Of a stretch of DNA of 64,000 nt, positions 1 through 64,000 are shown piece after piece. This stretch comes from Acidimicrobiales bacterium. GTDB taxonomy: Bacteria; Actinomycetota; Acidimicrobiia; Acidimicrobiales; MedAcidi-G1. Where the stretch lies: the NCBI GenBank assembly GCA_022452035.1, contig JAKURV010000001.1, positions 62,001 to 126,000 on the forward strand, in the 5' to 3' direction. A program made the position numbers and the translations under genes. The notes under the pieces were generated by a model, which worked only from the letters and a program-made list of their open reading frames with translations, was not told the DNA's origin and did not search any database. Each line of letters begins with the position of its first letter. The stretch's first letter is position 1.

Positions 1-213
1 GAAGCAGCTGGTGGCCGCCGATGTAATGGTGATCCCTCGCTCCTGCTCCTGCTCCATCCAGTCCATGGTGGCGGCGCCGTCGTGGACTTCACCGATCTTG
101 TAGTTCACACCGGTGTAGTAGAGGATCCGCTCGGTCGTCGTGGTCTTGCCCGCGTCGATGTGGGCCATGATCCCAATGTTGCGGGTCTTGTCGAGGGGGT
201 GTCGCGTTGCCAT
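1..213 (-). CDS. fusA: Elongation factor G, N-terminal 71 codons only (runs off window edge)
   Basis: Read from the ATG at 211-213, the protein begins [20 protein letters not shown] and continues with the P-loop [15 protein letters not shown], then the [17 protein letters not shown] switch I region typical of EF-G. EF-G is the GTPase that drives ribosome translocation. The gene follows rpsL and rpsG in the usual str-operon order, with a 160-bp spacer after rpsG. The rest of the gene lies outside the window, so nothing can be said about domains II-V. Confidence 0.97.
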
Positions 214-373
214 CTCTATGCTCTGTATTCGTTGCTCGGTCGATCTCGGTCTCTGGTGCTGGACCTAGGCGGTATACATGGTCAGTGCGGCATGCAGGCC
301 GGGGCTGTGCCGGGTGCCGGGCCGACGTGGACGGCCGCTGCGGATCAAATGGAGGGGCGCCCCGAGGGGCAAC

Positions 374-844
374 TCACCACCGGTAGTGGGCGAACGCCTT
401 GTTGGACTCGGCCATCTTGTGGAGGTCCTCCCGGCGCTTCACCGATGAACCTAGGCCGTTCGAAGCATCCATGATCTCGTTAGCCAGCCGCTCAGCCATC
501 GATCGCTCGCGACGGTCACGGGAGTAATTGACCAGCCAGCGGACGGCCAGCGTATTTGCCCGACGGGGACGGACCTCGACCGGCACCTGGTAGGTGGCAC
601 CACCGACCCGGCGGCTACGCACCTCGAGTTGCGGACGGACATTGTCGATAGCCCGTTTCAGGGTGCCGACCGGCTCGCTGCCCGTCTTTTGCTCAACGGT
701 GGAGAGTGCGGTGTAGACGATGCGCTCGGCGGTGGAACGCTTGCCTCGTTGCAGCACTTTGTTGACGAGCTGGGTGACCACCGTGGACCGGTAGACCGGG
801 TCTGGAGTCAACTCACGACGATCGGCGGGGCCCTTGCGCGGCAC
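374..844 (-). CDS. rpsG: 30S ribosomal protein S7
   Basis: This 156-residue protein is the normal S7 length and nucleates assembly of the 30S head by binding the 3' major domain of 16S rRNA. The family signature is clear from [18 protein letters not shown] at the start to the C-terminal [14 protein letters not shown]. The start is GTG at 842-844, two bases after the rpsL stop, with AAGGAAGG about 6 bases upstream, so translation is probably coupled to rpsL. The spacer to fusA contains a short GC-rich palindrome near 353-372 but no obvious terminator. Confidence 0.97.
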
Positions 845-846
845 GG

Positions 847-1218
847 TCAGCCTTCCTTTTTCGTGCCGTAGCGGCTACGAGCCTGGCGTCGCTGACCGAC
901 GCCCGAGGTGTCCAGCGTCCCGCGGATCACCTTGTAGCGGACACCGGGGAGGTCCTTCACGCGGCCACCGCGGATGAGCACGATGGAGTGCTCCTGGAGG
1001 TTGTGTCCCTCACCGGGGATGTAGGCCGTGACCTCGACACCCGTGGTGAGGCGGACACGAGCCACCTTGCGTAGCGCGGAGTTCGGCTTTTTCGGTGTGG
1101 TGGTGTAGACCCGGGTGCACACCCCGCGCCGCTGGGGCGCTCCCTTAAGCGCAGGCGTGGCTTCCTTGCGGCGCTTGGACTGACGGCCCTTGCGGACCAG
1201 TTGCTGGATGGTGGGCAC
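847..1218 (-). CDS. rpsL: 30S ribosomal protein S12
   Basis: S12 is the decoding-centre protein and is 123 residues here. It begins at GTG 1216-1218 ([11 protein letters not shown]...), with GAGGTAGG 5 bases upstream; an in-frame extension upstream is not S12-like and is rejected. The streptomycin-related loops are wild type: [17 protein letters not shown] around the position of E. coli Lys43, and [16 protein letters not shown] around Lys88. The gene leads rpsG and fusA. The 139-bp gap to rpoC probably contains its own promoter, but I cannot assign -35/-10 boxes with confidence. Confidence 0.97.
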
Positions 1219-1357
1219 AGACCTACCTCGTCGATTGGAAAAACAGGGATTGCAACACCGCGACCGGGAACCGGCACCGGCCAGCAATCAAGTCTACGGG
1301 TGGGCCTCCCCCACTCACAAACGTGTCGCCCGGGCCGGACCGACGTCACACGGCCAA

Positions 1358-4300
1358 CTACCCGGCCTCGGGGGCCTCCTCGGTCGGAACGCCGATGGCG
1401 GTAGCTAGGTCGATCACGTCGGCCTCGTAGGCACCCTCGAATGCATCCTCGCCCGGGCCGACCTGACCGGCCAGCCATTCGGCGAGGTCCTGTTCCTCGT
1501 CAGCCGACGAGTAGAAGTCCATCGGCTTGTAGTCCGGGGCATGGGTGGCCACCCGCCGGTACTCCTCCAGACCGGTCCCGGCAGGGACCAGCTTGCCAAT
1601 GATGATGTTCTCTTTGAGGCCGATGAGTTTGTCGCTCCGGCACTCGATGGCCGCCTCGGTGAGGACCCGTGTGGTCTCCTGGAAGGAGGCCGCCGAGAGC
1701 CACGAATCGGTGGCCAACGAGGCCTTGGTGATGCCCATGAGCTCGGGACGGCCCTCGGCGGGACGGCGACTCTCGGCCACCAGCATGCGGTTGGTCTCAG
1801 CGAAGAGGCGCTGGTCGACCTGCTCGCCGGGCAGGAAGTCCGATTCGCCAGGGTCGTTGATCTTCACCCGGCGAGTCATCTGACGGACGATGAGCTCGAT
1901 GTGCTTGTCGTGGATGGACACGCCCTGGTCCCGGTAGACCTTCTGGACTTCCTCCACGAGGTACTGCTGTGTCTCGCGGACACCCTTGATCTCGAGCAGT
2001 TCCTTGGGGTCGCGCGGCCCTTCAACGATGGCGTCGCCGGCTCGGACCTCCTGACCGTCGACCACCTCGAGGCGGGACGCCCCGACCACCGTGTAGACCT
2101 CCTCGGTGCCGTCGTCGGCCACCACGGTGACCTCCCGGCCTCGGCCCTCGTCCTCGCCGATCCGGACCACGCCAGAGATGCGGGCCAGGGTGGCCTTACC
2201 CTTCGGGGTACGGGCTTCGAAAAGCTCCACAACACGCGGTAGGCCTCCGGCAATGTCCTTGCCGGCCACACCACCGGTGTGGAAGGTCCGCATGGTCAGC
2301 TGGGTACCGGGCTCGCCGATCGACTGGGCGGCGATCACGCCGACCGCTTCGCCGACCTCGATCGCCTTTCCGGTAGCCAGCGACATGCCGTAGCTGGCCC
2401 CAGACACGCCGGTGGCCGAGTCATCGGTGAGCGGCGACAAGACGCGGACACGGTCGACGTCAGGGTCGTCGCGCAACAGGTCGGCCTCGACCTCGCCGAC
2501 GATCGTCCCGGCGGGAAGCAGGCGCCGACCACCCTTAGCCTTGGCGTGGACAACGCCCCTACCCTCCGGGTCAGCGACCTCCACATCGTCGGCCAACGTG
2601 CGGCTGAACAGGCGGGTCTCCAGGTAGAAGCGCTGGTTCTCCACGTCAGCCTCGACACCGTCGATCCAGATACCGCGGACAGCACCCTCGGCCTCGAAAG
2701 GATCGGTGTCGTTAACGATCAACTCTTGTGAGACATCGACTAGGCGACGAGTCAGATAGCCGGAGTCAGCGGTTCGCAGCGCGGTATCGACCAAGCCCTT
2801 CCGGGCACCCGGCGTGGCGATGAAGTACTCCAGCATCGCCAGGCCCTCGCGGAAGTTTGATTTGATGGGCCGGGGAATCATGTCACCTCGGGGGTTAGCT
2901 ACTAGGCCGCGCATACCAGCAATCTGGCGGACCTGCATCATGTTGCCCCGGGCACCCGACTTGACCATCATGTCAATCGGGTTGAACCAGTCGGCCTCCA
3001 GGGCCTCCACCATCCGCGCTGTGACCTCCGAGGTGGCCGAGTTCCAGATCTCGACCTCCTTCTGGCGACGCTCACCGTCGGTGATGATGCCGCGCCGGAA
3101 CTGAGTCTCGACCTTCTCGGCGTCCTTCTCGTGCCGCTCTAGGATCTCCGCCTTTTCCGACGGTGTCTTGACGTCGTCAATGGACACGGTCAGCCCGGAA
3201 CGGCTGGCGTACTCGAAGCAAATGTCCTTTAGGGCGTCCAGACACTCGGCAACCACCTTCTTCGGGTAGCGCCGGGCCAGATCGTCGACAATGAGGCCCA
3301 GTTGCTTCTTGTCCATTTGCTGGTTCACGAACGTGATGGCCTTGCCGGGCAGGCCACCGAGCTCGAGGGGCTCCGACGACTTCCGGGGTAAGGCGGCGTT
3401 GAAGAACACCCGTCCGGGCGTGGTGGTGTGCCAGGTGGCGGCCACCCCGTTGGCCGGCGTCTCGATTAGCTCCGGGTACTCGTCGGACCGGAACTGGATA
3501 CGGGCGTGTAGGTGAACGGCACCGCTCTCGACGGCCCACCTAAGCTGGTCCAGATCTCGGAACACCTTGCCCTCGCCGGCCAGCCCCTCGACCTCGGCGG
3601 TGAGGTAGTAGGCGCCGATGACCATGTCCTGGGTCGGGGTGACCAACGGACGACCGTGAGCCGGACTGAGAACGTTGTTAGCCGACAGCATCAGAACCCG
3701 GGCCTCAGCCTGAGCCTCCGACGACAGCGGTAGGTGGACGGCCATCTGATCACCGTCAAAGTCCGCGTTGAAGGCGGTGCACACCAGCGGGTGGATCCGG
3801 ATGGCCTTGCCCTCGACCAGCACCGGCTCGAAGGCCTGGATGCCCAGCCGGTGGAGCGTGGGGGCACGGTTCAGCAGTACCGGGTGCTCGCGAATGACGT
3901 CCTCCAAGACGGTCCACACGAGGGGTTTGCGACGCTCTACCATGCGCTTGGCTGACTTGATGTTCTGGGCAAATTCCTCGTCGACCAGCTTCTTCATGAC
4001 GAACGGCTTGAACAGCTCGAGCGCCATGACCTTGGGCAGGCCGCACTGGTGGAACTTAAGTGTGGGACCAGCGACGATGACCGACCGGCCCGAGAAGTCG
4101 ACCCTCTTGCCGAGCAGGTTCTGGCGAAACCGGCCTTGCTTGCCCTTAAGCATGTCGGACAGTGACTTGAGCGGCCGGTTACCTGGGCCGGTGACCGGAC
4201 GACCACGACGGCCGTTGTCGAACAGGGCGTCGACGGCCTCCTGGAGCATCCGCTTCTCGTTATTGACGATGATGGTCGGTGCCCCGAGGTCCAGGAGCCG

Positions 4301-5422
4301 CTTGAGGCGGTTGTTCCGGTTAATGACCCGGCGGTACAGGTCATTCAGGTCGGAGGTTGCGAAACGACCGCCGTCCAACTGCACCATGGGACGGAGTTCC
4401 GGCGGGATGACCGGGACGGCGTCCAGGATCATGGCCCGGGGCTCGTTGACCCGACGTCCGTGCTGGTCCCGACGGTTGAAGGCGGCGACGATCTTCAGCC
4501 GCTTAATGGCCTTCTGCTTGCGTTGGACGCTGAGCGGCTTCTGGCCCTCCGGCGGATCAATCATCGACCGGAGCTTGACCTCTTCATCATCGAAGTTGAT
4601 CCGGTCGATGAGCTGAGCCAGGGCGTCGGCACCCATACCACCCTTGAAGTAATCACCCCACCGGTCCTCTAACTCGCGCCAGAGCATGTCCTCTTCGACT
4701 ATCTGGCGGGCAAACAGACCGGTGAACTCGTCCCATGCCCGGTTCAGGACATCCAGCTCCTGCTCGTACTGCTCCCTGATGAACTGGAGGTCCTTGTCTG
4801 CCGCCTTAGCCCGGGCCTTCAACTCGGCCTCCTTGGCGCCCTCGGCCTCCATGTCGACCAGCTCGCCCTCCAGGTCCTCCTGGCGGCGGTTCAATTCACG
4901 GTCACGCTCCTCCTCGATGGCCAGACGCTCCTCGGCCAACTCGGCCTCCAGCCCCGGTAGGTCCTCGTGGCGCTTCTCCTCGTCGACCCAAACGACCATG
5001 TTGGCGGCGAAGTAGATGACCTTCTCCAACTGCTTGGCCTTAAGTTCCTCGCGTGGCTCGGTGCCCATGAGCAGGTAGGCCAGCCAGGACCGAGTGCCCC
5101 GCAGGTACCAGATGTGAACGGCCGGGGCGGCCAGCTCGATGTGGCCCATCCGGTCACGTCGGACCTTGGACCGGGTGACCTCCACGCCACACCGCTCACA
5201 GATAATCCCCTTGAAGCGGACCCGCTTGTACTTACCGCAGTAGCACTCCCAATCCTTCTGCGGGCCGAAAATCTTCTCACAGAAGAGCCCGTCCTTCTCC
5301 GGCTTCAGGGTGCGGTAGTTGATGGTCTCCGGCTTCTTCACCTCACCGTTGGACCACATGCGGATTCCGTCCGCGGTAGCCAGGCCGATGCGTAGCTGGT
5401 CGAATTCGTTGACGTCGAGCAC
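1358..5422 (-). CDS. rpoC: DNA-directed RNA polymerase subunit beta'
   Basis: This 1354-residue RNA polymerase beta' subunit starts at GTG 5420-5422 ([14 protein letters not shown]), with AGGAAG about 6 bases upstream and 37 bp after rpoB; an in-frame extension into rpoB is not conserved-looking. The N-terminal zinc ribbon ([20 protein letters not shown]) is near residue 60. The catalytic Mg motif NADFDGDQ is near residue 550 and the trigger-loop/bridge region ([16 protein letters not shown]) lies in the C-terminal third. A highly charged coiled-coil insertion of about 100 residues (near residues 145-250, [18 protein letters not shown]) matches the actinobacterial RpoC insertion and supports the phylum call. 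Confidence 0.98.
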
Positions 5423-5459
5423 TGTGTCTTCCTGCGTCTCGTTGTTCGTGTCGTAAGGG

Positions 5460-8400
5460 TCAGTGAACGAGGCCGGCGGCCCGGCGCTCGTCCTCTTCGT
5501 CGGAACCCCGCTCCGGGCGGGATAGGTCAATGCCGAGTTCCTCGGCGGCGCGGTAGACGTCCTCGTCGAAGTCGCGCATCTCGATCTCTCGTCCGTCCTC
5601 GCCAATCACCTCGACATTCAGGCAAAGAGATTGCATCTCCTTGATGAGAACCTTGAAGCTCTCGGGGATGCCGGGCTCGGGGATGTTCTCGCCCTTCACG
5701 ATGGCCTCGTAAACCTTCACCCGGCCGAGTACGTCGTCCGACTTGATGGTCAGGAGTTCCTGCAGGCAGTAGGCGGCGCCGTACGCCTCCAGAGCCCACA
5801 CCTCCATCTCGCCGAACCGCTGGCCACCGAACTGGGCCTTCCCGCCCAACGGTTGCTGGGTAATCATCGAGTACGGACCGGTGGAGCGGGCGTGAATCTT
5901 GTCGTCCACCAGGTGAGCCAGCTTCAGGATGTAGACGTACCCCACCATCACCGTGCTGTCGTACGCCTCACCGGTTCGCCCGTTGTAGAGGGTGGCCTTA
6001 CCGTCCAGCTGGACTAGGCGTTCGCCGTCAGCTGTTTCGGGTCGCAGGTTGGCCAGGATTTTTTGGATCGTGGGGTGTCGGCCGGCCCGGTCCTCCTCGT
6101 CCCAGTGGGCCCCGTCAAACACCGGCGTCGCCACGTGGACGGCGGGCTCGGTCGAGGGACGAGTCTTTTTCTCGATGCCGCGCACCGGGTCGGACCCGAC
6201 ACCCTCGCCACCGATCTCCCAACCCCACCGGGCGCAGTACCCGAGGTGAGCCTCCAGTACCTGCCCGACGTTCATCCGTGACGGAACGCCCAACGGGTTG
6301 AGGATGATGTCGACCGGCGTCCCGTCGGCCATATAGGGCATGTCCTCGACGGGAAGGATCTTGGAGATGACGCCCTTGTTGCCGTGCCGACCAGCCAACT
6401 TGTCGCCCACGCTGATCTTGCGCTTCTGACCCACGTAGACCCGGACAAGCTGGTTGACGCCAGGAGGCAACTCGTCACCGTCGTCGCGGTTGAACACCTT
6501 GACATCGATGACCTTGCCCGCCTCGCCGTGCGGAACCTTTAACGAGGTGTCGCGCACCTCACGCGCCTTCTCGCCGAAGATGGCTCGGAGAAGACGTTCT
6601 TCCGGGGTCAACTCGGTCTCACCCTTGGGCGTGACCTTGCCGACCAGCACATCGCCGGGCGCCACCTCAGCACCCACCCGAACGATGCCCAGATCATCCA
6701 GGTCAGCCAGGATCTCGTCCGACAGGTTGGGGATGTCCCGTGTGATCTCTTCGGTCCCCAACTTGGTGTCTCGGGCGTCGATCTCGTGCTCCTTGATGTG
6801 GATCGACGTCAGGACGTCGTCCTTGACCAGGCGCTCGGACAGGATGATGGCGTCTTCGAAGTTGTAGCCCTCCCACGACATGAAGGCCACGAGGAGGTTC
6901 TTACCGAGGGCCAACTCACCGTCGTCGGTGGACGAGCCATCGGCCAGCACCTGGCCCGACCTCACCCGCTGGCCTGGAGCGACCCGGATCTTCTGGTTGA
7001 TGCAGGTGTCCTGGTTGGACCGCACGTACTTGAGCAGCGGGTGGACCGTCGAGCCGGACTTCCGGTAGTCGACCGTCACCGTGGTGCCGTCGACCGCCGT
7101 TACCGTGCCGTCCTCGAGGGCAAGCAGCATGTCCGCCGCGTCGTGGGCGGCGCTGGCCTCGATACCGGTGCCGATGTACGGGGCCTCGGACTGGATAAGC
7201 GGCACCGCCTGCCTCTGCATGTTGGCTCCCATGAGGGCACGGTTGGCGTCGTCGTGTTCGAGGAACGGGATCAGAGCGGTGGCCACAGACACGATCTGCT
7301 TCGGTGAGACGTCCATCAGCTGGACCTCTTCCGGCGGCACGTAGGAGATCTCAGTCGTGGCGCCAAAGAAAACGTCTTGTTCCAACTGGAGCCGGAGGTC
7401 CTGGAGCGAGGCGGCCTGCGGCGACCGCCGGACAAGGACCCGCTCGTTGCGGAAGGTTCCGTTGGGGTTGAGGGGTGCGTTCGCCTGGGCGACGACGTAC
7501 TCCTCCTCCTCGTCGGCGGCTAGCCAGAGGATCTCGTCGGTGACCTTGCCCCTCTTCACGGCCCGGTACGGCGACTCGATGAAGCCAAAGGGGTTCACCC
7601 GGCCGTAGGTGGCCAGACCACCGATGAGGCCGATGTTGGGGCCCTCCGGGGTCTCGATTGGGCACATCCGGCCGTAGTGGGAGAAGTGGACGTCACGGAC
7701 CTCAAAGCCGGCTCGCTCACGGGACAGGCCACCGGGACCGAGGGCCGAGAGGCGACGGCGGTGGGTCAGCCCGGAAAGGGGGTTCACCTGGTCCATGAAC
7801 TGGGAGAGCTGGCTGGTGCCGAAGAACTCCTTGATGGCGGCCACCACGGGTCGGATGTTGATCAGCGAGGTCGGGGTAATGGACTCGACATCCTGGGTGG
7901 TCATCCGCTCGCGAACTACGCGCTCCATCCGGGACAGCCCGATGCGCAGCTGGTTCTGGATGAGCTCGCCCACCGACCGGATGCGACGGTTGGCGAAGTG
8001 GTCCTGGTCGTCAAGGCGATAGCCAGGCTCGCCCTTGGCTAGGTGCAGCAGGTAGGTGCAGGTAGACAGGACCTCGGACCGGGTGAGGACCGGCGAGTCG
8101 GGATCGGGACGCTCTAACTCAATGCCGAAGAGCTTCTCGTTCTTCTCGATCTCGGGGCCGAGCTTACGGTTCAGTTTGTAACGCCCGACCCGGGACAGGT
8201 CGTAACGCCGGGACTCGAAGAAGGCGTTGCGCAGGTAGGCCCGGGCGGCCTCGACCGAGGGCGGTTCGCCGGGGCGAACCCGCTTGTAGATCTCCAGGAG
8301 GGACTCCTCCTGGGTGGGGGCGAGGTCCTTGTCCTTCTCCCACTGCCCCTCGAGGTAGTCGAAGTGGCGGACGAAGCGTTCTAGGAAGCCCGGCTCGTTC

Positions 8401-9041
8401 TCCTCGTCGTAGCCCAGAGCCCGCAGGAGGGTGAACATCGAAAGGCGACGTTTGCGGGCTACACGGGTCCCGGCGGTGACGTCCTTACCTGGCTTTTGTT
8501 CGACGTCGAATTCGATCCACTCGCCGCGGTAGGGGTGAATGGTGCCGGTGACCAGCTGGTGCTTGGCCAGGTTCCGGAGCCGGTAACGCTCACCAGGCTG
8601 GAAGATGACGCCCGGCGATCGGACGAGTTGGGACACCACGACTCGCTCGGTGCCGTTGATGACGAAGGTCCCCTTCTCGGTCATCATCGGGAAGTCCCCC
8701 ATGAAGACTGTCTGCTCCTTGATCTCGCCGGTGTCGGCGTTCATGAAGCGGGCTCGTACAAAGATCGGGGCGGAGAAGGTCATGTCCTTCTCCTTGCACT
8801 CCTCCACCGTGAACTTGGGCGGAGGGCAAAGGTCCTCGTCCTTGGGATCGAATTCCAGCTCAAGCGAGAGCGTCTCACTGAAGTCCGTGATCGGACTGAG
8901 GTCAGAGAACGTGTCGGCGATCCCGTCCCTACGGAACCACTTGAAGGACTTCCGCTGGATGTCGATCAGGTGTGGCAGCGGGAGGACTTCCTCCAGATTG
9001 CCGAACGAATAACGGTCCCGAACGAGGGGGCGAGCAGACAC
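5460..9041 (-). CDS. rpoB: DNA-directed RNA polymerase subunit beta
   Basis: This 1193-residue beta subunit starts at GTG 9039-9041 with AGGAG about 6 bases upstream. The rifampicin-binding region (SQLSQFMDQ, then [20 protein letters not shown], residues about 409-438) is intact, with the E. coli D516, H526 and S531 equivalents present. Residue 419 is Val where E. coli and Mycobacterium have Asn (E. coli 518). The C-terminus carries the conserved [17 protein letters not shown] segment. It is followed by rpoC and preceded by a 366-bp non-coding region with hairpins that separates it from rplL. Confidence 0.98.
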
Positions 9042-9407
9042 CTAGAACTCCTGGCCGAGAGTCATGAACGTGGGCGAGCCGAAAACGCGACAGGGGACGT
9101 GTCGAAAACAACACGAACGACGGGCGCGACCACGGCAACAGGGAATACTAGTGCCCGCGCGGCCAACAGCGCAACCCTGCGGGCAGCACAACCAGACCCC
9201 GAAGGGTCGGTCCGGGGCAAACGGTACGTGACCCCTTTCCGGTGGTCAAGCACCGTCATCGAACCGCAATGCGCGACCTTGCGTCGGGAAAGCCGATCGT
9301 GTATGAGCCACAACCCCGGTCGGCCTTCGGGTAATCCGAAAACTACGTGACCCCCGGGGTGCGCCCCGGGGGTCACGTATCGGTCGGCGGCGACGCCGCC
9401 GACCGGA
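9042..9407. other. Non-coding spacer between rplL and rpoB
   Basis: The 366 bases hold no credible gene. The rplL-proximal end contains two tandem hairpins (listed separately). Toward rpoB there is a short hairpin (GACCC, loop CGAA, GGGTC at 9195-9208). The 11-mer TACGTGACCCC occurs twice, at 9225-9235 and inside the large hairpin at 9344-9354. In many bacteria this gap carries an attenuator or RNase site that sets the L7/L12 to RNA polymerase ratio, and a secondary rpoB promoter. Either would fit here, but I cannot place a promoter from sequence alone. Confidence 0.6.
9344..9405 (-). terminator. Tandem hairpins after rplL (attenuator or partial terminator)
   Basis: On the transcribed minus strand the first hairpin begins 2 bases after the rplL stop: an 11-bp perfect stem (arms 9381-9391 and 9395-9405, 3-nt loop). 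It is followed at once by a 16-bp perfect stem (arms 9344-9359 and 9364-9379, 4-nt loop, arm TACGTGACCCCCGGGG). The RNA after the second stem reads GUUUUCGG, so the U tract is short. Because rpoB lies downstream in the same direction, this is more likely a partial terminator/attenuator or processing site than a full stop. Confidence 0.6.
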
Positions 9408-9785
9408 CTACTTAAGCTCGATCGAAGCGCCGGCGGCCTCAAGGGCCTCTTTGGCCTTCTCGGCGTCCTCCTTGGAGGCACCTTCCAAAACGGCGTTGGG
9501 GGCACCGTCCACAAGGTCCTTGGCATCCTTCAGCCCGAGGTTCGTGAGCGCACGGACCTCCTTGATGACCTGGATCTTCTTGTCGCCAGCGCCGGTCAGG
9601 ACAACGTCGAAGGAGTCCTGCTCCTCCTCCTCATCACTGTTGTCGCTCGCCGGGGCGGCGGCGGCCACGGCCACCGGGGCAGCTGCGGTCACACCGAACT
9701 TCTCCTCGAAGTCCTTCAGTAACTCGCTCAGCTCCAGCACGCTCATCTCTGCGATCGCGTCGAGGATCTCTTCCTTCGTCGCCAT
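9408..9785 (-). CDS. rplL: 50S ribosomal protein L7/L12
   Basis: L7/L12 is the dimeric stalk protein that recruits translational GTPases. The 125-residue product has the N-terminal dimerisation helices ([20 protein letters not shown]), an Ala/Glu-rich hinge and the globular C-terminal domain ([24 protein letters not shown], ending GASIELK). I chose ATG 9783-9785 because GAGGAG lies 5 bases upstream; a GTG two codons earlier (9791) overlaps the rplJ stop and is the alternative. It is tightly linked to rplJ, as expected for the L10-L12 complex. Confidence 0.96.
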
Positions 9786-9787
9786 GA

Positions 9788-10489
9788 TCACTCCTCTTCC
9801 TTGTTGTCGGTGTCGGTGGCTTCGTCGGTGGACGCCTCATCGGCGACCTCCGCATCGGCTTCGTCAGCAACCGCCACCTCGTCGGCGGCATCGGCTGCAT
9901 CGGTTTCCTCGTCGGTGGACGCCTCATCGGAAGTCGGAACGCCCGGTGTGTCGTCACTTTGGGTGATAAGGGCCTGCAGGGCGTATGCCATGTTCTGGGG
10001 CAGTGCCTGGAGGAGCGCCGCGAACTGCTGCATGGGCGCCGCCATGGCGCCGGCCAACTGGGCCAGTAGGACCTCGCGGGGGGCGATCTCAGCCAGGTTG
10101 GAGATCTCCTCGGCGGTCAGCCGCTGCTGGTCGAGCAGGCCGCCCTTGATAACCAGTGAGTCGTTGGCCTTGGCGAAGTCCTTAAGGGCCTTGGCCAAGG
10201 CAACTGGATCGCCAGCTGAACCGTCGGGCTGCTCACCGGTGAAGGCGATGGCCGTGGGGCCGGTGAGCAGATCTCCCAGGTCCAGGCCCAGTTCCTCGAT
10301 AGCGAAGCGGGCCAGGGTGTTCTTGTACACCTTGTACTCGCCTCCGGCTTCGCGGAGGGACCGACGAAGCGCGGCCAACGCTGGGACGTCCAGCCCTCGG
10401 TACTCGGTCAGTACCACAGCGTTGCTGGCCGAGAACTTCTCTTGGACCTCCTCGACGACCGCGACCTTCTCGGCTCGGGGTTCACCCAC
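9788..10489 (-). CDS. rplJ: 50S ribosomal protein L10 with a long acidic C-terminal tail
   Basis: L10 anchors the L7/L12 stalk to 23S rRNA. The normal fold occupies about residues 1-177: [17 protein letters not shown] at the start, then [34 protein letters not shown] and [22 protein letters not shown] tail of about 56 residues follows, with 24 Asp/Glu and one Lys, built from repeats such as DEASTDE. Typical bacterial L10 is about 165-180 residues. The start is ambiguous between GTG 10493-10495 and GTG 10487-10489; the strong AGGAGGAGGT site touches the first and sits 6 bases from the second, so I prefer the second. The gene may be autoregulated through the leader upstream. Confidence 0.93.
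9822..9930 (-). repeat. 22-bp direct repeat within the rplJ tail (copies 9822-9843 and 9909-9930)
   Basis: The two copies are identical over 22 bases (beginning TCGTCGGTGGACGCCTCATC) and both encode the (A)DEASTDE peptide in the acidic tail of L10. The exact nucleotide identity suggests that the tail grew by recent internal duplication. Confidence 0.85.
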
Positions 10490-10570
10490 GCTCACACCTC
10501 CTCCTTCGTCTTCTCGGTCGGTAGCGGCCCTGCCGCTTCGCCCGATCTCGGTTGCTGCTTCCGGCCGGAG

Positions 10571-10690
10571 CCGGCCACACGCACCGTCGACCGGGGCCGG
10601 GCCGGTTGCCCGCATCCGATCAGGAGGGCTCCCCTGCTCGGGCGGAGTCGACGCCGTGATCCTCGGATCGGACGGTGCCGAATCTCGTTC
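10571..10690 (-). promoter_or_regulatory. Candidate L10 leader RNA upstream of rplJ
   Basis: The 308-bp spacer between rplA and rplJ is long for this cluster. On the minus strand an 8-bp long-range stem pairs GCACCGTC (from 10671-10678) with GACGGTGC (from 10581-10588). Nested inside it are CGATC/GATCG arms and a GC hairpin (ACCGG ... CCGGT). This architecture, about 80 nt before the rplJ ribosome-binding site, resembles the autoregulatory L10(L12)4-binding leader known in other bacteria. A separate small hairpin (6-bp stem 10776-10781/10786-10791) lies about 13 nt after the rplA stop and may be a weak terminator. No covariance support could be computed here. Confidence 0.45.
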
Positions 10691-10803
10691 TGCGCCAGGG
10701 CGCAACCCGGAGGTCTTCGGTGAGCGTGTTGATTGTGGTGGTCAGGATATCGGTGGCGCTCCGGAGCCCCACCCACGCCCCGACTGGGGCGCGTCACGGA
10801 CGA

Positions 10804-11499
10804 CTACTCGGCCACCCGCAGCGGATCGATTCGGATGCCCGGGCCCATCGTCGAGGACACCGACACCTTCTTCAGATAGCGGCCCTTAGCCGAAGAGGGC
10901 TTCAGACGCTCTAGTTCCTCGACAGCCGCTTTCAGGTTCGCCGATAGGTCCGAGGCCTCGAAGCTGGCCTTTCCTATGGGCAGGTGAACGTTGCCGAACC
11001 GGTCAGTCCGAAACTCGACCTTGCCGCCCTTGAACTCCCCTACCGCCTTGGCGACGTCGTCGGTCACCGTCCCCGACTTGGGGTTCGGCATGAGGCCACG
11101 GGGGCCCAGGGAGCGCCCCAACTTGCCGACGGCAGGCATCATGTCCGGGGTGGCGATGGCCACGTCGAAATCCAGCATGCCCCCCTCGACCTCGGCGGCC
11201 AGGTCGTCGGCTCCGACATGGTCGGCTCCCGCCTCACGGGCGGCCGCCGCAGCCTCGCCCTGGGCGAACACCGCCACCCGGACGTCTCGGCCCGTCCCCG
11301 ACGGGAGGGCCACGGTGCCTCGCACCATCTCGTCGGTCTTCCGGGGGTCAACGCCGAGTCGAATCAGCAGGTCGATGCTCTCGTCGAACTTCGCAGCGGC
11401 CAGCGAGGACACCAGACCCAGTGCCTCGGAACCCGAGTACATCTGGTCCCGGTCGAATCCGGCCGCTGCCGTGTCGTACCGCTTCCCTGACTTGCCCAT
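10804..11499 (-). CDS. rplA: 50S ribosomal protein L1
   Basis: L1 (231 residues, normal length) forms the mobile E-site stalk and represses its own operon in many bacteria. The sequence shows the two-domain L1 fold, with the conserved SLGPRGLMPNPKSGTV segment in the middle and the C-terminal SSTMGPGIRIDP motif. It starts at ATG 11497-11499. It follows rplK by a 115-bp spacer and is separated from rplJ by the candidate L10 leader. Confidence 0.97.
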   Translation of the reverse strand: MGKSGKRYDTAAAGFDRDQMYSGSEALGLVSSLAAAKFDESIDLLIRLGVDPRKTDEMVRGTVALPSGTGRDVRVAVFAQGEAAAAAREAGADHVGADDLAAEVEGGMLDFDVAIATPDMMPAVGKLGRSLGPRGLMPNPKSGTVTDDVAKAVGEFKGGKVEFRTDRFGNVHLPIGKASFEASDLSANLKAAVEELERLKPSSAKGRYLKKVSVSSTMGPGIRIDPLRVAE

Positions 11500-11614
11500 G
11501 TCGCCCTCTCCTGGCTCCCTCGTCCCAGTCGTGTCCTCCGGCGGGGCGAGGTCCTCCCCTGTCCCGGAACCGCCCAGCGGGCGGCGACTTGTGATTTGAA
11601 TCCGGTGTCGGTGC

Positions 11615-12040
11615 TTAGCCGACTGCGATACCCATGCTCCGAGCCGTTCCGGCTACCTGCAACTTGGCGCCCTCAAGGTCGATGGCGTTGAGATCGGGCA
11701 TCTTGGCTTCAGCGATTTCGGCCACCTGGTCCCAGGTGATCGATCCCGCCTGCTCACGACCGGGGTTCTCCGAAGCCTTCTCCAGGCCGGCGGCCTGACG
11801 GATGAGGAACGAGGTGGGCGGCGTCTTGGTGATGAAGGTGAACGACCGGTCCTCGTAGATGGTGATCTCCACCGGGACGATCTGGCCGCGCTTGTCCTCG
11901 GTCTTGGCGTTGTACTCCTTGCAGAAGTCCATGATGGCCACACCGTGGGGACCCAACGCCGTACCCACGGGCGGGGCCGGCGACGCCTGACCTGCGGGGA
12001 TCTGGATCTTCACCATCGCGGCGATTTGCTTCCTAGCCAT
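11615..12040 (-). CDS. rplK: 50S ribosomal protein L11
   Basis: L11 (141 residues) binds the GTPase-associated centre of 23S rRNA. The protein opens with [19 protein letters not shown] and contains the proline-rich [19 protein letters not shown] segment, which is the thiostrepton-contact region, followed by the RNA-binding C-terminal domain. It starts at ATG 12038-12040. It lies 146 bp after nusG in the conserved secE-nusG-rplK-rplA order. A leader with an L1 site may exist in the upstream spacer but I could not define one. Confidence 0.97.
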
Positions 12041-12186
12041 GGTTCTCTGCTCGTGTCTCGTTGTACTACGTCGGTCCGGGACGCCGGGTCTCGGTCATCG
12101 ACCACCGGGGTCGATGGGGGGAACGGTCAAGTCTGGTGCGACGCTCAACGATCGGCAACCTCGGTGAACCGTCGCGCCGGTCTCCT

Positions 12187-13014
12187 CTAAAGCTGGGCGA
12201 CCTGGGCGAACTCCAACTCGACCGGAGTCTCACGGCCGAAGATGTTGACCAGCACCTTGACCTTTAGCTGATCCTCGTTGATCTCCACGATGGCGCCGGA
12301 GAAGTCGGCGAACGGCCCCTCCTTGACCCGGACCGTCTCACCCACACCGAACCCGAAGCGTGCCTTGGACCGCTTGGGCACCACGGCCTCAGACTCGTCG
12401 GCCACCGGGAGGAAGGTCTCTACCTCACGCCGGCCCAACTTGGACGGCTTACCCCCCGCCCCGACGAAGTTCACAATCCCCGGGGTGTCTCGGATCACGC
12501 TCCAGGCCTCGTCATCGAGGTGGCAGCGCACCAGCAGGTAGCCGGGGAAGACCTTCTTGGAGACAGTGACCTTCTTACCGCTACGGAACTCGTCGACGTC
12601 CTCCATCGGGATCTCGACCTCGAGGATGCGATCCTCGAGGTGCATCGACGTGGTGCGGGCCTGGAGGTTCTGCTTGACCTTCTTCTCGTAGCCCGACTGA
12701 GTGTGGACCACGTACCAGCCGCCGGGACGGTCGTAGGCGCTTTCCCGCACGGGAGCCGGCTCCCCGTCTCCGTCTCCGTCGAACAGATCGTCCTCGTCGA
12801 GCACCTCGACCACCGGCTCGTCGGCGGCCGGGGCGTCGGGCTCGGACGGGGCGTCACCGGTGGGCAGCAGGTCAGCAGCCGCGTCAGTGGTGAGGCCGCC
12901 TTCGGGCACCTCGTCAACGACCGCAACGGTCTGTTCGACCGTACCGGTGGGTAGGAGATCGGCTGCCACGTCGACGACGTCGGTGGTGGCTTCGGGTTCT
13001 TCGGTGGTGCTCAT
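12187..13014 (-). CDS. nusG: Transcription elongation/antitermination factor NusG, extended N-terminus
   Basis: NusG bridges RNA polymerase to Rho or the ribosome. The NGN domain starts near residue 99 (GGWYVVHTQSGYEKKVKQNL) and runs to about 205. The KOW domain near residues 220-260 (VGETVRVKEGPFADFSGAIV) ends with VELEFAQVAQL. About 98 residues precede the NGN domain. They are acidic, Pro/Ala-rich, and contain AADLLPTG twice (residues 17-24 and 46-53). Actinobacterial NusG often has an extension, but this is longer than the roughly 50 residues I recall for Mycobacterium. The ATG overlaps the secE stop (ATGA), so translation is coupled. Confidence 0.95.
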   Translation of the reverse strand: MSTTEEPEATTDVVDVAADLLPTGTVEQTVAVVDEVPEGGLTTDAAADLLPTGDAPSEPDAPAADEPVVEVLDEDDLFDGDGDGEPAPVRESAYDRPGGWYVVHTQSGYEKKVKQNLQARTTSMHLEDRILEVEIPMEDVDEFRSGKKVTVSKKVFPGYLLVRCHLDDEAWSVIRDTPGIVNFVGAGGKPSKLGRREVETFLPVADESEAVVPKRSKARFGFGVGETVRVKEGPFADFSGAIVEINEDQLKVKVLVNIFGRETPVELEFAQVAQL

Positions 13015-13307
13015 CAGACGTCGAACAGCTCCAGGACGGACTGGGAGAAGATCCAGTCGAGGCCGGCTACCACGGCCGTGATGGCAAGGATGGTGATGAT
13101 GACCACCGTGGTGTAGTTACCGGTCTCCGAACGTGACGGCCAGGCGACCTTGCGCAACTCGGCACGGACCTCGCGACTGAACTGGGCGATCCCGGTCCGC
13201 TCCTCAGCAGGACGCTGCTGCTGGCGACGCTGGCGGATCGGCTCGCCGTCGGCGTCGACCTCCCCCTGACGCTGCAGCATGCGCTTCTGCTCGCGGTTCA
13301 TCGACAT
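13014..13307 (-). CDS. secE: Preprotein translocase subunit SecE
   Basis: SecE clamps the SecYEG channel. The 97-residue protein has a charged cytosolic N-terminus (NREQKRMLQRQGEVD), the amphipathic segment RAELRKVAWPSRSETGNYT that is the SecE signature, and one C-terminal membrane helix (TVVIITILAITAVVAGLDWI). It starts at ATG 13305-13307; an ATG two codons later is possible. The long charged N-terminus is normal for actinobacteria. Confidence 0.95.
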   Translation of the reverse strand: MSMNREQKRMLQRQGEVDADGEPIRQRRQQQRPAEERTGIAQFSREVRAELRKVAWPSRSETGNYTTVVIITILAITAVVAGLDWIFSQSVLELFDV

Positions 13308-13413
13308 TGTCGGGCCTCGGATCGAGTATCGGAACGGTAGGTCAGGCTATTGGCGGTACGGACGACGCGCGCCCAGGCGGGATAAGGATAAACGGACACG
13401 GCGACCGGTCTTG

Positions 13414-13486
13414 CAGGGCAGGAGGGACTCGAACCCCCAACCGCCGGTTTTGGAGACCGGTGCTCTACCAATTGAGCCACTGCCCT
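13414..13486 (-). tRNA. tRNA-Trp (anticodon CCA)
   Basis: The minus strand folds as a full cloverleaf. The acceptor stem is AGGGCAG/CTGCCCT and the anticodon stem-loop is CCGGT-CTCCAAA-ACCGG, giving anticodon CCA. The T loop is GGTTCGAGTC. The discriminator is G and the CCA end is not fully encoded. It lies about 106 bp upstream of secE, the widely conserved trpT-secE-nusG arrangement. Confidence 0.97.
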
Positions 13487-13587
13487 GAGTCCCGACCTCC
13501 GACCCGGAGTCGGAATCGGGGGGCGGTAGGAGCGAAGGTTACCAGCGGCCTCTGACCATCCCCTCGTGGGGACGGACCTGAACCCGA

Positions 13588-13612
13588 CGACCGGCTACTG
13601 GACTGCCGGTCG
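13588..13612 (-). terminator. Hairpin after rpmG
   Basis: An 8-bp perfect inverted repeat (CGACCGGC at 13588-13595, GCCGGTCG at 13605-13612, 9-nt loop) starts about 9 nt beyond the rpmG stop. No U tract follows, so termination is uncertain. A second imperfect hairpin at 13491-13520 lies just ahead of tRNA-Trp. Confidence 0.4.
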
Positions 13613-13620
13613 GAGAACAC

Positions 13621-13782
13621 TCAGCGCGTCTCCTTGTGATCCACGTGGCTACGGCACCAACGGCAGTATTTCTTTAGCTCGATGCGCTCGCGTGTGTTCG
13701 CCTTGGACTTGGTGGTGATGTAGTTCCGGCGCTTGCACTCCTGGCACTCCAGGGTGACCTGTGTTCGCTTGTCGGACGCCAT
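13621..13782 (-). CDS. rpmG: 50S ribosomal protein L33
   Basis: The 53-residue protein ([20 protein letters not shown]..., ending HVDHKETR) is L33 of the zinc-binding (C+) type, with two CxxC pairs (CQEC and CRWC). I start it at ATG 13780-13782; the frame stays open upstream through the tRNA genes, but that extension is not protein-like. It sits between tRNA-Met/tRNA-Thr and tRNA-Trp. Mycobacterium has the same order with hadABC inserted after rpmG; no hadABC genes are present here. Confidence 0.95.
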
Positions 13783-13857
13783 GTCGGCTTCGCTCCTTCG
13801 GTGGCCCTCCGTGGCGGGCACTTTGTCGTATCGGCCACTGGCTCGAGCCGATGCTTG

Positions 13858-13931
13858 TAGCGACGGACAGATTCGAACTGTCGACCTCTCGATTATGAGT
13901 CGAGCGCTCTCACCAGCTGAGCTACGTCGCC
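13858..13931 (-). tRNA. tRNA-Met (anticodon CAT, elongator type)
   Basis: The acceptor stem is GGCGACG/CGTCGCT (one G-T pair). The D arm is TAGCTCAGCTGGTGAGAGC, the anticodon stem-loop is CTCGA-CTCATAA-TCGAG and the T arm is ACAGTTCGAATCTGT. The paired 1:72 position and the lack of three G-C pairs in the anticodon stem point to an elongator rather than an initiator. CCA is not encoded. Confidence 0.94.
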
Positions 13932-13935
13932 AGCG

Positions 13936-14008
13936 AGCTCCCTGACAGAATCGAACTGTCGACCTTCTCCTTACCATGGAGACGCTCTGCCGACTGAGCT
14001 AAGGGAGC
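13936..14008 (-). tRNA. tRNA-Thr (anticodon GGT)
   Basis: The acceptor stem is GCTCCCT/AGGGAGC, the anticodon stem-loop is TCTCC-ATGGTAA-GGAGA and the T arm contains GGTTCGATTC-like sequence (AGTTCGATTCT). The discriminator base is T and CCA is not encoded. Only 4 nt separate it from tRNA-Met, so the two are probably co-transcribed with rpmG. Confidence 0.94.
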
Positions 14009-14142
14009 CTGACCACCTCGCGATGGCCGGGCACAAGGATGCCACGCGATCCGGCCTTTCCCACCGCCGATAGCCGTCGCCGCAAGCCTCGCGGGTCCTG
14101 GTCCGCCCCGTCCCCGCCCGGCCGCAAGGTACCGTCGGCCCC

Positions 14143-14637
14143 ATGGAGATCCGGCTTGCCGGGTCCGGCGACACAGAGGCGATCCGGGCCATTTACAACC
14201 ACGAAGTGATCACCTCGACGGCCACCTTCGACCTGGTGGAACGCAGCCTCGAGGACCAGAAAGAATGGTTGGCCGCTCGAGCCGGTGCGTTCAGCGTGCT
14301 GGTAGCCGAGATCGACGACGAGGTGGCCGGGTTCGCCTCGCTGTCACCGTTCCGCGAACGGGCCGCCTACCGCAGCACAGTGGAGAACTCCGTCTACGTG
14401 GCCGCCGACCACCGGGGCCGCGGCGTCGCCGACCGGCTCCTGGGGAACCTCTTGGAGGTGGCCCGCACCAGCGGCTTTCACTCAGTAATCGCCCGGATCG
14501 GTGGGAACAACGAGGCCAGCACAGCCCTGCACGCCAAGCACGGCTTCCGCGAGGTAGGGGTGGAACGCCAGGTGGGGCGCAAGTTCGGGCGCTGGCAGGA
14601 CGTCACGGTCATGCAGGTTGTCTTCGACGAAGCCTGA
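14143..14637 (+). CDS. GNAT N-acetyltransferase, phosphinothricin-acetyltransferase-like
   Basis: This 164-residue GCN5-related acetyltransferase transfers acetyl from acetyl-CoA to an amine. The acetyl-CoA-binding motif A is VYVAADHRGRGVADRLL (about residues 85-101). The IRLAGSGDTEAIRAIYNH opening and the C-terminal HGFREVGVERQVGRKFGRWQ are typical of the Pat/Bar/YncA-like subgroup, whose members acetylate phosphinothricin, methionine sulfoximine or related amino acids. The true substrate cannot be read from sequence. It is the only plus-strand gene in this block, lies between tRNA genes, and starts at ATG 14143 without a clear ribosome-binding site. Confidence 0.85.
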   Translation: MEIRLAGSGDTEAIRAIYNHEVITSTATFDLVERSLEDQKEWLAARAGAFSVLVAEIDDEVAGFASLSPFRERAAYRSTVENSVYVAADHRGRGVADRLLGNLLEVARTSGFHSVIARIGGNNEASTALHAKHGFREVGVERQVGRKFGRWQDVTVMQVVFDEA

Positions 14638-14718
14638 CCCGACGGATCAGGCTTCCCAGCGGTCAGAACCCGGGACAGCGGCGGGCCCGCCAAAGCGGAC
14701 CCGCCCACATACCTCGTC

Positions 14719-14803
14719 TGGTGGGCCGGGGAGGATTTGAACCTCCGAAGGCAATGCCGACGGGTTTACAGCCCGTTCCCTTTGGCCACTCGGGCACCGA
14801 CCC
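14719..14803 (-). tRNA. tRNA-Tyr (anticodon GTA), CCA encoded
   Basis: This is a type II tRNA with a long variable arm. The acceptor stem is GGGTCGG/CCGGCCC (one T-G wobble), the anticodon stem-loop is ACGGGCTGTAAACCCGT and the variable arm follows. The T arm is GGAGGTTCAAATCCTCC. The mature part is 14722-14803 and CCA is encoded at 14719-14721, unlike the other three tRNAs here. Confidence 0.95.
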
Positions 14804-14891
14804 AGGAGAAGGGAAGGCTATCCACGCCCCCAAGTCTCCCCTACCGGATCCCCCGCCCGGACGGCTCGCGCCAACTGGATAGGGTGCGCGC

Positions 14892-15380
14892 ATGCCGAGT
14901 TTCGACGTCGTGTCCGAAATCGATCTCCAGGAGGTCCGCAACGCCGTAGACCAGGCAGCCCGTGAGGTCCGTACCCGGTTTGACTTCAAGGGGACCGACT
15001 CCGTCGTGGAGCTCCAAGACGGTGCCATCAAGTTGGAGTCCTCCACCGAAGACCGTCTGGCCGCCCTGGTCGTCGTTCTGGAAGAGAAGTTGGTCCGCCG
15101 GAAGGTCTCGCTGAAGTCCCTGAACTGGGGCACAGTGGACGAGGCCAGCGGCGGCCGGTCCCGCCAGTTGGCCGGGCTCCAGGCGGGTATCGACTCTGAC
15201 CGGGCCCGAACGCTAAACCGGACCATCAAGGACCTGGGCCTCAAGGGGATCCAGTCCCAGACCCAGGGTGATCAGGTACGGGTGACGGGAAAGAAAAGGG
15301 ACGCACTGCAGGAGGTCATCGCGGCGCTCAAGGCCGCTGACCTGGGAATCCCCCTCCAGTTCACCAACTTCCGGGACTGA
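14892..15380 (+). CDS. yajQ: YajQ family nucleotide-binding protein
   Basis: The 162-residue protein matches the YajQ/UPF0234 family along its whole length: MPSFDVVSEIDLQEVRNAVDQA, RFDFKGTDSVVEL, RDALQEVIAALKAADLGIPLQFTNFRD. YajQ proteins have tandem ferredoxin-like folds and bind nucleotides; c-di-GMP binding is reported for the Xanthomonas member. The cellular role here is unknown. It starts at ATG 14892 and is convergent with htpX. Confidence 0.93.
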   Translation: MPSFDVVSEIDLQEVRNAVDQAAREVRTRFDFKGTDSVVELQDGAIKLESSTEDRLAALVVVLEEKLVRRKVSLKSLNWGTVDEASGGRSRQLAGLQAGIDSDRARTLNRTIKDLGLKGIQSQTQGDQVRVTGKKRDALQEVIAALKAADLGIPLQFTNFRD

Positions 15381-15418
15381 CGCCGGACAGGAAACCACGG
15401 CCAACGGTCGGACGGCGG

Positions 15419-16291
15419 TCAGCGGACAATCGGGCCGGTGCTCCAGTCGCCGGTCCGCAGCCGTGCGATGCGCTCCTCGGCCGGTGGGTGAGTCGAGAAC
15501 ATGCGGGAACCACCACCCCCTCGGGCCTGGGCCCGCAGGGGATCCACGATGTAGGCCGAGGCCTGATTGGGATCTACGCCGGACGGGATCCGACCCGCTG
15601 CCATCTGGAGCTTCTCCAACGCCCGGGCCAACGGCTCACCGTCGCCAATCAGGCGGGCCGCTGAGGCGTCGGCCTGGAACTCCCTGCTCCGGCTGATGGC
15701 CGCCTGAATCATCATGGCGGCCATCGGGGCAAGGATTGCGAAGGCGATCCCGCCAATCGGGTTGCGGCCCCGATCACGACCACCTCCTCCGAACATGGCG
15801 GCGAACATCGCCATGCGGGCGATCATTGTGATGGCCATGCCGATGGTGGCGGCCACCGACCCGATGAGGATGTCGCGGTGGCGAACGTGCATGAGTTCGT
15901 GGGCAAGCACGCCCCGGACCTCCGTCCTGTCCAGCATTTCGAGCAGCCCGCGGGTGACGGCCACCGCGGCGTGGTCCGGATTGCGGCCGGTAGCAAAAGC
16001 ATTGGGCTGCGGGTTGGGCGTGACGTAGAGCTTCGGCATCGGTAGGTCCGCCGCTGTTGAGAGCTCCCGCATGATGCGGTGGTACTCGGGGTACTCCACC
16101 GGATCGGCTGGCACCGCCTTGGCTGAAGCGATAGCGATGCGGTCGCTGAACCAGTACGAGCCACCGACGAAGGCCAGGCCCAGGGCCATGCCGAAGACCA
16201 TCCCGCCGTTGCCTCCGATGGCACCACCCACGACGATGAATAGGCCTCCTAAGAGGGCCAGAAGAGCGAAGGTCTTGGCTGTGTTCAACAT
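15419..16291 (-). CDS. htpX: Membrane zinc metalloprotease HtpX (M48 family)
   Basis: HtpX degrades misfolded membrane proteins. The 290-residue protein has two N-terminal membrane helices ([20 protein letters not shown] and [15 protein letters not shown]). The catalytic [10 protein letters not shown] zinc motif (HExxH) is near residue 135, followed by two further hydrophobic segments and [13 protein letters not shown], which supplies the third zinc ligand. The best-conserved start is ATG 16289-16291. An upstream ATG (16325-16327) would add 12 residues and has no better ribosome-binding site; GAGGAG lies 12 nt before the chosen start. Confidence 0.93.
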
Positions 16292-16380
16292 GGGAAGGGC
16301 GTGCTCCTCGTCTGATTGGAGGTCCATGGTACGGCGGCGACCCGCCCGCCGGAACGCGCCGGCCACCGACCGAGCAGCGA

Positions 16381-16812
16381 TCAGAGGTCGTAGTAGCCGG
16401 AGTGTAGGTAGACCGTCGGGACCCCCGCCGACCGGTACATCTCGGCGTTGCGGGGGTCGTCGTCCACGGCCAACTCCACCTGGTGGCCGTCGGCCCGCAG
16501 CCCGGCCAGGGCGGTGGCCTTCACATCCGGTGAGCTGCGGTGGTCGCCGTCGGCGCGCATGACCAGCATGTCCCATCCCACGCTGTGGTGGTCCAGCCAC
16601 GCCGTCGTGGTGTCGACCAAGCGGGCCGGACGGGCCGTCAGCAAGATGGTCGTGCGGCCACCCACCAAGTGCTCCACGAGGCGAATCCCCTCCGGGATCG
16701 GAGGGTCAGTGACTGTCGCCTCAAAGAAGCGGTCCCAGGCCCGGGTCTCGCCGGCCAGCAGGTGCTGACGCCCCGAGGCGTCGGACAGCACTCCATCGAC
16801 GTCGACCACCAC
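16381..16812 (-). CDS. Small HAD-superfamily hydrolase, polynucleotide-kinase 3'-phosphatase-like
   Basis: This 143-residue protein has the HAD motif I near its start ([13 protein letters not shown]), motif II in [16 protein letters not shown] and the acidic motif [12 protein letters not shown]. The compact, capless layout resembles the phosphatase domain of T4 polynucleotide kinase and stand-alone bacterial relatives. The substrate is not predictable. The start is GTG 16810-16812, immediately before the motif I strand; no upstream in-frame start exists before a stop. It lies 54 bp after acs and may be co-transcribed. Confidence 0.75.
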
Positions 16813-16866
16813 TGCGGGCCCGCGGGCCCCTGGACGAGTCCCGGGGAAGTGAACGGCTTCCGTGGC

Positions 16867-18861
16867 TCAGTCCTCCTGTGGGGACTCGGCGGCCCGGATT
16901 CGGATCTCGTCGACCACACCCGAGTCGGCCAGAGTCGTCGTGTCACCCAGGTCTCGTCCCTCGGCCACGTCGCGCAGCAGCCGGCGCATGATCTTCCCGC
17001 TCCGGGTCTTGGGCAGGTCGGGTACCAAGACCACGGCCTTGGGTCGGGCGATGGGTCCCAGCTTGGTGGCCACGTGGGCCCGGACCTCCTCGCCCAGCTC
17101 GGTCGACGCCTCATGGGTCCCCCTCAGGATGACGTAGCCCACGATGGCCTGACCGGTGGTGTCGTCGGTGGCCCCCACCACGGCCGCCTCGGCCACCGCT
17201 GGGTGGTCAACGAGGGCCGACTCCACTTCGGTGGTCGAAATGCGGTGGCCGGACACGTTCATCACGTCGTCCACCCGACCTAGGAGCCACAGGTAGCCGT
17301 CCTCGTCCAGTTTGGCGCCGTCACCGGCGAAGTACCGGCCCTCGAACCGTGACCAGTAGGTCTCGGTGTAACGCTCCGGGTCACCCCAGATGCCCCGCAG
17401 CATCGACGGCCACGGCCGGGTGATGGTCAGGTAGCCACCCCCCTGGGCCACCGGGTGGCCTGCGTCGTCGACCAGCTCGGCGAACACCCCGGGAATGGGT
17501 TGGCAGGCGGAGCCCGGCTTGGTGGTCGTGACACCGGGCAGTGGGCTGATCATGTGGCCGCCGGTCTCGGTCTGCCACCAGGTGTCCACGATGGGGCACG
17601 ACGACCCTCCGATGTGGGTGTGGTACCAAATCCAGGCCTCAGGGTTGATGGGCTCGCCCACCGTACCCAGCACCCGCAGCGAGGACAGGTCGTGGGCCGA
17701 CGGCTCGGCCGTTCCCCATTTCATGAAGGTCCGGATCGCCGTCGGGGCGGTATACAGCTGGGTAACCCCGTAGCGCTCGATGATGTCCCACAGCCGATCC
17801 CGGGGCCATGAGGACCGGTCGCCGGTACGGAACTCGGGAAGCGGGGTGTCCGGAGTGCCCTCGTACATAACCGAGGTACACCCGTTAGCCAGCGGGCCGT
17901 AGACGATGTAGCTGTGCCCGGTCACCCAGCCGATGTCGGCCGCGCACCAGTAGACGTCCTCGTCGGCCCGGATGTCGAAAACCGTCCGGTGGGTGTAGGC
18001 CACCTGGGTCAGGTAGCCGCCGGTGGTGTGCATGATGCCCTTGGGCTTGGCCGTGGTCCCTGACGTGTACAGCAGGTACAGCAACTGCTCGGAGTCCATA
18101 GGTTCGGCCGGACAGTCGCTTGAGGCCCCGGCCATCAGGTCGTGCCACCAGAGGTCGCGGCCCTCGACCATCGTCACCTCGGTGTCGCACCTGTTGACGA
18201 CCACCACGTGTTCCACCGACGGGGCGCCGGATTCTAGGGCGGCGTCCACGTTGACCTTCAGGGCCGACGGCTCGCCACGGCGGTAGCCGGCATCGGCGGT
18301 GATGACCAGCCGGGCCTCGGCGTCCTCGCAGCGATCCACGATGGAATCGGGGGAGAAACCGCCAAAGACCACGCTGTGGGCTACCCCGATACGGGTGCAG
18401 GCCAGCATGGCCACCGGTAGCTCGGGGATCATCGGCATGTAGATAGCGACCCGGTCGCCACGCTCTAGGCCCAGCCCATTCAGGACGTTGGCGAACCGGC
18501 AGACCTCGTCCAGTAGATCGGCGTAGGTGATCTCCCGGGTGTCGCCCGGCTCCCCCTCCCAGAAGTAGGCAATGCGGTCGCCCAGGCCAGCCTCCACATG
18601 CCGGTCCAGGCAGTTGACCGACATGTTCAGCTTCCCTCCGACGAACCACTGGGCGAAAGGGAGGTCCCATTCCAGGGTGGTGTGGAAGTCCTCGTCCCAG
18701 GTGAGCAGCTCGCGGGCCTGTCGGGCCCAGAAGGCCTCGTAGTCGGCAGCTGCCTCCTCGTGGTGCGAGGTATCGCTGAGTGCTGCTGCGGCGGTGAACT
18801 GCTCGGACGGCGGGAACGTCCGGTCCTCGACGTAGTAGTCCTCGATGGTCGGTTCGCCCAT
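16867..18861 (-). CDS. acsA: Acetyl-CoA synthetase (AMP-forming)
   Basis: The 664-residue enzyme converts acetate, ATP and CoA to acetyl-CoA, AMP and PPi. The AMP-binding P-loop is YTSGTTAKPKGIMHTTGG (about residue 260) and the adenylate motif WWQTETGGHMISPLPG is near residue 415. The hinge is YLWLLGRVDDVMNVSGHRIST. The acetylatable lysine motif PKTRSGKIMRRLLR sits near the C-terminus, so control by lysine acetylation is plausible. Length and motifs are those of Acs rather than other acyl-CoA ligases. It starts at ATG 18859-18861, 76 bp after the methyltransferase gene. Confidence 0.95.
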   Translation of the reverse strand: MGEPTIEDYYVEDRTFPPSEQFTAAAALSDTSHHEEAAADYEAFWARQARELLTWDEDFHTTLEWDLPFAQWFVGGKLNMSVNCLDRHVEAGLGDRIAYFWEGEPGDTREITYADLLDEVCRFANVLNGLGLERGDRVAIYMPMIPELPVAMLACTRIGVAHSVVFGGFSPDSIVDRCEDAEARLVITADAGYRRGEPSALKVNVDAALESGAPSVEHVVVVNRCDTEVTMVEGRDLWWHDLMAGASSDCPAEPMDSEQLLYLLYTSGTTAKPKGIMHTTGGYLTQVAYTHRTVFDIRADEDVYWCAADIGWVTGHSYIVYGPLANGCTSVMYEGTPDTPLPEFRTGDRSSWPRDRLWDIIERYGVTQLYTAPTAIRTFMKWGTAEPSAHDLSSLRVLGTVGEPINPEAWIWYHTHIGGSSCPIVDTWWQTETGGHMISPLPGVTTTKPGSACQPIPGVFAELVDDAGHPVAQGGGYLTITRPWPSMLRGIWGDPERYTETYWSRFEGRYFAGDGAKLDEDGYLWLLGRVDDVMNVSGHRISTTEVESALVDHPAVAEAAVVGATDDTTGQAIVGYVILRGTHEASTELGEEVRAHVATKLGPIARPKAVVLVPDLPKTRSGKIMRRLLRDVAEGRDLGDTTTLADSGVVDEIRIRAAESPQED

Positions 18862-18937
18862 GTCGCCCCCGTGGTTCCCTGCCAGCCTTCCGTGGCTCCG
18901 GCCGGGGACCGGACCCTAGTCAGCGACGGTCGTCCGG

Positions 18938-19990
18938 TCAGCCGCCGCCGGCGGCTGACCACTCCAGGACCGTAAACCCTCCCAGGCCATCGGCATCCAG
19001 GAGCGCCTCAGCCTCGGCCACTCGGCTCCGGGCCCGCAGGGCCTCTAGGTCGCCCAGCCCGGCCCGCTCCTTCCAGACCTGCCGCCCTTCGTCTACCAGG
19101 TGGTCGATCCCGTGCTCACCGAGGAAGGTCGCCTGGTTGGTGGTCACCGCACCGTCGGGCAACTGGTCGACGGCAATCTCCACGGTCACATCCTGCCCGC
19201 CAGGAACCGCGGTGGCCGGCCCGCCCCGTCCGTGGCCGCGATAGGTCCTTAGCCAGTCGGTCCACGGGCGGGAGGCCATCTCCTCGGTGGACGAGGCGTA
19301 GTCCACGACCAGCACCGACCCGTCCAACAGCGACGACCGGGCGGTGCTGACCCACCGGGCCGCCCCAGCCTGTACGGGGATCCGGGCACCGTCATCTGGC
19401 TCGACGGACACCGGCGGTTCGACAACCGGGCCCCGGGTCTCGACAAACTCTCCTGTCTGATCCACGTCGACTCGAATCTCGTGCCACCGACCGCCTGTGG
19501 CTTCCAGCAGACCGAAGGCCAGGTTGTCCAGCAGCTCGTTAGCCAAGACCACACCGGGCACAAGCCCTCGGGTGAAGGCCTCTGCCAGGTCGGCTACTGA
19601 CCGCACCCTGTCGTCGACCGGTTGTTGGGACCGTAGGGCTGCTGAACGCTCCACCATGACGTATTGGCCGGTGGCCAGGCAGGCCGGCTGGGCGTCTCGG
19701 ATGCTGCGAGCCAGCGTTCCTACCCCGGCCGCCGCTTCGACCACGGTGAAGTCCGTCGGTCGGCCCATGGCCTCCCACCGGTTGTCTAGCCATCTAGCCA
19801 CTACGGCACCGAACAGGGGCCCGACTTCGGGCGAGGTCAGGAAGTCTCCCCGACGGCCAGCTGCACCGCCCGAGGCGTAGAAGCCGCCCGCCTCGTCGTA
19901 CAGACAGGCCTCGACCCACTGGTCGAAGGGCAGCGGTCCCGAGGAGCGGATCCGCTCAGCGAGGCGATCGGCCAACGGCCGGTCGTCGAT
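18938..19990 (-). CDS. MidA/NDUFAF7-family SAM-dependent methyltransferase (complex I assembly factor-like)
   Basis: The roughly 350-residue protein belongs to the MidA (DUF185, COG1565) methyltransferases. The family signature is GRRGDFLTSPEVGPLFG, followed by the SAM-binding VVEAAAGVGTLARS segment and VLANELLDNLAFGL. The mitochondrial member NDUFAF7 dimethylates an Arg of the NuoD homologue NDUFS2 during complex I assembly. Here the gene directly follows nuoN of the 11-subunit nuo set. No ATG/GTG/TTG fits well: GTG 20051-20053 overlaps nuoN by 62 bp without a ribosome-binding site, and TTG 19976-19978 lacks one. GGAGG followed by 5 nt and ATC (19988-19990) fits the spacing, so I place the start there with reservation. 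Confidence 0.82.
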   Translation of the reverse strand: MDDRPLADRLAERIRSSGPLPFDQWVEACLYDEAGGFYASGGAAGRRGDFLTSPEVGPLFGAVVARWLDNRWEAMGRPTDFTVVEAAAGVGTLARSIRDAQPACLATGQYVMVERSAALRSQQPVDDRVRSVADLAEAFTRGLVPGVVLANELLDNLAFGLLEATGGRWHEIRVDVDQTGEFVETRGPVVEPPVSVEPDDGARIPVQAGAARWVSTARSSLLDGSVLVVDYASSTEEMASRPWTDWLRTYRGHGRGGPATAVPGGQDVTVEIAVDQLPDGAVTTNQATFLGEHGIDHLVDEGRQVWKERAGLGDLEALRARSRVAEAEALLDADGLGGFTVLEWSAAGGG

Positions 19991-19991
19991 G

Positions 19992-21500
19992 TCAGCCTCC
20001 GAGGGCCAGCAGGCTGACGTCGGTGAAGCGGGCCACCAACTGGGGCGCCACACCGAAGGCCAGCGTCACCACGCCGCACAGGACGAGAGCCGAGGCCAGC
20101 GACGGCGTCACAGGAACCGGGTCCCGGTCGCCGTGCAGCGGGTCGTCGGCCCACATGCGACGGGCCAGGGCGGCGTAGTAGTAGAGGGCGATCACCGAGT
20201 TCACGGCACCTACGGCGGCCAGGACGTAGCCCCACGGCTCGCCAGCCGTGGCCAGCACCCGGAACACCTCGAACTTTGCGAACCATCCGCCCAGCGGTGG
20301 GATGCCCGCCAGCGAGAACAGGAATGCCGTCATGGCGATGGTCAACCCGGGTGCGAAATGGAAGGCCCCGGCGAACGATGTGACGTCGGCCGAACCGGTC
20401 CGTCGAGCCAGCGAGATGATCACGGCGAAGGCACCCAGGTTCATGGCCGTGTAGATGACCAGATAGGTGACGGTGGCCGACAGGGCCTGGTCGCCGTTGG
20501 CCAGCCCGTGGCCGGCCACGGCCAGCGGGGCGATCATGAAGCCCGTCTGGGCCACGCCCGAGTAGGCCATGAGGCGCACCACGTTGGTCTGGCGCAAGGC
20601 GATCAGGTTGCCGACCGTCATGGACAGGGCGGCCAGGATCCAGATCAACGGTTCCCACACCTCGCTGCGGGAGTAGAAACCCACAAAGACGAGGGCCAGC
20701 AGGGCAACAAAGCCTGCCGCCTTGGAGGCCACCGACAGGAAGGCGGTGACCGGGGTGGGCGCCCCTTCGTAGACGTCGGGTGCCCAGGTGTGAAACGGGA
20801 CGGCCGACACCTTGAAGGCGAAGCCGGCCACCACGAACACGATGCCCATGGTCACGACGGCCGTCGAAGTCCCTGCGGCGGCTACGCCGGCACCTATTTC
20901 GGACAGCAGGGTGGAGCCCGTCACGCCATAGAGGAGCGACATGCCGTAGAGCATCACCGCCGAGGCGAACACACCCATCAGGTAGTACTTAAGGCCGGCT
21001 TCGGTGGAGTGGAGGTCCCGCTTGCGCCACGCCACCAGCAGGTACGCCGGGATGGACAGCAACTCCAGGGCCACGAAGATGGAGACCAGATCGCGGGCCG
21101 AAGCCATCATCACCATGCCCATGACTGAGGCCAGAAGCAGGCCGTAATACTCGTTCTCCCAGTAGTCCCCTTCGGCCACGTAGTTGGTGGACAGTAGGAC
21201 GACCACGTATCCAGCCAGCAGGAACACGGCCTTCATTACCAGCGAGAAGTCGTCGACCACGTAGGCGCCGCTGAACATCACCCGGTCGGCACCGTCCACG
21301 GCCAGAGTCAGCAGGGGAACGGCGGTGGCCAGCAAGCCAAGGCCAGCTAGGCCCGCTGTGTAGGGACGGGCCTTCTCCAGGAACAGGATGTCGACCAGCG
21401 TTATCAGGGCCCCCATCGAGAGCAGCACGAGCTCGGGCGCGATGCCGTGCCAGTCGATCGCCGGCCTCTGGAAGGCCAGGATAAGGAGGTCGTGAGCCAC
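19992..21500 (-). CDS. nuoN: Complex I subunit NuoN, 11-subunit set
   Basis: NuoN is one of the three antiporter-like proton-pumping subunits. The 502-residue protein is almost entirely hydrophobic, with about 14 helices. It shows the core AVVTMGIVFVVAGFAFKVSA, then PFHTWAPDVYEGAPTPVTAF, and the helix-broken segment RLMAYSGVAQTGFM. It is the last complex I gene of this set. It starts at GTG 21498-21500, 3 bp after nuoM. Its stop (19992-19994) is one base from the proposed methyltransferase start. Confidence 0.95.
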   Translation of the reverse strand: MAHDLLILAFQRPAIDWHGIAPELVLLSMGALITLVDILFLEKARPYTAGLAGLGLLATAVPLLTLAVDGADRVMFSGAYVVDDFSLVMKAVFLLAGYVVVLLSTNYVAEGDYWENEYYGLLLASVMGMVMMASARDLVSIFVALELLSIPAYLLVAWRKRDLHSTEAGLKYYLMGVFASAVMLYGMSLLYGVTGSTLLSEIGAGVAAAGTSTAVVTMGIVFVVAGFAFKVSAVPFHTWAPDVYEGAPTPVTAFLSVASKAAGFVALLALVFVGFYSRSEVWEPLIWILAALSMTVGNLIALRQTNVVRLMAYSGVAQTGFMIAPLAVAGHGLANGDQALSATVTYLVIYTAMNLGAFAVIISLARRTGSADVTSFAGAFHFAPGLTIAMTAFLFSLAGIPPLGGWFAKFEVFRVLATAGEPWGYVLAAVGAVNSVIALYYYAALARRMWADDPLHGDRDPVPVTPSLASALVLCGVVTLAFGVAPQLVARFTDVSLLALGG

Positions 21501-21503
21501 GGG

Positions 21504-23135
21504 CTAGTTCCCGGCCGCGTGCTCGTCGTCGGCTTCGGAACCGTGGTCGTCGAAGCCATAAGCCTCGCCGCATCCCAGGGCCTCGGCTTCCTCGCCCGCC
21601 TCCACGGTGAGGCATGGGGTCAACGAAGCGTCCACCGCGCCGTCGGTGACCCGGAAGACCAGGTTGGGGTAGATGCCGATGGCCACGATGAGGGCCAGCA
21701 ACGGCGCCCAGGAGATCCACTCGTGCTTCGTGGTGTCAGTGATGTGCGGATCGTCGGCGAACTCGCTCGGCGGCGTCCCGAAGGCGGCCCGCTGGAGCAG
21801 CCACAGGAGGTAGCCGGCGGCCAGCACGGTGCCCAGGGCGGCCACCACCATGTAGGTGCGGAAGGTCTCCACGGGTACACCGTTTGCTGGGTTGTACGCC
21901 GAGAGGATGGCTGGGAACTCGCCCCAGAACCCGGCCAGGCCCGGCAGACCCAGTGACGCCATGGCGCAGAGTCCGAAGATCCAGCCCATGCGGGGGGCCT
22001 GCACTAGGAGGCCGCCGAGGCGACTGATCTCCAAGGTGTGGTACCGCTCCTTCACCGAGCCGGCGAGGAAGAAGAGCATGCCGGTAATCAGGCCGTGGGC
22101 GACCATGCCCATGATTGCCGCGTTGATCCCGAAGTCGGTCAGCGTGGCGATGCCCAGCATCACGAAGCCCATGTGGGCCACTGACGAGAAGGCGATCAGG
22201 CGCTTCATGTCCGTCTGGGCCAAGCAGCCCAGGGCGCCGTAAATGATGCCCACCACGGCCAGCAGGCCGATCCACGGGGCCCAGGCCACCGCCGCCTCGG
22301 GCAGGATCGGGATGGCGATCCGGATGAAGCCGTAGGTGCCGAGCTTCAACAGGACGGCAGCCAGGATGACCGAACCGACGGTAGGCGCCTGAGTGTGGGC
22401 GTCGGGCAGCCAGGTGTGGAATGGGAACATCGGCACCTTGATCCCGAAGCCCAGGAACATGCCGCCGAAGATCCACAGCTGGGCCGTGCGGGACACGCCG
22501 CCGTGGGCCACGGCGTCGGCCAGGCCGGTGAAGGTGAAGGTTTCAGCTCCGGTGAGGAAGAACAGGGCCAGGAAGCTGACCAGCATGAGGGCCGACCCGA
22601 ACAGGGTGAACAGGAAGAACTTCAGCGAGGCGTAGCGCCGGTCTTCTCCGCCCCACACGGCGATCATGAAGAACATGGGCAGGAGCACGACCTCGAAGAA
22701 CACGAAGAAGAGCACCAGGTCCTGGGCTACGAAGGTGCCGATCATTCCCGTCTCGAGGATCAGGATCAGGATCAGGAAGGCCTTCGGGTTGGTCGGCTCC
22801 GGGAAGTGGTTCCAGCTGTAGACGATGCACGCCGGAACCACCAGCATGGTCAGCAGGATCAGCGGCAGGCTCATGCCGTCGATGCCCACCGAGTAGTGGC
22901 TGGAGATGACGTCGATCCAAACCCGGTCGACCGCGAATTGCAGGCGGTCGGTGTGGTCCAGGTCGAACGACAGAAGGAGGAGCACGCCCACGAACGCCAC
23001 CCACAACGAGGTAACGAGCGCGACCATCTTGTGCCGGTCCTCACGCTCCCGGGGGATGAGCATCATGACCGCTGCCCCCACCAGCGGTGAGAAAGTGGCG
23101 AGCGTGATGCCCCAACCGTCGAGCAGGTTTTCCAT
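21504..23135 (-). CDS. nuoM: Complex I subunit NuoM, 11-subunit set
   Basis: This 543-residue proton-pumping antiporter-like subunit shows PFHTWLPDAHTQAPTVGSVI (discontinuous helix TM7) and RLIAFSSVAHMGFVMLG (TM12 region). A conserved Glu lies in the LVLFFVFFEVVLLPMFF helix. The last 40 residues are acidic, with Cys and His (GCGEAYGFDDHGSEADDEH), beyond the usual NuoM end. It starts at ATG 23133-23135, 11 bp after nuoL. Confidence 0.96.
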   Translation of the reverse strand: MENLLDGWGITLATFSPLVGAAVMMLIPREREDRHKMVALVTSLWVAFVGVLLLLSFDLDHTDRLQFAVDRVWIDVISSHYSVGIDGMSLPLILLTMLVVPACIVYSWNHFPEPTNPKAFLILILILETGMIGTFVAQDLVLFFVFFEVVLLPMFFMIAVWGGEDRRYASLKFFLFTLFGSALMLVSFLALFFLTGAETFTFTGLADAVAHGGVSRTAQLWIFGGMFLGFGIKVPMFPFHTWLPDAHTQAPTVGSVILAAVLLKLGTYGFIRIAIPILPEAAVAWAPWIGLLAVVGIIYGALGCLAQTDMKRLIAFSSVAHMGFVMLGIATLTDFGINAAIMGMVAHGLITGMLFFLAGSVKERYHTLEISRLGGLLVQAPRMGWIFGLCAMASLGLPGLAGFWGEFPAILSAYNPANGVPVETFRTYMVVAALGTVLAAGYLLWLLQRAAFGTPPSEFADDPHITDTTKHEWISWAPLLALIVAIGIYPNLVFRVTDGAVDASLTPCLTVEAGEEAEALGCGEAYGFDDHGSEADDEHAAGN

Positions 23136-23146
23136 CTCGGCGTCTC

Positions 23147-25396
23147 CTAGACGATGACGATGAGTACGCCGGCTAGGACCGTGGCTGCCGCGAACAGGAT
23201 CGCCGCGTAGCTCTGGACTTTGCCGGAGTTGATCTTGCGAAGTTCCTCACCTGTGGCAGATGAGGCAGAACCCGAGGCGTTGACTGCCCCGTCGACTACC
23301 AGCTGGTCGACTTTCTCGTAGACGACAACCCCCGCCTTCACGGCGGTCTCGCCGACCAGGTCGACCGTCCGGTCGATGACCTGCTGGTTGATCCGATAGG
23401 CGAAGCGGGCCACCGGCCCCTTCGTCCCGTCGACCACCACCTCGTTGTACAGGTGGTCGAGGTAGTACTTGTTGGCCAGCAGGGTGTGCCCCATGCGGGC
23501 CAGCGGGTACTTCGTGGTCGGGCCGTCAGGCAACTCGGTCAGGCTGGTGCCGGCGACCTTTGAGGCCGCCTCGACCTTCACGAAGTAGTACCAACCGGCG
23601 GCCGCTATGCCACCCACGACGACCAGGGTGGACACGACAGCTAATGACCAGCTGGGCGTCCCATGGCTGATGGCCGGGAAGTAGCCGGCCACCGGCTCCA
23701 CAAAGTGGCCGAACCGCTCCTGGAGCGAACCGGGCGCCATCTGGAAGCCCTTGGGCAGGTTCACGAACCCGGCCACCACGGCCAGGCCAGCCAGGATCCA
23801 CAGCGGCACTGTGATCCGCGGGCCGGACTCGTGCGGTTGGCCGTGGCCCCGGAACTCGCCGAAGAACGTCAGGTAGACGCAGCGCGTCATGTAGGCCGCA
23901 GTGAGCGCCGCGGTGAGCATGCCCATGCCCAGCATGAGGGTGTAGGCACCGTTGCCGCCCGTTCCGCCCAGCAGGCCCCAGCCGCCGGTCCCGACCAGGA
24001 TTTCGTCCTTGGACCAGAAGCCAGCCAGCGGAGGCAGGCCAGCCAGGGCGACGGTGCCGATCATGAACGTCCGGTAGGTGTGGGGCATGTGTTTGCGGAG
24101 GCCGCCCATGTCGGACTTCATGTCGAAGCTGTGCACGGCGTGGCTGACCGACCCGGAGCCCAGGAACAGGCAGGCCTTGAAGAAGGCGTGGGTGAACAGG
24201 TGGAACATGGCCGCTGTCCAGGCCCCTACACCCAGGGCCATCACCATGTAGCCCAGCTGGGAGATCGTGGAGTAGGCCAGCACCTTCTTGATGTCCCGCT
24301 GCACGAAGGCCAGGCAGGCACCCACGATGGTGGTCAGGCCGCCGATGAAGGCCATCAGGTTGATGGAGCTCCCACCGATCTGGAAGCCCTCGAAGAACAC
24401 CCCGTACATGCGGGCGATCATGAACACGCCGGCCACCACCATGGTCGCTGCGTGAATGAGCGCGGATACGGGTGTCGGACCGGCCATGGCGTCGGGCAGC
24501 CAGGTGTGCAGGAAGAACTGGCCCGACTTGGACATGACGGCGGCCATCAGGCAGCACGAGGCGATGAGCAGCGTCGTGTGGGACAGCGCCCCGCTGGAGG
24601 CCAGGGCATTGGTCTCGGCGATGGAGAACGAGCCGAAGCGGTCGGGTAGCGCCGAGCCGACAGCAAAGAAAAGGACGGTCACACCGACCAGTAGGCCCAT
24701 GTCGCCGACCCGGTTCGTCAGGAAGGCCTTGAGCGCCGCGTCGCTGTTGGGCTTCTCCTCCCACCAATGGCCGATGAGGACAAAGGAGCAGACGCCGACC
24801 AGTTCCCAGGCACACAGAAGTTGCAGGGTGTTCTCTGACACCACCAGCAGGAGCATCGAGGCGCTGAACAGCGACAGGAAGGCGAAGAAGTGGGTGTACC
24901 TGCGGTCCCCGTGTACGTAGTCGGTGGAATACACGTGTACGAGCAGCGACACCAGGGTCACCACCAGGAGCATCATGACCGCCGGGCCGTCGACGAGGGT
25001 CCCGATGGTGAACTCGACGCCGTTGGTCTGGAACCAGGTGGCGGTGCGGTGAACGGCCAGCGACGGGTGACCGTGGGCGTCAGCGTGGGCGTCAGCGTGG
25101 GCGTCGTGGACGACTACAGCCCGGTGGACCTCCTCGCCGTGGTAGTCGTCCCGGTGGTCGACCCAGGCGGCTCCGGTCACCACGGCCAGCAGGAAGGCGA
25201 TGCCGAGGGCTGCCACACCCAGCTCCGAGCCGCCACGGGGCATGCGCTTGCCGAAGAACAGGATGCCCACGAAGGACAGAGCGGGCAGCAGCGGGATCAG
25301 CCACACATTGCGCAGGAACCAGTTGCCCCCCTCGGTGATCCCGAGGGCTAGGCCACCTCCATCCGTCGAGGCGGCGATGGTGAGGAGTTCGGTCAT
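23147..25396 (-). CDS. nuoL: Complex I subunit NuoL, 11-subunit set, with a His-rich periplasmic-side insertion
   Basis: NuoL (749 residues) is the distal pump subunit with the lateral helix. Conserved segments include LLCAWELVGVCSFVLIGHWW, FFLHTWLPDAMAGPTPVSAL and LAYSTISQLGYMVMALG, and the long C-terminal amphipathic helix region is present. Between TM1-2 and TM3 there is a His/Asp/Ala-rich stretch (residues about 81-116, including HDAHADAHADAHGH) that encodes at least 10 histidines in a loop usually short in NuoL. It starts at ATG 25394-25396, 4 bp after nuoK. Confidence 0.96.
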   Translation of the reverse strand: MTELLTIAASTDGGGLALGITEGGNWFLRNVWLIPLLPALSFVGILFFGKRMPRGGSELGVAALGIAFLLAVVTGAAWVDHRDDYHGEEVHRAVVVHDAHADAHADAHGHPSLAVHRTATWFQTNGVEFTIGTLVDGPAVMMLLVVTLVSLLVHVYSTDYVHGDRRYTHFFAFLSLFSASMLLLVVSENTLQLLCAWELVGVCSFVLIGHWWEEKPNSDAALKAFLTNRVGDMGLLVGVTVLFFAVGSALPDRFGSFSIAETNALASSGALSHTTLLIASCCLMAAVMSKSGQFFLHTWLPDAMAGPTPVSALIHAATMVVAGVFMIARMYGVFFEGFQIGGSSINLMAFIGGLTTIVGACLAFVQRDIKKVLAYSTISQLGYMVMALGVGAWTAAMFHLFTHAFFKACLFLGSGSVSHAVHSFDMKSDMGGLRKHMPHTYRTFMIGTVALAGLPPLAGFWSKDEILVGTGGWGLLGGTGGNGAYTLMLGMGMLTAALTAAYMTRCVYLTFFGEFRGHGQPHESGPRITVPLWILAGLAVVAGFVNLPKGFQMAPGSLQERFGHFVEPVAGYFPAISHGTPSWSLAVVSTLVVVGGIAAAGWYYFVKVEAASKVAGTSLTELPDGPTTKYPLARMGHTLLANKYYLDHLYNEVVVDGTKGPVARFAYRINQQVIDRTVDLVGETAVKAGVVVYEKVDQLVVDGAVNASGSASSATGEELRKINSGKVQSYAAILFAAATVLAGVLIVIV
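25073..25105 (-). repeat. 12-bp tandem repeat (about 2.75 copies) in nuoL, coding for AHAD units
   Basis: On the plus strand the unit is GTGGGCGTCAGC, present at 25073-25084 and 25085-25096 and partly at 25097-25105. It encodes the His/Ala/Asp repeat in the NuoL loop. In-frame slippage of the unit would change histidine number without breaking the gene. Confidence 0.85.
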
Positions 25397-25400
25397 CGGC

Positions 25401-25700
25401 TCAGCCCCTCAGCTGGTCGATCTGCGTCAGGTCGATGGACCGACGGTTCCGGTACAGGAGCAGCACCATGGCCAGGCCCACCCCGACTTCGGCGGCCGCC
25501 ACGGCGATCACGAACAGGGCGAATACCTCACCGCCCACCGTCTCGCGGAAGGCCCCGAAGGCCACCAGGTTGAGGTTCACGGCGTTGAGGATGAGCTCAA
25601 TGGACATGAGTACCAGGACGCCGTTTCGACGGGCCAGCACGCCGTAGACGCCGATGGCGAACAGGACGGCGGATAGCAGCAGGAACTGGTTCAGCAGCAC
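25401..25700 (-). CDS. nuoK: Complex I subunit NuoK, 11-subunit set
   Basis: NuoK (99 residues) is the small three-helix membrane subunit. [40 protein letters not shown] carries the two conserved membrane Glu region (only the second, in [10 protein letters not shown], is explicit here, followed by [15 protein letters not shown]). I start it at GTG 25698-25700, 1 base after the nuoJ stop, with GAGGAGGG upstream; a longer in-frame extension runs backwards through nuoJ and is not real. Confidence 0.94.
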
Positions 25701-25701
25701 G

Positions 25702-26247
25702 TCAGTCCCTCCTCGCCACCACGATGGCCCCGATGAGGGCGGCCAGCAGGAGGACCGACACTGCCTCGAAGGGCACGATGTAGTCGCTGAAGATGCTGTC
25801 GGCGAGTTCGGCGGTGGTGCTGGGCCCGGACCGTGACAACTCGGCGTCCTCAAACGACTCGACCAGGGCGGCAGCCATGACGCCAAACACCAGCAGGCCC
25901 ACTAGGCCCGCCACGAGGCGCCGCTCACCGGTCACGCCGTCGTCCTCGCCGAACGACCCCTTGGTGAGCATGATGCCGAATAGGAACAGCACGACGATGG
26001 CCCCGATGTAAACCAGCACCTGGGTCACCCCCACGAACTCGGCGCCCAGCAGGATGAACATGCCGGCTACCCCGGCCAGCACGACGACCAGGTAGAGGGC
26101 GGCGTGGACCACGTTGCGGGTCGTCACCATACGGAGGGCGGCGACCACCATGGCGAGGGCCATGACGCCGAAGGCGACGTTCTGGGCTACCAGCACCTCG
26201 CCGCTCGACAGGCGGTCCATTCCCTCCAGGGCGGCCAGCACGCTCAC
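25702..26247 (-). CDS. nuoJ: Complex I subunit NuoJ, 11-subunit set
   Basis: NuoJ (181 residues) has five predicted helices. The hallmark third helix with its pi-bulge, [20 protein letters not shown], is present, along with [21 protein letters not shown] before it. The start is GTG 26245-26247, overlapping the nuoI stop as GTGA; GTG 26239-26241 is an alternative. The family is usually about 160-200 residues, so length is normal. Confidence 0.94.
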
Positions 26248-26753
26248 CGCGGCACCTTGGCCTTCTTGGCCTCGCTGCCCGTCTCGTATTCCTGGAAGTC
26301 CGGGACGGTCTCCATCCACTGGCTGAGCTTTGACTTGTCGTGGAGGAGGTCGGCGATCTTCGGTTCCGAATACTCGAATTCGGGCGACCAGAACAGGGCC
26401 TCGAACGGGCAGACATCGACGCAGATGCCGCAGTACATGCACAGGGCGAAGTCGATGTCGAAGCGGTCCAGGGCGTTCTTCTGTCGGGGCTTGCCGCCGG
26501 GGCGGCGGGGCGGCGCCTTGTATTTGTGACCCTCGATGTAGATGCACCAGTCCGGGCATTCGCGGGCGCACAGCATGCAGGCTGTGCAGTTCTCCTCGTG
26601 GAGGGTGATGACGCCGCGGGCCCGGGGGGTCGGGGTCTCCTTGACCTTCGGGTACTGCACGGTGTGCGAGCCCTTGGTCAGGGTGCGCACCATGGTCCGC
26701 ATGGTGACGCCGAGACCCTTGAGGAGTCCGGGGAGGCGGGGGACGGAGGGCAT
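26244..26753 (-). CDS. nuoI: Complex I subunit NuoI (two 4Fe-4S ferredoxin-like), 11-subunit set
   Basis: NuoI (169 residues) holds clusters N6a/N6b, which pass electrons toward N2. The two motifs are [12 protein letters not shown] (from residue 56) and [12 protein letters not shown] (from residue 105). An 18-residue linker segment rich in Lys/Arg/Pro ([15 protein letters not shown]) separates them, as seen in NuoI of actinobacterial second nuo sets. The C-terminus is charged. The ATG at 26751-26753 overlaps the nuoH stop (ATGA). With no NuoEFG in this set, NuoI would be the outermost electron acceptor. Confidence 0.95.
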
Positions 26754-27793
26754 CAGAAAACCACCTTTAGGACGCCGGTCACCACGATGTTGATCAACGA
26801 GAGCGGGATGAGGACCTTCCAGGCCAGCTGCTGGAGTTGGTCCTCCCGGAAGCGCGGATATGTGAAGCGGAACCAGAAGATGAGGAAGGCCACCAAGATG
26901 ACCTTGCCCAGCAGGATGGCCGGGCCCAGCACGTTGAACAGGTCGCTGGTCGGGTCCAGGCCGGGCACGTACCAGCCGCCAAGGAAGAGGGTGGCGGCCA
27001 GGGCCGAGAAGATGCCCGCCGTGGCGAACTCGGCAATGAAGAACAGCAGGAACCGGAGGCCGCTGTACTCGGTGAGGTAGCCGGTCACCAGTTCCGACTC
27101 GGCCACCGGCATGTCGAAGGGGGGCTGGGTCAGCTCTGCCTGCACGGCGATGAGGAAGATGGCGAAGCCCAGGAACTGGGTGAGGATGAACGGATTTCCG
27201 ATTCCGCCCCATCCGAAGATCTCGCCTGTGGCCTGGGCCATCACGATGTCCTGGACGTTCAGCGTGCCGGCCTGAATGACTACGCCCATAACGGCTAGCA
27301 CCAGCGGTAGCTCGTAGGCCACCAACTGTCCAGCGGCCCGCAGGGCGCCTAGCAGCGAGTACTTGGACGACGAGGCCCAACCGGCCATGAGGATCCCGAT
27401 GACCGAGATCGACGACACGGCCAGGGCAAAGAAGATTCCGGTATCAATGTCGATGAACCACGCGTCTGGTCCGGCTGGGATGACCAGAACCAGCAGGAAG
27501 GTCGAGATGAGGACTACGAAGGGCGCCGCCATGAACACCCATCGGTCGGCCTTGCGGGGGAGGATGTCCTCCTTCTGGAGGAACTTGCCTACCTCGGCCA
27601 GGAGCTGCAAGGAACCGTACGGCCCGGCCTCCATGGGCCCGAGCCGACTCTGCATGAAGCTCATCATCTTGAACAGGAACAGGTAGACCAGCGTCCCGGC
27701 GGGCAACAGCACGGCCAGCAGGCCGACCACGGCCCGGATTCCGGTCTGCTGCCACCAGGCCAACTCGACGGCAAGGGTGAGGGCGCCGTTCAC
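26753..27793 (-). CDS. nuoH: Complex I subunit NuoH, 11-subunit set
   Basis: NuoH (346 residues, about 8 helices) forms the quinone entry chamber and the E-channel. The signature loops are present: [18 protein letters not shown] followed by [15 protein letters not shown], and later [20 protein letters not shown]. The start is GTG 27791-27793, overlapping the nuoD stop (GTGA). An upstream in-frame extension through nuoD is rejected. Confidence 0.95.
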
Positions 27794-28962
27794 CGGTCGA
27801 TGTCCCCGAGGATGAAGTACAGGCTGGCCAGGATCGAGATGACGTCCGGGACGTAGGTGCCCTCCAACAGCCACGGCGTGATGGAGATGTTGTTGAACGA
27901 GGCCGACCGGATCTTCACCCGGTAGGGAACCAGGTCGCCCTTGGAGACTACGTAGTAGCCCATCACACCCAGCGGGTTCTCGGTCTCCACGTAGGCCTCG
28001 CCGGCCGGGACCTTGATGATGCGGGGCACCTTGGCCATGACCGGACCGGAGGGCATGCCGTCTAGCAGCTGGTCGACCATGTCGCAGGCCTCGCGGACCT
28101 CCTGCAGGCGCACCCAGTAGCGGGCGAACGAGTCGCCGTCCGGATGCGTCCAGACCTTCCAGTCCAGTTGGTCGTGGACCAGGCCGATGCCGCCGTCACG
28201 GCGGAGGTCCCAATCCACACCGCTTGCTCGGATGTTGGCCCCCGAAAGCCCGTAGGCCAGACCCACGTCAGCCGGGATGACACCGATTCCCCGGGTCCGG
28301 GCCTGGAAGATCTCGTTGCCGGTGACGAGGTCCTCCATCTCATTGCAGAACGTGCGGATGCGGCCCAGCACGCTCTTCGTCTCCTCGGTCCAACCCTTGG
28401 GGAGGTCGTCCTTGAGGCCGCCGATGCGGTCGAAGTTGGGGTGGAAGCGGCCGCCGGTGACCGCCTCGATCTGGTTGAGTACGAACTCGCGGTCGCGGAA
28501 GGCGAAAAACACCGGGGTGACGGCGCCCAGCTGCACGCCCATGTCCCCCAGGAACAGGACCACGTTGGCGATCCGGGACAGCTCGAACAGGACGGTGCGG
28601 ATCCACTGGGCCCGCGGCGGTGCCTCGACGTCCATGAGCCGCTCAGCGGCCAGGATGAACGGCACCTCGTTGGCGAAACTGCCCAGCCAGTCGATGCGGT
28701 TGACCAGAGTCGTCACCTGCGGGTAGGTACGGACCTCGGCCAACTTCTCGTAGCCGCGGTGCATGTAGCCCATGATCGGCTCGGCCCGTGTCACCCGCTC
28801 GCCGTCCAGTTTGACGACGACCCGCAGCGTGCCGTGGGTGGCCGGGTGCTGGGGACCGATGTTGAGCGTCATGCCCTCGGTCTCGATCTCGACGTTGACC
28901 CGTGCATCACTGGCCTGGCCGGTGATGTAGGCGAGTTGGCGGGTGTCGTCCACAGCGGTCAC
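27790..28962 (-). CDS. nuoD: Complex I subunit NuoD, 11-subunit set, with Trp at the quinone-site Tyr position
   Basis: NuoD (390 residues, 49-kDa homologue) forms the quinone-reduction site with NuoB. The N-terminal GPQHPATHGTLR keeps the quinone-site His. At residue 92 the segment NRIDWLGSF has Trp (TGG, 28687-28689) where Thermus Nqo4 has Tyr87 and bovine NDUFS2 Tyr108 (RMDYLHSF-type). Residue 69 is Arg in GYMHRGYEK (CGC, 28756-28758), equivalent to bovine Arg85, the NDUFAF7 methylation site. The C-terminus ends ILGDIDR as usual. It starts at GTG 28960-28962, overlapping nuoC (GTGA). Confidence 0.96.
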   Translation of the reverse strand: MTAVDDTRQLAYITGQASDARVNVEIETEGMTLNIGPQHPATHGTLRVVVKLDGERVTRAEPIMGYMHRGYEKLAEVRTYPQVTTLVNRIDWLGSFANEVPFILAAERLMDVEAPPRAQWIRTVLFELSRIANVVLFLGDMGVQLGAVTPVFFAFRDREFVLNQIEAVTGGRFHPNFDRIGGLKDDLPKGWTEETKSVLGRIRTFCNEMEDLVTGNEIFQARTRGIGVIPADVGLAYGLSGANIRASGVDWDLRRDGGIGLVHDQLDWKVWTHPDGDSFARYWVRLQEVREACDMVDQLLDGMPSGPVMAKVPRIIKVPAGEAYVETENPLGVMGYYVVSKGDLVPYRVKIRSASFNNISITPWLLEGTYVPDVISILASLYFILGDIDR

Positions 28963-29669
28963 GACCCGTCCCCCTCGTCCTCGTCTTCGTCACCGTCATC
29001 GCCGGGCATTAGCTCCACGTCGACGATGCCCGGCCAGGGTTTCACCCGTCGGGCCAGCAGCGGATAGTCCTTACGCAAGGGATTCCCCTCGAAGTGGGAC
29101 GGCAGGTAAAGGTGCACCTGGTTTGGGTGACCCCGAAACGAGATGCCGAACATCTCCCAGGCCTCCCGCTCGTGCCAGTTAGCACCCGGGTACACCGGGA
29201 CCCAGGAGTCGGCCTCGGGGTAGTCGTCGACCAGGTCGGCCTTGACGGTGATACCGAGGTGGCCCACCGGATCGTGGACCCGGGCCAGCAGTTGGAATCG
29301 GGTGCCTCCCCCGGCCAGGCCCCACCCCATCTCGGCGTCCGCTTCGGCGTCGCCGGGCTCCTGGTCGACCTGGGCGTCCATGTCGCGCCCGTAGGGCGAG
29401 GGCTGCCAGTCGATTGCCGACAGGAAGTTGAAGTAGGACATGGCGCATCGATCCCGGAGGGTCCGGGCGGCGTCCACCCAGGCTCCTGCGTCGACCCGCG
29501 CCCACACGTCGACCCCGGGGGCCACGTGGTGCTCAACTAGACCTTCGCCCAGAGCGTCGCCCAGGGCGGCCACCAAAGCGTCGCGGCGCTCGTCGACCGG
29601 GGGGGCCTCTATGGCCTCGTCCCCGTCTGGGACGGGGGTATCGGTGTCAGGAGACGACAATGGGATCAC
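28959..29669 (-). CDS. nuoC: Complex I subunit NuoC, 11-subunit set
   Basis: NuoC (30-kDa homologue, about 236 residues) shows the family signature [23 protein letters not shown] followed by [17 protein letters not shown]. The region between has an acidic insertion ([12 protein letters not shown]). The start is uncertain: GTG 29667-29669 would overlap the nuoB end by 23 bp, and no closer ATG/GTG is in frame. The first 30 residues are acidic and probably flexible. It ends in an acidic tail ([13 protein letters not shown]). Confidence 0.92.
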
Positions 29670-30147
29670 CGGTCCAGCGCTCGGTCATGTCCTCGGTGGC
29701 TATGCGCTCCTGGAGCAGCACGATTCCTTCCAGCAGGGCCTCAGGGCGAGGCGGGCAGCCGGGCACGTAGACGTCGACGGGCACGATCTGGTCCACGCCC
29801 TTGGTCACCGAGTAACTGTCCCAGTAAGGGCCACCACAGTTCGCACATGAGCCCATGGAGATCACGTACTTGGGCTCTGGCATCTGCTCGTAGAGGCGGC
29901 GGACGGACGGTGCCATCTTGTCAGTCACCGTGCCCGACACGACCAGCAGGTCGGCCTGCCGCGGGCTGGCCGGAAACGGGATCACGCCTAGGCGCATGAC
30001 GTCGTAGCGGGGTGAGGCGAAGGCGGCCCCCATCTCGATGGCGCAGCAGGCCAGGCCCCACTGATAAACCCACAGCGAGTACTTCCGGCTGACGTTGAGC
30101 AACTTGGTCAGCGGCTTTGGCAGCTTGCCGCTCTCAACCAGACCCAT
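29647..30147 (-). CDS. nuoB: Complex I subunit NuoB, 11-subunit set
   Basis: NuoB (166 residues) carries cluster N2, the last iron-sulphur centre before quinone. The adjacent-cysteine motif GLACCAIEM, the Cys of [10 protein letters not shown] and the Cys of [12 protein letters not shown] supply the four ligands. [10 protein letters not shown] contains one extra Cys where many NuoB proteins have Gly/Ser. It starts at ATG 30145-30147, 27 bp after nuoA. Confidence 0.96.
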
Positions 30148-30174
30148 GGTCGTCCTCCCCGCCTGCCCGGTCGC

Positions 30175-30540
30175 TCAGATCCACCGCAGCAGGCGCTTGC
30201 GCCAGGCGTAGAACAGCCCGAGGGCCAGGATGAAGATGAAGATGGCCATCTCGACCAGTCCGAACACGCCGTAGACCTCGAGGCGGGTGGCCCACGGGAA
30301 GATGAAGACGGCCTCCACGTCGAACAGAACGAACATCAGCGCGAACACGTAGTAGCGGATGTTCGACTGGCTCCACAGGTCCCCGTAGGGGTCTACCCCG
30401 GACTCGTAGGTGATCGTCTTCTGTGGGGTCTCCCGGGACGGCCGCAGGAGGCTGCCCAGGCCCAGGAACGCCGAAACCAGCAGCACGGCGAGGCCTCCGA
30501 ACACGACCACCACCAGCCAACTGCGGAGGAATTCGGACAC
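30175..30540 (-). CDS. nuoA: Complex I subunit NuoA, 11-subunit set (first gene)
   Basis: NuoA (121 residues) has three helices and the conserved acidic loop/helix ITYESGVDPYGDLWSQSNIRYYVFALMFVLFDVEAVFIFPWA. It starts at GTG 30538-30540. The 146 bp between it and nuoN of the other set (30541-30686) is the largest break within the nuo region and could hold a promoter. I see no Rex-like site in it. The C-terminus ends FYAWRKRLLRWI. Confidence 0.94.
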   Translation of the reverse strand: MSEFLRSWLVVVVFGGLAVLLVSAFLGLGSLLRPSRETPQKTITYESGVDPYGDLWSQSNIRYYVFALMFVLFDVEAVFIFPWATRLEVYGVFGLVEMAIFIFILALGLFYAWRKRLLRWI

Positions 30541-30686
30541 GGGCGAAGAACCTAACGACTCGGTGGGGCGGGCGACGACGGATGGAACGGCCGGGCCAGC
30601 GTCCCGGGCAGACTATCGGGCAAGCCGGCGTTCCCGAATGCCCGATTGGCTCCCGTGGAGTGGGTCCCGACGGAGGCGGCCACGGC

Positions 30687-32168
30687 TCAGCCACCCACCA
30701 GGACGGGTACTGCTTGGCGCGCTAGGTCGAGCAACGGCGCCGGGAGGAGGCCGATGAAGAGCACCCCTGCACAGGCCACGCCGACCACCACCCGGGCTCC
30801 CGGAGGCACGACGTGCGGGGGAACCTCGTCGGCCTTCGGGTCCTGCAGGTACATGGCCACCAGGATCCGGAGGTAAACGAAGGCAGCCACTGCGGCGGCC
30901 ACCATGGCCACCATGGCCACCCAGTAGGACCGACCGTCTACCGCAGCGGCCAGCACCCCCAGCTTGGCCACGAAACCTCCGGTGAACGGCACCCCCGCCT
31001 GACCCAGCAGCAGGACAGTAAACGCCCCGGCTAGGACCGGTTGGCGGCGAGCCAGTCCCCGGTAGGCCTCCAAGCCGTGTCCGTCGTCGCCGGCTCCGCC
31101 CACCGTGGTGACCACGGCGAAGCTCCCGGTGGCCAGCAAGGTGTAGATGACCAGGTAGGCGTAGACGGCGGCGGTTCCCCGTGGGCTGGCCGCCTGCACG
31201 CCGAGCAACAGGAAGCCGGTATGGGCGATCGAGGAGTAGGCCAGCATCCGTTTGACGTCGGTCTGAAGGACAGCCACCCAGGCCCCCACCACCACGCTGG
31301 CCCCGGCTAGGACGGCCACGGCGGGCCGCCAGTCCGAAGCGTGGGTTCCGAGGGTCACCACCAGGACACGGACCATGGCGGCGAAGCCGGCCGCCTTTAC
31401 GCCGGCCGCCATCCAAGCCACCACGGGGCTGGGTGCTCCTTGGTAGACGTCGGGGGTCCAGGCGTGGAATGGCACGGCCGCCACCTTGAAGGCCAGGCCG
31501 ACCAGGAGCAGGGCGATCCCGGCCAGCAGCATCCCGTCGTCGAGCAGCACGGTTCCGGCGAGGTAGCCACTGATTCGGGCCAGACGGGTCGAGCCGGTAG
31601 CGCCGTAGACGAGCGCCATGCCGTACAAGAGGAAGGCCGACGCGAACGCCCCGAGGACGAAGTACTTGAGCGACGCCTCCTGGGACTCGAAGCGCCGTAG
31701 GTGCAAGGCGGCCAGTACGTAAACGGCGATGGACAGGATCTCCAGGCCGAGGAAGAGGACGATGAGGTCGTCGGCCGAGACCATGACCACGCCGCCGGCC
31801 GCCGACAGCATCAACAGCACGTAGAGCTCGACGCCTGGCAGATCCTCCCGCTCTAGGTATGGACGGGCCAGCAGCGCGGTGGCCAGCACGGCCAGGGCCA
31901 GGGCGGCGGTTACCAGCACTGTGGACCCGTCGACGGCCACCGTGCCACTGAGTAGGGAGCGTGGGCCGCCATCGCGAACGGCAACCCACGACGGAATGGT
32001 GGTGGCCAAGACAGCCAGGCCGACGGCCACCGTCCAGGCTTGGGGCAGGTACCCGGGCAGGCGCCGCACCAGCGAGGCCACGGTCAGCAGGAGAAGACCA
32101 CCAGCGGCGAGAAGCAGCACGGGCGCCAGGGCCCACCACAGAACCTCCGGGGTGGTTACCGACGCCAT
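30687..32168 (-). CDS. nuoN: Complex I subunit NuoN, 14-subunit set
   Basis: This 493-residue antiporter-like subunit shows AVPFHAWTPDVYQGAPSPV and RMLAYSSIAHTGFLLLG, the two motifs that mark NuoN. It closes the 14-subunit set and starts at ATG 32166-32168, overlapping the nuoM stop (ATGA). It is clearly diverged from the NuoN at 19992-21500, so the two sets are not a recent duplication. Confidence 0.95.
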   Translation of the reverse strand: MASVTTPEVLWWALAPVLLLAAGGLLLLTVASLVRRLPGYLPQAWTVAVGLAVLATTIPSWVAVRDGGPRSLLSGTVAVDGSTVLVTAALALAVLATALLARPYLEREDLPGVELYVLLMLSAAGGVVMVSADDLIVLFLGLEILSIAVYVLAALHLRRFESQEASLKYFVLGAFASAFLLYGMALVYGATGSTRLARISGYLAGTVLLDDGMLLAGIALLLVGLAFKVAAVPFHAWTPDVYQGAPSPVVAWMAAGVKAAGFAAMVRVLVVTLGTHASDWRPAVAVLAGASVVVGAWVAVLQTDVKRMLAYSSIAHTGFLLLGVQAASPRGTAAVYAYLVIYTLLATGSFAVVTTVGGAGDDGHGLEAYRGLARRQPVLAGAFTVLLLGQAGVPFTGGFVAKLGVLAAAVDGRSYWVAMVAMVAAAVAAFVYLRILVAMYLQDPKADEVPPHVVPPGARVVVGVACAGVLFIGLLPAPLLDLARQAVPVLVGG

Positions 32169-33811
32169 CAGTGATCGTCCCCTCCGGCGTCGCCGTGGTC
32201 TTCGCCATGGCTGTCGCTGTGACCGTCAGAGCCTCCAACGTGGTCGCCGCCGGCCTCCACGTCGGCGCCGAATCGGCTGGTCGGCTCGGTGAAGCCCTCT
32301 ACGTGGGCTTCGACGTGGGCCACCAGGGCATCCACGGCGGGCTCCATGCGCTCGATGACCGGCTTCGGGTAGACGCCCATACCCACGATCAGGAACAGGA
32401 GCGGAGCCAGCACCAGGCCCTCCCTGAGCCGCAGGTCGGAGATGGAGGCGTTGTCACCCTCCGCCGGCCCGTGGAACACCCTTTGGTAAGCCCACAAAAG
32501 GTAGAGAGCAGCCAGGATCACCCCACCGGCGGCCGCCACGGCCCACCACCGGTGGGCGTTGAAAGCACCCACCAGGATTAGGAACTCGCCGACGAAGCCG
32601 TTCAGGCCTGGCAGGCCGATCGAGGAGAGCATGACGACGGTGAATACGGCAGCCAAGATCGGTGCCGGCTTCTGGAGGCCACCCAGTTCGTCGATCTGGC
32701 GGGTGTGGCACCTCTCGTAAATCATCCCGACTAGCAGGAACAGGGCTCCGGTGGAGACGCCGTGGTTCACCATCTGGAGCAGGCTGCCCTCGAGGCCCTC
32801 GGTGTTCAGCGAGAAGGTGCCCAGCACGATGAAGCCCAGGTGAGCTACAGAGGAGTAGGCCACAAGGCGCTTCAGGTCGCGCTGCATGGTGGCCACCACG
32901 GCGCCGTACACGATGCCCACAACGCCGAGGGTCAGGAAGACCGGAGCGAAGTAATGCGACGCCTCGGGGAACAGGTACAGACCGAACCGCAGGAATCCGT
33001 AGGTGCCCAGCTTGAGCAGCACCCCGGCCAGGATCACCGATCCGGCGGTTGGTGCCTCGGTGTGGGCATCAGGCAGCCAGGTGTGGAGCGGGAAGATCGG
33101 GACCTTCACGGCGAAGGCCAGAGCGAAGGACAGGAACACCCACCGGGCGGTGGTCGTCTCCAGGCTCTGGGCCTCGGCCAGGGCCACCAGGTCGAAGGTC
33201 AGGTCGCCGCCCGTGGCGTCGGCGTGCAGGAAGGCCAGGGCCAGGATGCCGACCAGCATGAAAGCCGAACCGGCCATCGTGTACAGGAAGAACTTGGTCG
33301 CCGCGTAGGCCCGGTTGCCGTGCCCCCACCGTCCAATGAGGAAGTACATCGGTACCAGGACCACCTCGAAGCAGAGGAAGAAGATCACTAGGTCCAAGGC
33401 CATGAACACACCCATCACCCCTGCCTCCAGTAGCAGCAGCCAGGCGTAGTAGGCCCGGTCGTCGTGGCCGGGATCCACTGCCAGGAGGGCGATCGGGAAC
33501 AGCACGCCGGTCAGGACGACCAGGAACAACGAGATCCCGTCGACGGCCAGCAGCCACTGGATGCCCAGGTCGGGAATCCAGTCCCTCCGGGAAACGAACT
33601 GCAGATCGGCACCGTGCCCAGTGTCGAAGGCAGTCAGCAGCCACACGGCCATGGCACCTACCACCGCCGAGGTGGCAACGGCCACCAGCTTGAGTAACTC
33701 GGGTCGGCGACGGGGAAGGATGGCCACTATCAGGGCACCCACCGCCGGGGTGAATACCAGTGCGGGTAGGACGGCGAATGGAACTCCGGAGGCAGTGGCC
33801 AGGACTGACAT
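32168..33811 (-). CDS. nuoM: Complex I subunit NuoM, 14-subunit set, with a His/Asp-rich C-terminal tail
   Basis: NuoM (547 residues) has LVIFFLCFEVVLVPMYFLIG with the conserved Glu, FPLHTWLPDAHTEAPTAGSV and RLVAYSSVAHLGFIVLG. The last 35 residues (from about 513) form a soluble tail rich in Gly, Asp and His (GGDHVGGSDGHSDSHGEDHG), which is unusual for NuoM and could bind metal. ATG 33809-33811 overlaps the nuoL stop (ATGA). Confidence 0.95.
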   Translation of the reverse strand: MSVLATASGVPFAVLPALVFTPAVGALIVAILPRRRPELLKLVAVATSAVVGAMAVWLLTAFDTGHGADLQFVSRRDWIPDLGIQWLLAVDGISLFLVVLTGVLFPIALLAVDPGHDDRAYYAWLLLLEAGVMGVFMALDLVIFFLCFEVVLVPMYFLIGRWGHGNRAYAATKFFLYTMAGSAFMLVGILALAFLHADATGGDLTFDLVALAEAQSLETTTARWVFLSFALAFAVKVPIFPLHTWLPDAHTEAPTAGSVILAGVLLKLGTYGFLRFGLYLFPEASHYFAPVFLTLGVVGIVYGAVVATMQRDLKRLVAYSSVAHLGFIVLGTFSLNTEGLEGSLLQMVNHGVSTGALFLLVGMIYERCHTRQIDELGGLQKPAPILAAVFTVVMLSSIGLPGLNGFVGEFLILVGAFNAHRWWAVAAAGGVILAALYLLWAYQRVFHGPAEGDNASISDLRLREGLVLAPLLFLIVGMGVYPKPVIERMEPAVDALVAHVEAHVEGFTEPTSRFGADVEAGGDHVGGSDGHSDSHGEDHGDAGGDDH

Positions 33812-35976
33812 CAGAACGAGGACCTCGACAGGAACCAGGCGACCAGTCCCACCGCCCCGACGCCGATGCCGACGGCGTAGGTACGGACCAGGCCGTTGTG
33901 GAAGCGCCTGAGCAGGCCCGCCTCCTTCCTAACCAGGGTGGCCACTCCGTCTACTGCGCCGTCCACCACGGCCTCGTCGAACCTCGCTACGGCCTCGAAA
34001 CCGGCCCGGCCTGGCCCGCCCATGAAACGGGACACGGCTCGGTCGAGGCGCCAGGCGTCGGCCAGGACCGGTTGTTCGAACAACCGGTGGTCGACCCGCC
34101 GGGCCGCGTAGGCAGCCACGGCCACGCCGATCCCGACCACCCCGCCCAGGACCGCCACTACGGCCAGTATCCACAGGGTCCCGGCGCCGATCGTCAGGTG
34201 GACCTCGTTGTGGAACAGCGTCGGCTCCAGCCAGTGCTCCAGGCGCTTGGTAGTGGACGAGAACGGCAGCTGTACCAACCCTCCGACCACGCTGAGGGCA
34301 GCCAGGACTACTAGCGGGAGGGTCATGGAACGCGGCGACTCGTGTGGGTGGTGCTCGGCTCGGACGGCCACCTCGTCGGGCAGCGCATCGGCCACCGGGC
34401 CCACGTCGGGCGCCGCCTCCAGGGCGAAGCCGGATGGCTCCGGGCGCACGTCGGCGGCGGCCCGTAGGGTGGCCTGCTCGGCCCGGGCGGCGGCCAGAGC
34501 CTGTTCGGCGGCCTCGAGGCCCTCGGCTGGCTGACCGTTGTCGGTCTCGGCGGCCACCGTCTGCTTGGCCGCTTCGACGGTGGCGTCGACCTCGGCTAGG
34601 CGGGCCTCCCAGGCGGCCTCCACCTCAGCCGGTCGGGGATCGGCAAATCGGCCTCGGCCGAAGAAGGTCAGGACCACCTGACGTGTCATGTAGAAGGCGG
34701 TCAGTACAGCAGTGACTAGGCCCACCGCCCACAGCAGTGGGCTCTCGTTCCAGGCGAAGGCCAGGATCTCGTCCTTGGACCAGAATCCGGCGAACGGCGG
34801 TACGCCGGCGATGGCCAGCCAGCCGACCACGAAGGTGCCTGCGGTGACCGGCATGAAGCGCCGCAAGCCTCCGTAGTGGGCCATGTCCTGGTCGCCGTTC
34901 ATCCCGTGGATGACCGAACCAGACCCCAGGAAGAGGAGGGCCTTGAAGAAGGCGTGGGTAACCATGTGGAACACGGCAGCCACGTACGCCCCGCAGCCCA
35001 CGGCTAGGAACATGTAGCCCAGCTGGCTGATGGTGGAGTACGCCAGCACCTTTTTGATGTCGCGCTGGGCAACGGCGATGGTCGCCGCGAACAGCGCCGT
35101 CCCGGCCCCCGTCCAGGCGATCAGGGTGGGGACCCAGTCGGCGGCGTCGGCGATGATCGGGTTGACCCGGGTGAGCAGGTAGATGCCTGAGGTGACCATG
35201 GTGGCTGCGTGGATCAGTGCGGAGACGGGTGTTGGACCGGCCATTGCGTCGGGCAGCCACAGGTACAGCGGGAACTGGGCCGACTTGCCGATGGCCCCCA
35301 CGAAGAGCATCACGGCAATGACCGTCGCTGTCGAGGTAGCTACCGTGCCGGCCGCCGTGGTGTCCAGGACGTCCACGTAGGCGATCGACCCGAACGTGAA
35401 GAAGGTGAGGAAGATGGCGACCATGAATCCCCAATCGCCGATCCGGTTCGTCACGAACGCCTTCTTGCCCGCTGTGGTGTTGGCCTCGTCGGTGAACCAG
35501 AACGAGATCAGCAAGTAGGAGCAGGCACCGACCCCTTCCCACCCCAGGAAAGTGAGGAGCAGGTTGTCGCCTAGCACCAGAACCAGCATGGAGAAGGCGA
35601 ATAGGTTGAGGTAGGCGAAGAACCGGCGGTACCCGTCGTCGCCGTGCATGTAACCAATCGAGTAGAGGTGGATGAGCGCCCCCACGCCGGTGATGAAAAG
35701 GCACATGGTGACCGACAGCGGATCCACCAGGAACCCGGCATCGACCCGGAGGTCGCCGGCCGGCACCCACTCGAACAGCGTGGTAACCCACCGGCGGTCA
35801 TCGGATGGTCGGCCCACCAGGGCCAGGAACACCCCCAGGGTGGCGACGAAGGAACTGGCCATGCACCCGGTGGCCAGCCAGCCTGCAATGGGCTCGCGTA
35901 GGCGACGACCCCCGAAGGTCAGGACCAGGAACCCGGCCAGCGGGAGGGCTGGGACCAGCCACACGGCGTCCAACAC
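33811..35976 (-). CDS. nuoL: Complex I subunit NuoL, 14-subunit set, with a coiled-coil-like insertion
   Basis: NuoL (721 residues) has FLGWEGVGACSYLLISFWF, PLYLWLPDAMAGPTPVSALI and LAYSTISQLGYMFLAVG. After YMTRQVVLTFFGRGRF (residue 444) there are about 98 extra residues before the conserved HPHESPRSMTLPLVVLA. They are Ala/Glu-rich with a heptad-like pattern (VEAAWEARLAEVDATVEAAK and EGLEAAEQALAAARAEQATL). In most NuoL proteins this junction is only a short loop. The C-terminal lateral helix follows. It starts at GTG 35974-35976, 4 bp after nuoK, behind a G-rich ribosome-binding site. Confidence 0.95.
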   Translation of the reverse strand: MLDAVWLVPALPLAGFLVLTFGGRRLREPIAGWLATGCMASSFVATLGVFLALVGRPSDDRRWVTTLFEWVPAGDLRVDAGFLVDPLSVTMCLFITGVGALIHLYSIGYMHGDDGYRRFFAYLNLFAFSMLVLVLGDNLLLTFLGWEGVGACSYLLISFWFTDEANTTAGKKAFVTNRIGDWGFMVAIFLTFFTFGSIAYVDVLDTTAAGTVATSTATVIAVMLFVGAIGKSAQFPLYLWLPDAMAGPTPVSALIHAATMVTSGIYLLTRVNPIIADAADWVPTLIAWTGAGTALFAATIAVAQRDIKKVLAYSTISQLGYMFLAVGCGAYVAAVFHMVTHAFFKALLFLGSGSVIHGMNGDQDMAHYGGLRRFMPVTAGTFVVGWLAIAGVPPFAGFWSKDEILAFAWNESPLLWAVGLVTAVLTAFYMTRQVVLTFFGRGRFADPRPAEVEAAWEARLAEVDATVEAAKQTVAAETDNGQPAEGLEAAEQALAAARAEQATLRAAADVRPEPSGFALEAAPDVGPVADALPDEVAVRAEHHPHESPRSMTLPLVVLAALSVVGGLVQLPFSSTTKRLEHWLEPTLFHNEVHLTIGAGTLWILAVVAVLGGVVGIGVAVAAYAARRVDHRLFEQPVLADAWRLDRAVSRFMGGPGRAGFEAVARFDEAVVDGAVDGVATLVRKEAGLLRRFHNGLVRTYAVGIGVGAVGLVAWFLSRSSF

Positions 35977-35980
35977 GTCC

Positions 35981-36286
35981 CTATCCCCCCAACACCGAGA
36001 GGTCGTCGGCTGTGGCTCCCTGTCGACGGCGCGTGATGGCCACGATGATGGCCAGGCCGACCACCACCTCAGCAGCCGCCACGACCAGCACGAAGAACAC
36101 GGCCAGCTGCCCGCTTAGGTCGCCCAGGTCTGCGCCGAGGCTGACGAACGTGAGGTTCACGGCGTTGAGCATCAGTTCCACGCACATGAACATGACCAGC
36201 GGGTTGCGCCGGGTGAGGAGACCGACGGCCCCCATTGTGAAGAGGACGGCTGCCAGGGTCAGGTACCAGGAGGTGGTGACGACCAT
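35981..36286 (-). CDS. nuoK: Complex I subunit NuoK, 14-subunit set
   Basis: NuoK (101 residues) has three helices: [21 protein letters not shown], then [20 protein letters not shown] with the conserved Glu, and [20 protein letters not shown] with the second. Length is standard. ATG 36284-36286 overlaps the nuoJ stop (ATGA), so translation is coupled. Confidence 0.95.
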
Positions 36287-36960
36287 CAGGCGGCCCCCTC
36301 CCCGTCGTCCGGTGCCTCGTGGATCCCGTCCTTCGGCTCCGCGACGCTGGGCACCGAGCCGTCTTCGCCTGCAGCCTCGTCGTTACCCACCGACCCGTCG
36401 TCGACCATGGAGGCCACGGCCACCACTGGCAGGGGCTGGAGCGGGCCGCGGAGCCGACGGGCCAACACGACCGCTCCTACCACGGCCACCGTCAGGAGAA
36501 GGGCCGTAAGCTCCACGGCGAACACGTGGTCGGTGAACAGCGCCTCACCGAGTCGTCGGGTGTTGTCGTCGGCACCGCCCAACGGAGCGTCGGCGGCCCG
36601 AGCCCCGGTCGGGCCGTCCACCGAGACGAGTAGCACCGTCAAAAGCAGGCCCAGCAGGGAAGCCCCGATCAGAGCGGCGATCGGTCGCTGGCCGACAATA
36701 GGTTCCACGCCTAGGTCTTCGGCCCGGTCGACGCCCAACAGCATGATCACGAACAGGAACAGAATGACCACCGCTCCGGCGTAGACGATGACCTGCACGG
36801 CGGCCAGGAAGGTGGCGTCCTGCAGCACGAACAGAACGGCCACTCCGAAGAGGGTCTGGACCAGAAACAGGGCGGCATGGACCGGGTTGCGTGCTGCCAG
36901 CACCCCCCCGGCGCCGGTCAGGATGATGGCTGCGCTGATCAGGAAGACGGTGGCGTCCAT
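36286..36960 (-). CDS. nuoJ: Complex I subunit NuoJ, 14-subunit set
   Basis: NuoJ (224 residues) has [20 protein letters not shown] and the pi-bulge helix [20 protein letters not shown]. The last 45 residues form an acidic soluble tail ([18 protein letters not shown]...) not seen in the partner NuoJ of the 11-subunit set. ATG 36958-36960 overlaps the nuoI stop (ATGA). Confidence 0.94.
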
Positions 36961-37586
36961 CAGGACCCTCCCCCGTCTACCGGAGGCTCGGCGGACTCAG
37001 TTGGCTCAACGGGCTCGGCGGCCCGAACGCCGTAGCCGAGTTCGCCCGACCAGGCCACCCGGCCCTGGTAGGTGGAGTCGCCGCTCGGCGCGGTGGCCCG
37101 CATCCAACCCGAAGTGTGCTCGTCATCGCCGGGTCGCCAGTCCTCCCAGGGAAGGTGGTTCGGCTGTCCGGTCTCGGCATCCACCAGTAACTCGTCCCTG
37201 GTGTAGACGGCGTCGGCCCGGGTGGTGAACGAGAACTCGAAGAGATTGGTTTCGGTGATCGCCTCGGTCGGGCAGGCCTCTACACACAGGTCGCAGTGGA
37301 TACAACGCAGGTAGTTGATCTCATAAACGAAGCCGTACCGTTCGCCAGGCGAAACCGGGGCGTCCTCCGGGTTGTCGGCACCCCGGACGTAGATGCATTG
37401 GGCGGGACACACCCCGGCGCACAACTCGCACCCGATGCACTTCTCCATGCCGTCCTCGTACCGGTTCAGCACGTGGCGACCGTGGAAGCGGGTCGGCTTG
37501 TCTCTCTTCTGCTTCGGGTACGGGGTGGTGACTCGTTGCTCGAACATCTTTCGGAAGGTGACGGCGAAGCCGCGGAAGTAGCCCAT
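36960..37586 (-). CDS. nuoI: Complex I subunit NuoI, 14-subunit set
   Basis: NuoI (208 residues) carries [12 protein letters not shown] (from residue 50) and [12 protein letters not shown] (from residue 95) for two 4Fe-4S clusters. The segment [13 protein letters not shown] is typical of NADH-linked actinobacterial NuoI. A C-terminal extension of about 60 residues is Pro/Glu-rich. ATG 37584-37586 overlaps the nuoH stop; the longer in-frame extension upstream lies inside nuoH and is rejected. Confidence 0.95.
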
Positions 37587-38815
37587 CAGGCGTCCACTCC
37601 CTCGTCCTCGGCTCCGGCCAAGCGATCGGCCCGGGCCTTGTCGACCGCTCCTGACAACATCGCCGCCGCAATCACCATTACGGCCACCCCGCCCAGGACC
37701 ACGACCAGAATGGGCCAACCGCGGTCCCGGGCCACGTTCAGCGTGGCGATAAGCAGGAACCAGCCCAGTGACACCGGGATGAGCACCTTCCACCCCAGGT
37801 CCATCAACTGGTCGTACCGGAAGCGGGGCAGGGTGGCCCGCAGCCACACGAAGCCGAACAGGAAGGCAAAGACCTTGAGGCCGAACCACAGGATCGGCCA
37901 CACCCATCCCAGGGTGTCGGTCAGGATCGGACCTGCCGGCCCCCCGAGGAACAGGGTGACAGCGATGGCCGACATGGTGATCACGTTCATGAACTCGGCC
38001 AAGAAGAACAAAGCGAAGCGAAGCGAGCTGTACTCAGTGTGGAACCCGCCGACCAGCTCCTGTTCGGCCTCTACCAGGTCGAACGGAGGCCGGTTCAGCT
38101 CCGCCGTTCCCGCTACTAGGAACACCAGGAAAGGCACCACGCCGGTGGCCAGGACGTTCCAGTGACCTGCCACCTGTCCGGCCACGATGTCGTGGGTAGA
38201 TAGCGATCCTGAGGTCAGGAAGACGGAGGCAATGGCCAGCCCGAGGGCCGCCTCGTAGCTGATCATCTGGGCCGAGGCCCGTACCGAGCCCAGCAATGGG
38301 TACTTGGAGCCCGAGGACCAACCGGCCAGCATCACGCCGTATACGGCGATCGACGAGAGGGCTAGGAAGAAAAGCACGCCGACCGGCGGGTCGGCCACCT
38401 GGAGGTACGTCCGCTCCCCGAACAAGGTGACGGTGCCGTCACCGGAGAAGTCACCCCCGATGGGGACGATGGCAAACACCAGGAAGGCCGGGATCAGTGA
38501 GAGGTAGGGAGCCAGTTTGAACACGATCCGGTCGGCACGGTCGGGGACCAGGTCCTCTTTGAAGAAGAGCTTGATGCCGTCGGCCAGCGTTTGGAGGATG
38601 CCGAACGGCCCGGCTACCGAAGGGCCGATTCGGTTGTGCATGTCGGCTACGAGCTTGCGCTCGAACCAGATCATCAGCATCACCGACACCAGCAGCAGGA
38701 CGAAGGCCACGACCACTTTGAGCAGGACGATGCCCACGATGCCTGGGCCCAGGCCCTGGTTGAGGAGCGGGTCAGCGGCTAGCACCAACGGTCCCGAGGG
38801 GATGGCGTGGCTCAT
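37586..38815 (-). CDS. nuoH: Complex I subunit NuoH, 14-subunit set
   Basis: NuoH (409 residues) has [18 protein letters not shown], the loop [18 protein letters not shown], and [20 protein letters not shown] with the E-channel glutamates. The last 30 residues are a charged cytosolic tail ([17 protein letters not shown]). ATG 38813-38815 overlaps the nuoG stop (ATGA). Confidence 0.95.
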
Positions 38816-41307
38816 CGACGTCCCACCCGGACCTCGGTGACTGGCAGGTCAGCGTCGACTATCTCGCAGACGTCGACGTTGGGCTGGTTCACGTAGAGGT
38901 GGACGGCGCCCTTGGCCACGCCGTCGTCGGCGGTGACCGCCACCTGAACGGTTCCCTTCGGACCGATCAGGTCGACGACCTCCCCTTCGGCCACGCCGTA
39001 CCGGGCGAGGTCCGTGGGCTCCAAGGCCGCCCGGGTCCCCGGCGCCAAGCCGGCCAGCGACGGGCTGTGGCCAACCAGCACGCCGGTGTCGTACATCGAG
39101 CGGCTGGCCACCAGCCGTAACCCGTATGCGTCGCGTCCCGCTACGTCTGTCGGGGCAGGGCGTTCCAGCTCCGACCCACCGGCGACCAGCAGGCCCTCCC
39201 GGGTGTGGGCGACTAGGGCCTCGGGCGAGAGGCCAGCGTGGACGACCGACACGGCGGCCAACTCGGCCCATATGTCGTCCGTCGACGCGAGACCCAGGTC
39301 GGCACCCAGCCTGTCGGCTAGCTCGGCGGCCACCATCCAGTCGGGGCGCGACGTGCCGGGTGGAGTGACCTTGCGCGACACCACGCTGACCCGACCCTCC
39401 AGGTTGGTGAAGCTGCCGTCCACCTCGGTGGGGGCGGCCGCCGGCAGCACCACGTCGGCTAGAGCCACCGTGGGGGTGGCGAAGAGGTCGACAGCGACCA
39501 CGGTGCCCGCCCCGTCCAGAGCCCGGCGGGCCAGGTCCCGATCCGGCACGTCGGCTAGCAGGTCAGCCCCCAGCAGAACCAGAACATCGACCTGGCCAGC
39601 GGCTGCGGCGTTCAGCGTGGCCAGAGTGTCGCGACCGCGCTCGGTGGGTACCCGGTCCCAGTGGTCGACGAAGCGGTGAGCCTCGGCGATGGTGGAACGC
39701 CCGGGCAGCATCCCGGGGGCCAGACCCATGTCCAGGGCACCGTGCACATTGCCCCGACGCAGCAACGAAAGGAAGGCCGAGTCCGGCAGGTTGTCGTACA
39801 AGCCGAGGGCGGCGTCGACCACCGGGCCGGAGGCCTCGGCCAGCGAGGGGCGGCCAAGCAGCACGGTCACCGGGCCCCGGGCGGCCGCCAGGGTGGCCCC
39901 GGCATCACGTAATTCGTCGGTTGACAGGCCGACCACGCCAGCCGGCGAACCCTCGCCGAACAGGCTCCGGACGACGGCGGGCGCCTCCCCAGGCAGGACT
40001 CGGAGGGAGTGCGCGGCGTGGTCGCTCAGCCCGGTCCGACGGGGGGTGAGTTCAATGAGGGTGGCCCCGTCGTAGACCACAGCGTGACGGAGCCGCAGGT
40101 ACAGCGCCCCCAACTCCTCTTTGGGGTCCGGGCCGAGCAGCACGATGGTTCCGCCGGGGGTGCAGGCCCTGTCGATGGTGGCCCGGGGAAGGCCGAGCAC
40201 CACCTCGGCGGGCAGGCCGTCACCCAGTTGGGCGTCCACATGATCAGTCCCCAGGACGCCCTTGGCCAGCTTGGCCCAGGCGTACTGCGACTCGTTGGTC
40301 ATCCGGGCTCCGCCCACCACGGCGATCCGGTCGGCGGGGGCCGCCCGCAGCGCTCCGGCAACCGCCGTGAGCGCCTCGCCCCATGGCGCGGCCACCAGCT
40401 GGTCGCCGTCCAGCGTCCGGTTCCCAAGGGCGTCGCCCCGGAGGAGCGGACCGACTAGGCGGTCCTCGTGGTCATAGGCCTCGAAGACGAACCGTTCCTT
40501 GTCCGACAGCCAGCCCCAGTTCACGGCGTCGGCGTCCACCCCCTGGAACCGCAGCACGCGGTCGCGTGACGACTGCACAGCGATCCGGCTGCCCACGCTG
40601 TCCAGGGTGCTGGTGGACTCGACCTCCTCGAGATCCCACGGTCGGGCCTTGAACCGGTACGGGGCCGCGGTCAGGGCACCGACGGGGCAGATCTGCACCG
40701 TGTTGCCGCTGAAGTAGGAGGAGAAGGGCTGCTCAGGGAAGGTATTGATCTGGGTCTGGCCGCCCCGGTCCATGAAGTGGATGAGTTGGTCACCGGCCAC
40801 CTCGCCGGCGAACCGGGTGCACCGGTCGCAGAGAATGCAGCGCTCACGGTCTAGGTGGACGTTGTCGTTGACGGGGATGGGCTTCTCGAAGTGGCGCTTC
40901 TCCTCGACGAAGCGGCTCTCTCCGGGGCCGAAGGCCATGGTTTGGTCCTGGAGCGGGCACTCCCCACCCTTGTCGCAGACCGGGCAGTCCAACGGGTGGT
41001 TGACGAGGAGGAACTCCAGCACCCCATCCTGGGCCTTGCGGGTTCGGTCGGAACCGGTTTCCACCGTCATGCCTGGGGTACACCCGACGACGCAGGAGGG
41101 TTGGAGCGTCGGGCCCCGCCCGGTGTCCACCTCGACCAGGCACATGCGGCACATCCCGACGGGCCTCAGCCGGCTGTGGTGGCAGAAGCGCGGGATGTAG
41201 GTCCCAGCCCGCTCACAGGCGTTGATGAGCAGCTCTCCCGGTTCGGCCACCACCGTCCGGCCGTCGACGGTGATCTCCACGCCGGAAGCGTCCCCAGTCG
41301 GGCTCAC
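38812..41307 (-). CDS. nuoG: Complex I subunit NuoG, 14-subunit set, cluster N7 cysteines absent
   Basis: NuoG (831 residues) is the large peripheral iron-sulphur subunit. Visible ligands are the 2Fe-2S set C31/C42/C53/C56 region (CERAGTYIPRFC, CRMC), N5 as H104/C108/C111/C117 (HPLDCPVCDKGGECP), and N4 as C157/C160/C163 with C207 (CILCDRC, ICPVG). Where E. coli and Thermus have the N7 CxxCxxxC motif, this protein reads STLDSVGS (residues 233-240), so all three Cys are replaced. The molybdopterin-oxidoreductase-like domain follows. It starts at GTG 41305-41307, overlapping nuoF (GTGA). Confidence 0.95.
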   Translation of the reverse strand: MSPTGDASGVEITVDGRTVVAEPGELLINACERAGTYIPRFCHHSRLRPVGMCRMCLVEVDTGRGPTLQPSCVVGCTPGMTVETGSDRTRKAQDGVLEFLLVNHPLDCPVCDKGGECPLQDQTMAFGPGESRFVEEKRHFEKPIPVNDNVHLDRERCILCDRCTRFAGEVAGDQLIHFMDRGGQTQINTFPEQPFSSYFSGNTVQICPVGALTAAPYRFKARPWDLEEVESTSTLDSVGSRIAVQSSRDRVLRFQGVDADAVNWGWLSDKERFVFEAYDHEDRLVGPLLRGDALGNRTLDGDQLVAAPWGEALTAVAGALRAAPADRIAVVGGARMTNESQYAWAKLAKGVLGTDHVDAQLGDGLPAEVVLGLPRATIDRACTPGGTIVLLGPDPKEELGALYLRLRHAVVYDGATLIELTPRRTGLSDHAAHSLRVLPGEAPAVVRSLFGEGSPAGVVGLSTDELRDAGATLAAARGPVTVLLGRPSLAEASGPVVDAALGLYDNLPDSAFLSLLRRGNVHGALDMGLAPGMLPGRSTIAEAHRFVDHWDRVPTERGRDTLATLNAAAAGQVDVLVLLGADLLADVPDRDLARRALDGAGTVVAVDLFATPTVALADVVLPAAAPTEVDGSFTNLEGRVSVVSRKVTPPGTSRPDWMVAAELADRLGADLGLASTDDIWAELAAVSVVHAGLSPEALVAHTREGLLVAGGSELERPAPTDVAGRDAYGLRLVASRSMYDTGVLVGHSPSLAGLAPGTRAALEPTDLARYGVAEGEVVDLIGPKGTVQVAVTADDGVAKGAVHLYVNQPNVDVCEIVDADLPVTEVRVGRR

Positions 41308-42719
41308 AACCCCGCCCCCGGATCGGCGGCGACCACCGGGATGGTGTCGCTCCGTGTGATGCGGGCCTCAAACTCGTGGCGGAACCGCCGGATGGTGGAC
41401 ACGATGGGGGCTACCGCTGACGGCCCCAGTGGGCAGATGGTGGTCTGGAGGGGTGGGAACGGCACCGCTTCGAGGTTCTCGGCGGCGAACGAGGCCACCG
41501 GATACGGGCCAGGGCTGATGTTGTCACCCACGTCCAACAGGAGATCGATGTCGGCAGGGCGACCGTGGCCGTCCAGGATACGGAGGAGGACTTTCTCCGC
41601 CCATCCCGTGCCCTCGCGGCACGGTGAGCACTTGCCGCACGACTCCCGGGCGAAGAACCGAACCATCCGGTGGCAGGCCCGCACGGCGTCGGTGGTCTCG
41701 TCCATCACGATGATGGCCCCTGACCCGAGCATGGACCCGGCCTGGCCTACGTCGCGGGCCTCCAAGGGTAGGTCTAGGTGCTCCTCGAAGAACCAGGGTG
41801 CCGACCCGCCTCCCGGGATGAACATCTTGAGCTGCTTGCCGTCTCGGATGCCCCGGCAGTAGGCCTCGCCGTAGATGAGGTCGCGGAATGTGGTGATGCC
41901 GTGCTCGACCTCGTACACACCGGGCCGTTCCACGTGCCCTGACACGGTGAATAGGCGGGTACCGGGCGAAGCCTCGGACCCGTACTTCCGGTAGGCGCCG
42001 GACCCGTGGCGGAGAATCCACGGCACGTTGGCCAGGGTCTCCACGTTGTTCACGATGGTCGGTTTCCCGTAGAGGCCAATGGCCGCTGGGAAATACGGGG
42101 GCTTGATGCGGGGCATCCCCCGGTTGCCCTCCAGGCTCTCGATGAGCGCCGTCTCCTCGCCCACGATGTAGGCGCCGGCCCCCCAGTGGAGGGTGACGTC
42201 GACCGAGAAGGCACTGCCCAGCACGCTGCGGCCCACGTAGCCCGCGGCATACGCCTCGTTCAACGCGGTGGCAATTCGCTCCTGGGCCAGGGCCATCTCG
42301 CCTCGCACGTACAGGAAGCACTGGGACAACCCGAGCGCGTAGCAAGCGATGAGGCACCCCTCGATGAGCTGGTGGGGGTCGCGCTCCATGAGTAGCCGGT
42401 CCTTGTAGGTGCCGGGCTCGCTCTCATCACCATTGACCACCAGGTAGCGGGGCCACACGCCCTCAGGACAAAAACCCCACTTGACACCTGCCGGGAACCC
42501 GGCGCCGCCTCGTCCTAGCAGGGTGGCGTCACGGACCTCGGCGTGGACGTCGGCCGGGCGCATGCCTAGGGCAGCCCGGAGGCCCTCGTAGCCGCCGGTG
42601 GCCAGCGACCGCTCCAGGGTGAAGGAGTCCTCGTGGCTGAACCGCGAGGTGACGATCTTCGGCCCGTCGTTGTCGACGTATCCCGCGGCGTGGGGGACGT
42701 AGGTGGAGGGCATGATCAC
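41304..42719 (-). CDS. nuoF: Complex I subunit NuoF (NADH- and FMN-binding), 14-subunit set
   Basis: NuoF (about 470 residues) oxidises NADH through FMN and cluster N3. The NADH/FMN loop LLGRGGAGFPAGVKWGF is at about residues 67-83 and VVNGDESEPGTYKDR follows. The N3 ligands are CGKCSPC (first three) and the Cys of TTICPLGPSAVAP; about 20 residues are inserted before the latter. GTG 42717-42719 overlaps the nuoE stop (GTGA); ATG 42711-42713 two codons in is the alternative. Its presence marks this set as NADH-linked. Confidence 0.96.
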   Translation of the reverse strand: MIMPSTYVPHAAGYVDNDGPKIVTSRFSHEDSFTLERSLATGGYEGLRAALGMRPADVHAEVRDATLLGRGGAGFPAGVKWGFCPEGVWPRYLVVNGDESEPGTYKDRLLMERDPHQLIEGCLIACYALGLSQCFLYVRGEMALAQERIATALNEAYAAGYVGRSVLGSAFSVDVTLHWGAGAYIVGEETALIESLEGNRGMPRIKPPYFPAAIGLYGKPTIVNNVETLANVPWILRHGSGAYRKYGSEASPGTRLFTVSGHVERPGVYEVEHGITTFRDLIYGEAYCRGIRDGKQLKMFIPGGGSAPWFFEEHLDLPLEARDVGQAGSMLGSGAIIVMDETTDAVRACHRMVRFFARESCGKCSPCREGTGWAEKVLLRILDGHGRPADIDLLLDVGDNISPGPYPVASFAAENLEAVPFPPLQTTICPLGPSAVAPIVSTIRRFRHEFEARITRSDTIPVVAADPGAGL

Positions 42720-43357
42720 TCGGCCTCGTCATCGAGGAGCCAGGCCGGGGCCCCGTCGACCTGCTCGGGAGGCACGATGCCGGCCCGCCGGTCGTCCGGG
42801 ATGTGCTGGCGAACCCGGGCCAGGGTCCCGTGGGCCGGCAGGTCGCCGTCGTCCCCCGCTCCGCCGCGGGGAAGTGGGCTACGACCCGCCCGGAGGTCGG
42901 CTACCACCTCGTCCAGGGTGTCGATATCGGCCCGATGGAAGTAGCGGTGGTTCACGGTGAAGCACGGCGCCTCGGAGCAGGCGGCCACGCACTCCACATC
43001 CTCCACGGTGAACAGGCCGTCGTCGCTGGTTCCGCCGGCCTTAACCCCGAGGGACCCCTCCGCGTGGTGGAGCAGTTCCTCGCCCCCCAGAAGTTGACAC
43101 GACACGTTGGTGCAGACACCGACCAGGTACCTGCCTACGGGATGGAACTTGAACATTTCGTAGAAACTGCCGGTCCCCAGGACCTCGGCTGCCGTGGTTC
43201 CGGTCATCTCGGCGATCTCGGCCATGGCCGCCGGGGTGACCCACCCCTCCTGCTCCTGGGCCAGGTGGAGCAGCGGGATGACCGCCGACCGGGGACGGGG
43301 GTAACGGTCGATGACTTCGCGGGCCGTCCGCTCGTTCGCCGGGTCGAAGTAACTCAC
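42716..43357 (-). CDS. nuoE: Complex I subunit NuoE (2Fe-2S, 24-kDa type), 14-subunit set
   Basis: NuoE (213 residues) binds cluster N1a. The four ligands lie in VCTNVSCQLLGG and VECVAACSEAPC. The helical N-terminal part (AVIPLLHLAQEQEGWVTPAAM) is typical. An acidic, Pro-rich C-terminal stretch of about 60 residues follows the thioredoxin-like domain. GTG 43355-43357 overlaps the nuoD stop (GTGA). Confidence 0.95.
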   Translation of the reverse strand: MSYFDPANERTAREVIDRYPRPRSAVIPLLHLAQEQEGWVTPAAMAEIAEMTGTTAAEVLGTGSFYEMFKFHPVGRYLVGVCTNVSCQLLGGEELLHHAEGSLGVKAGGTSDDGLFTVEDVECVAACSEAPCFTVNHRYFHRADIDTLDEVVADLRAGRSPLPRGGAGDDGDLPAHGTLARVRQHIPDDRRAGIVPPEQVDGAPAWLLDDEAE

Positions 43358-44703
43358 CGGTCCACCTCACCCATGATGGGATCGACCGACGAGATGACGG
43401 CCACGCCGTCAGCGATCAGGCCCCCCTCCATGAGGTGGGGCAGTGTCTGGAGGTTCACGAAGCTCGGACCCCGGATGTGCATCCGGTACGGCTTCGGTCC
43501 ACCGTCCGACACCAGGTAGCAGCCCACTTCGCCACGTGGGGATTCCACGGCGGCGTAGGTTTCGCCCTCGGGAACGTGGAAGCCCTCGGTGAAAATTTTG
43601 AAGTGGTGGATCAGGGCCTCCATCGACTCGTCGATGCGGGACCGGGGCGGCGGGGTGACCTTCTTGTCCTGGGCCCGGAAGTCGCCTCCAGGCATGAGAT
43701 CCAGAATCTGCTCGACAATGCGGAGCGACTCCCGAATCTCGTTCAGGCGAATGGCGTACCGGTCAAAGGCGTCGCCGTGAGTGCCCACGATGACGTCAAA
43801 CTCGACCTCGTCGTAAGCCAGGTACGGCTCGTCGCGACGTAGGTCCCAGGCGTATCCCGTGGAGCGGAGGATGGGACCGGTAGCCGAAAGGGCCAGTGCC
43901 TCGGCCGGGTTCATCACTCCCACCCCCTGGAGGCGCTCCCGAAAAATGGGTTGGCCGGTCAGCAGAGTGTCGTATTCGTCGAGTCGTGGTGGGATCAGGT
44001 CCAGCAGGCGCCGCACGTCGGCCTGCCAACCCTCCGGGAGGTCAGCAGCCACCCCGCCAGGACGGATGTAGTTGTGGTTCATCCGAAGGCCGGTGACCTT
44101 TTCGAAGAAGCGCAGCACCTCTTCACGCTCTCGCCAGCCGTAGATCATCATCGACACGGCGCCGAGGTCCATGCCATTGGTGGCCTGGAACAACAGGTGG
44201 GAGGAGACCCGGTTTAGCTCGCACATAAGCATCCGGATCCAGGTGGCCCGGGGTGGAACCTCCAGGTCGAGCAGGTTCTCGACAGCTAGAGAGAACGCCA
44301 GCTCGGAGAACAGAGGCGCTGCGTAGTCCATGCGGGTGACGTTGGTCGGTCCCTGGAGGTAGGTCAGATCCTCAGCTGTCTTTTCCATTCCGGTGTGGAG
44401 GTACCCGATGACCGGCTTGGACCGCAGCACGGTCTCCCCCTCCATCTCCAGCAGGAGGCGTAGCACCCCATGGGTGGACGGGTGGGAGGGACCCATATTC
44501 AGGATCATCCGCTGGTCGGAGGTATCTCCGGCTGGCGGGTCGTCCGGGCCTCCGGCTAGGACGGCCGCCTCGGCCTCGCTCAGCCGGAGCACGGCACTGG
44601 TCTCGTCGCGGCGGCAAACGCGTTCGGCTGACCCCAGGTCGGTCCCGGTGCCGGAGTCCGGTCCGCTGTCGGCGTCTACCAGTTCGTCGGCCATACCACT
44701 CAC
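43354..44703 (-). CDS. nuoD: Complex I subunit NuoD, 14-subunit set, canonical quinone-site Tyr
   Basis: NuoD (about 449 residues) has a disordered, acidic 60-residue N-terminus and then the conserved core MGPSHPSTHGVLRL. Counting from GTG 44701-44703, the quinone-site Tyr is present (Tyr127 in TRMDYAAPLF, codon 44323-44325). The NDUFAF7-type Arg position is Thr104 (GYLHTGMEK, codon 44392-44394). The C-terminal DPIMGEVDR is normal. ATG 44692-44694 is an alternative start. GTG overlaps the nuoC stop. Confidence 0.95.
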   Translation of the reverse strand: MSGMADELVDADSGPDSGTGTDLGSAERVCRRDETSAVLRLSEAEAAVLAGGPDDPPAGDTSDQRMILNMGPSHPSTHGVLRLLLEMEGETVLRSKPVIGYLHTGMEKTAEDLTYLQGPTNVTRMDYAAPLFSELAFSLAVENLLDLEVPPRATWIRMLMCELNRVSSHLLFQATNGMDLGAVSMMIYGWREREEVLRFFEKVTGLRMNHNYIRPGGVAADLPEGWQADVRRLLDLIPPRLDEYDTLLTGQPIFRERLQGVGVMNPAEALALSATGPILRSTGYAWDLRRDEPYLAYDEVEFDVIVGTHGDAFDRYAIRLNEIRESLRIVEQILDLMPGGDFRAQDKKVTPPPRSRIDESMEALIHHFKIFTEGFHVPEGETYAAVESPRGEVGCYLVSDGGPKPYRMHIRGPSFVNLQTLPHLMEGGLIADGVAVISSVDPIMGEVDR

Positions 44704-45239
44704 CGGACTGCCGGGGCGTCGCGGAACTGGACTGGGATCCTGCCCATGGCAACGTCGCGTCGTAGCGGATGACCCTCCCAGTCTTCCGGTAGGAGGATGC
44801 GGGTCGGATCGGGGTGGCCGTCGAAGGCCACCCCCACTAGGTCCCAGGCCTCGCGTTCCATGGCCTCGGTGCCGGGGAATAGGTCGAAGAGCGATGGCAC
44901 GACCGGGTCGTGCTCCGGCACCTGGGTGCGGAGTCGGACCCGGCACCCCGAGGCGTGGGAAATCAGGCTGGCCACCACCTCGAACCGTTCAGGTTCGATA
45001 CCGGGTGGGAGGTCGGTGCGCCCCGGGTGGGCTGAGTAGTCCACGGCGACCAAGTCAATGGCCATACAGAAGCCGTCGTCCCGGCAGGCCTTCACCGTCT
45101 CCAGCCACCGGTCGACCGGGGGGTGCAGGACGGTCTGGCCTCCGGATTCGACTACCGGGACACCCCAGGCCGTCGGGACAACTGGGTCGTCCTTCGCCGT
45201 CGGCGTCGCATCCGTTCCGTCCGGGGTCGGATCGCTCAC
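44700..45239 (-). CDS. nuoC: Complex I subunit NuoC, 14-subunit set
   Basis: NuoC (179 residues) carries [20 protein letters not shown], close to the family signature, and [17 protein letters not shown] at the end. It is shorter than the NuoC of the other set and lacks its acidic insertion. GTG 45237-45239 overlaps the nuoB stop (GTGA). Confidence 0.93.
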
Positions 45240-45835
45240 CTGGGAGCCAACTCCACCGGCTGGTCGGTAGCCGGCTGCGCCTCGACCTGGATTGCCGCCC
45301 CCCCGCCGTTGGTATCGCGTCGGCGGGTCAGCTCACCGCTCTGGATGCTGTCGTGCAGGGTGAGGATGGCGTGCATCAGGGTTTCGGGGCCAGGCGGGCA
45401 GCCAGGCGCGTAGACGTCCACCGGAACCACCTGGTCGACGCCCTGGACGATGGCGTAGTTGTTGAACATGCCCCCGCTGGAGGCGCATACACCCATGGAG
45501 ATGACCCACTTGGGCTCCATCATCTGGTCGTAGATCTGGCGGAGGATGGGCGCCATCTTCTGGGAGACCCGTCCGGCCACGATCATCAGGTCGGCCTGGC
45601 GGGGGGAGGCCCGGAAGACCTCCATCCCGTAGCGGGCTAGGTCGTAATGAGCAGCACCGGTGGCCATCATCTCGATGGCGCAACAGGCCAAACCAAAGGT
45701 TGCCGGCCAACAGCTGCGGGCCCGCGACCACTTCACAAGGTCCTCGACGCGGGAGGTGATGAAGTTGTGCTCGAGGCCCTCCAGGCCGTCGCTCAGCACG
45801 TCGCCCACGTCGCCCACGCCGGGGATCCGGGTCAT
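45236..45835 (-). CDS. nuoB: Complex I subunit NuoB, 14-subunit set
   Basis: NuoB (199 residues) has all four N2 ligands: the CC pair in [15 protein letters not shown], the Cys of [18 protein letters not shown] and the Cys of [14 protein letters not shown] 40-residue C-terminal extension is Thr/Gln/Glu-rich. ATG 45833-45835 overlaps the nuoA stop (ATGA). A longer in-frame extension lies within nuoA and is not real. Confidence 0.96.
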
Positions 45836-46308
45836 CAGGCGGCCTCTCCCCCACGTCCTTCGAGACCGACCTGGCGGATGCCGGGACGATGGATGGTGGA
45901 GGCGCTGGTGCGAGACGCTGACACTGCCTCGGTGGCTCGGAGCCTCTTCAGGGGCCCCCACTCAAGGGCTCCGTTGCCGATCAGGTAGATGAACGACTCG
46001 AAGAGAGCTGCCGAGAACAGCAGGATGGCGCCCAGGCCGAACAGGCCCAAGCCCCGGTGGGCGATGGCCCACGGGTAGAAGAAAATGATCTCAATATCGA
46101 AAACGATGAAGATCATCGCCACCAGGAAGAACCGCACCGGGAATCTCTCCGGGGTCTCTCGGCCGGGGATGATCCCGCACTCGTAGGGGGCAGCCTTGCG
46201 GTCGTTGGGCCGGCGGGGGGCCAGCAGCCGTGACACCACAAAGCTGAGGGCGGCGAAGAGGAACGCCAGGGCCAGGAGCACGACAATGGGCAAGTACTGA
46301 CCGAGCAC
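45835..46308 (-). CDS. nuoA: Complex I subunit NuoA, 14-subunit set (first nuo gene of the set)
   Basis: NuoA (157 residues) has three helices and the conserved [20 protein letters not shown] loop followed by [20 protein letters not shown] choose GTG 46306-46308 because GGGAGAG lies 6 nt upstream; a TTG 5 codons earlier (46321-46323) is possible. A 35-residue soluble tail extends beyond the usual end. It lies 47 bp after the 336-residue membrane protein, so co-transcription with the quinol-oxidising cluster is likely. Confidence 0.93.
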
Positions 46309-46355
46309 GTCACGCTCTCCCAACTCGGGTTGCTACCAGAGCATCAGCCACGGGA

Positions 46356-47366
46356 TCAGGCCTTCGCTGTCTCGAACTCCTCACGCCGGGCCATCAACTC
46401 CTTGTCTCGGACGTGGAGCCAGTAGCAAAGGGCGAGGAAGATCAGGAGGGAGCCGATGGTGACCAGGGCCGGCCTGAGGCGCACCCAACCGAGGTCGCGG
46501 ATCATGACCACTGAGACCACCGGCTCGTCGGGGTCGACGACCGGGCGGGGCGGCGCCTCACCGGCAACCGTCGGCTGATACAGGACCCCCTGGAGCTGCA
46601 CCACGGTGTAGCGCGTCGGGTGGGTCAGGCGGGCCGAGCTAGCAATCCAGTGGGTGATCCGGTCTAATCGGTTCGGGTCGTCTTTCAGTTCTGGCTTGCC
46701 GCCCGTGGTGTAGGCATCCAGGAGCTTGTAGTCGACGGAACTGGCGAAACCAAGGTCTGGGTGGGCCAGTACGTCGGCCGCCGCCTGGGCCTGGGCATCT
46801 CCTGCCTCCGTGGTGGCCAGCAGCCTCCACGGACCCATGGACCGCAGGCCGGCGGCGTCGGTGACGTTTCGGGCTACGGCGGCTAGCTCGGACCGCGTAA
46901 CGATCTCGTTGCGAAGTTGCCGATCGGCTCGTAGAACAGCCAGTTGATCGGCCGATAGATCTGGTTTATCGGCGGCCGTGGGCAGCGTGTCGAACTCGGC
47001 AACGGCCGCCGTGTCGTTTGAGGCCACTACTAGTTCGTAGGCGCTGGGTATCTCGTCGGAATTCGGCAGCATGCGGGCCAACTCGAGGCCGCTGGCTCCC
47101 AGGTCGCCCACGTTTATGTCGACCGTCTTCCAACTGGGATCGTCTCCCTTCCAACCTGAGCCGTACATCCACCAAGCGCTGCCCAGAATGACCATCCAGC
47201 CCATGAGGGCGGCTGTCGCCAGCAGAGTGGCCAGCCGGACGCCGGAGTTGGTGGCCATGATCAGCCAGATCGAGCCCATGAGCACGGCAAAGCCCGTGGC
47301 GACGACCAGAATGCCGCGGATCTCTGGGTCCCAGGCCAGCCCGGCCAGCGTGACCAGAGCGCCCAT
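46356..47366 (-). CDS. Membrane protein of unknown function, between the cytochrome and nuo genes
   Basis: I do not recognise this 336-residue protein. It has two or three N-terminal helices (GILVVATGFAVLMGSIWLIM and LATLLATAALMGWMVILGSAWW), a soluble domain of about 200 residues without Cys or heme motifs, and one C-terminal helix (LVTIGSLLIFLALCYWLHVRD) followed by a charged tail. The soluble part is Ala/Leu/Asp-rich. The gene starts at ATG 47364-47366, overlapping the diheme cytochrome stop (ATGA), so it is probably an accessory or assembly subunit of the quinol-oxidising complex. That role is inferred only from position. Confidence 0.75.
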   Translation of the reverse strand: MGALVTLAGLAWDPEIRGILVVATGFAVLMGSIWLIMATNSGVRLATLLATAALMGWMVILGSAWWMYGSGWKGDDPSWKTVDINVGDLGASGLELARMLPNSDEIPSAYELVVASNDTAAVAEFDTLPTAADKPDLSADQLAVLRADRQLRNEIVTRSELAAVARNVTDAAGLRSMGPWRLLATTEAGDAQAQAAADVLAHPDLGFASSVDYKLLDAYTTGGKPELKDDPNRLDRITHWIASSARLTHPTRYTVVQLQGVLYQPTVAGEAPPRPVVDPDEPVVSVVMIRDLGWVRLRPALVTIGSLLIFLALCYWLHVRDKELMARREEFETAKA

Positions 47367-48562
47367 CAGAGACTCCTCTCGTACGCCACGATGGCGGCGA
47401 TCTGCTCCGGGGTAAGGATGCGGGACCGGACGACTGTGCCGATCACGTCGAGGTCGTCGACCCGTCCGCCGAACCCGGGCATCCCTCCGGTTCCTGCACG
47501 AGCGTTGCCGTAACCAACCCCAACCTCGGACCCGCTCCGGATGAAATCTTCTTGGCTGGCTGGCGTCGAAAAGTGGGTCTCGACACCGGCCAGGCTCGGG
47601 CCGACATGTCCAGCACCGGGCTGATACCCGGTGAGGATCCCAGTCTCAGCGAGAAGTGGCCATTCGGAAATGAGTTGAGCGGTCGCCGTGTTACTGGACG
47701 CACCGTAGGAAAAGCCAGGGGTGTGGCACCGAGCGCAACTGTTAGCACCCTGGGCAGCCGGGTTATTGAAAAGTAACCCTCCGTAGGCAAGGTAGTCACT
47801 GCTCGTCGGATCAGCTGCCTGGGCGAGCCAGGCGTCGACGGCTACGGCAATGTCGGCGGAATCGGTGAGTCCAGAATCGCGTTCTGTCACGATGGCCCTC
47901 GCTCCAGCCTCCAGGCCGCTGGCCACCTCAGCAGCAGCGTCCTCAGGCGACAACTGGATCGAGCGCAGGTAAACGATTAGTTGGTGAACCTGCTGGGAAG
48001 TCATCGGCCCGCCGCCAGCAAGGCCCCACGCAGGCATAGGACTCCCTGGCCGGCCGTAGTTGAGGATGTGTTCCACTTCCGACTCGCTGAAGCGACTCAG
48101 CACCGTGGTTAGTGCCGGCGCTTTCCAGTCCACCTGAGCTACGAAACCGCCATCGGCACCAGCGATAGTAAAGGAGGCCACGCCACCCACCCCGCCCGGG
48201 CCGTGACAGCTAACGCAAGCCTCCTCGAAGCTATTCGCCCCGCGCTTTTCGAACCGTTTGACCCATCCGTATGCGGCGTTGTCCTGACGAGCCGGTTCCA
48301 TCAACCAGTAGAGGGGCAGAACCAGTGAGACCACGGTCAGCGTCACCAGCGACCAGGCCAGGTTCCGGTCCAGTAGGCGGGTTTCCAGCAGATCGTCGTC
48401 GGCGTGACTGATCCGATTGGGTGCTAACTCGATCTCGGAGCCGACCTCGCGTTTGCCGATCCGGAAGTTGAACAGGAGGTAGATGCCCATCCCGACCAGG
48501 ACAATGGACGCCAGGACCCAGCCGACGGTCCGCTGCGTGCTTGCGAGGAGGAGTGTGGTCAT
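47366..48562 (-). CDS. Membrane-anchored diheme cytochrome c of the Rieske/cytochrome b cluster
   Basis: This 398-residue protein has two N-terminal helices (VGWVLASIVLVGMGIYLLF and SLVTLTVVSLVLPLYWL). Two class-I cytochrome c domains follow, with CVSCH at residues 116-120 and CARCH at 276-280. Met-containing segments (SPMPAWG and GGMPGFGG) are likely sixth ligands. It is the probable electron acceptor from the Rieske protein, in the role QcrC has in actinomycetes, but its two-helix N-terminal anchor differs from QcrC. It starts at ATG 48560-48562, 33 bp after the Rieske gene. Confidence 0.88.
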   Translation of the reverse strand: MTTLLLASTQRTVGWVLASIVLVGMGIYLLFNFRIGKREVGSEIELAPNRISHADDDLLETRLLDRNLAWSLVTLTVVSLVLPLYWLMEPARQDNAAYGWVKRFEKRGANSFEEACVSCHGPGGVGGVASFTIAGADGGFVAQVDWKAPALTTVLSRFSESEVEHILNYGRPGSPMPAWGLAGGGPMTSQQVHQLIVYLRSIQLSPEDAAAEVASGLEAGARAIVTERDSGLTDSADIAVAVDAWLAQAADPTSSDYLAYGGLLFNNPAAQGANSCARCHTPGFSYGASSNTATAQLISEWPLLAETGILTGYQPGAGHVGPSLAGVETHFSTPASQEDFIRSGSEVGVGYGNARAGTGGMPGFGGRVDDLDVIGTVVRSRILTPEQIAAIVAYERSL

Positions 48563-48595
48563 CGGGTTCTCGGAGTTCTGGTGAATCTGGTCCGG

Positions 48596-49465
48596 CTAGT
48601 GGCCGTCTGCCTGGCCTATGCAGTTCGGGCCCTCGGCCTCCTGGCCGGTGGTGTTGGTCCCGATGGGTGGGCCCTGAACGATGGTGCCTGTGTCTACGGT
48701 CAGGACGCCGTTGGATACCGAAGTGGCAAAGCGGTCCATGCCGCGGGGGGCCGGGCCGCCCCGCTTCTCGCCTACCTGGTTGTATTGCGAACCGTGGCAG
48801 GGGCACTCGAACCACTGCGATGACACGCAGTTTGGGACCCGACATCCCAGGTGTGGACACTTCTGGTAGAGGGCGACAACACCGGCCTCGAATCCACCTT
48901 CAACGCCGGCCGTCATTCCTGCGAGTTCGGGAGCCGAGTAGGTGGCCCGAGCCTTCTCCACGGCACCGTTCGGGTAGGCGGTGATCCACATGCGACCCTG
49001 AGGCTTGTAGAGGAAGCCGTTGCTGGTCTCAATGTCGGCTAGCAGTTCCACGATGTTGCCGACCTTGATCTTGGAACCGAAGCCACTTACGCCCTGGGGC
49101 CAAAGAAAGGCGAGGGAGGCTCCGCCGAATCCCGACAGGCCTAGGCCCATCATGCCGACCAGGCTGCGGTTGAAAAACTGGCGACGACTGACTCCTAGGG
49201 CCATTGGATCGGGAGCCACGAATGGCTCGAGCGGGGCCGACTCGACGGTGACCACATCGTCCGAGCGCGCGGCCGCGGCGGCGGCTTCCACCTCGCGACC
49301 GGTCGGGGCCGACGAACTCTGTCCGGCGAGCACTGGGTTGGCCCTGTCCCGCTTCCGGGTCTCCCGCGAAAGGCCGGAAGCGCTGCGATCACGCCGCTTC
49401 GAGGCGCTGACTAATACGACAGCAGCTAGAACGACCAGCAGTACGACAGCGATGGCGACGCCCAT
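48596..49465 (-). CDS. qcrA: Rieske 2Fe-2S protein of the quinol:cytochrome c oxidoreductase
   Basis: This 289-residue Rieske subunit has CPHLGC (C203, H205, C208) and CPCHGS (C221, C223, H224), giving the 2Cys/2His cluster with a C208-C223 disulphide. One helix opens the protein (VAIAVVLLVVLAAVVLV). A 70-residue linker follows, then SRRQFFNRSLVGMMGLGLSG, a twin-arginine-like motif ahead of a second hydrophobic segment. Two anchors with a long linker are unusual for Rieske proteins, which usually have one or three. It starts at ATG 49463-49465 and follows the subunit IV-like gene by 55 bp. Confidence 0.93.
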   Translation of the reverse strand: MGVAIAVVLLVVLAAVVLVSASKRRDRSASGLSRETRKRDRANPVLAGQSSSAPTGREVEAAAAAARSDDVVTVESAPLEPFVAPDPMALGVSRRQFFNRSLVGMMGLGLSGFGGASLAFLWPQGVSGFGSKIKVGNIVELLADIETSNGFLYKPQGRMWITAYPNGAVEKARATYSAPELAGMTAGVEGGFEAGVVALYQKCPHLGCRVPNCVSSQWFECPCHGSQYNQVGEKRGGPAPRGMDRFATSVSNGVLTVDTGTIVQGPPIGTNTTGQEAEGPNCIGQADGH

Positions 49466-49520
49466 GGTCAGTTCCTGTGGTCCATCAGGAGAACGATCGG
49501 GGTACGGAGATGCACGGCGA

Positions 49521-50258
49521 TCACAACTCGAAGAAGACGCCAGAGTTCCACGGGAAGACGAAGTTGAAACCAGGACCTCGGAAGAACGATCCGATCATGA
49601 CTAGAACGGCCCAGAACATGAGGTGAACGCTCATTAAGGAGATGGCGAACTTGCGGTCTTCAGGGCGCTTCGACGGGTTCTTGTCGATGTAGGGCGCCAG
49701 GATGAGGAGGAACAGGCCAATGCCGGGGATGGTCACACCAGCCACCATGGGATGGAACATGGTGAGGAGTTCCTGCAGACCAAGGAAGTACCACGGGGCC
49801 TTCGACGGGTTCGGTGTCTTGTTGAAGTCAGCCAGTTCCAGCAACGGAGCGTTCACGACGATCGAAAAGAGCAGCAGGAACGCCGTGACGGCCAAAGCGG
49901 CTAGGAACTCGGCCAGCAATAGGTGGGGCCAGACATGGACCTTGTCCTGCGGGGTGGCCTTGGTGTCCTGGATGGAGCCCGACTTGACGACGGTCAACAG
50001 TCGCTGGTTGTGCCCATCAGGACCACTGCCCCCAGTTGGGACGGCCGGTCCGCCGGTCGGCGGGGCCGGCAGGTCGGAGGCCGGCGTCCCCCGGTCCAGG
50101 AGGTGTCCGGGGATCTTCTCATCGACGGCTGGGGCGTCACCGGCTGGGGCCTCATCAGCCGGCGCTTTGGCCGACGGCGTATCGCCACTCGCATCGGACT
50201 GTGCTTTGGCCCGGGCGGCCTCTGCCCTCTTCCGGAGATGTTCAGGAATCTCGGTCAT
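49521..50258 (-). CDS. Cytochrome b C-terminal half (b6f subunit IV-like)
   Basis: The 245-residue protein has a soluble N-terminal region of about 108 residues starting MTEIPEHLRKRAEAARAKA and containing a related IPGHLLDRG at 49-57. Three helices follow (LAEFLAALAVTAFLLLFSIV, MVAGVTIPGIGLFLLILAPY, LMSVHLMFWAVLVMIGSFF). The Qo-site PEWY position reads APWY (residues 154-157, SKAPWYFLGLQELL). A separate subunit IV is the b6f/Firmicutes layout, not the fused QcrB of most actinomycetes. It starts at ATG 50256-50258, 16 bp after the b6-like gene. Confidence 0.9.
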   Translation of the reverse strand: MTEIPEHLRKRAEAARAKAQSDASGDTPSAKAPADEAPAGDAPAVDEKIPGHLLDRGTPASDLPAPPTGGPAVPTGGSGPDGHNQRLLTVVKSGSIQDTKATPQDKVHVWPHLLLAEFLAALAVTAFLLLFSIVVNAPLLELADFNKTPNPSKAPWYFLGLQELLTMFHPMVAGVTIPGIGLFLLILAPYIDKNPSKRPEDRKFAISLMSVHLMFWAVLVMIGSFFRGPGFNFVFPWNSGVFFEL

Positions 50259-50274
50259 GTCGTCTGTCCCAGAC

Positions 50275-51057
50275 CTACAGCGGGCCCGAGATGCCGCCGT
50301 CCTTGCGGACCCGCCAGAAGTGAATCGCCAAGAAGATGACAAGCACGAACGGGAGCATCAGGACGTGGAGGGTGTACCAGCGGAGCAGGGTGTCGGTGCC
50401 GATCTCGACGCCGCCGAGCAGCACGAACCGGACCTGGTCACCAAACACGGGCGTGAAGCCGATCATGTTCGTTCCCACCGTCACCGCCCAGAGGGCCAAC
50501 TGGTCCCATGGGAGTAGGTAGCCGGTGAACGACAGGAGAAGGGTGAACTGCAGCAACATGACTCCGATTACCCAGTTGAACTCCCGGGGCGGTTTGTAGG
50601 CCCCGTGGTAGAAGACCCGGGCCATGTGAAGGAATACGGACAGCACCATGAGGTGGGCCGCCCATCTGTGCATGTTGCGCACCAGCAGACCGAAACCGAC
50701 CGCGGTTTGCAGGGTCTGGATATCGGACCATGCCATGGCGGTAGTCGGCCGGTAGAAGAACATCAGGAAGATGCCGGTGACGGTCAGGTGAATAAACAGG
50801 AAGAAACTCAGGCCACCCAGGCAAAGGGTGTAACTGACCTTCACTGCGTGCCGTTTCACCTTCACGGGGTGGAGGTGGTAGAGGACGCTATTCATGATCA
50901 CGTAGGACCGGTTACGGGGGCTGTCGTTGTATCCCTTTCGGAAGATCGACCCGGGGCGGAAGATGGAGCTCCAGGCCTGAGAACCCTGGACCTGGTCGGT
51001 CAGCTGGCCCAACTGTTCCTGTAGTGCCTGTCCGGCTGGCTTCTTGTCGTCAGCCAC
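50275..51057 (-). CDS. Cytochrome b6-like subunit of a quinol-oxidising Rieske/cytochrome b complex
   Basis: This 260-residue, four-helix cytochrome b has two His pairs at H130/H144 (HRWAAHLMVLSVFLH) and H231/H246 (HVLMLPFVLVIFLAIH). The spacing of 14 and 15 is that of cytochrome b6. C79 in YTLCLGGLSFFLF aligns with b6 Cys35, which binds the extra heme ci covalently. PPREFNWVIGV and the RKDGGISGPL end are b6-like. I start it at GTG 51055-51057, with AGGAAAG about 8 nt upstream; the in-frame extension upstream is weak. It presumably oxidises menaquinol. Confidence 0.92.
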   Translation of the reverse strand: MADDKKPAGQALQEQLGQLTDQVQGSQAWSSIFRPGSIFRKGYNDSPRNRSYVIMNSVLYHLHPVKVKRHAVKVSYTLCLGGLSFFLFIHLTVTGIFLMFFYRPTTAMAWSDIQTLQTAVGFGLLVRNMHRWAAHLMVLSVFLHMARVFYHGAYKPPREFNWVIGVMLLQFTLLLSFTGYLLPWDQLALWAVTVGTNMIGFTPVFGDQVRFVLLGGVEIGTDTLLRWYTLHVLMLPFVLVIFLAIHFWRVRKDGGISGPL

Positions 51058-51100
51058 GGTGGCAGCTTTCCTGTCGGACGGTCGTTCGTGCGTGCATCGA

Positions 51101-51517
51101 TCAGCCCAACCGCATCCCGTAGCTGTATCCGTGGGTGTTGGTGCGCTGGTGGGCGTCGCCATCGGCCGGCGCGTCGCTGCACTTACCGAGGATGATCACG
51201 CCGGTGGGACAACGGTCGACGCACAGGGCACACCGGGTGCACACGTCGTCGTCGATGGTGAAGATCACGTGGTCGCTGGGATCGGTACCCGGTTGTTCGG
51301 TACCGACCGAGTCGGCCACGGCGTCCGGGGAAACCATGTGGATGCACTTCCATGGGCAAATGTCGACACAGCCCTCGCACATGATGCATTCGGACTGGTC
51401 GATGTGGATGAACGTCTTAACCCGGTTGTTGGTCTCCATCCAGTCGGTGTCGACCTCGCGCAGTACGTAGTCGTCAACGAAGGTCGGGTGTGGCGGGTTG
51501 GCGTCGGTGACGCTCAT
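51101..51517 (-). CDS. 2x[4Fe-4S] ferredoxin-like protein encoded with the cytochrome b complex
   Basis: The 138-residue soluble protein has CIMCEGCVDICP (C44/C47/C50/C54) and CTRCALCVDRCP (C93/C96/C99/C103), two classical 4Fe-4S motifs. A 38-residue spacer separates them and His-rich residues occur near the C-terminus. It starts at ATG 51515-51517, overlapping the upstream membrane protein stop (ATGA), and precedes the b6-like gene by 43 bp. The position suggests that it delivers electrons to, or takes them from, the quinol complex or the 11-subunit complex I. It could instead be a free ferredoxin; its redox partner is not deducible. Confidence 0.88.
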   Translation of the reverse strand: MSVTDANPPHPTFVDDYVLREVDTDWMETNNRVKTFIHIDQSECIMCEGCVDICPWKCIHMVSPDAVADSVGTEQPGTDPSDHVIFTIDDDVCTRCALCVDRCPTGVIILGKCSDAPADGDAHQRTNTHGYSYGMRLG

Positions 51518-51969
51518 GCTTTCGCCCCCTCCTGGACCAGCGGACGGCCGTACTCGGAGGTGGGCGTCGGGGCGTCCTTGTCCTTGCCCCGGTCCTGCCA
51601 CTGCTTCCACATCACGACGTTGCCGCCCAGCGCGATGCCGTAGATGGCCACGGCCACCAGGTCCCGGATGACGCGGTAGGGCATGGTGAACGGCAGGGCC
51701 CACTCGACGATTCCCCGGTCACCGGTCCACGGGAGTTGTGGGCCGACCAGGTAGCGGTCGGGGCGCCAGTTCAGTTCACTGTCGGCCCAGGTCAGCCACT
51801 GGTGGGGGACCACGCCGTAGACCCACCACAGGACGAAGAAGACGTAGGTGGCGAAGAGCATCGCCTCCCCCCACGTGAACGCCTTGTCGACCGGGGTCCG
51901 TCTGCGGTACCAGTCGACGCCACCGAGCAGCACCAACAGGACGACGATGGAGGTCATGAAGGCGACCAT
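51514..51969 (-). CDS. Small membrane protein of unknown function, first gene of the respiratory supercluster
   Basis: I do not recognise this 151-residue protein. It has three predicted helices: FMTSIVVLLVLLGGVDWY, MLFATYVFFVLWWVYGVV and VIRDLVAVAIYGIALGGNVV. A Trp/Pro-rich loop (HQWLTWADSELNWRPDRY) lies between helices 2 and 3. It has no Cys and few candidate heme ligands. It starts at ATG 51967-51969 with GAGGAGG 10 nt upstream. Being coupled to the ferredoxin gene, it may be that protein's membrane anchor. The Rex-type operator lies 34 bp upstream of its start. Confidence 0.75.
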   Translation of the reverse strand: MVAFMTSIVVLLVLLGGVDWYRRRTPVDKAFTWGEAMLFATYVFFVLWWVYGVVPHQWLTWADSELNWRPDRYLVGPQLPWTGDRGIVEWALPFTMPYRVIRDLVAVAIYGIALGGNVVMWKQWQDRGKDKDAPTPTSEYGRPLVQEGAKA

Positions 51970-52337
51970 CGATTTAGGTCCTCCTCGGTGGCTCCGGCGG
52001 ACTTCGTGAAATAGTGCACAAGGCGTGCGGGCACCATGCTAACGCTTGGATCTCCGTCGCGACGCCCTGACCAACGGCCCGGACGAAGACGACCGGAACA
52101 TCGATCCCGATGCCGGTTTCTAGCATGACATTGGGGGACCACGGACCTCGTCGAAACGCGCCGGAAAGTGGGTCGGAGCCCGACCGACCACCCGGTCGAC
52201 ACTCCTTCGGACCGCTCCGGTTCTGCGCCCGCGAACCTATGGTCCCCGCTAACCTGCCCGTGTCCCAGACCGGACGACCCCCGTCCCGAGGGTCCCGCCA
52301 CCACCACCGGACCCGAACGACTCCTCCGGAGCCCAAG
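51970..52337. other. Divergent control region between the respiratory supercluster and the cytochrome c gene
   Basis: This 368-bp intergenic region should hold promoters in both directions. It contains the ribosome-binding site for the minus-strand gene (near 51980-51988), the Rex-type operator at 52003-52021, and the ribosome-binding site for the plus-strand TTG start (GGAG near 52328). An open frame continues from 52110 to the cytochrome c gene, but its codon content (many Arg/Pro/Gly) looks like random GC-rich sequence. I could not assign -35/-10 boxes. Confidence 0.6.
52003..52021 (-). promoter_or_regulatory. Rex-type operator in front of the respiratory supercluster
   Basis: The plus strand reads TTCGTGAAATAGTGCACAA; the complement is TTGTGCACTATTTCACGAA. 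This is an imperfect palindrome close to the Rex consensus (TTGTGAA, six bases, TTCACAA). It shares TTGTGCAC, one variable base, then ATTTCAC with the site in front of rex in this same window. It sits 34 bp upstream of the ATG at 51967-51969, where binding would block transcription initiation or elongation. Confidence 0.72.
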
Positions 52338-53096
52338 TTGACCGAGATCCCCGAACACCTCCTGAAGCGGTCCAAAGCCGCCAAGGCCAAGGCGACCGGC
52401 ACTCCCGACGAGGCCACGGAGGCATCCACCGAATCGGCAGCTGCCCCGGCTGCCCCGGCTGCCCCGGCTGCCCCGGCGACACCTACTCCCGTCGTCGAGG
52501 AACTACCTGCTCCGCTTGCCCCCTACGTGGCCGCCGCCCAGACCCGCAAGAAAATCCCCTGGTGGGCGGCCAGCGGCCTCCTGCTTCTACCCATCTGGGC
52601 CATCTCCTACGTCGGCACCCTGGAACGCCCCCCGCAGGAAGCCACCGGGGTCATGGCCGAGGGGCTACACGTCTATGAGTCCCGCTGCGCCAGTTGCCAC
52701 GGAGCCACCGGCGCTGGCGGGAGCGGCCACGCCCTGGCGAACGGCGAGGTGCTGGCCACCTTCCCGACCGCGGCGGCCCACATCGAGTGGGTAGCCAAGG
52801 GCTCCGACAGTTTCGGTCTCGGCAACCCTTACGGCGCCGCCGACCAGGCTCGCATCGTGGAGGGCGGTATGCCCGGCTGGGCCGACGTCCTGACGACCGA
52901 GGAGCTGGTCGGTGTGGTGCTCCACGAGCGGGCCCGTCTGAGCGGTTCCAAAGACGACGCGGCGCTGGCCGAGGCCCTTGACCACGCGATCCACAGTGGT
53001 GAGTTGGACCTGCAGGGCCACCTCGACCCGACCACAGTCACCGTCGACGAGATCCAGGCCATCCTGGACTCCGTCGCCCACGACGACGGACACTGA
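52338..53096 (+). CDS. Membrane-anchored monoheme cytochrome c with TEIPEHLLKR N-terminus
   Basis: The 252-residue protein begins at TTG 52338-52340 (TEIPEHLLKRSKAAKAKA), 6 nt after GGAG. I choose this start because the same motif begins the subunit IV-like protein across the divergent region. An Ala/Pro linker (residues 36-47) is followed by one helix (WWAASGLLLLPIWAISYVG) and a class-I cytochrome c domain with CASCH at 117-121. A Met in VEGGMPGWADVL is the likely sixth ligand. It probably carries electrons from the b6f-like complex to an oxidase not encoded in this window. Confidence 0.87.
   Translation: MTEIPEHLLKRSKAAKAKATGTPDEATEASTESAAAPAAPAAPAAPATPTPVVEELPAPLAPYVAAAQTRKKIPWWAASGLLLLPIWAISYVGTLERPPQEATGVMAEGLHVYESRCASCHGATGAGGSGHALANGEVLATFPTAAAHIEWVAKGSDSFGLGNPYGAADQARIVEGGMPGWADVLTTEELVGVVLHERARLSGSKDDAALAEALDHAIHSGELDLQGHLDPTTVTVDEIQAILDSVAHDDGH
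52440..52475 (+). repeat. 9-bp tandem repeat, 4 perfect copies, in the cytochrome c linker
   Basis: The unit GCTGCCCCG is repeated four times without change and encodes (Ala-Ala-Pro)4 in the flexible linker before the membrane helix. It is a slippage-prone, in-frame microsatellite rather than a CRISPR or mobile-element repeat. Confidence 0.9.
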
Positions 53097-53150
53097 TCCC
53101 CCGGCTCCCCCGGTGGAGCCGATCCGGACCCCCGTCCACTCCGCAGACCG

Positions 53151-54428
53151 ATGAGCGACCACGTCCGCGACCTGCTGGTCGTCGGTGGCGGCCCGGCCGG
53201 GGCGGCCACCGCGTACTGGGCTGCCACCCACGGCCTAGACACAGTGGTCGTCGAGCGCAAGGAGTTCCCCCGCGACAAGACTTGTGGCGACGGCCTCACG
53301 CCCCGGGCCGTCCACCAGCTTGAGGAGATGGGCCTCGGGTCGAGGCTTGAGAAATACCACCGGTTCGATGGGCTCCGGGCCATCGCCCACGGCCGGACCC
53401 TGGAGATGGCATGGCCCGACCACCCCACGTACCCGGCCTACGGATACGTGGTCCGACGCTGCGACCTTGACACCTTCGTGGCCGACCACGCGGTGGGTGC
53501 CGGAGCCACCCTCCTACAGGGAACCGAAGCAGTCCGACCAATTGACCCACCATCTGGTTCGCCCGACGGAGCCATCGGCGGCGCCCTGCTGCTCGACAAG
53601 GCCAGCGGAACAGAACACCAACTGCGGGCCCGGCATGTGGTGGTGGCCGACGGGGCCAACTCCCGGTTCGGCCGGACCCTTGGCACCGAACGGGACCGGG
53701 CCTATCCCATGGGCATGGCCATCCGCGGCTACTTCGAGAGCCCCCTCCACGACGACCCGTGGATCGAGTCCTCCCTGGACGTCCGGGACCGGCATGGCAA
53801 CGCCATGCCCGGTTACGGCTGGATCTTCCCGGTGGGCAACGGGACCATCAACGTTGGAATTGGGCTGCTGTCCACCTTCCGGGACTACAAGGACATCAAC
53901 ACCAGCCACATGTTCGAGGAGTTCGCCCGGACCCTGCCCGAGCACTGGCAGATCGACCCGACCCGTCCCATCGCCCCGCCAACCGGTGGACGCCTGCCCA
54001 TGGCCGGATCGGTGGGCCCCAAGGCCGGGCCCAACTGGTTGGTGGTCGGCGACGCCGCCGGCGCAGTAAACCCGTTCAACGGGGAGGGCATCGACTACGC
54101 CTACGAGACCGGTCGCCTGGCCGCCTCGCTGATCGCCGAGGCGACGGCCAGGAACGATGACGCCCTGCTCAGCCGGTATCCCGACCTGCTGGATGAGGAG
54201 TACGGCCTCTACTTCAAGGTGGCCCGTTTGTTCTCGAAGGTCATCGGTAACCCGACCCTGGTTCGCGAGCTGACCCGTGTGGGTATGCGATCCCGTCCCC
54301 TCATGGAGTGGGCACTGCGGATCATGGCCAACCTGTTGCGTGATGAAGAGCGGGGAACCGCCGAAGCGGCCTACTCAGCCATCGCTGGCGTGGTCCGCCT
54401 CGTGCCGGATCGACTAGTCGACGCCTGA
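53151..54428 (+). CDS. FAD-dependent geranylgeranyl reductase family protein (menaquinone reductase MenJ-like)
   Basis: This 425-residue flavoprotein has the N-terminal Rossmann dinucleotide motif LLVVGGGPAGAATAYWAA and the family motif ERKEFPRDKTCGDGLTPRAV. A second FAD-contact motif is VVGDAAGAVNPFNGEGIDYA near residue 300. The family saturates isoprenoid double bonds in archaeal lipids, chlorophyll precursors or, in Mycobacterium (MenJ), the menaquinone tail. Next to the quinol-oxidising genes, modification of menaquinone is the most likely role, but the substrate is inferred. It starts at ATG 53151, 54 bp after the cytochrome gene in the same direction. Confidence 0.85.
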   Translation: MSDHVRDLLVVGGGPAGAATAYWAATHGLDTVVVERKEFPRDKTCGDGLTPRAVHQLEEMGLGSRLEKYHRFDGLRAIAHGRTLEMAWPDHPTYPAYGYVVRRCDLDTFVADHAVGAGATLLQGTEAVRPIDPPSGSPDGAIGGALLLDKASGTEHQLRARHVVVADGANSRFGRTLGTERDRAYPMGMAIRGYFESPLHDDPWIESSLDVRDRHGNAMPGYGWIFPVGNGTINVGIGLLSTFRDYKDINTSHMFEEFARTLPEHWQIDPTRPIAPPTGGRLPMAGSVGPKAGPNWLVVGDAAGAVNPFNGEGIDYAYETGRLAASLIAEATARNDDALLSRYPDLLDEEYGLYFKVARLFSKVIGNPTLVRELTRVGMRSRPLMEWALRIMANLLRDEERGTAEAAYSAIAGVVRLVPDRLVDA

Positions 54429-54474
54429 CGGGCTCTCCTGGCATGACCCCCGGTCATCGTCCAGCCGGGGGAGA

Positions 54475-56124
54475 ATGACCGCCGTGAGCCACCCCTTCGA
54501 CGATGGACTTCCCCTCGGTGGGCCGCCCCACGCCGCCTCGGCCTGGACGGAGCTCGAGGACCACGCCAAGTCGGAGTTCCCCCACCTCCGCGACCTGTTT
54601 GCCGATGACCCATCGCGTGACATCCGGATGGGCTTTGAGTGCGCCGACCTTTGGATTGACCTCTCCCACCAAAACGTGACCGACGAGACCATGGGGTTCC
54701 TCGTGGACTTGGCAACCCAGCGGCAGGTCGTCGGCACGCTGCAAAGGACCCTGATCGGCGACACGGTCAACTCGACGGAGGGTCGGCCAGCGGTCCACGG
54801 TGCTATGCGGAGCCCACAGGCTGTAGCCCAGGGACTCGCCGAGGTTGAGACCGGCCGGGCCACCTTTGACCGGATGGCCGCACTCGCCTCGGAGATCCGC
54901 GACGGCGAGGCTCGGGGAGCTACAGGAAGGACGGTGGAAGCGGTGGTCCACCTCGGGATCGGTGGGAGCCACCTGGGTCCGGCACTGGCCGTCGACGCCC
55001 TCCGTCACCTCACTCATCCCGGAGTGGAGGTCCGATTCTCATCGGGCATCGACCCCGACGACCTGAACGAAGCGCTGACCGGTCTGGATCCGGAGACGAC
55101 CCTCGTCGTGGCCTGCTCGAAATCGTTCACCACCCTTGAGACCCTCACCGCTCTGGACGCTGCCATGGCGTGGTTGTCCAACGGGATCGGGGAGGCAGCT
55201 ATCGACCACGTGATCGGTGTGACGGCGGAACCCGAACGGGCCCGCTCTCTCGGACTCCCGGAGGAACGGATCCTTGAGGTCCCCCTCGGTGTCGGAGGAC
55301 GGTTCTCGCTGGGCTCGGCGGTCGGCTTTCCGGTCATGGTCGCCATCGGACCGGAGGCCTTCCATGAGGTACTCGAGGGGATGCACGTCATCGATGTCCT
55401 CTCGGCCGCCGAACCGCCGGAAGAAAACGCCGCCGTCCAGCTAGCCCTCGTCGATGTCTGGAACCGGTGCTTCCTCAGGCGCGGATCGCTGGCCATCGTC
55501 CCCTACGCCCACCGCCTGAGACTCTTCCCCGCCCATGTCCAGCAGGTCTCGATGGAAAGCCTCGGCAAGAGCGTCTGCCAGAACAGCGACGACCCGGAGA
55601 CTGCCACCGGGCCGGTGGTCTGGGGCGCTCCGGGAACTGACGCCCAGCACGCCTTCTTCCAACTCCTCCACCAGGGAACCGACGTGGTCCCGGTCGACTT
55701 GATCGCCGTCGCCCGTCCGTTGACCGACGACGACCGGTCGGTTCACGGCCAGGACCTGCTGGTGGCAAACCTCATGGCCCAGGCCGACGCCTTGGCCTTT
55801 GGTCGGACGCCCGACGAGGTCAGGGCCGAAGGAGTGCCCGAGGACTTGGTCGCCCACCAGATGTTTCCGGGGAACCGTCCATCGACGACGATCCTCATGC
55901 CCGAACTTTCGCCGTCTACCCTCGGCCAACTGATCGCCCTCTACGAGAACCGTACGATCGCCATGGCCGCCCTGCTCGGCCTTAACTCGTTCGACCAGTG
56001 GGGGGTCGAACTCGGCAAGGAACTGGCCACCCGCATAGGCGATCGCCTAACCAACCGGGACGGCACCCAGGACCCGTCTGCGACGGAGTTTCTGAGGCGC
56101 TACCGCTCCCTGCGTGAGGGCTGA
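54475..56124 (+). CDS. pgi: Glucose-6-phosphate isomerase
   Basis: The 549-residue protein matches the bacterial Pgi fold. Recognised segments are VVHLGIGGSHLGPALAVDAL (sugar-phosphate loop), VVACSKSFTTLETLTALDAA, GVGGRFSLGSAVGFPVMVAIG and FDQWGVELGKELATRI near the C-terminus. It interconverts glucose-6-phosphate and fructose-6-phosphate. The start is ATG 54475 right behind GGGGGAGA, or GTG 54484 with better spacing. It lies 46 bp after the flavoprotein gene and is convergent with hemL. Confidence 0.94.
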   Translation: MTAVSHPFDDGLPLGGPPHAASAWTELEDHAKSEFPHLRDLFADDPSRDIRMGFECADLWIDLSHQNVTDETMGFLVDLATQRQVVGTLQRTLIGDTVNSTEGRPAVHGAMRSPQAVAQGLAEVETGRATFDRMAALASEIRDGEARGATGRTVEAVVHLGIGGSHLGPALAVDALRHLTHPGVEVRFSSGIDPDDLNEALTGLDPETTLVVACSKSFTTLETLTALDAAMAWLSNGIGEAAIDHVIGVTAEPERARSLGLPEERILEVPLGVGGRFSLGSAVGFPVMVAIGPEAFHEVLEGMHVIDVLSAAEPPEENAAVQLALVDVWNRCFLRRGSLAIVPYAHRLRLFPAHVQQVSMESLGKSVCQNSDDPETATGPVVWGAPGTDAQHAFFQLLHQGTDVVPVDLIAVARPLTDDDRSVHGQDLLVANLMAQADALAFGRTPDEVRAEGVPEDLVAHQMFPGNRPSTTILMPELSPSTLGQLIALYENRTIAMAALLGLNSFDQWGVELGKELATRIGDRLTNRDGTQDPSATEFLRRYRSLREG

Positions 56125-56134
56125 CCCGAGGCGG

Positions 56135-57406
56135 TCAAGACAGGTCGGCGACTACCGCCTCGGCAGCTGCCCCCGCCACCTCCGCCGTCTCGTCCACCAC
56201 GGCATCAGAGTGGGCGAGGCTGGGAAACATCGCCTCATAGGCCCCGGGAGCTAGGGCCACGCCCCTTTCCAGGAGGGAGTGAAACACCATCGGGTAGAGG
56301 CCGTTCTCGGCCAGAGCCTTCGCCTCGTCGAAATCGGACGGCGCCACGTCGCCGAAGTAGATGCCGAGCAGGGAACCCACCCGCGGGAGTACTGAGGCCA
56401 ACCCAGCGGTGGTGAACGCGTCAGCCAGCCCGGCGGCCAACCGGGCTGTGGTCGCGGCCAGTCGATCGAAGGCTCCGTCGTCGAGGAGTTCCAGCGTGGT
56501 CCTCCCTGCCGCCATAGCCAACGGATTCCCAGACAGGGTGCCTCCCTGGTACACGCCTCCCAGCGGCGCGAGGTGCTCCATCACGTCCCACCGGCCTCCG
56601 AAGGCTCCGACCGGGAGGCCCCCGCCGATGACCTTGCCGAAGCACCACAAGTCGGGGGTGACACCGAATCGCTCGGCCGCCCCTCCCCGAGCCAGGCGGA
56701 ACCCGGTAATGACCTCGTCGAAGACGAGCAGGGCCCCGGCCTCGTCGCAAGCCGACCGCAGACCTTCAAGGAACCCGGGAGCCGGCGCGATAAGGCCCAT
56801 GTTGGCGGCCACCGGCTCGACAATGACCGCGGCCACCGTGTCGTCCACATCGGGCAACACGTTGTAGGGAGCGACGATGGTGTCGGCCACCGCGCCGGCA
56901 GTGACCCCGTCGCACCCGGTCAGGCCCTGGTTAGCCACGCCGCTGCCTCCGGCTGCCAGTAGGGCGTCGCCGTGGCCGTGGTAACAACCGGCAAACTTCA
57001 CGATGCCCGACCGGCCAGTGGCGCCCCGGGCTAGGCGGATGGCCGACATGGTGGCCTCGGTACCCGACGAGACAAACCGGACCGACTCCAGTCCGTCGAT
57101 GCGGTCCACCACCATCTCGGCCAAGACCACTTCGGCTTCGGTGGGGGCACCGTAGGAGGTCCCGTTGGAGGCAGCACGGGCGATCGACTCAAGGACTGCC
57201 GGGTGGGCGTGGCCCAGGATGCCCGGGCCGTACGACTGCACGTAGTCGATGTAGCGCTTCCCGTCGGCGTCCCACACGTACGGGCCGTCGGCCCGCTCCA
57301 CAAAGTACGGGGTGCCACCCACCGAACCGAAGGCCCTGACCGGCGAGTTGACGCCTCCCGGGATGACCCGGACGGCACGTTCGAAGAGGAGCCGGTTGGC
57401 GTCCAT
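56135..57406 (-). CDS. hemL: Glutamate-1-semialdehyde 2,1-aminomutase
   Basis: HemL (423 residues) makes 5-aminolevulinate from glutamate-1-semialdehyde. Features are the start MDANRLLFERAVRVIPGGVNSPVRAF, the PLP-contact DEVITGFRLARGG and the PLP lysine in WCFGKVIGGGLPVGAFGG (near residue 258). The ATG at 57404-57406 is preferred over the TTG one codon earlier. It is the last gene of the rex-hem run, 7 bp after hemB. Confidence 0.96.
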   Translation of the reverse strand: MDANRLLFERAVRVIPGGVNSPVRAFGSVGGTPYFVERADGPYVWDADGKRYIDYVQSYGPGILGHAHPAVLESIARAASNGTSYGAPTEAEVVLAEMVVDRIDGLESVRFVSSGTEATMSAIRLARGATGRSGIVKFAGCYHGHGDALLAAGGSGVANQGLTGCDGVTAGAVADTIVAPYNVLPDVDDTVAAVIVEPVAANMGLIAPAPGFLEGLRSACDEAGALLVFDEVITGFRLARGGAAERFGVTPDLWCFGKVIGGGLPVGAFGGRWDVMEHLAPLGGVYQGGTLSGNPLAMAAGRTTLELLDDGAFDRLAATTARLAAGLADAFTTAGLASVLPRVGSLLGIYFGDVAPSDFDEAKALAENGLYPMVFHSLLERGVALAPGAYEAMFPSLAHSDAVVDETAEVAGAAAEAVVADLS

Positions 57407-57413
57407 CAAGGGT

Positions 57414-58397
57414 TCAGCCCTGCAGGATCTCGGCGGCCCGGCCAGCCAGGTAGGTCAGAATGAAGTCGGCCCCCGCCCGGCGGATGGCCAGGAGGTGCTC
57501 CATGCCCACCGCGTCGCCATCCAACCAGCCGTTGGCGGCCGCCGCGGCCACCATGGCGTACTCGCCGCTCACGTGGTAAGCGGCCAACGGCACGTCGACC
57601 GAAGCCCGGACGTCGGTGATGACGTCCAGGTAGGCCAGTGCCGGCTTCACCATGACCATGTCGGCGCCTTCCTCCAGGTCGGCACCCACCTCGACCATGG
57701 CCTCCCGGGCGTTGGGCGGGTCCTGCTGGTAGCCACGTCGGTCCTCTCCCCCGACGATCTCGACGTCGACGGCGTCTCGGAACGGTCCGTAGAGGGCCGA
57801 GGCGTACTTGGCGGCGTAGGCCAGGATCGCCGTCTGGTGGTGGCCGGCGTCGTCCAGGGCGGTCCGGATGGCCCCGACCTGGCCATCCATCATCCCGGAC
57901 GGGGCAGTCACGTCGACCCCGGCGTCGGCCTGGGCCACCGCGGCCCGTGCGTAGAGCTCGAGCGTGGCGTCGTTGTCCACCGAACCATGGCCGTCCAGGA
58001 CCCCGCAGTGGCCGTGGTCGGTGTACTCGTCGACGCACAGATCAGCTAGGAGAACCATGTCGTCGCCAAGGTCGTCTCGAAGGTCCCGGAGGGCGACCTG
58101 GACGATCCCGTCGGGGTTCCAGGCCTCGGAGCCCACGGCGTCCTTTCGCTCGGGGATCCCGAAGAGGATGACGCCCGGGACGCCGAGGTCGTGCAGGGCG
58201 GATACCTCAGCCCGCAGGCTGGCCCGGGTGTGCTGAAACACCCCGGGCAGCGAAGCCACCGGCTGGGGCTCGTTGATGCCCTCCCGGACGAACAGGGGGG
58301 CCACAAGGTCATCGACTGAGAGGCGGGTCTCGGCCACTAGGCGGCGGAGGGCAGCGGTTCGGCGCAGGCGACGGGGGCGCGAGACGGGGAAGGTCAC
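57414..58397 (-). CDS. hemB: Delta-aminolevulinic acid dehydratase (porphobilinogen synthase)
   Basis: HemB (327 residues) condenses two 5-aminolevulinates to porphobilinogen. The metal-site segment reads ADLCVDEYTDHGHCGVLDGHG (C121, D123, C131). It keeps two of the three zinc-type Cys and has Asp in the other position. Schiff-base lysines lie in LAYAAKYASALYGPF and MVMVKPALAYLDVI. It starts at ATG 58395-58397, 18 bp after hemD. Confidence 0.96.
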   Translation of the reverse strand: MTFPVSRPRRLRRTAALRRLVAETRLSVDDLVAPLFVREGINEPQPVASLPGVFQHTRASLRAEVSALHDLGVPGVILFGIPERKDAVGSEAWNPDGIVQVALRDLRDDLGDDMVLLADLCVDEYTDHGHCGVLDGHGSVDNDATLELYARAAVAQADAGVDVTAPSGMMDGQVGAIRTALDDAGHHQTAILAYAAKYASALYGPFRDAVDVEIVGGEDRRGYQQDPPNAREAMVEVGADLEEGADMVMVKPALAYLDVITDVRASVDVPLAAYHVSGEYAMVAAAAANGWLDGDAVGMEHLLAIRRAGADFILTYLAGRAAEILQG

Positions 58398-58415
58398 CCC
58401 CCGAGCCTACGGACG

Positions 58416-59156
58416 TCAGCCCGGAGGCGACGAGGCAGCAGCCCAGGCCAGCACGGAGTCCACCAGCCCGGCCACCGAGTGGGGTTCGGCCTCGACGACC
58501 GTGAACCCAAGCTGCCGTGCGACGGCGGCGCTGATCGGGCCGATGCAGGCCGCGGTAGCAGGCGTCGGGCCGCCGGCAAGATCGTGGTACCTGCGGACGG
58601 TCGACTGGGCGGTGAAGGTGACCAGGTCGGCTGACCGGGCCTGTTCGCGTATCTCCGGGTCCACATCCGGGACCACGTTCCGATAGGCGACCACGACGTC
58701 GACCTCCCATCCAGCGTCCCGGAGCCCGTCGGGCAGGACGTGGCGGGCCGTCTCGGCCCGAGCCAACAGGACGCGTCCGGTTCCGTCGGATGGGGGGAAG
58801 GCTTCCAGCAGACCCTCGGCCACCGCCCGGTCGGGGATCAGGTCGACCGGGTGTCCGGCCTCCAACAGCGGTTGGGCAGTCTTGGGTCCGATGGCGGCCA
58901 GGCGGGCCATGGTCGGCCTGGCCAACCCGTCGGCCACTCTCCGGGCCCCGTTGGGTGAGGTCACGACGATCCAGTCGTAGCGATCGGCCCGGGCCAGGGC
59001 GGCTGATAGGGCCTCCCCACCGTCCGCCGACTCCTCGATGGAAACCACCGGCAACTCGACCACCTTGGCCCCGTGGTCAGCCAGCGCTGTCGACAGGCTG
59101 CCTGCCTGGTCGGTGGCCCGGGTCACGACCACCGTGCGACCGATTAGCTGACTCAT
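58416..59156 (-). CDS. hemD: Uroporphyrinogen-III synthase
   Basis: HemD (246 residues) cyclises hydroxymethylbilane with inversion of ring D. The family is poorly conserved, but RTVVVTRATDQAGSLSTAL at the start, DWIVVTSPNGARRVADGL and VTFTAQSTVRRYHDL, AACIGPISAAVARQLG are characteristic. Position between hemC and hemB supports the call. ATG 59154-59156 overlaps the hemC stop (ATGA). It is a stand-alone HemD without a fused methyltransferase. Confidence 0.92.
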   Translation of the reverse strand: MSQLIGRTVVVTRATDQAGSLSTALADHGAKVVELPVVSIEESADGGEALSAALARADRYDWIVVTSPNGARRVADGLARPTMARLAAIGPKTAQPLLEAGHPVDLIPDRAVAEGLLEAFPPSDGTGRVLLARAETARHVLPDGLRDAGWEVDVVVAYRNVVPDVDPEIREQARSADLVTFTAQSTVRRYHDLAGGPTPATAACIGPISAAVARQLGFTVVEAEPHSVAGLVDSVLAWAAASSPPG

Positions 59157-60046
59157 CCGGCCTCCATCAGCCGGATGCCGCCGCGATCGTCGAGAAGGTG
59201 ACGGGCTACAGCTCGGCCCAACCTCTCTCCATCGACTGACTGGCGTTGCTCGCGAATCAGCACCGAACCATCGGAGGAGGAGAGGGCACCGATGAGCACC
59301 ACCTCGTCACCGTCCAGTACGGCGTGGGCGGCGATCGGGAGGTCACAGCCTGCGCCCAACTCGGCCAGGAAGGCCCGCTCGGCGTCCACGGCCCGGCGGG
59401 CCACCGGGTCCTCCACGGCCTTTAGGACCTCGCCTACGTCGACGTCACCGGAGCGGCATTCGACGGCCAGCGCCCCTTGGGCTACCTGGGGTAGCAGGAC
59501 CGTCGGGTCGAGGCGATCGACGATGTCGGGCACCAGTCCCAGCCGGTCCAGGGCGGCGGCGGCCACCACTACGGCGTCAAACCCCTCCGCCTTGGACAGC
59601 CGTGTCTCAATGTTGCCCCGCAGCCCCGAGAAGGCCAGATCGGGGCGTAGGTGGGACAGGTGGGCCCGACGCCGGATGGACCCGGTGGCCACCGTGGCCC
59701 CTGGTCCCAGGTCGGCCCACCGGCAACCCACTAGGGCGTCGCGGGCGTCGGCCCGCTCGGGCACGGCGGCCAGCACCAGGCCGTCGGGCGTGGCGGCTGG
59801 CAGGTCCTTGGCCGAGTGGACAGCTACATCGGCCCGTCCGTCGAGCACCGCGGCCTGGACCTCCTTCACAAAGACCCCCTGTCCCCCCATCTCATCTAAC
59901 GGGGTGACCTGGTCGCGGTCTCCGGCGGTCTCCACGACTACCGGTTCGAGAGTGACGTCGGGGAGGACGGTGGCCAGCAGCTCGGCCAGCCGGTCGACCT
60001 GCCAACGGGCCAACGCGCTTCCCCGGGTGGCTGCCCGGATGCGCAC
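59153..60046 (-). CDS. hemC: Porphobilinogen deaminase (hydroxymethylbilane synthase)
   Basis: HemC (297 residues) polymerises four porphobilinogens. It has RAATRGSALARWQVDRLAE at the start, the catalytic Asp segment VHSAKDLPAATPDGLVLAAV, SIRRRAHLSHLRPDL, and the Cys that carries the dipyrromethane cofactor in LAELGAGCDLPIAAHAV. It starts at GTG 60044-60046, 16 bp after hemA. Confidence 0.96.
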   Translation of the reverse strand: MRIRAATRGSALARWQVDRLAELLATVLPDVTLEPVVVETAGDRDQVTPLDEMGGQGVFVKEVQAAVLDGRADVAVHSAKDLPAATPDGLVLAAVPERADARDALVGCRWADLGPGATVATGSIRRRAHLSHLRPDLAFSGLRGNIETRLSKAEGFDAVVVAAAALDRLGLVPDIVDRLDPTVLLPQVAQGALAVECRSGDVDVGEVLKAVEDPVARRAVDAERAFLAELGAGCDLPIAAHAVLDGDEVVLIGALSSSDGSVLIREQRQSVDGERLGRAVARHLLDDRGGIRLMEAG

Positions 60047-60062
60047 GGCGCCCGCCTCTGTC

Positions 60063-61322
60063 CTAGAGGTCGAAGAGGTCGCGTAGGGCCTCGGCCAACC
60101 GTTCGCCGCGGGCTGAGCCGGCGGCGTCCTTCATCCGGACCGTCGGCTCGTGCAAGAGCTTGCCCACGATCCCGGCAGCCAGTGCCTCCACGGCCTCCTT
60201 CTGGCGGGGATCCAGATCACCCAGCCGAGCGGCCAGGCGCTCCAGTTCGCCAGCCCGTACCTCCTCGCCACGGTTCCGGAGGCTGGACACCAGAGGGGCC
60301 ACCGACCGGGCCGTTGACTCGTCGACGTAGCGGTCCAACTCGGCGTCCACGATGGCCTGTACGGCGGTGATCTCGCGCTGGCGTTCTCGGATGCCAGCCT
60401 CGGCGAAGGCTCGCAGGTCGTCCATATCCAGGAGCGTCACGCCGTCGATCTCGCCGGCCGTCGGGTCCACGTCGCGGGGCACCGCGATGTCCACGACGAG
60501 GAGATTCCGTCCGTCGCGCCGACCGACCACGGTAGCCAGGTCTCCGTGCTCCAGGATTACGGCCGACGCTCCGGTGGAGGTCAGGAGCACGTCCACCGTG
60601 GCCAGGTGCCGGGGGAGATCATCTAGGCGGACCGGTGTCCCACCAAGGCGTTCGGCCACGTCGACGGCCCGCTCCCAGGTGCGATTGGCGACCAGGATCC
60701 CGGCCACACCACCGCTGTGAAGGGCACGGGCCAAGCCCTCACCCATCTCACCGGCCCCCACCACCAGTACCTGGCGGCCTTCCAGGCCTCCGAGACGCTC
60801 GGTGGCCATGGCCACTGCGGCCTGGGAGACCGACGTGATGTTCCGGGAGATTGCAGTATCGGTCCGGACCCGCTTCCCCACCTCGAGGGCGTGGCGAAAC
60901 AGTGGGTTCAGGACCGGGCCGACCGAGTCCTCGGTAGCCGCCGTTTCCCACGCGCTGCGTACCTGCCCAAGAATCTCGTGCTCGCCCAGCACGGCCGAGT
61001 CCAGGCCGGAAGCCACTGAGAACAAGTGGCGAGCCGCGTCGGCGTCGTAGAGGCCGGTCAGATAGTCGGAGAACTCCTCGGGCGCTACGTGGGAGGACTC
61101 GGCGAAGAAGTCTCGGATGTCCTGATAGGCGCCGTGGAACTTCTCGGCGAAGGCGTAGACCTCAATCCGGTTGCAGGTCGACAGGACGACGGCCTCGGTG
61201 ACGTGCTCGCGCGAGCCCAGGTCGGCCAGCGCCTTGGGCAGGCGGGATGCCGGGACCGTCATCCGCTCCAGTAGGTCGAGCGGCACGGTGCGGTGGTTCA
61301 GACCAACTACGACGACCGACAA
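60063..61322 (-). CDS. hemA: Glutamyl-tRNA reductase
   Basis: HemA (419 residues) reduces glutamyl-tRNA to glutamate-1-semialdehyde, the committed step of C5 haem synthesis. VVVVGLNHRTVPLDLLER opens the protein. The catalytic Cys is in AVVLSTCNRIEVYAF, and the NADPH-binding domain has QVLVVGAGEMGEGLARAL. The start is TTG 61320-61322 with AGGAG 9 nt upstream. The 173-bp gap from rex holds a 9-bp hairpin (arms 61434-61442 and 61448-61456, one G-T pair) of unknown role. Confidence 0.95.
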   Translation of the reverse strand: MSVVVVGLNHRTVPLDLLERMTVPASRLPKALADLGSREHVTEAVVLSTCNRIEVYAFAEKFHGAYQDIRDFFAESSHVAPEEFSDYLTGLYDADAARHLFSVASGLDSAVLGEHEILGQVRSAWETAATEDSVGPVLNPLFRHALEVGKRVRTDTAISRNITSVSQAAVAMATERLGGLEGRQVLVVGAGEMGEGLARALHSGGVAGILVANRTWERAVDVAERLGGTPVRLDDLPRHLATVDVLLTSTGASAVILEHGDLATVVGRRDGRNLLVVDIAVPRDVDPTAGEIDGVTLLDMDDLRAFAEAGIRERQREITAVQAIVDAELDRYVDESTARSVAPLVSSLRNRGEEVRAGELERLAARLGDLDPRQKEAVEALAAGIVGKLLHEPTVRMKDAAGSARGERLAEALRDLFDL

Positions 61323-61495
61323 GGACCGGGACTCCTGGTTCGGAGGTGGTTCGACCCGGGGGTCGGACTACCGATGGCGGGGTGGGGGAACGGTACGTGG
61401 TCGTGCCGTTCAGGGGGGCCAGCATTCCCCATCGCGGGGTTGCTTTCCAACCCTGCGGCACGGCGGGTACAACGCGGGTCTGACATAACAGCCGC

Positions 61496-62179
61496 CTATC
61501 CGGCAACCCGACCCATGATGGGGTCGTCGTCCGAACGGCGGTGTTGGTGATAACCGAGGATCTGGAGCTCGGTGGCCAAGTCGACCTGGCGAAGGCCGAC
61601 GTGGCCGGGCACGACGACGACGGCCGGCGCGAAGTTGAGGATGGATCGGATCCCGGCGGCTACTAAGCGGTTGGCGGCCTCTTGGGCGGCATGGGCCGGA
61701 GTGGCCACGATGCCCACAGTGCTCCCAGTCTCAGTTACCAGGGTCCCGAGGTCGTCCACCGAACGTACGACCTTGCCGGCGATTCGTCGGCCGACCACTG
61801 CCGGGTCGGCGTCGACCAAGCCAGCCACCGGGAACCCGCCGGCCACGAAGCCGTCGTAGCTGCTGAGGGCCCGTCCTAGGTTGCCGACGCCCACGATGAT
61901 CACCGGGTTGGGTTCGTCGCCTCCCAGGACCAGGGAAATCTCGGTGATCAGGTGGTCAACGTCGTAGCCCACCCCGCGGGTCCCGTGGGCGTGGAGGTAG
62001 GACAGGTCTTTGCGGACATTGGCCGCGTTCACCCCGGCCAAATCGGCCAGTTCCACCGACGACACCGTCTCCACCCCCGCCTCGGCCCGGTCGACCAGGC
62101 CCCGGAGATAGAGGGGCAGGCGGGCAACGGTGGCCCCGGGAATGGGCTCGCTCGGTTCCGATTCTGCGACTGCCGTCAT
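61496..62179 (-). CDS. rex: Redox-sensing transcriptional repressor Rex
   Basis: Rex (227 residues) senses NADH/NAD+ and represses respiratory genes when NADH is low relative to NAD+. The N-terminal winged helix is visible (VARLPLYLRGLVDRAEAGVE, ELADLAGVNAANVRKDLSYL). The Rossmann domain has VIIVGVGNLGRALSSYDGF and the C-terminal swapping helix follows. It starts at ATG 62177-62179. A matching operator lies 19 bp upstream, so autoregulation is likely. In Streptomyces rex is likewise linked to hemACD. Confidence 0.96.
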   Translation of the reverse strand: MTAVAESEPSEPIPGATVARLPLYLRGLVDRAEAGVETVSSVELADLAGVNAANVRKDLSYLHAHGTRGVGYDVDHLITEISLVLGGDEPNPVIIVGVGNLGRALSSYDGFVAGGFPVAGLVDADPAVVGRRIAGKVVRSVDDLGTLVTETGSTVGIVATPAHAAQEAANRLVAAGIRSILNFAPAVVVVPGHVGLRQVDLATELQILGYHQHRRSDDDPIMGRVAG

Positions 62180-62197
62180 GACCGGGAATCTAGACGC

Positions 62198-62215
62198 TTG
62201 TGCACCATTTCACAT
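62198..62215 (-). promoter_or_regulatory. Rex operator in front of rex
   Basis: The plus strand reads TTGTGCACCATTTCACAT, an 18-bp imperfect palindrome that differs at few positions from the Rex operator consensus. It lies 19 bp upstream of the rex ATG and between rex and the divergent 7-TM gene, so it could control both. The same core occurs at 52003-52021. Confidence 0.78.
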
Positions 62216-62294
62216 GACATGGCCGACAATCGTGCCTTACCCGCAGCGGCCGGCACGGACCTCGGGTGCCGGTGGTTCCAGATCCGCCAATACC

Positions 62295-62990
62295 GTGCGG
62301 AAGGTGAGCCACCAGATCGCCCTCGCCGCGGCGGCCACCCTCGTGTCGCTGGCCTTCGCCGCCACGGTATTCGAGCGCTGGCTGGACCGGCGGCGCCCCC
62401 AGGACCTGGCCTGGGCGACATCGCTGGGGCTGTTCGCCGCCGGTGCCGCTTCGCTCTGGTGGGGGGCGTCGGCCGGATGGTCTCCCGGGTCCTTCCGGGC
62501 CTTCTACGCCTTCGGTGCCGTGCTCAACGTGCCCGTACTGGCCCTGGGCACCGTCTACCTGCTGGTCGACCGACGTCGGGCCGACCGGATCGCCCAACTC
62601 ACCGTGGTGGCCTGTGCCGTGGCCGCCGGCGTCGTGGTGGCTGCGCCGATCGAACCGGGCTTCGCTTCGGACGTCCTCCCACAGGGCAGTGACGTGTTCG
62701 GCGCCGGTCCCCGGGTGGTGGCCGCCGTGGCCTCCTCGGTCGGTGCCCTGGTGGTGATCTTGGGCTCGCTCTGGTCGATGGTCCGCCTGCTGCGCTCCTC
62801 CGCTCCGAAGGCCCGCGCAGGGGCCGTGGGCAACGGCCTGATCGTGCTCGGTGCGCTAGTGCTCAGCGCTGGCGGGCTGTTGAACTCGGTGCTCGACGAG
62901 ATGACCGGCTTCGCCGTGTCGCTCCTGGTTGGCATCTCGCTGATCTTCGCCGGCGCCCTGGTGGCCACCGGCTCCCGGAGGAGGGGCTGA
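62295..62990 (+). CDS. Seven-helix membrane protein of unknown function, divergent from rex
   Basis: I do not recognise a specific family. The roughly 231-residue protein has seven predicted helices, for example HQIALAAAATLVSLAFAATV, FRAFYAFGAVLNVPVLALGT and FAVSLLVGISLIFAGALVAT, and short Arg-rich cytosolic turns (ERWLDRRRPQD, VDRRRADR). The start is unclear: GTG 62295, GTG 62304 and ATG 62214 are all in frame and none has a clear ribosome-binding site. If the upstream ATG were used, the coding region would begin inside the Rex operator. Divergent placement hints at a redox-related membrane role only. Confidence 0.65.
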   Translation: MRKVSHQIALAAAATLVSLAFAATVFERWLDRRRPQDLAWATSLGLFAAGAASLWWGASAGWSPGSFRAFYAFGAVLNVPVLALGTVYLLVDRRRADRIAQLTVVACAVAAGVVVAAPIEPGFASDVLPQGSDVFGAGPRVVAAVASSVGALVVILGSLWSMVRLLRSSAPKARAGAVGNGLIVLGALVLSAGGLLNSVLDEMTGFAVSLLVGISLIFAGALVATGSRRRG

Positions 62991-62999
62991 GCCGTCCGT

Positions 63000-63089
63000 T
63001 CAGTCGACCAGTAGGACGAACTGCACGACGGCAGCACCCAGGATGGCGGTCAGCAGTAGAGCCACCACGATCGTGGTCCCGTGGCGCAT
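63000..63089 (-). CDS. Small 29-residue single-pass membrane protein
   Basis: The ATG at 63087-63089 overlaps the stop of the upstream adenosyltransferase gene (ATGA), and GGGGGAGG lies about 4-5 nt before it, an excellent ribosome-binding site. The product starts MRHGTTIVV, continues as a hydrophobic helix (ALLLTAILGAAVVQFVLLV) and ends in Asp. The arrangement matches the coupled gene pairs elsewhere in this window, so I think it is translated. Function is unknown. Confidence 0.6.
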   Translation of the reverse strand: MRHGTTIVVALLLTAILGAAVVQFVLLVD

Positions 63090-63973
63090 CAGGCCTCCCC
63101 CGGGGCATGGGAAACAGGCCGGTCGCCGAGGTGGACCGACGTGGCCGACCGATCGGAATTGGCGCCCACGGTGAGGACCACGGAGGCTCCGGCCACCAGC
63201 CCCAGATCGGCCGCCGCCGAGGCCCGGGCGGCCACTACGGACACCAGACCACACGAGTCGACCAGGACGCCCAGCCCACCGGCCGGGACGTCGTCGTAGG
63301 CCAAAACCCGCTGGGCGGGAACAAGTCGGTCAGCCAGTCGGATCCCGAACCGGTCTCCCGGTCCCAGGCCGTCCAGTTCCTCAGGACCCACGTTCAGCTG
63401 GATGTTGCCGAACCGGTCGATCCACAGCACCTCGGCGTGCAGGCCGTCGACCTCGGCCACGGCCACCGGGAGGACGCCGGGGAACAGGCCGGCCGGCTGG
63501 ATCTGGTCTCCCAGTTCGGCCAGGTCCACCCCGGTTGCCAGGTGGGCGGCCACCGGCGCAAAGACGTCACGACCGTCGAAGGTCGAACCGGGGGTCGGAA
63601 GGTGCCAGGCCGGGTCGGTCAACGAAACGGCCCGGTCGGCGCCCCCCACCATGGCCACCGCCGGAGCCAGCAGGCCGTTGTCTGGGCCCACTAGTACCGA
63701 CTCCCCGTCACCCACCTCGACAGCCACCGCTCGTCGGTCGGTTCCCACCCCGGGATCGACGACGGCCAGTACCACACCCGGACACAGGTACTGGGCGCTC
63801 CGGGCCAGGGCCAGGCCACCGGCCCGCACGTCGTGGGCGGCGATCCCGTGGGTGATGTCCACGATCACCGCGTGGGGGGCGATGCTGCGGAGCACCGAGT
63901 GGACGACCCCGACGAACTCGTCGTCGATCCCGTAGTCGGAAAGAAACGAGATGGTGTCGTGGCGCCGGCCCAC
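63089..63973 (-). CDS. SAM hydroxide adenosyltransferase (DUF62 family)
   Basis: The 294-residue protein belongs to the DUF62/SAM-hydrolase family related to fluorinase and chlorinase. It has FLSDYGIDDEFVGVVHSVL at the start, VDITHGIAAHDVRAG, VVDPGVGTDRRAVAV and the nucleoside-binding VGPDNGLLAPAV; WIDRFGNIQLNV lies in the C-terminal domain. Members hydrolyse S-adenosylmethionine to adenosine and methionine. The halide-type enzymes have an extra loop that I do not see here. It starts at GTG 63971-63973 near the window edge, just after an in-frame stop. The 27 bases beyond it hold nothing I can assign. Confidence 0.88.
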   Translation of the reverse strand: MGRRHDTISFLSDYGIDDEFVGVVHSVLRSIAPHAVIVDITHGIAAHDVRAGGLALARSAQYLCPGVVLAVVDPGVGTDRRAVAVEVGDGESVLVGPDNGLLAPAVAMVGGADRAVSLTDPAWHLPTPGSTFDGRDVFAPVAAHLATGVDLAELGDQIQPAGLFPGVLPVAVAEVDGLHAEVLWIDRFGNIQLNVGPEELDGLGPGDRFGIRLADRLVPAQRVLAYDDVPAGGLGVLVDSCGLVSVVAARASAAADLGLVAGASVVLTVGANSDRSATSVHLGDRPVSHAPGEA

Positions 63974-64000
63974 GATCAGCGGTCACCCAGCTCGCGGGAC

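Follow-up and report, generated by a model that had tools for sequence, protein, structure and literature searches.

A widely conserved putative Rex operator ahead of a quinol-oxidising and complex I gene cluster in Acidimicrobiia

Rex of Streptomyces coelicolor was reportedly treated by Brekasis and Paget in 2003, and Rex regulons are said to be the subject of Ravcheev et al. in 2012. In Streptomyces the targets of this repressor include nuoA-N, hemACD and cydABCD (PMC8063818, available part), and the rex operator of Streptomyces avermitilis reads TTGTGCACGCGTTCACAA (PMC5355995, available part). The same text places the S. avermitilis operators between the -35 and -10 elements at rex, nuoA1 and atpI, and downstream of the transcription start at cydA1. 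In Staphylococcus and Streptococcus, Rex is likewise an NADH-responsive repressor, with TTGTGAAW4TTCACAA as its operator in Staphylococcus aureus (PMC2883068 and PMC6018154, as far as their available text goes). Rex control of nuo and of rex-hem is therefore already known in Streptomyces, and what is new is the widely conserved instance described here; a search of the open-licence literature returned no publication on Rex in Acidimicrobiia.

The stretch of DNA analysed, hereafter the window, comprises 64,000 nucleotides of the genome of a marine actinobacterium of the Acidimicrobiales, and all features given by window coordinates lie on its minus strand unless called divergent. As in the Streptomyces regulon, to the extent that the cited sources cover it, a candidate Rex operator is found both before the rex-hem genes and before an operon encoding complex I. 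Unlike in Streptomyces, the nuo genes stand here behind those of a ferredoxin and a bc-type complex, with the operator ahead of these, and next comes a second complex I that lacks NuoE, F and G. The comparison with Staphylococcus and Streptococcus extends to the operator and to the NADH-responsive repressor, whereas the targets given in the available parts of those papers are anaerobically induced or sugar/alcohol-metabolism genes and not a quinol-oxidising and complex I chain.

The putative operator of the respiratory cluster, assigned on position, pattern scans and conservation, is an 18-bp site at 52004-52021, which reads TCGTGAAATAGTGCACAA on the plus strand and TTGTGCACTATTTCACGA in the direction of transcription and is separated by 34 bp from the start of the first gene at 51969. 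Fifteen of its 18 positions are identical to those of the rex operator (ATGTGAAATGGTGCACAA, 62198-62215), which bears out the original prediction of a near-identical rex-type operator 34 bp ahead of the first gene. Read along the direction of transcription, the site differs from TTGTGNANNNNTTCACAA by one mismatch and also matches TTGTGAANNNNTTCACAA, and it has a C at operator position 6 in common with the S. avermitilis rex operator as printed in the available part of PMC5355995. The hexamer TAGCAT (52036-52041), located 14 bp upstream of the operator and invariant in 13 aligned sequences of the genus, is inferred to be the -10 element of the cluster promoter, and from this spacing the operator would cover the first transcribed bases. 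These 13 sequences agree throughout at 14 of the 18 operator columns, compared with 37 of 117 columns outside it, and the operator and the preceding block CGTTAGCATGG stand out from the aligned upstream region. Another block, GTGATAGAAAC in the minus direction at about 52115-52130, is conserved at some distance upstream of the cluster promoter and is replaced in deeper lineages by GTGGTAGACCT or alike; it may belong to the divergent gene of a c-type cytochrome (52338-53096).

The gene for the NADH-sensing repressor, rex (61496-62179), matches NF003992 at 1.9e-87. Its product contains PF06971 (N-terminal winged helix) and PF02629 (Rossmann NAD-binding), both over their cut-offs, and the solved Rex proteins 2vt2, 5zz5 and 3ikv are among its eight matches. 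In alignments the DNA-binding domain retains VRKDLSY and GTRGVGY, and A104 and Y108 correspond to Ala96 and Tyr100, which contact NAD in the Thermotoga protein; the roles of this DNA-binding stretch and of the NAD-contacting Ala and Tyr are those given in the available part of PMC8063818. Between the rex operator and TAGATT (62187-62192) downstream of it lie 5 bp; as only 7 nt separate TAGATT from the ATG, transcripts of rex may lack a leader. Both placements, upstream of TAGATT at rex and after TAGCAT at the cluster, have S. avermitilis counterparts in the available text of PMC5355995. Downstream of rex, on the same strand, follow hemA, hemC and hemD, as in the Streptomyces-type arrangement, and then hemB and hemL (56135-61322 for the five genes). 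A site resembling the rex operator precedes rex in 14 of the 15 rex loci of the genus and, allowing three mismatches, in 19 of 30 wider rex loci against 162 of 4500 shuffles, four of these 30 being genus genomes again. Six MedAcidi-G1-type loci (L152, L155, L156, L158, L159 and L160) have no site in the rex promoter at three mismatches, and autoregulation of rex therefore appears to have been lost in them, although the cluster site is kept.

The cluster opens with a gene (51514-51969) for a 151-aa protein with no Pfam or NCBIfam match, a membrane protein judging by its hydrophobic sequence, followed by genes for a 139-aa ferredoxin-like protein with two 4Fe-4S motifs (51101-51520, the listed open reading frame being over-long) and for a b-type cytochrome of the cytochrome b6/ExtP family (50275-51057, its start corrected to the GTG at 51057). 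Stops in the cytochrome b of relatives were considered as frameshifts and rejected: they fall within the false N-terminal extension, and none is left with the corrected start. Family matches then identify a cytochrome b C-terminal (subunit IV-like) protein (49521-50258), a Rieske iron-sulphur protein (48596-49465) and a c-type cytochrome with two CxxCH motifs (47366-48562). The subunit IV-like protein and the divergent c-type cytochrome have in common the N-terminal motif TEIPEHLxKRxxAAxAKA. After orf336 (46356-47366), which encodes a 336-aa protein without a family match, come the first complex I, with the 14 subunits nuoA-N (30687-46323), and the second, with 11 subunits (nuoA, B, C, D, H, I, J, K, L, M and N; 19992-30540); nuoN and nuoA2, read in their correct frames, match NuoN and NuoA. 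With NuoE, F and G missing and a two-cluster ferredoxin encoded by the second gene of the cluster, the 11-subunit complex I might be fed by ferredoxin. At the end of the run stands the gene for a Methyltransf_28 protein (18938-20053 as listed, the true start being probably further in), which we take to be MidA/NDUFAF7-like; an acetate-CoA ligase gene lies 76 bp past it, preceded by a TAGGGT element in 8 of 9 aligned genomes.

The description of this run as tight, with a single break of 146 bp, holds: lengths were computed for 24 of the 31 junctions that lie between the first gene and nuoN2, the other seven having an unsure downstream start, and 23 of the 24 measure between -23 and +55 bp, the exception being nuoN-nuoA2 with 146 bp. 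The end predicted at about 19992 is indeed reached, but the run continues for some 1 kb to the Methyltransf_28 gene ending at 18938. Gene order from the first gene to nuoF is identical in all 40 of 56 related loci that reach nuoF, except that orf336 was undetected in L092. In the orf336-nuoA gap (31-32 bp) no conserved -10-like element was visible by eye in 11 aligned genomes, and a sigma-70 scan, with no site in either stretch against shuffle means of 0.9 and 1.3, was uninformative. The front part, 21 kb with the ferredoxin, the bc-type complex and the first complex I, has the appearance of a single unit under Rex control.

According to the original prediction the one site could control both complex I sets. 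This looks likely for the ferredoxin, the bc-type complex and the first complex I, and in that form is not supported for the second complex I; of the two places at which strong independent promoters would speak against the prediction, the first, the orf336-nuoA gap at 46.3 kb, has none that we could see, and the second, at 30.6 kb, carries promoter-like elements. In genome alignments and family loci the break (30541-30686) displays two of these, TAGTCT (30610-30615) and TAGGTT (30549-30554), the latter 8 nt before the GTG start of nuoA2. Of 30 family loci, 23 have a TAGGTT 8-9 nt ahead of nuoA2 and the remaining seven, of genus g3, are without it, and in nine aligned genomes of the genus TAnnCT lies about 60 bp upstream of TAGGTT. 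The nuoN-nuoA2 gap of nine genomes also contains conserved TCCGGTAnCCT-like and TCGTTAGGTT-like blocks.

A single Rex operator giving rise to one transcript of about 33 kb, with both complex I sets, would agree with the common strand, with the short gaps, with the full gene order to acs, which all eight fully covered relatives share, and with the number of terminator-like sites in 16500-33000, which is at shuffle level (8 found, shuffle mean 6.1, sd 2.5). We nevertheless consider it unlikely, for the gap varies in length from 109 to 163 bp among nine genomes while the promoter-like elements stay, TAGGTT keeps its distance to nuoA2 in most of the family, and a Rex-like palindrome (at most three mismatches) of its own, superfluous for one transcript, occurs at the nuoA2 promoter in 7 of 30 loci (226 of 6000 shuffles). 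These seven are six genomes of the genus and one contig binned as G031, another genus; at the nuoA2 promoter of the present species there is no Rex-like site, the matrix score being -23.7. The conserved promoter-like elements and the Rex-like site of the sister subclade in this gap suggest that the second complex I is a separate unit, most likely with its own promoter. Rex control at nuoA2 is best read as a gain in the sister subclade, and in the present species Rex control of the second complex I would need read-through. The second nuoB is present twice in G031, and the copy of L174 (G031:C30:8468-8962) is 98% identical to the copy in the window, the L174 contig being either misbinned or transferred.

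Further sites were sought in the draft genome (2.18 Mb in 65 contigs, 96.1% complete). A genome-wide scan with TTGTGNANNNNTTCACAA singles out the cluster site and the rex operator as the only two places within one mismatch, compared with eleven direct targets for S. avermitilis in the available part of the literature. At up to three mismatches the pattern occurs 57 times forward and 51 times in reverse, near the control (53 and 37), and NTGTGAN6TCACAN at one mismatch occurs at 14 places against 9 for its control. In ten 3-kb contexts of the latter, eight sites fall inside an open reading frame of at least 100 aa; the sole perfect palindrome (C40:8325) is also inside one, and at the same time 56 bp before an open reading frame with a methylguanine-methyltransferase domain. 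With loose-pattern counts near controls and 8 of 10 contexts inside open reading frames, additional Rex targets were rejected.

All 14 genus genomes that contain the start of the first gene have the site ahead of it, a count that leaves out the partial L030 and a second G013 row (L031/L027). Of 17 genus genomes, 14 have TTGTGN6TTCACNA at the cluster and at no other place, and the assemblies of the remaining three give no cytochrome b match. Likewise, TTGTGNNNNNNTTCACNA with zero mismatches is found at the cluster in 14 of the 17 and once elsewhere (G003), its reversed control occurring a single time, in G015. The 56 related loci are assigned to Acidimicrobiia, Acidimicrobiales, Acidimicrobiaceae, Microthrixaceae, Candidatus Microthrix or alike, some only to Actinomycetota or marine actinobacterium. 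TGTGN6TTCAC lies before the first gene in 43 of them within 130 bp and in 45 within 400 bp, 11 of the 45 belonging to the genus. The two added loci, L095 and L096, have a perfect palindrome, TTGTGAGAGCATTCACAA, at -223, farther upstream than in other lineages.

The occurrence of rex was compared with that of the site in 50 genomes (L051, L054, L056, L058, L059 and L083 left out), 39 of which have rex over the cut-off. With the 400-bp rule 36 genomes have both, three the site without rex, three rex without the site and eight neither (Fisher p 4.1e-5, or 2.8e-4 with 130 bp, neither corrected for relatedness). The eight, two of which show weak Rex matches below the cut-off, form one clade, so that the joint absence is one event and no statistical proof; the tree, with the 130-bp rule, shows 2 changes of the site and 4 of rex, and of the independent pairs one goes the same way, none the opposite way and three show no difference. 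Rex is present with no site within 400 bp in L094, L097 and L098, and the site is present with no rex found in L061, L071 and L103; the contigs of L061 and L071 stop inside the hem genes that adjoin rex in relatives, and rex may therefore be unassembled there.

The sequence TGTGAN6TCACA, contained in the Rex consensus, is a CRP-type core as well, and one protein of the genome has a Crp-family HTH scoring above the Pfam cut-off, which would suit binding of the cluster site by a Crp/Fnr-family regulator instead of Rex. We regard this as quite improbable, since a near copy of the site stands before rex itself, all eight genomes without rex over the cut-off have Crp-family HTH matches that pass theirs yet no site, and the sequence TTGTGCA...TTCACGA is close to the S. 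avermitilis rex operator (PMC5355995, available part).

In the window, TTGTGAN6TCACAA with up to two mismatches has 2 matches against 0.68 expected, which is not significant, as 15 of 100 shuffles give at least two. A symmetric scoring matrix built from 14 rex operators of the genus ranks the rex operator (28.8 bits) and the cluster site (22.2 bits) at the top of the window, with the next place at 5.0, but the score of the cluster site alone is not decisive because the maximum over 200 mononucleotide-shuffled sequences of 64 kb was 22.3 bits. Even so, a chance resemblance or functionless leftover is hardly credible: the site precedes this gene in every one of the 14 genus genomes and in 45 of the 56 related loci, whereas 2 of the 2351 remaining 400-bp stretches in these loci match.

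Taken together, the data support the view that, in a genome possessing rex, the cluster is headed by a widely conserved Rex-type operator. With a probability of roughly 75%, we hypothesize that 52004-52021 is a genuine Rex operator of the front unit, and that the second complex I is most likely transcribed from a promoter of its own and in this species would be reached by Rex only through read-through. Because the operator stands after the conserved TAGCAT, Rex probably blocks early transcription of the cluster at low NADH, as at cydA in S. avermitilis. When NADH is scarce, a Rex dimer would sit just downstream of the putative -10 element, covering about +8 to +25 provided that the first transcribed base is some 7 nt past TAGCAT, and obstruct RNA polymerase. 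As NADH rises, Rex would be released and the front unit made, with the membrane protein, the ferredoxin, the bc-type complex, the c cytochrome and the 14-subunit complex I, so that oxidation of NADH and of quinol would be raised together, along with haem supply by way of rex-hemACDBL; the direction of this response is taken from the known Rex family. The second operator would control rex, and probably rex-hemACDBL, thereby coupling haem supply to the respiratory chain.

More tentatively, and at somewhat below even odds, Rex of Acidimicrobiia may have been reduced to governing a near two-operator regulon which ties haem synthesis to an ancestral master operon of quinol oxidation and complex I, individual lineages then tuning it by gaining a Rex site at the separate 11-subunit complex I or by losing rex together with the operator. 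The apparent gain of an operator at the second complex I and the joint absence of regulator and site would make this a regulon whose change can be traced from sequence alone. For uncultured marine Acidimicrobiia and their relatives, the finding provides a testable prediction of how the respiratory chain may be adjusted to NADH.
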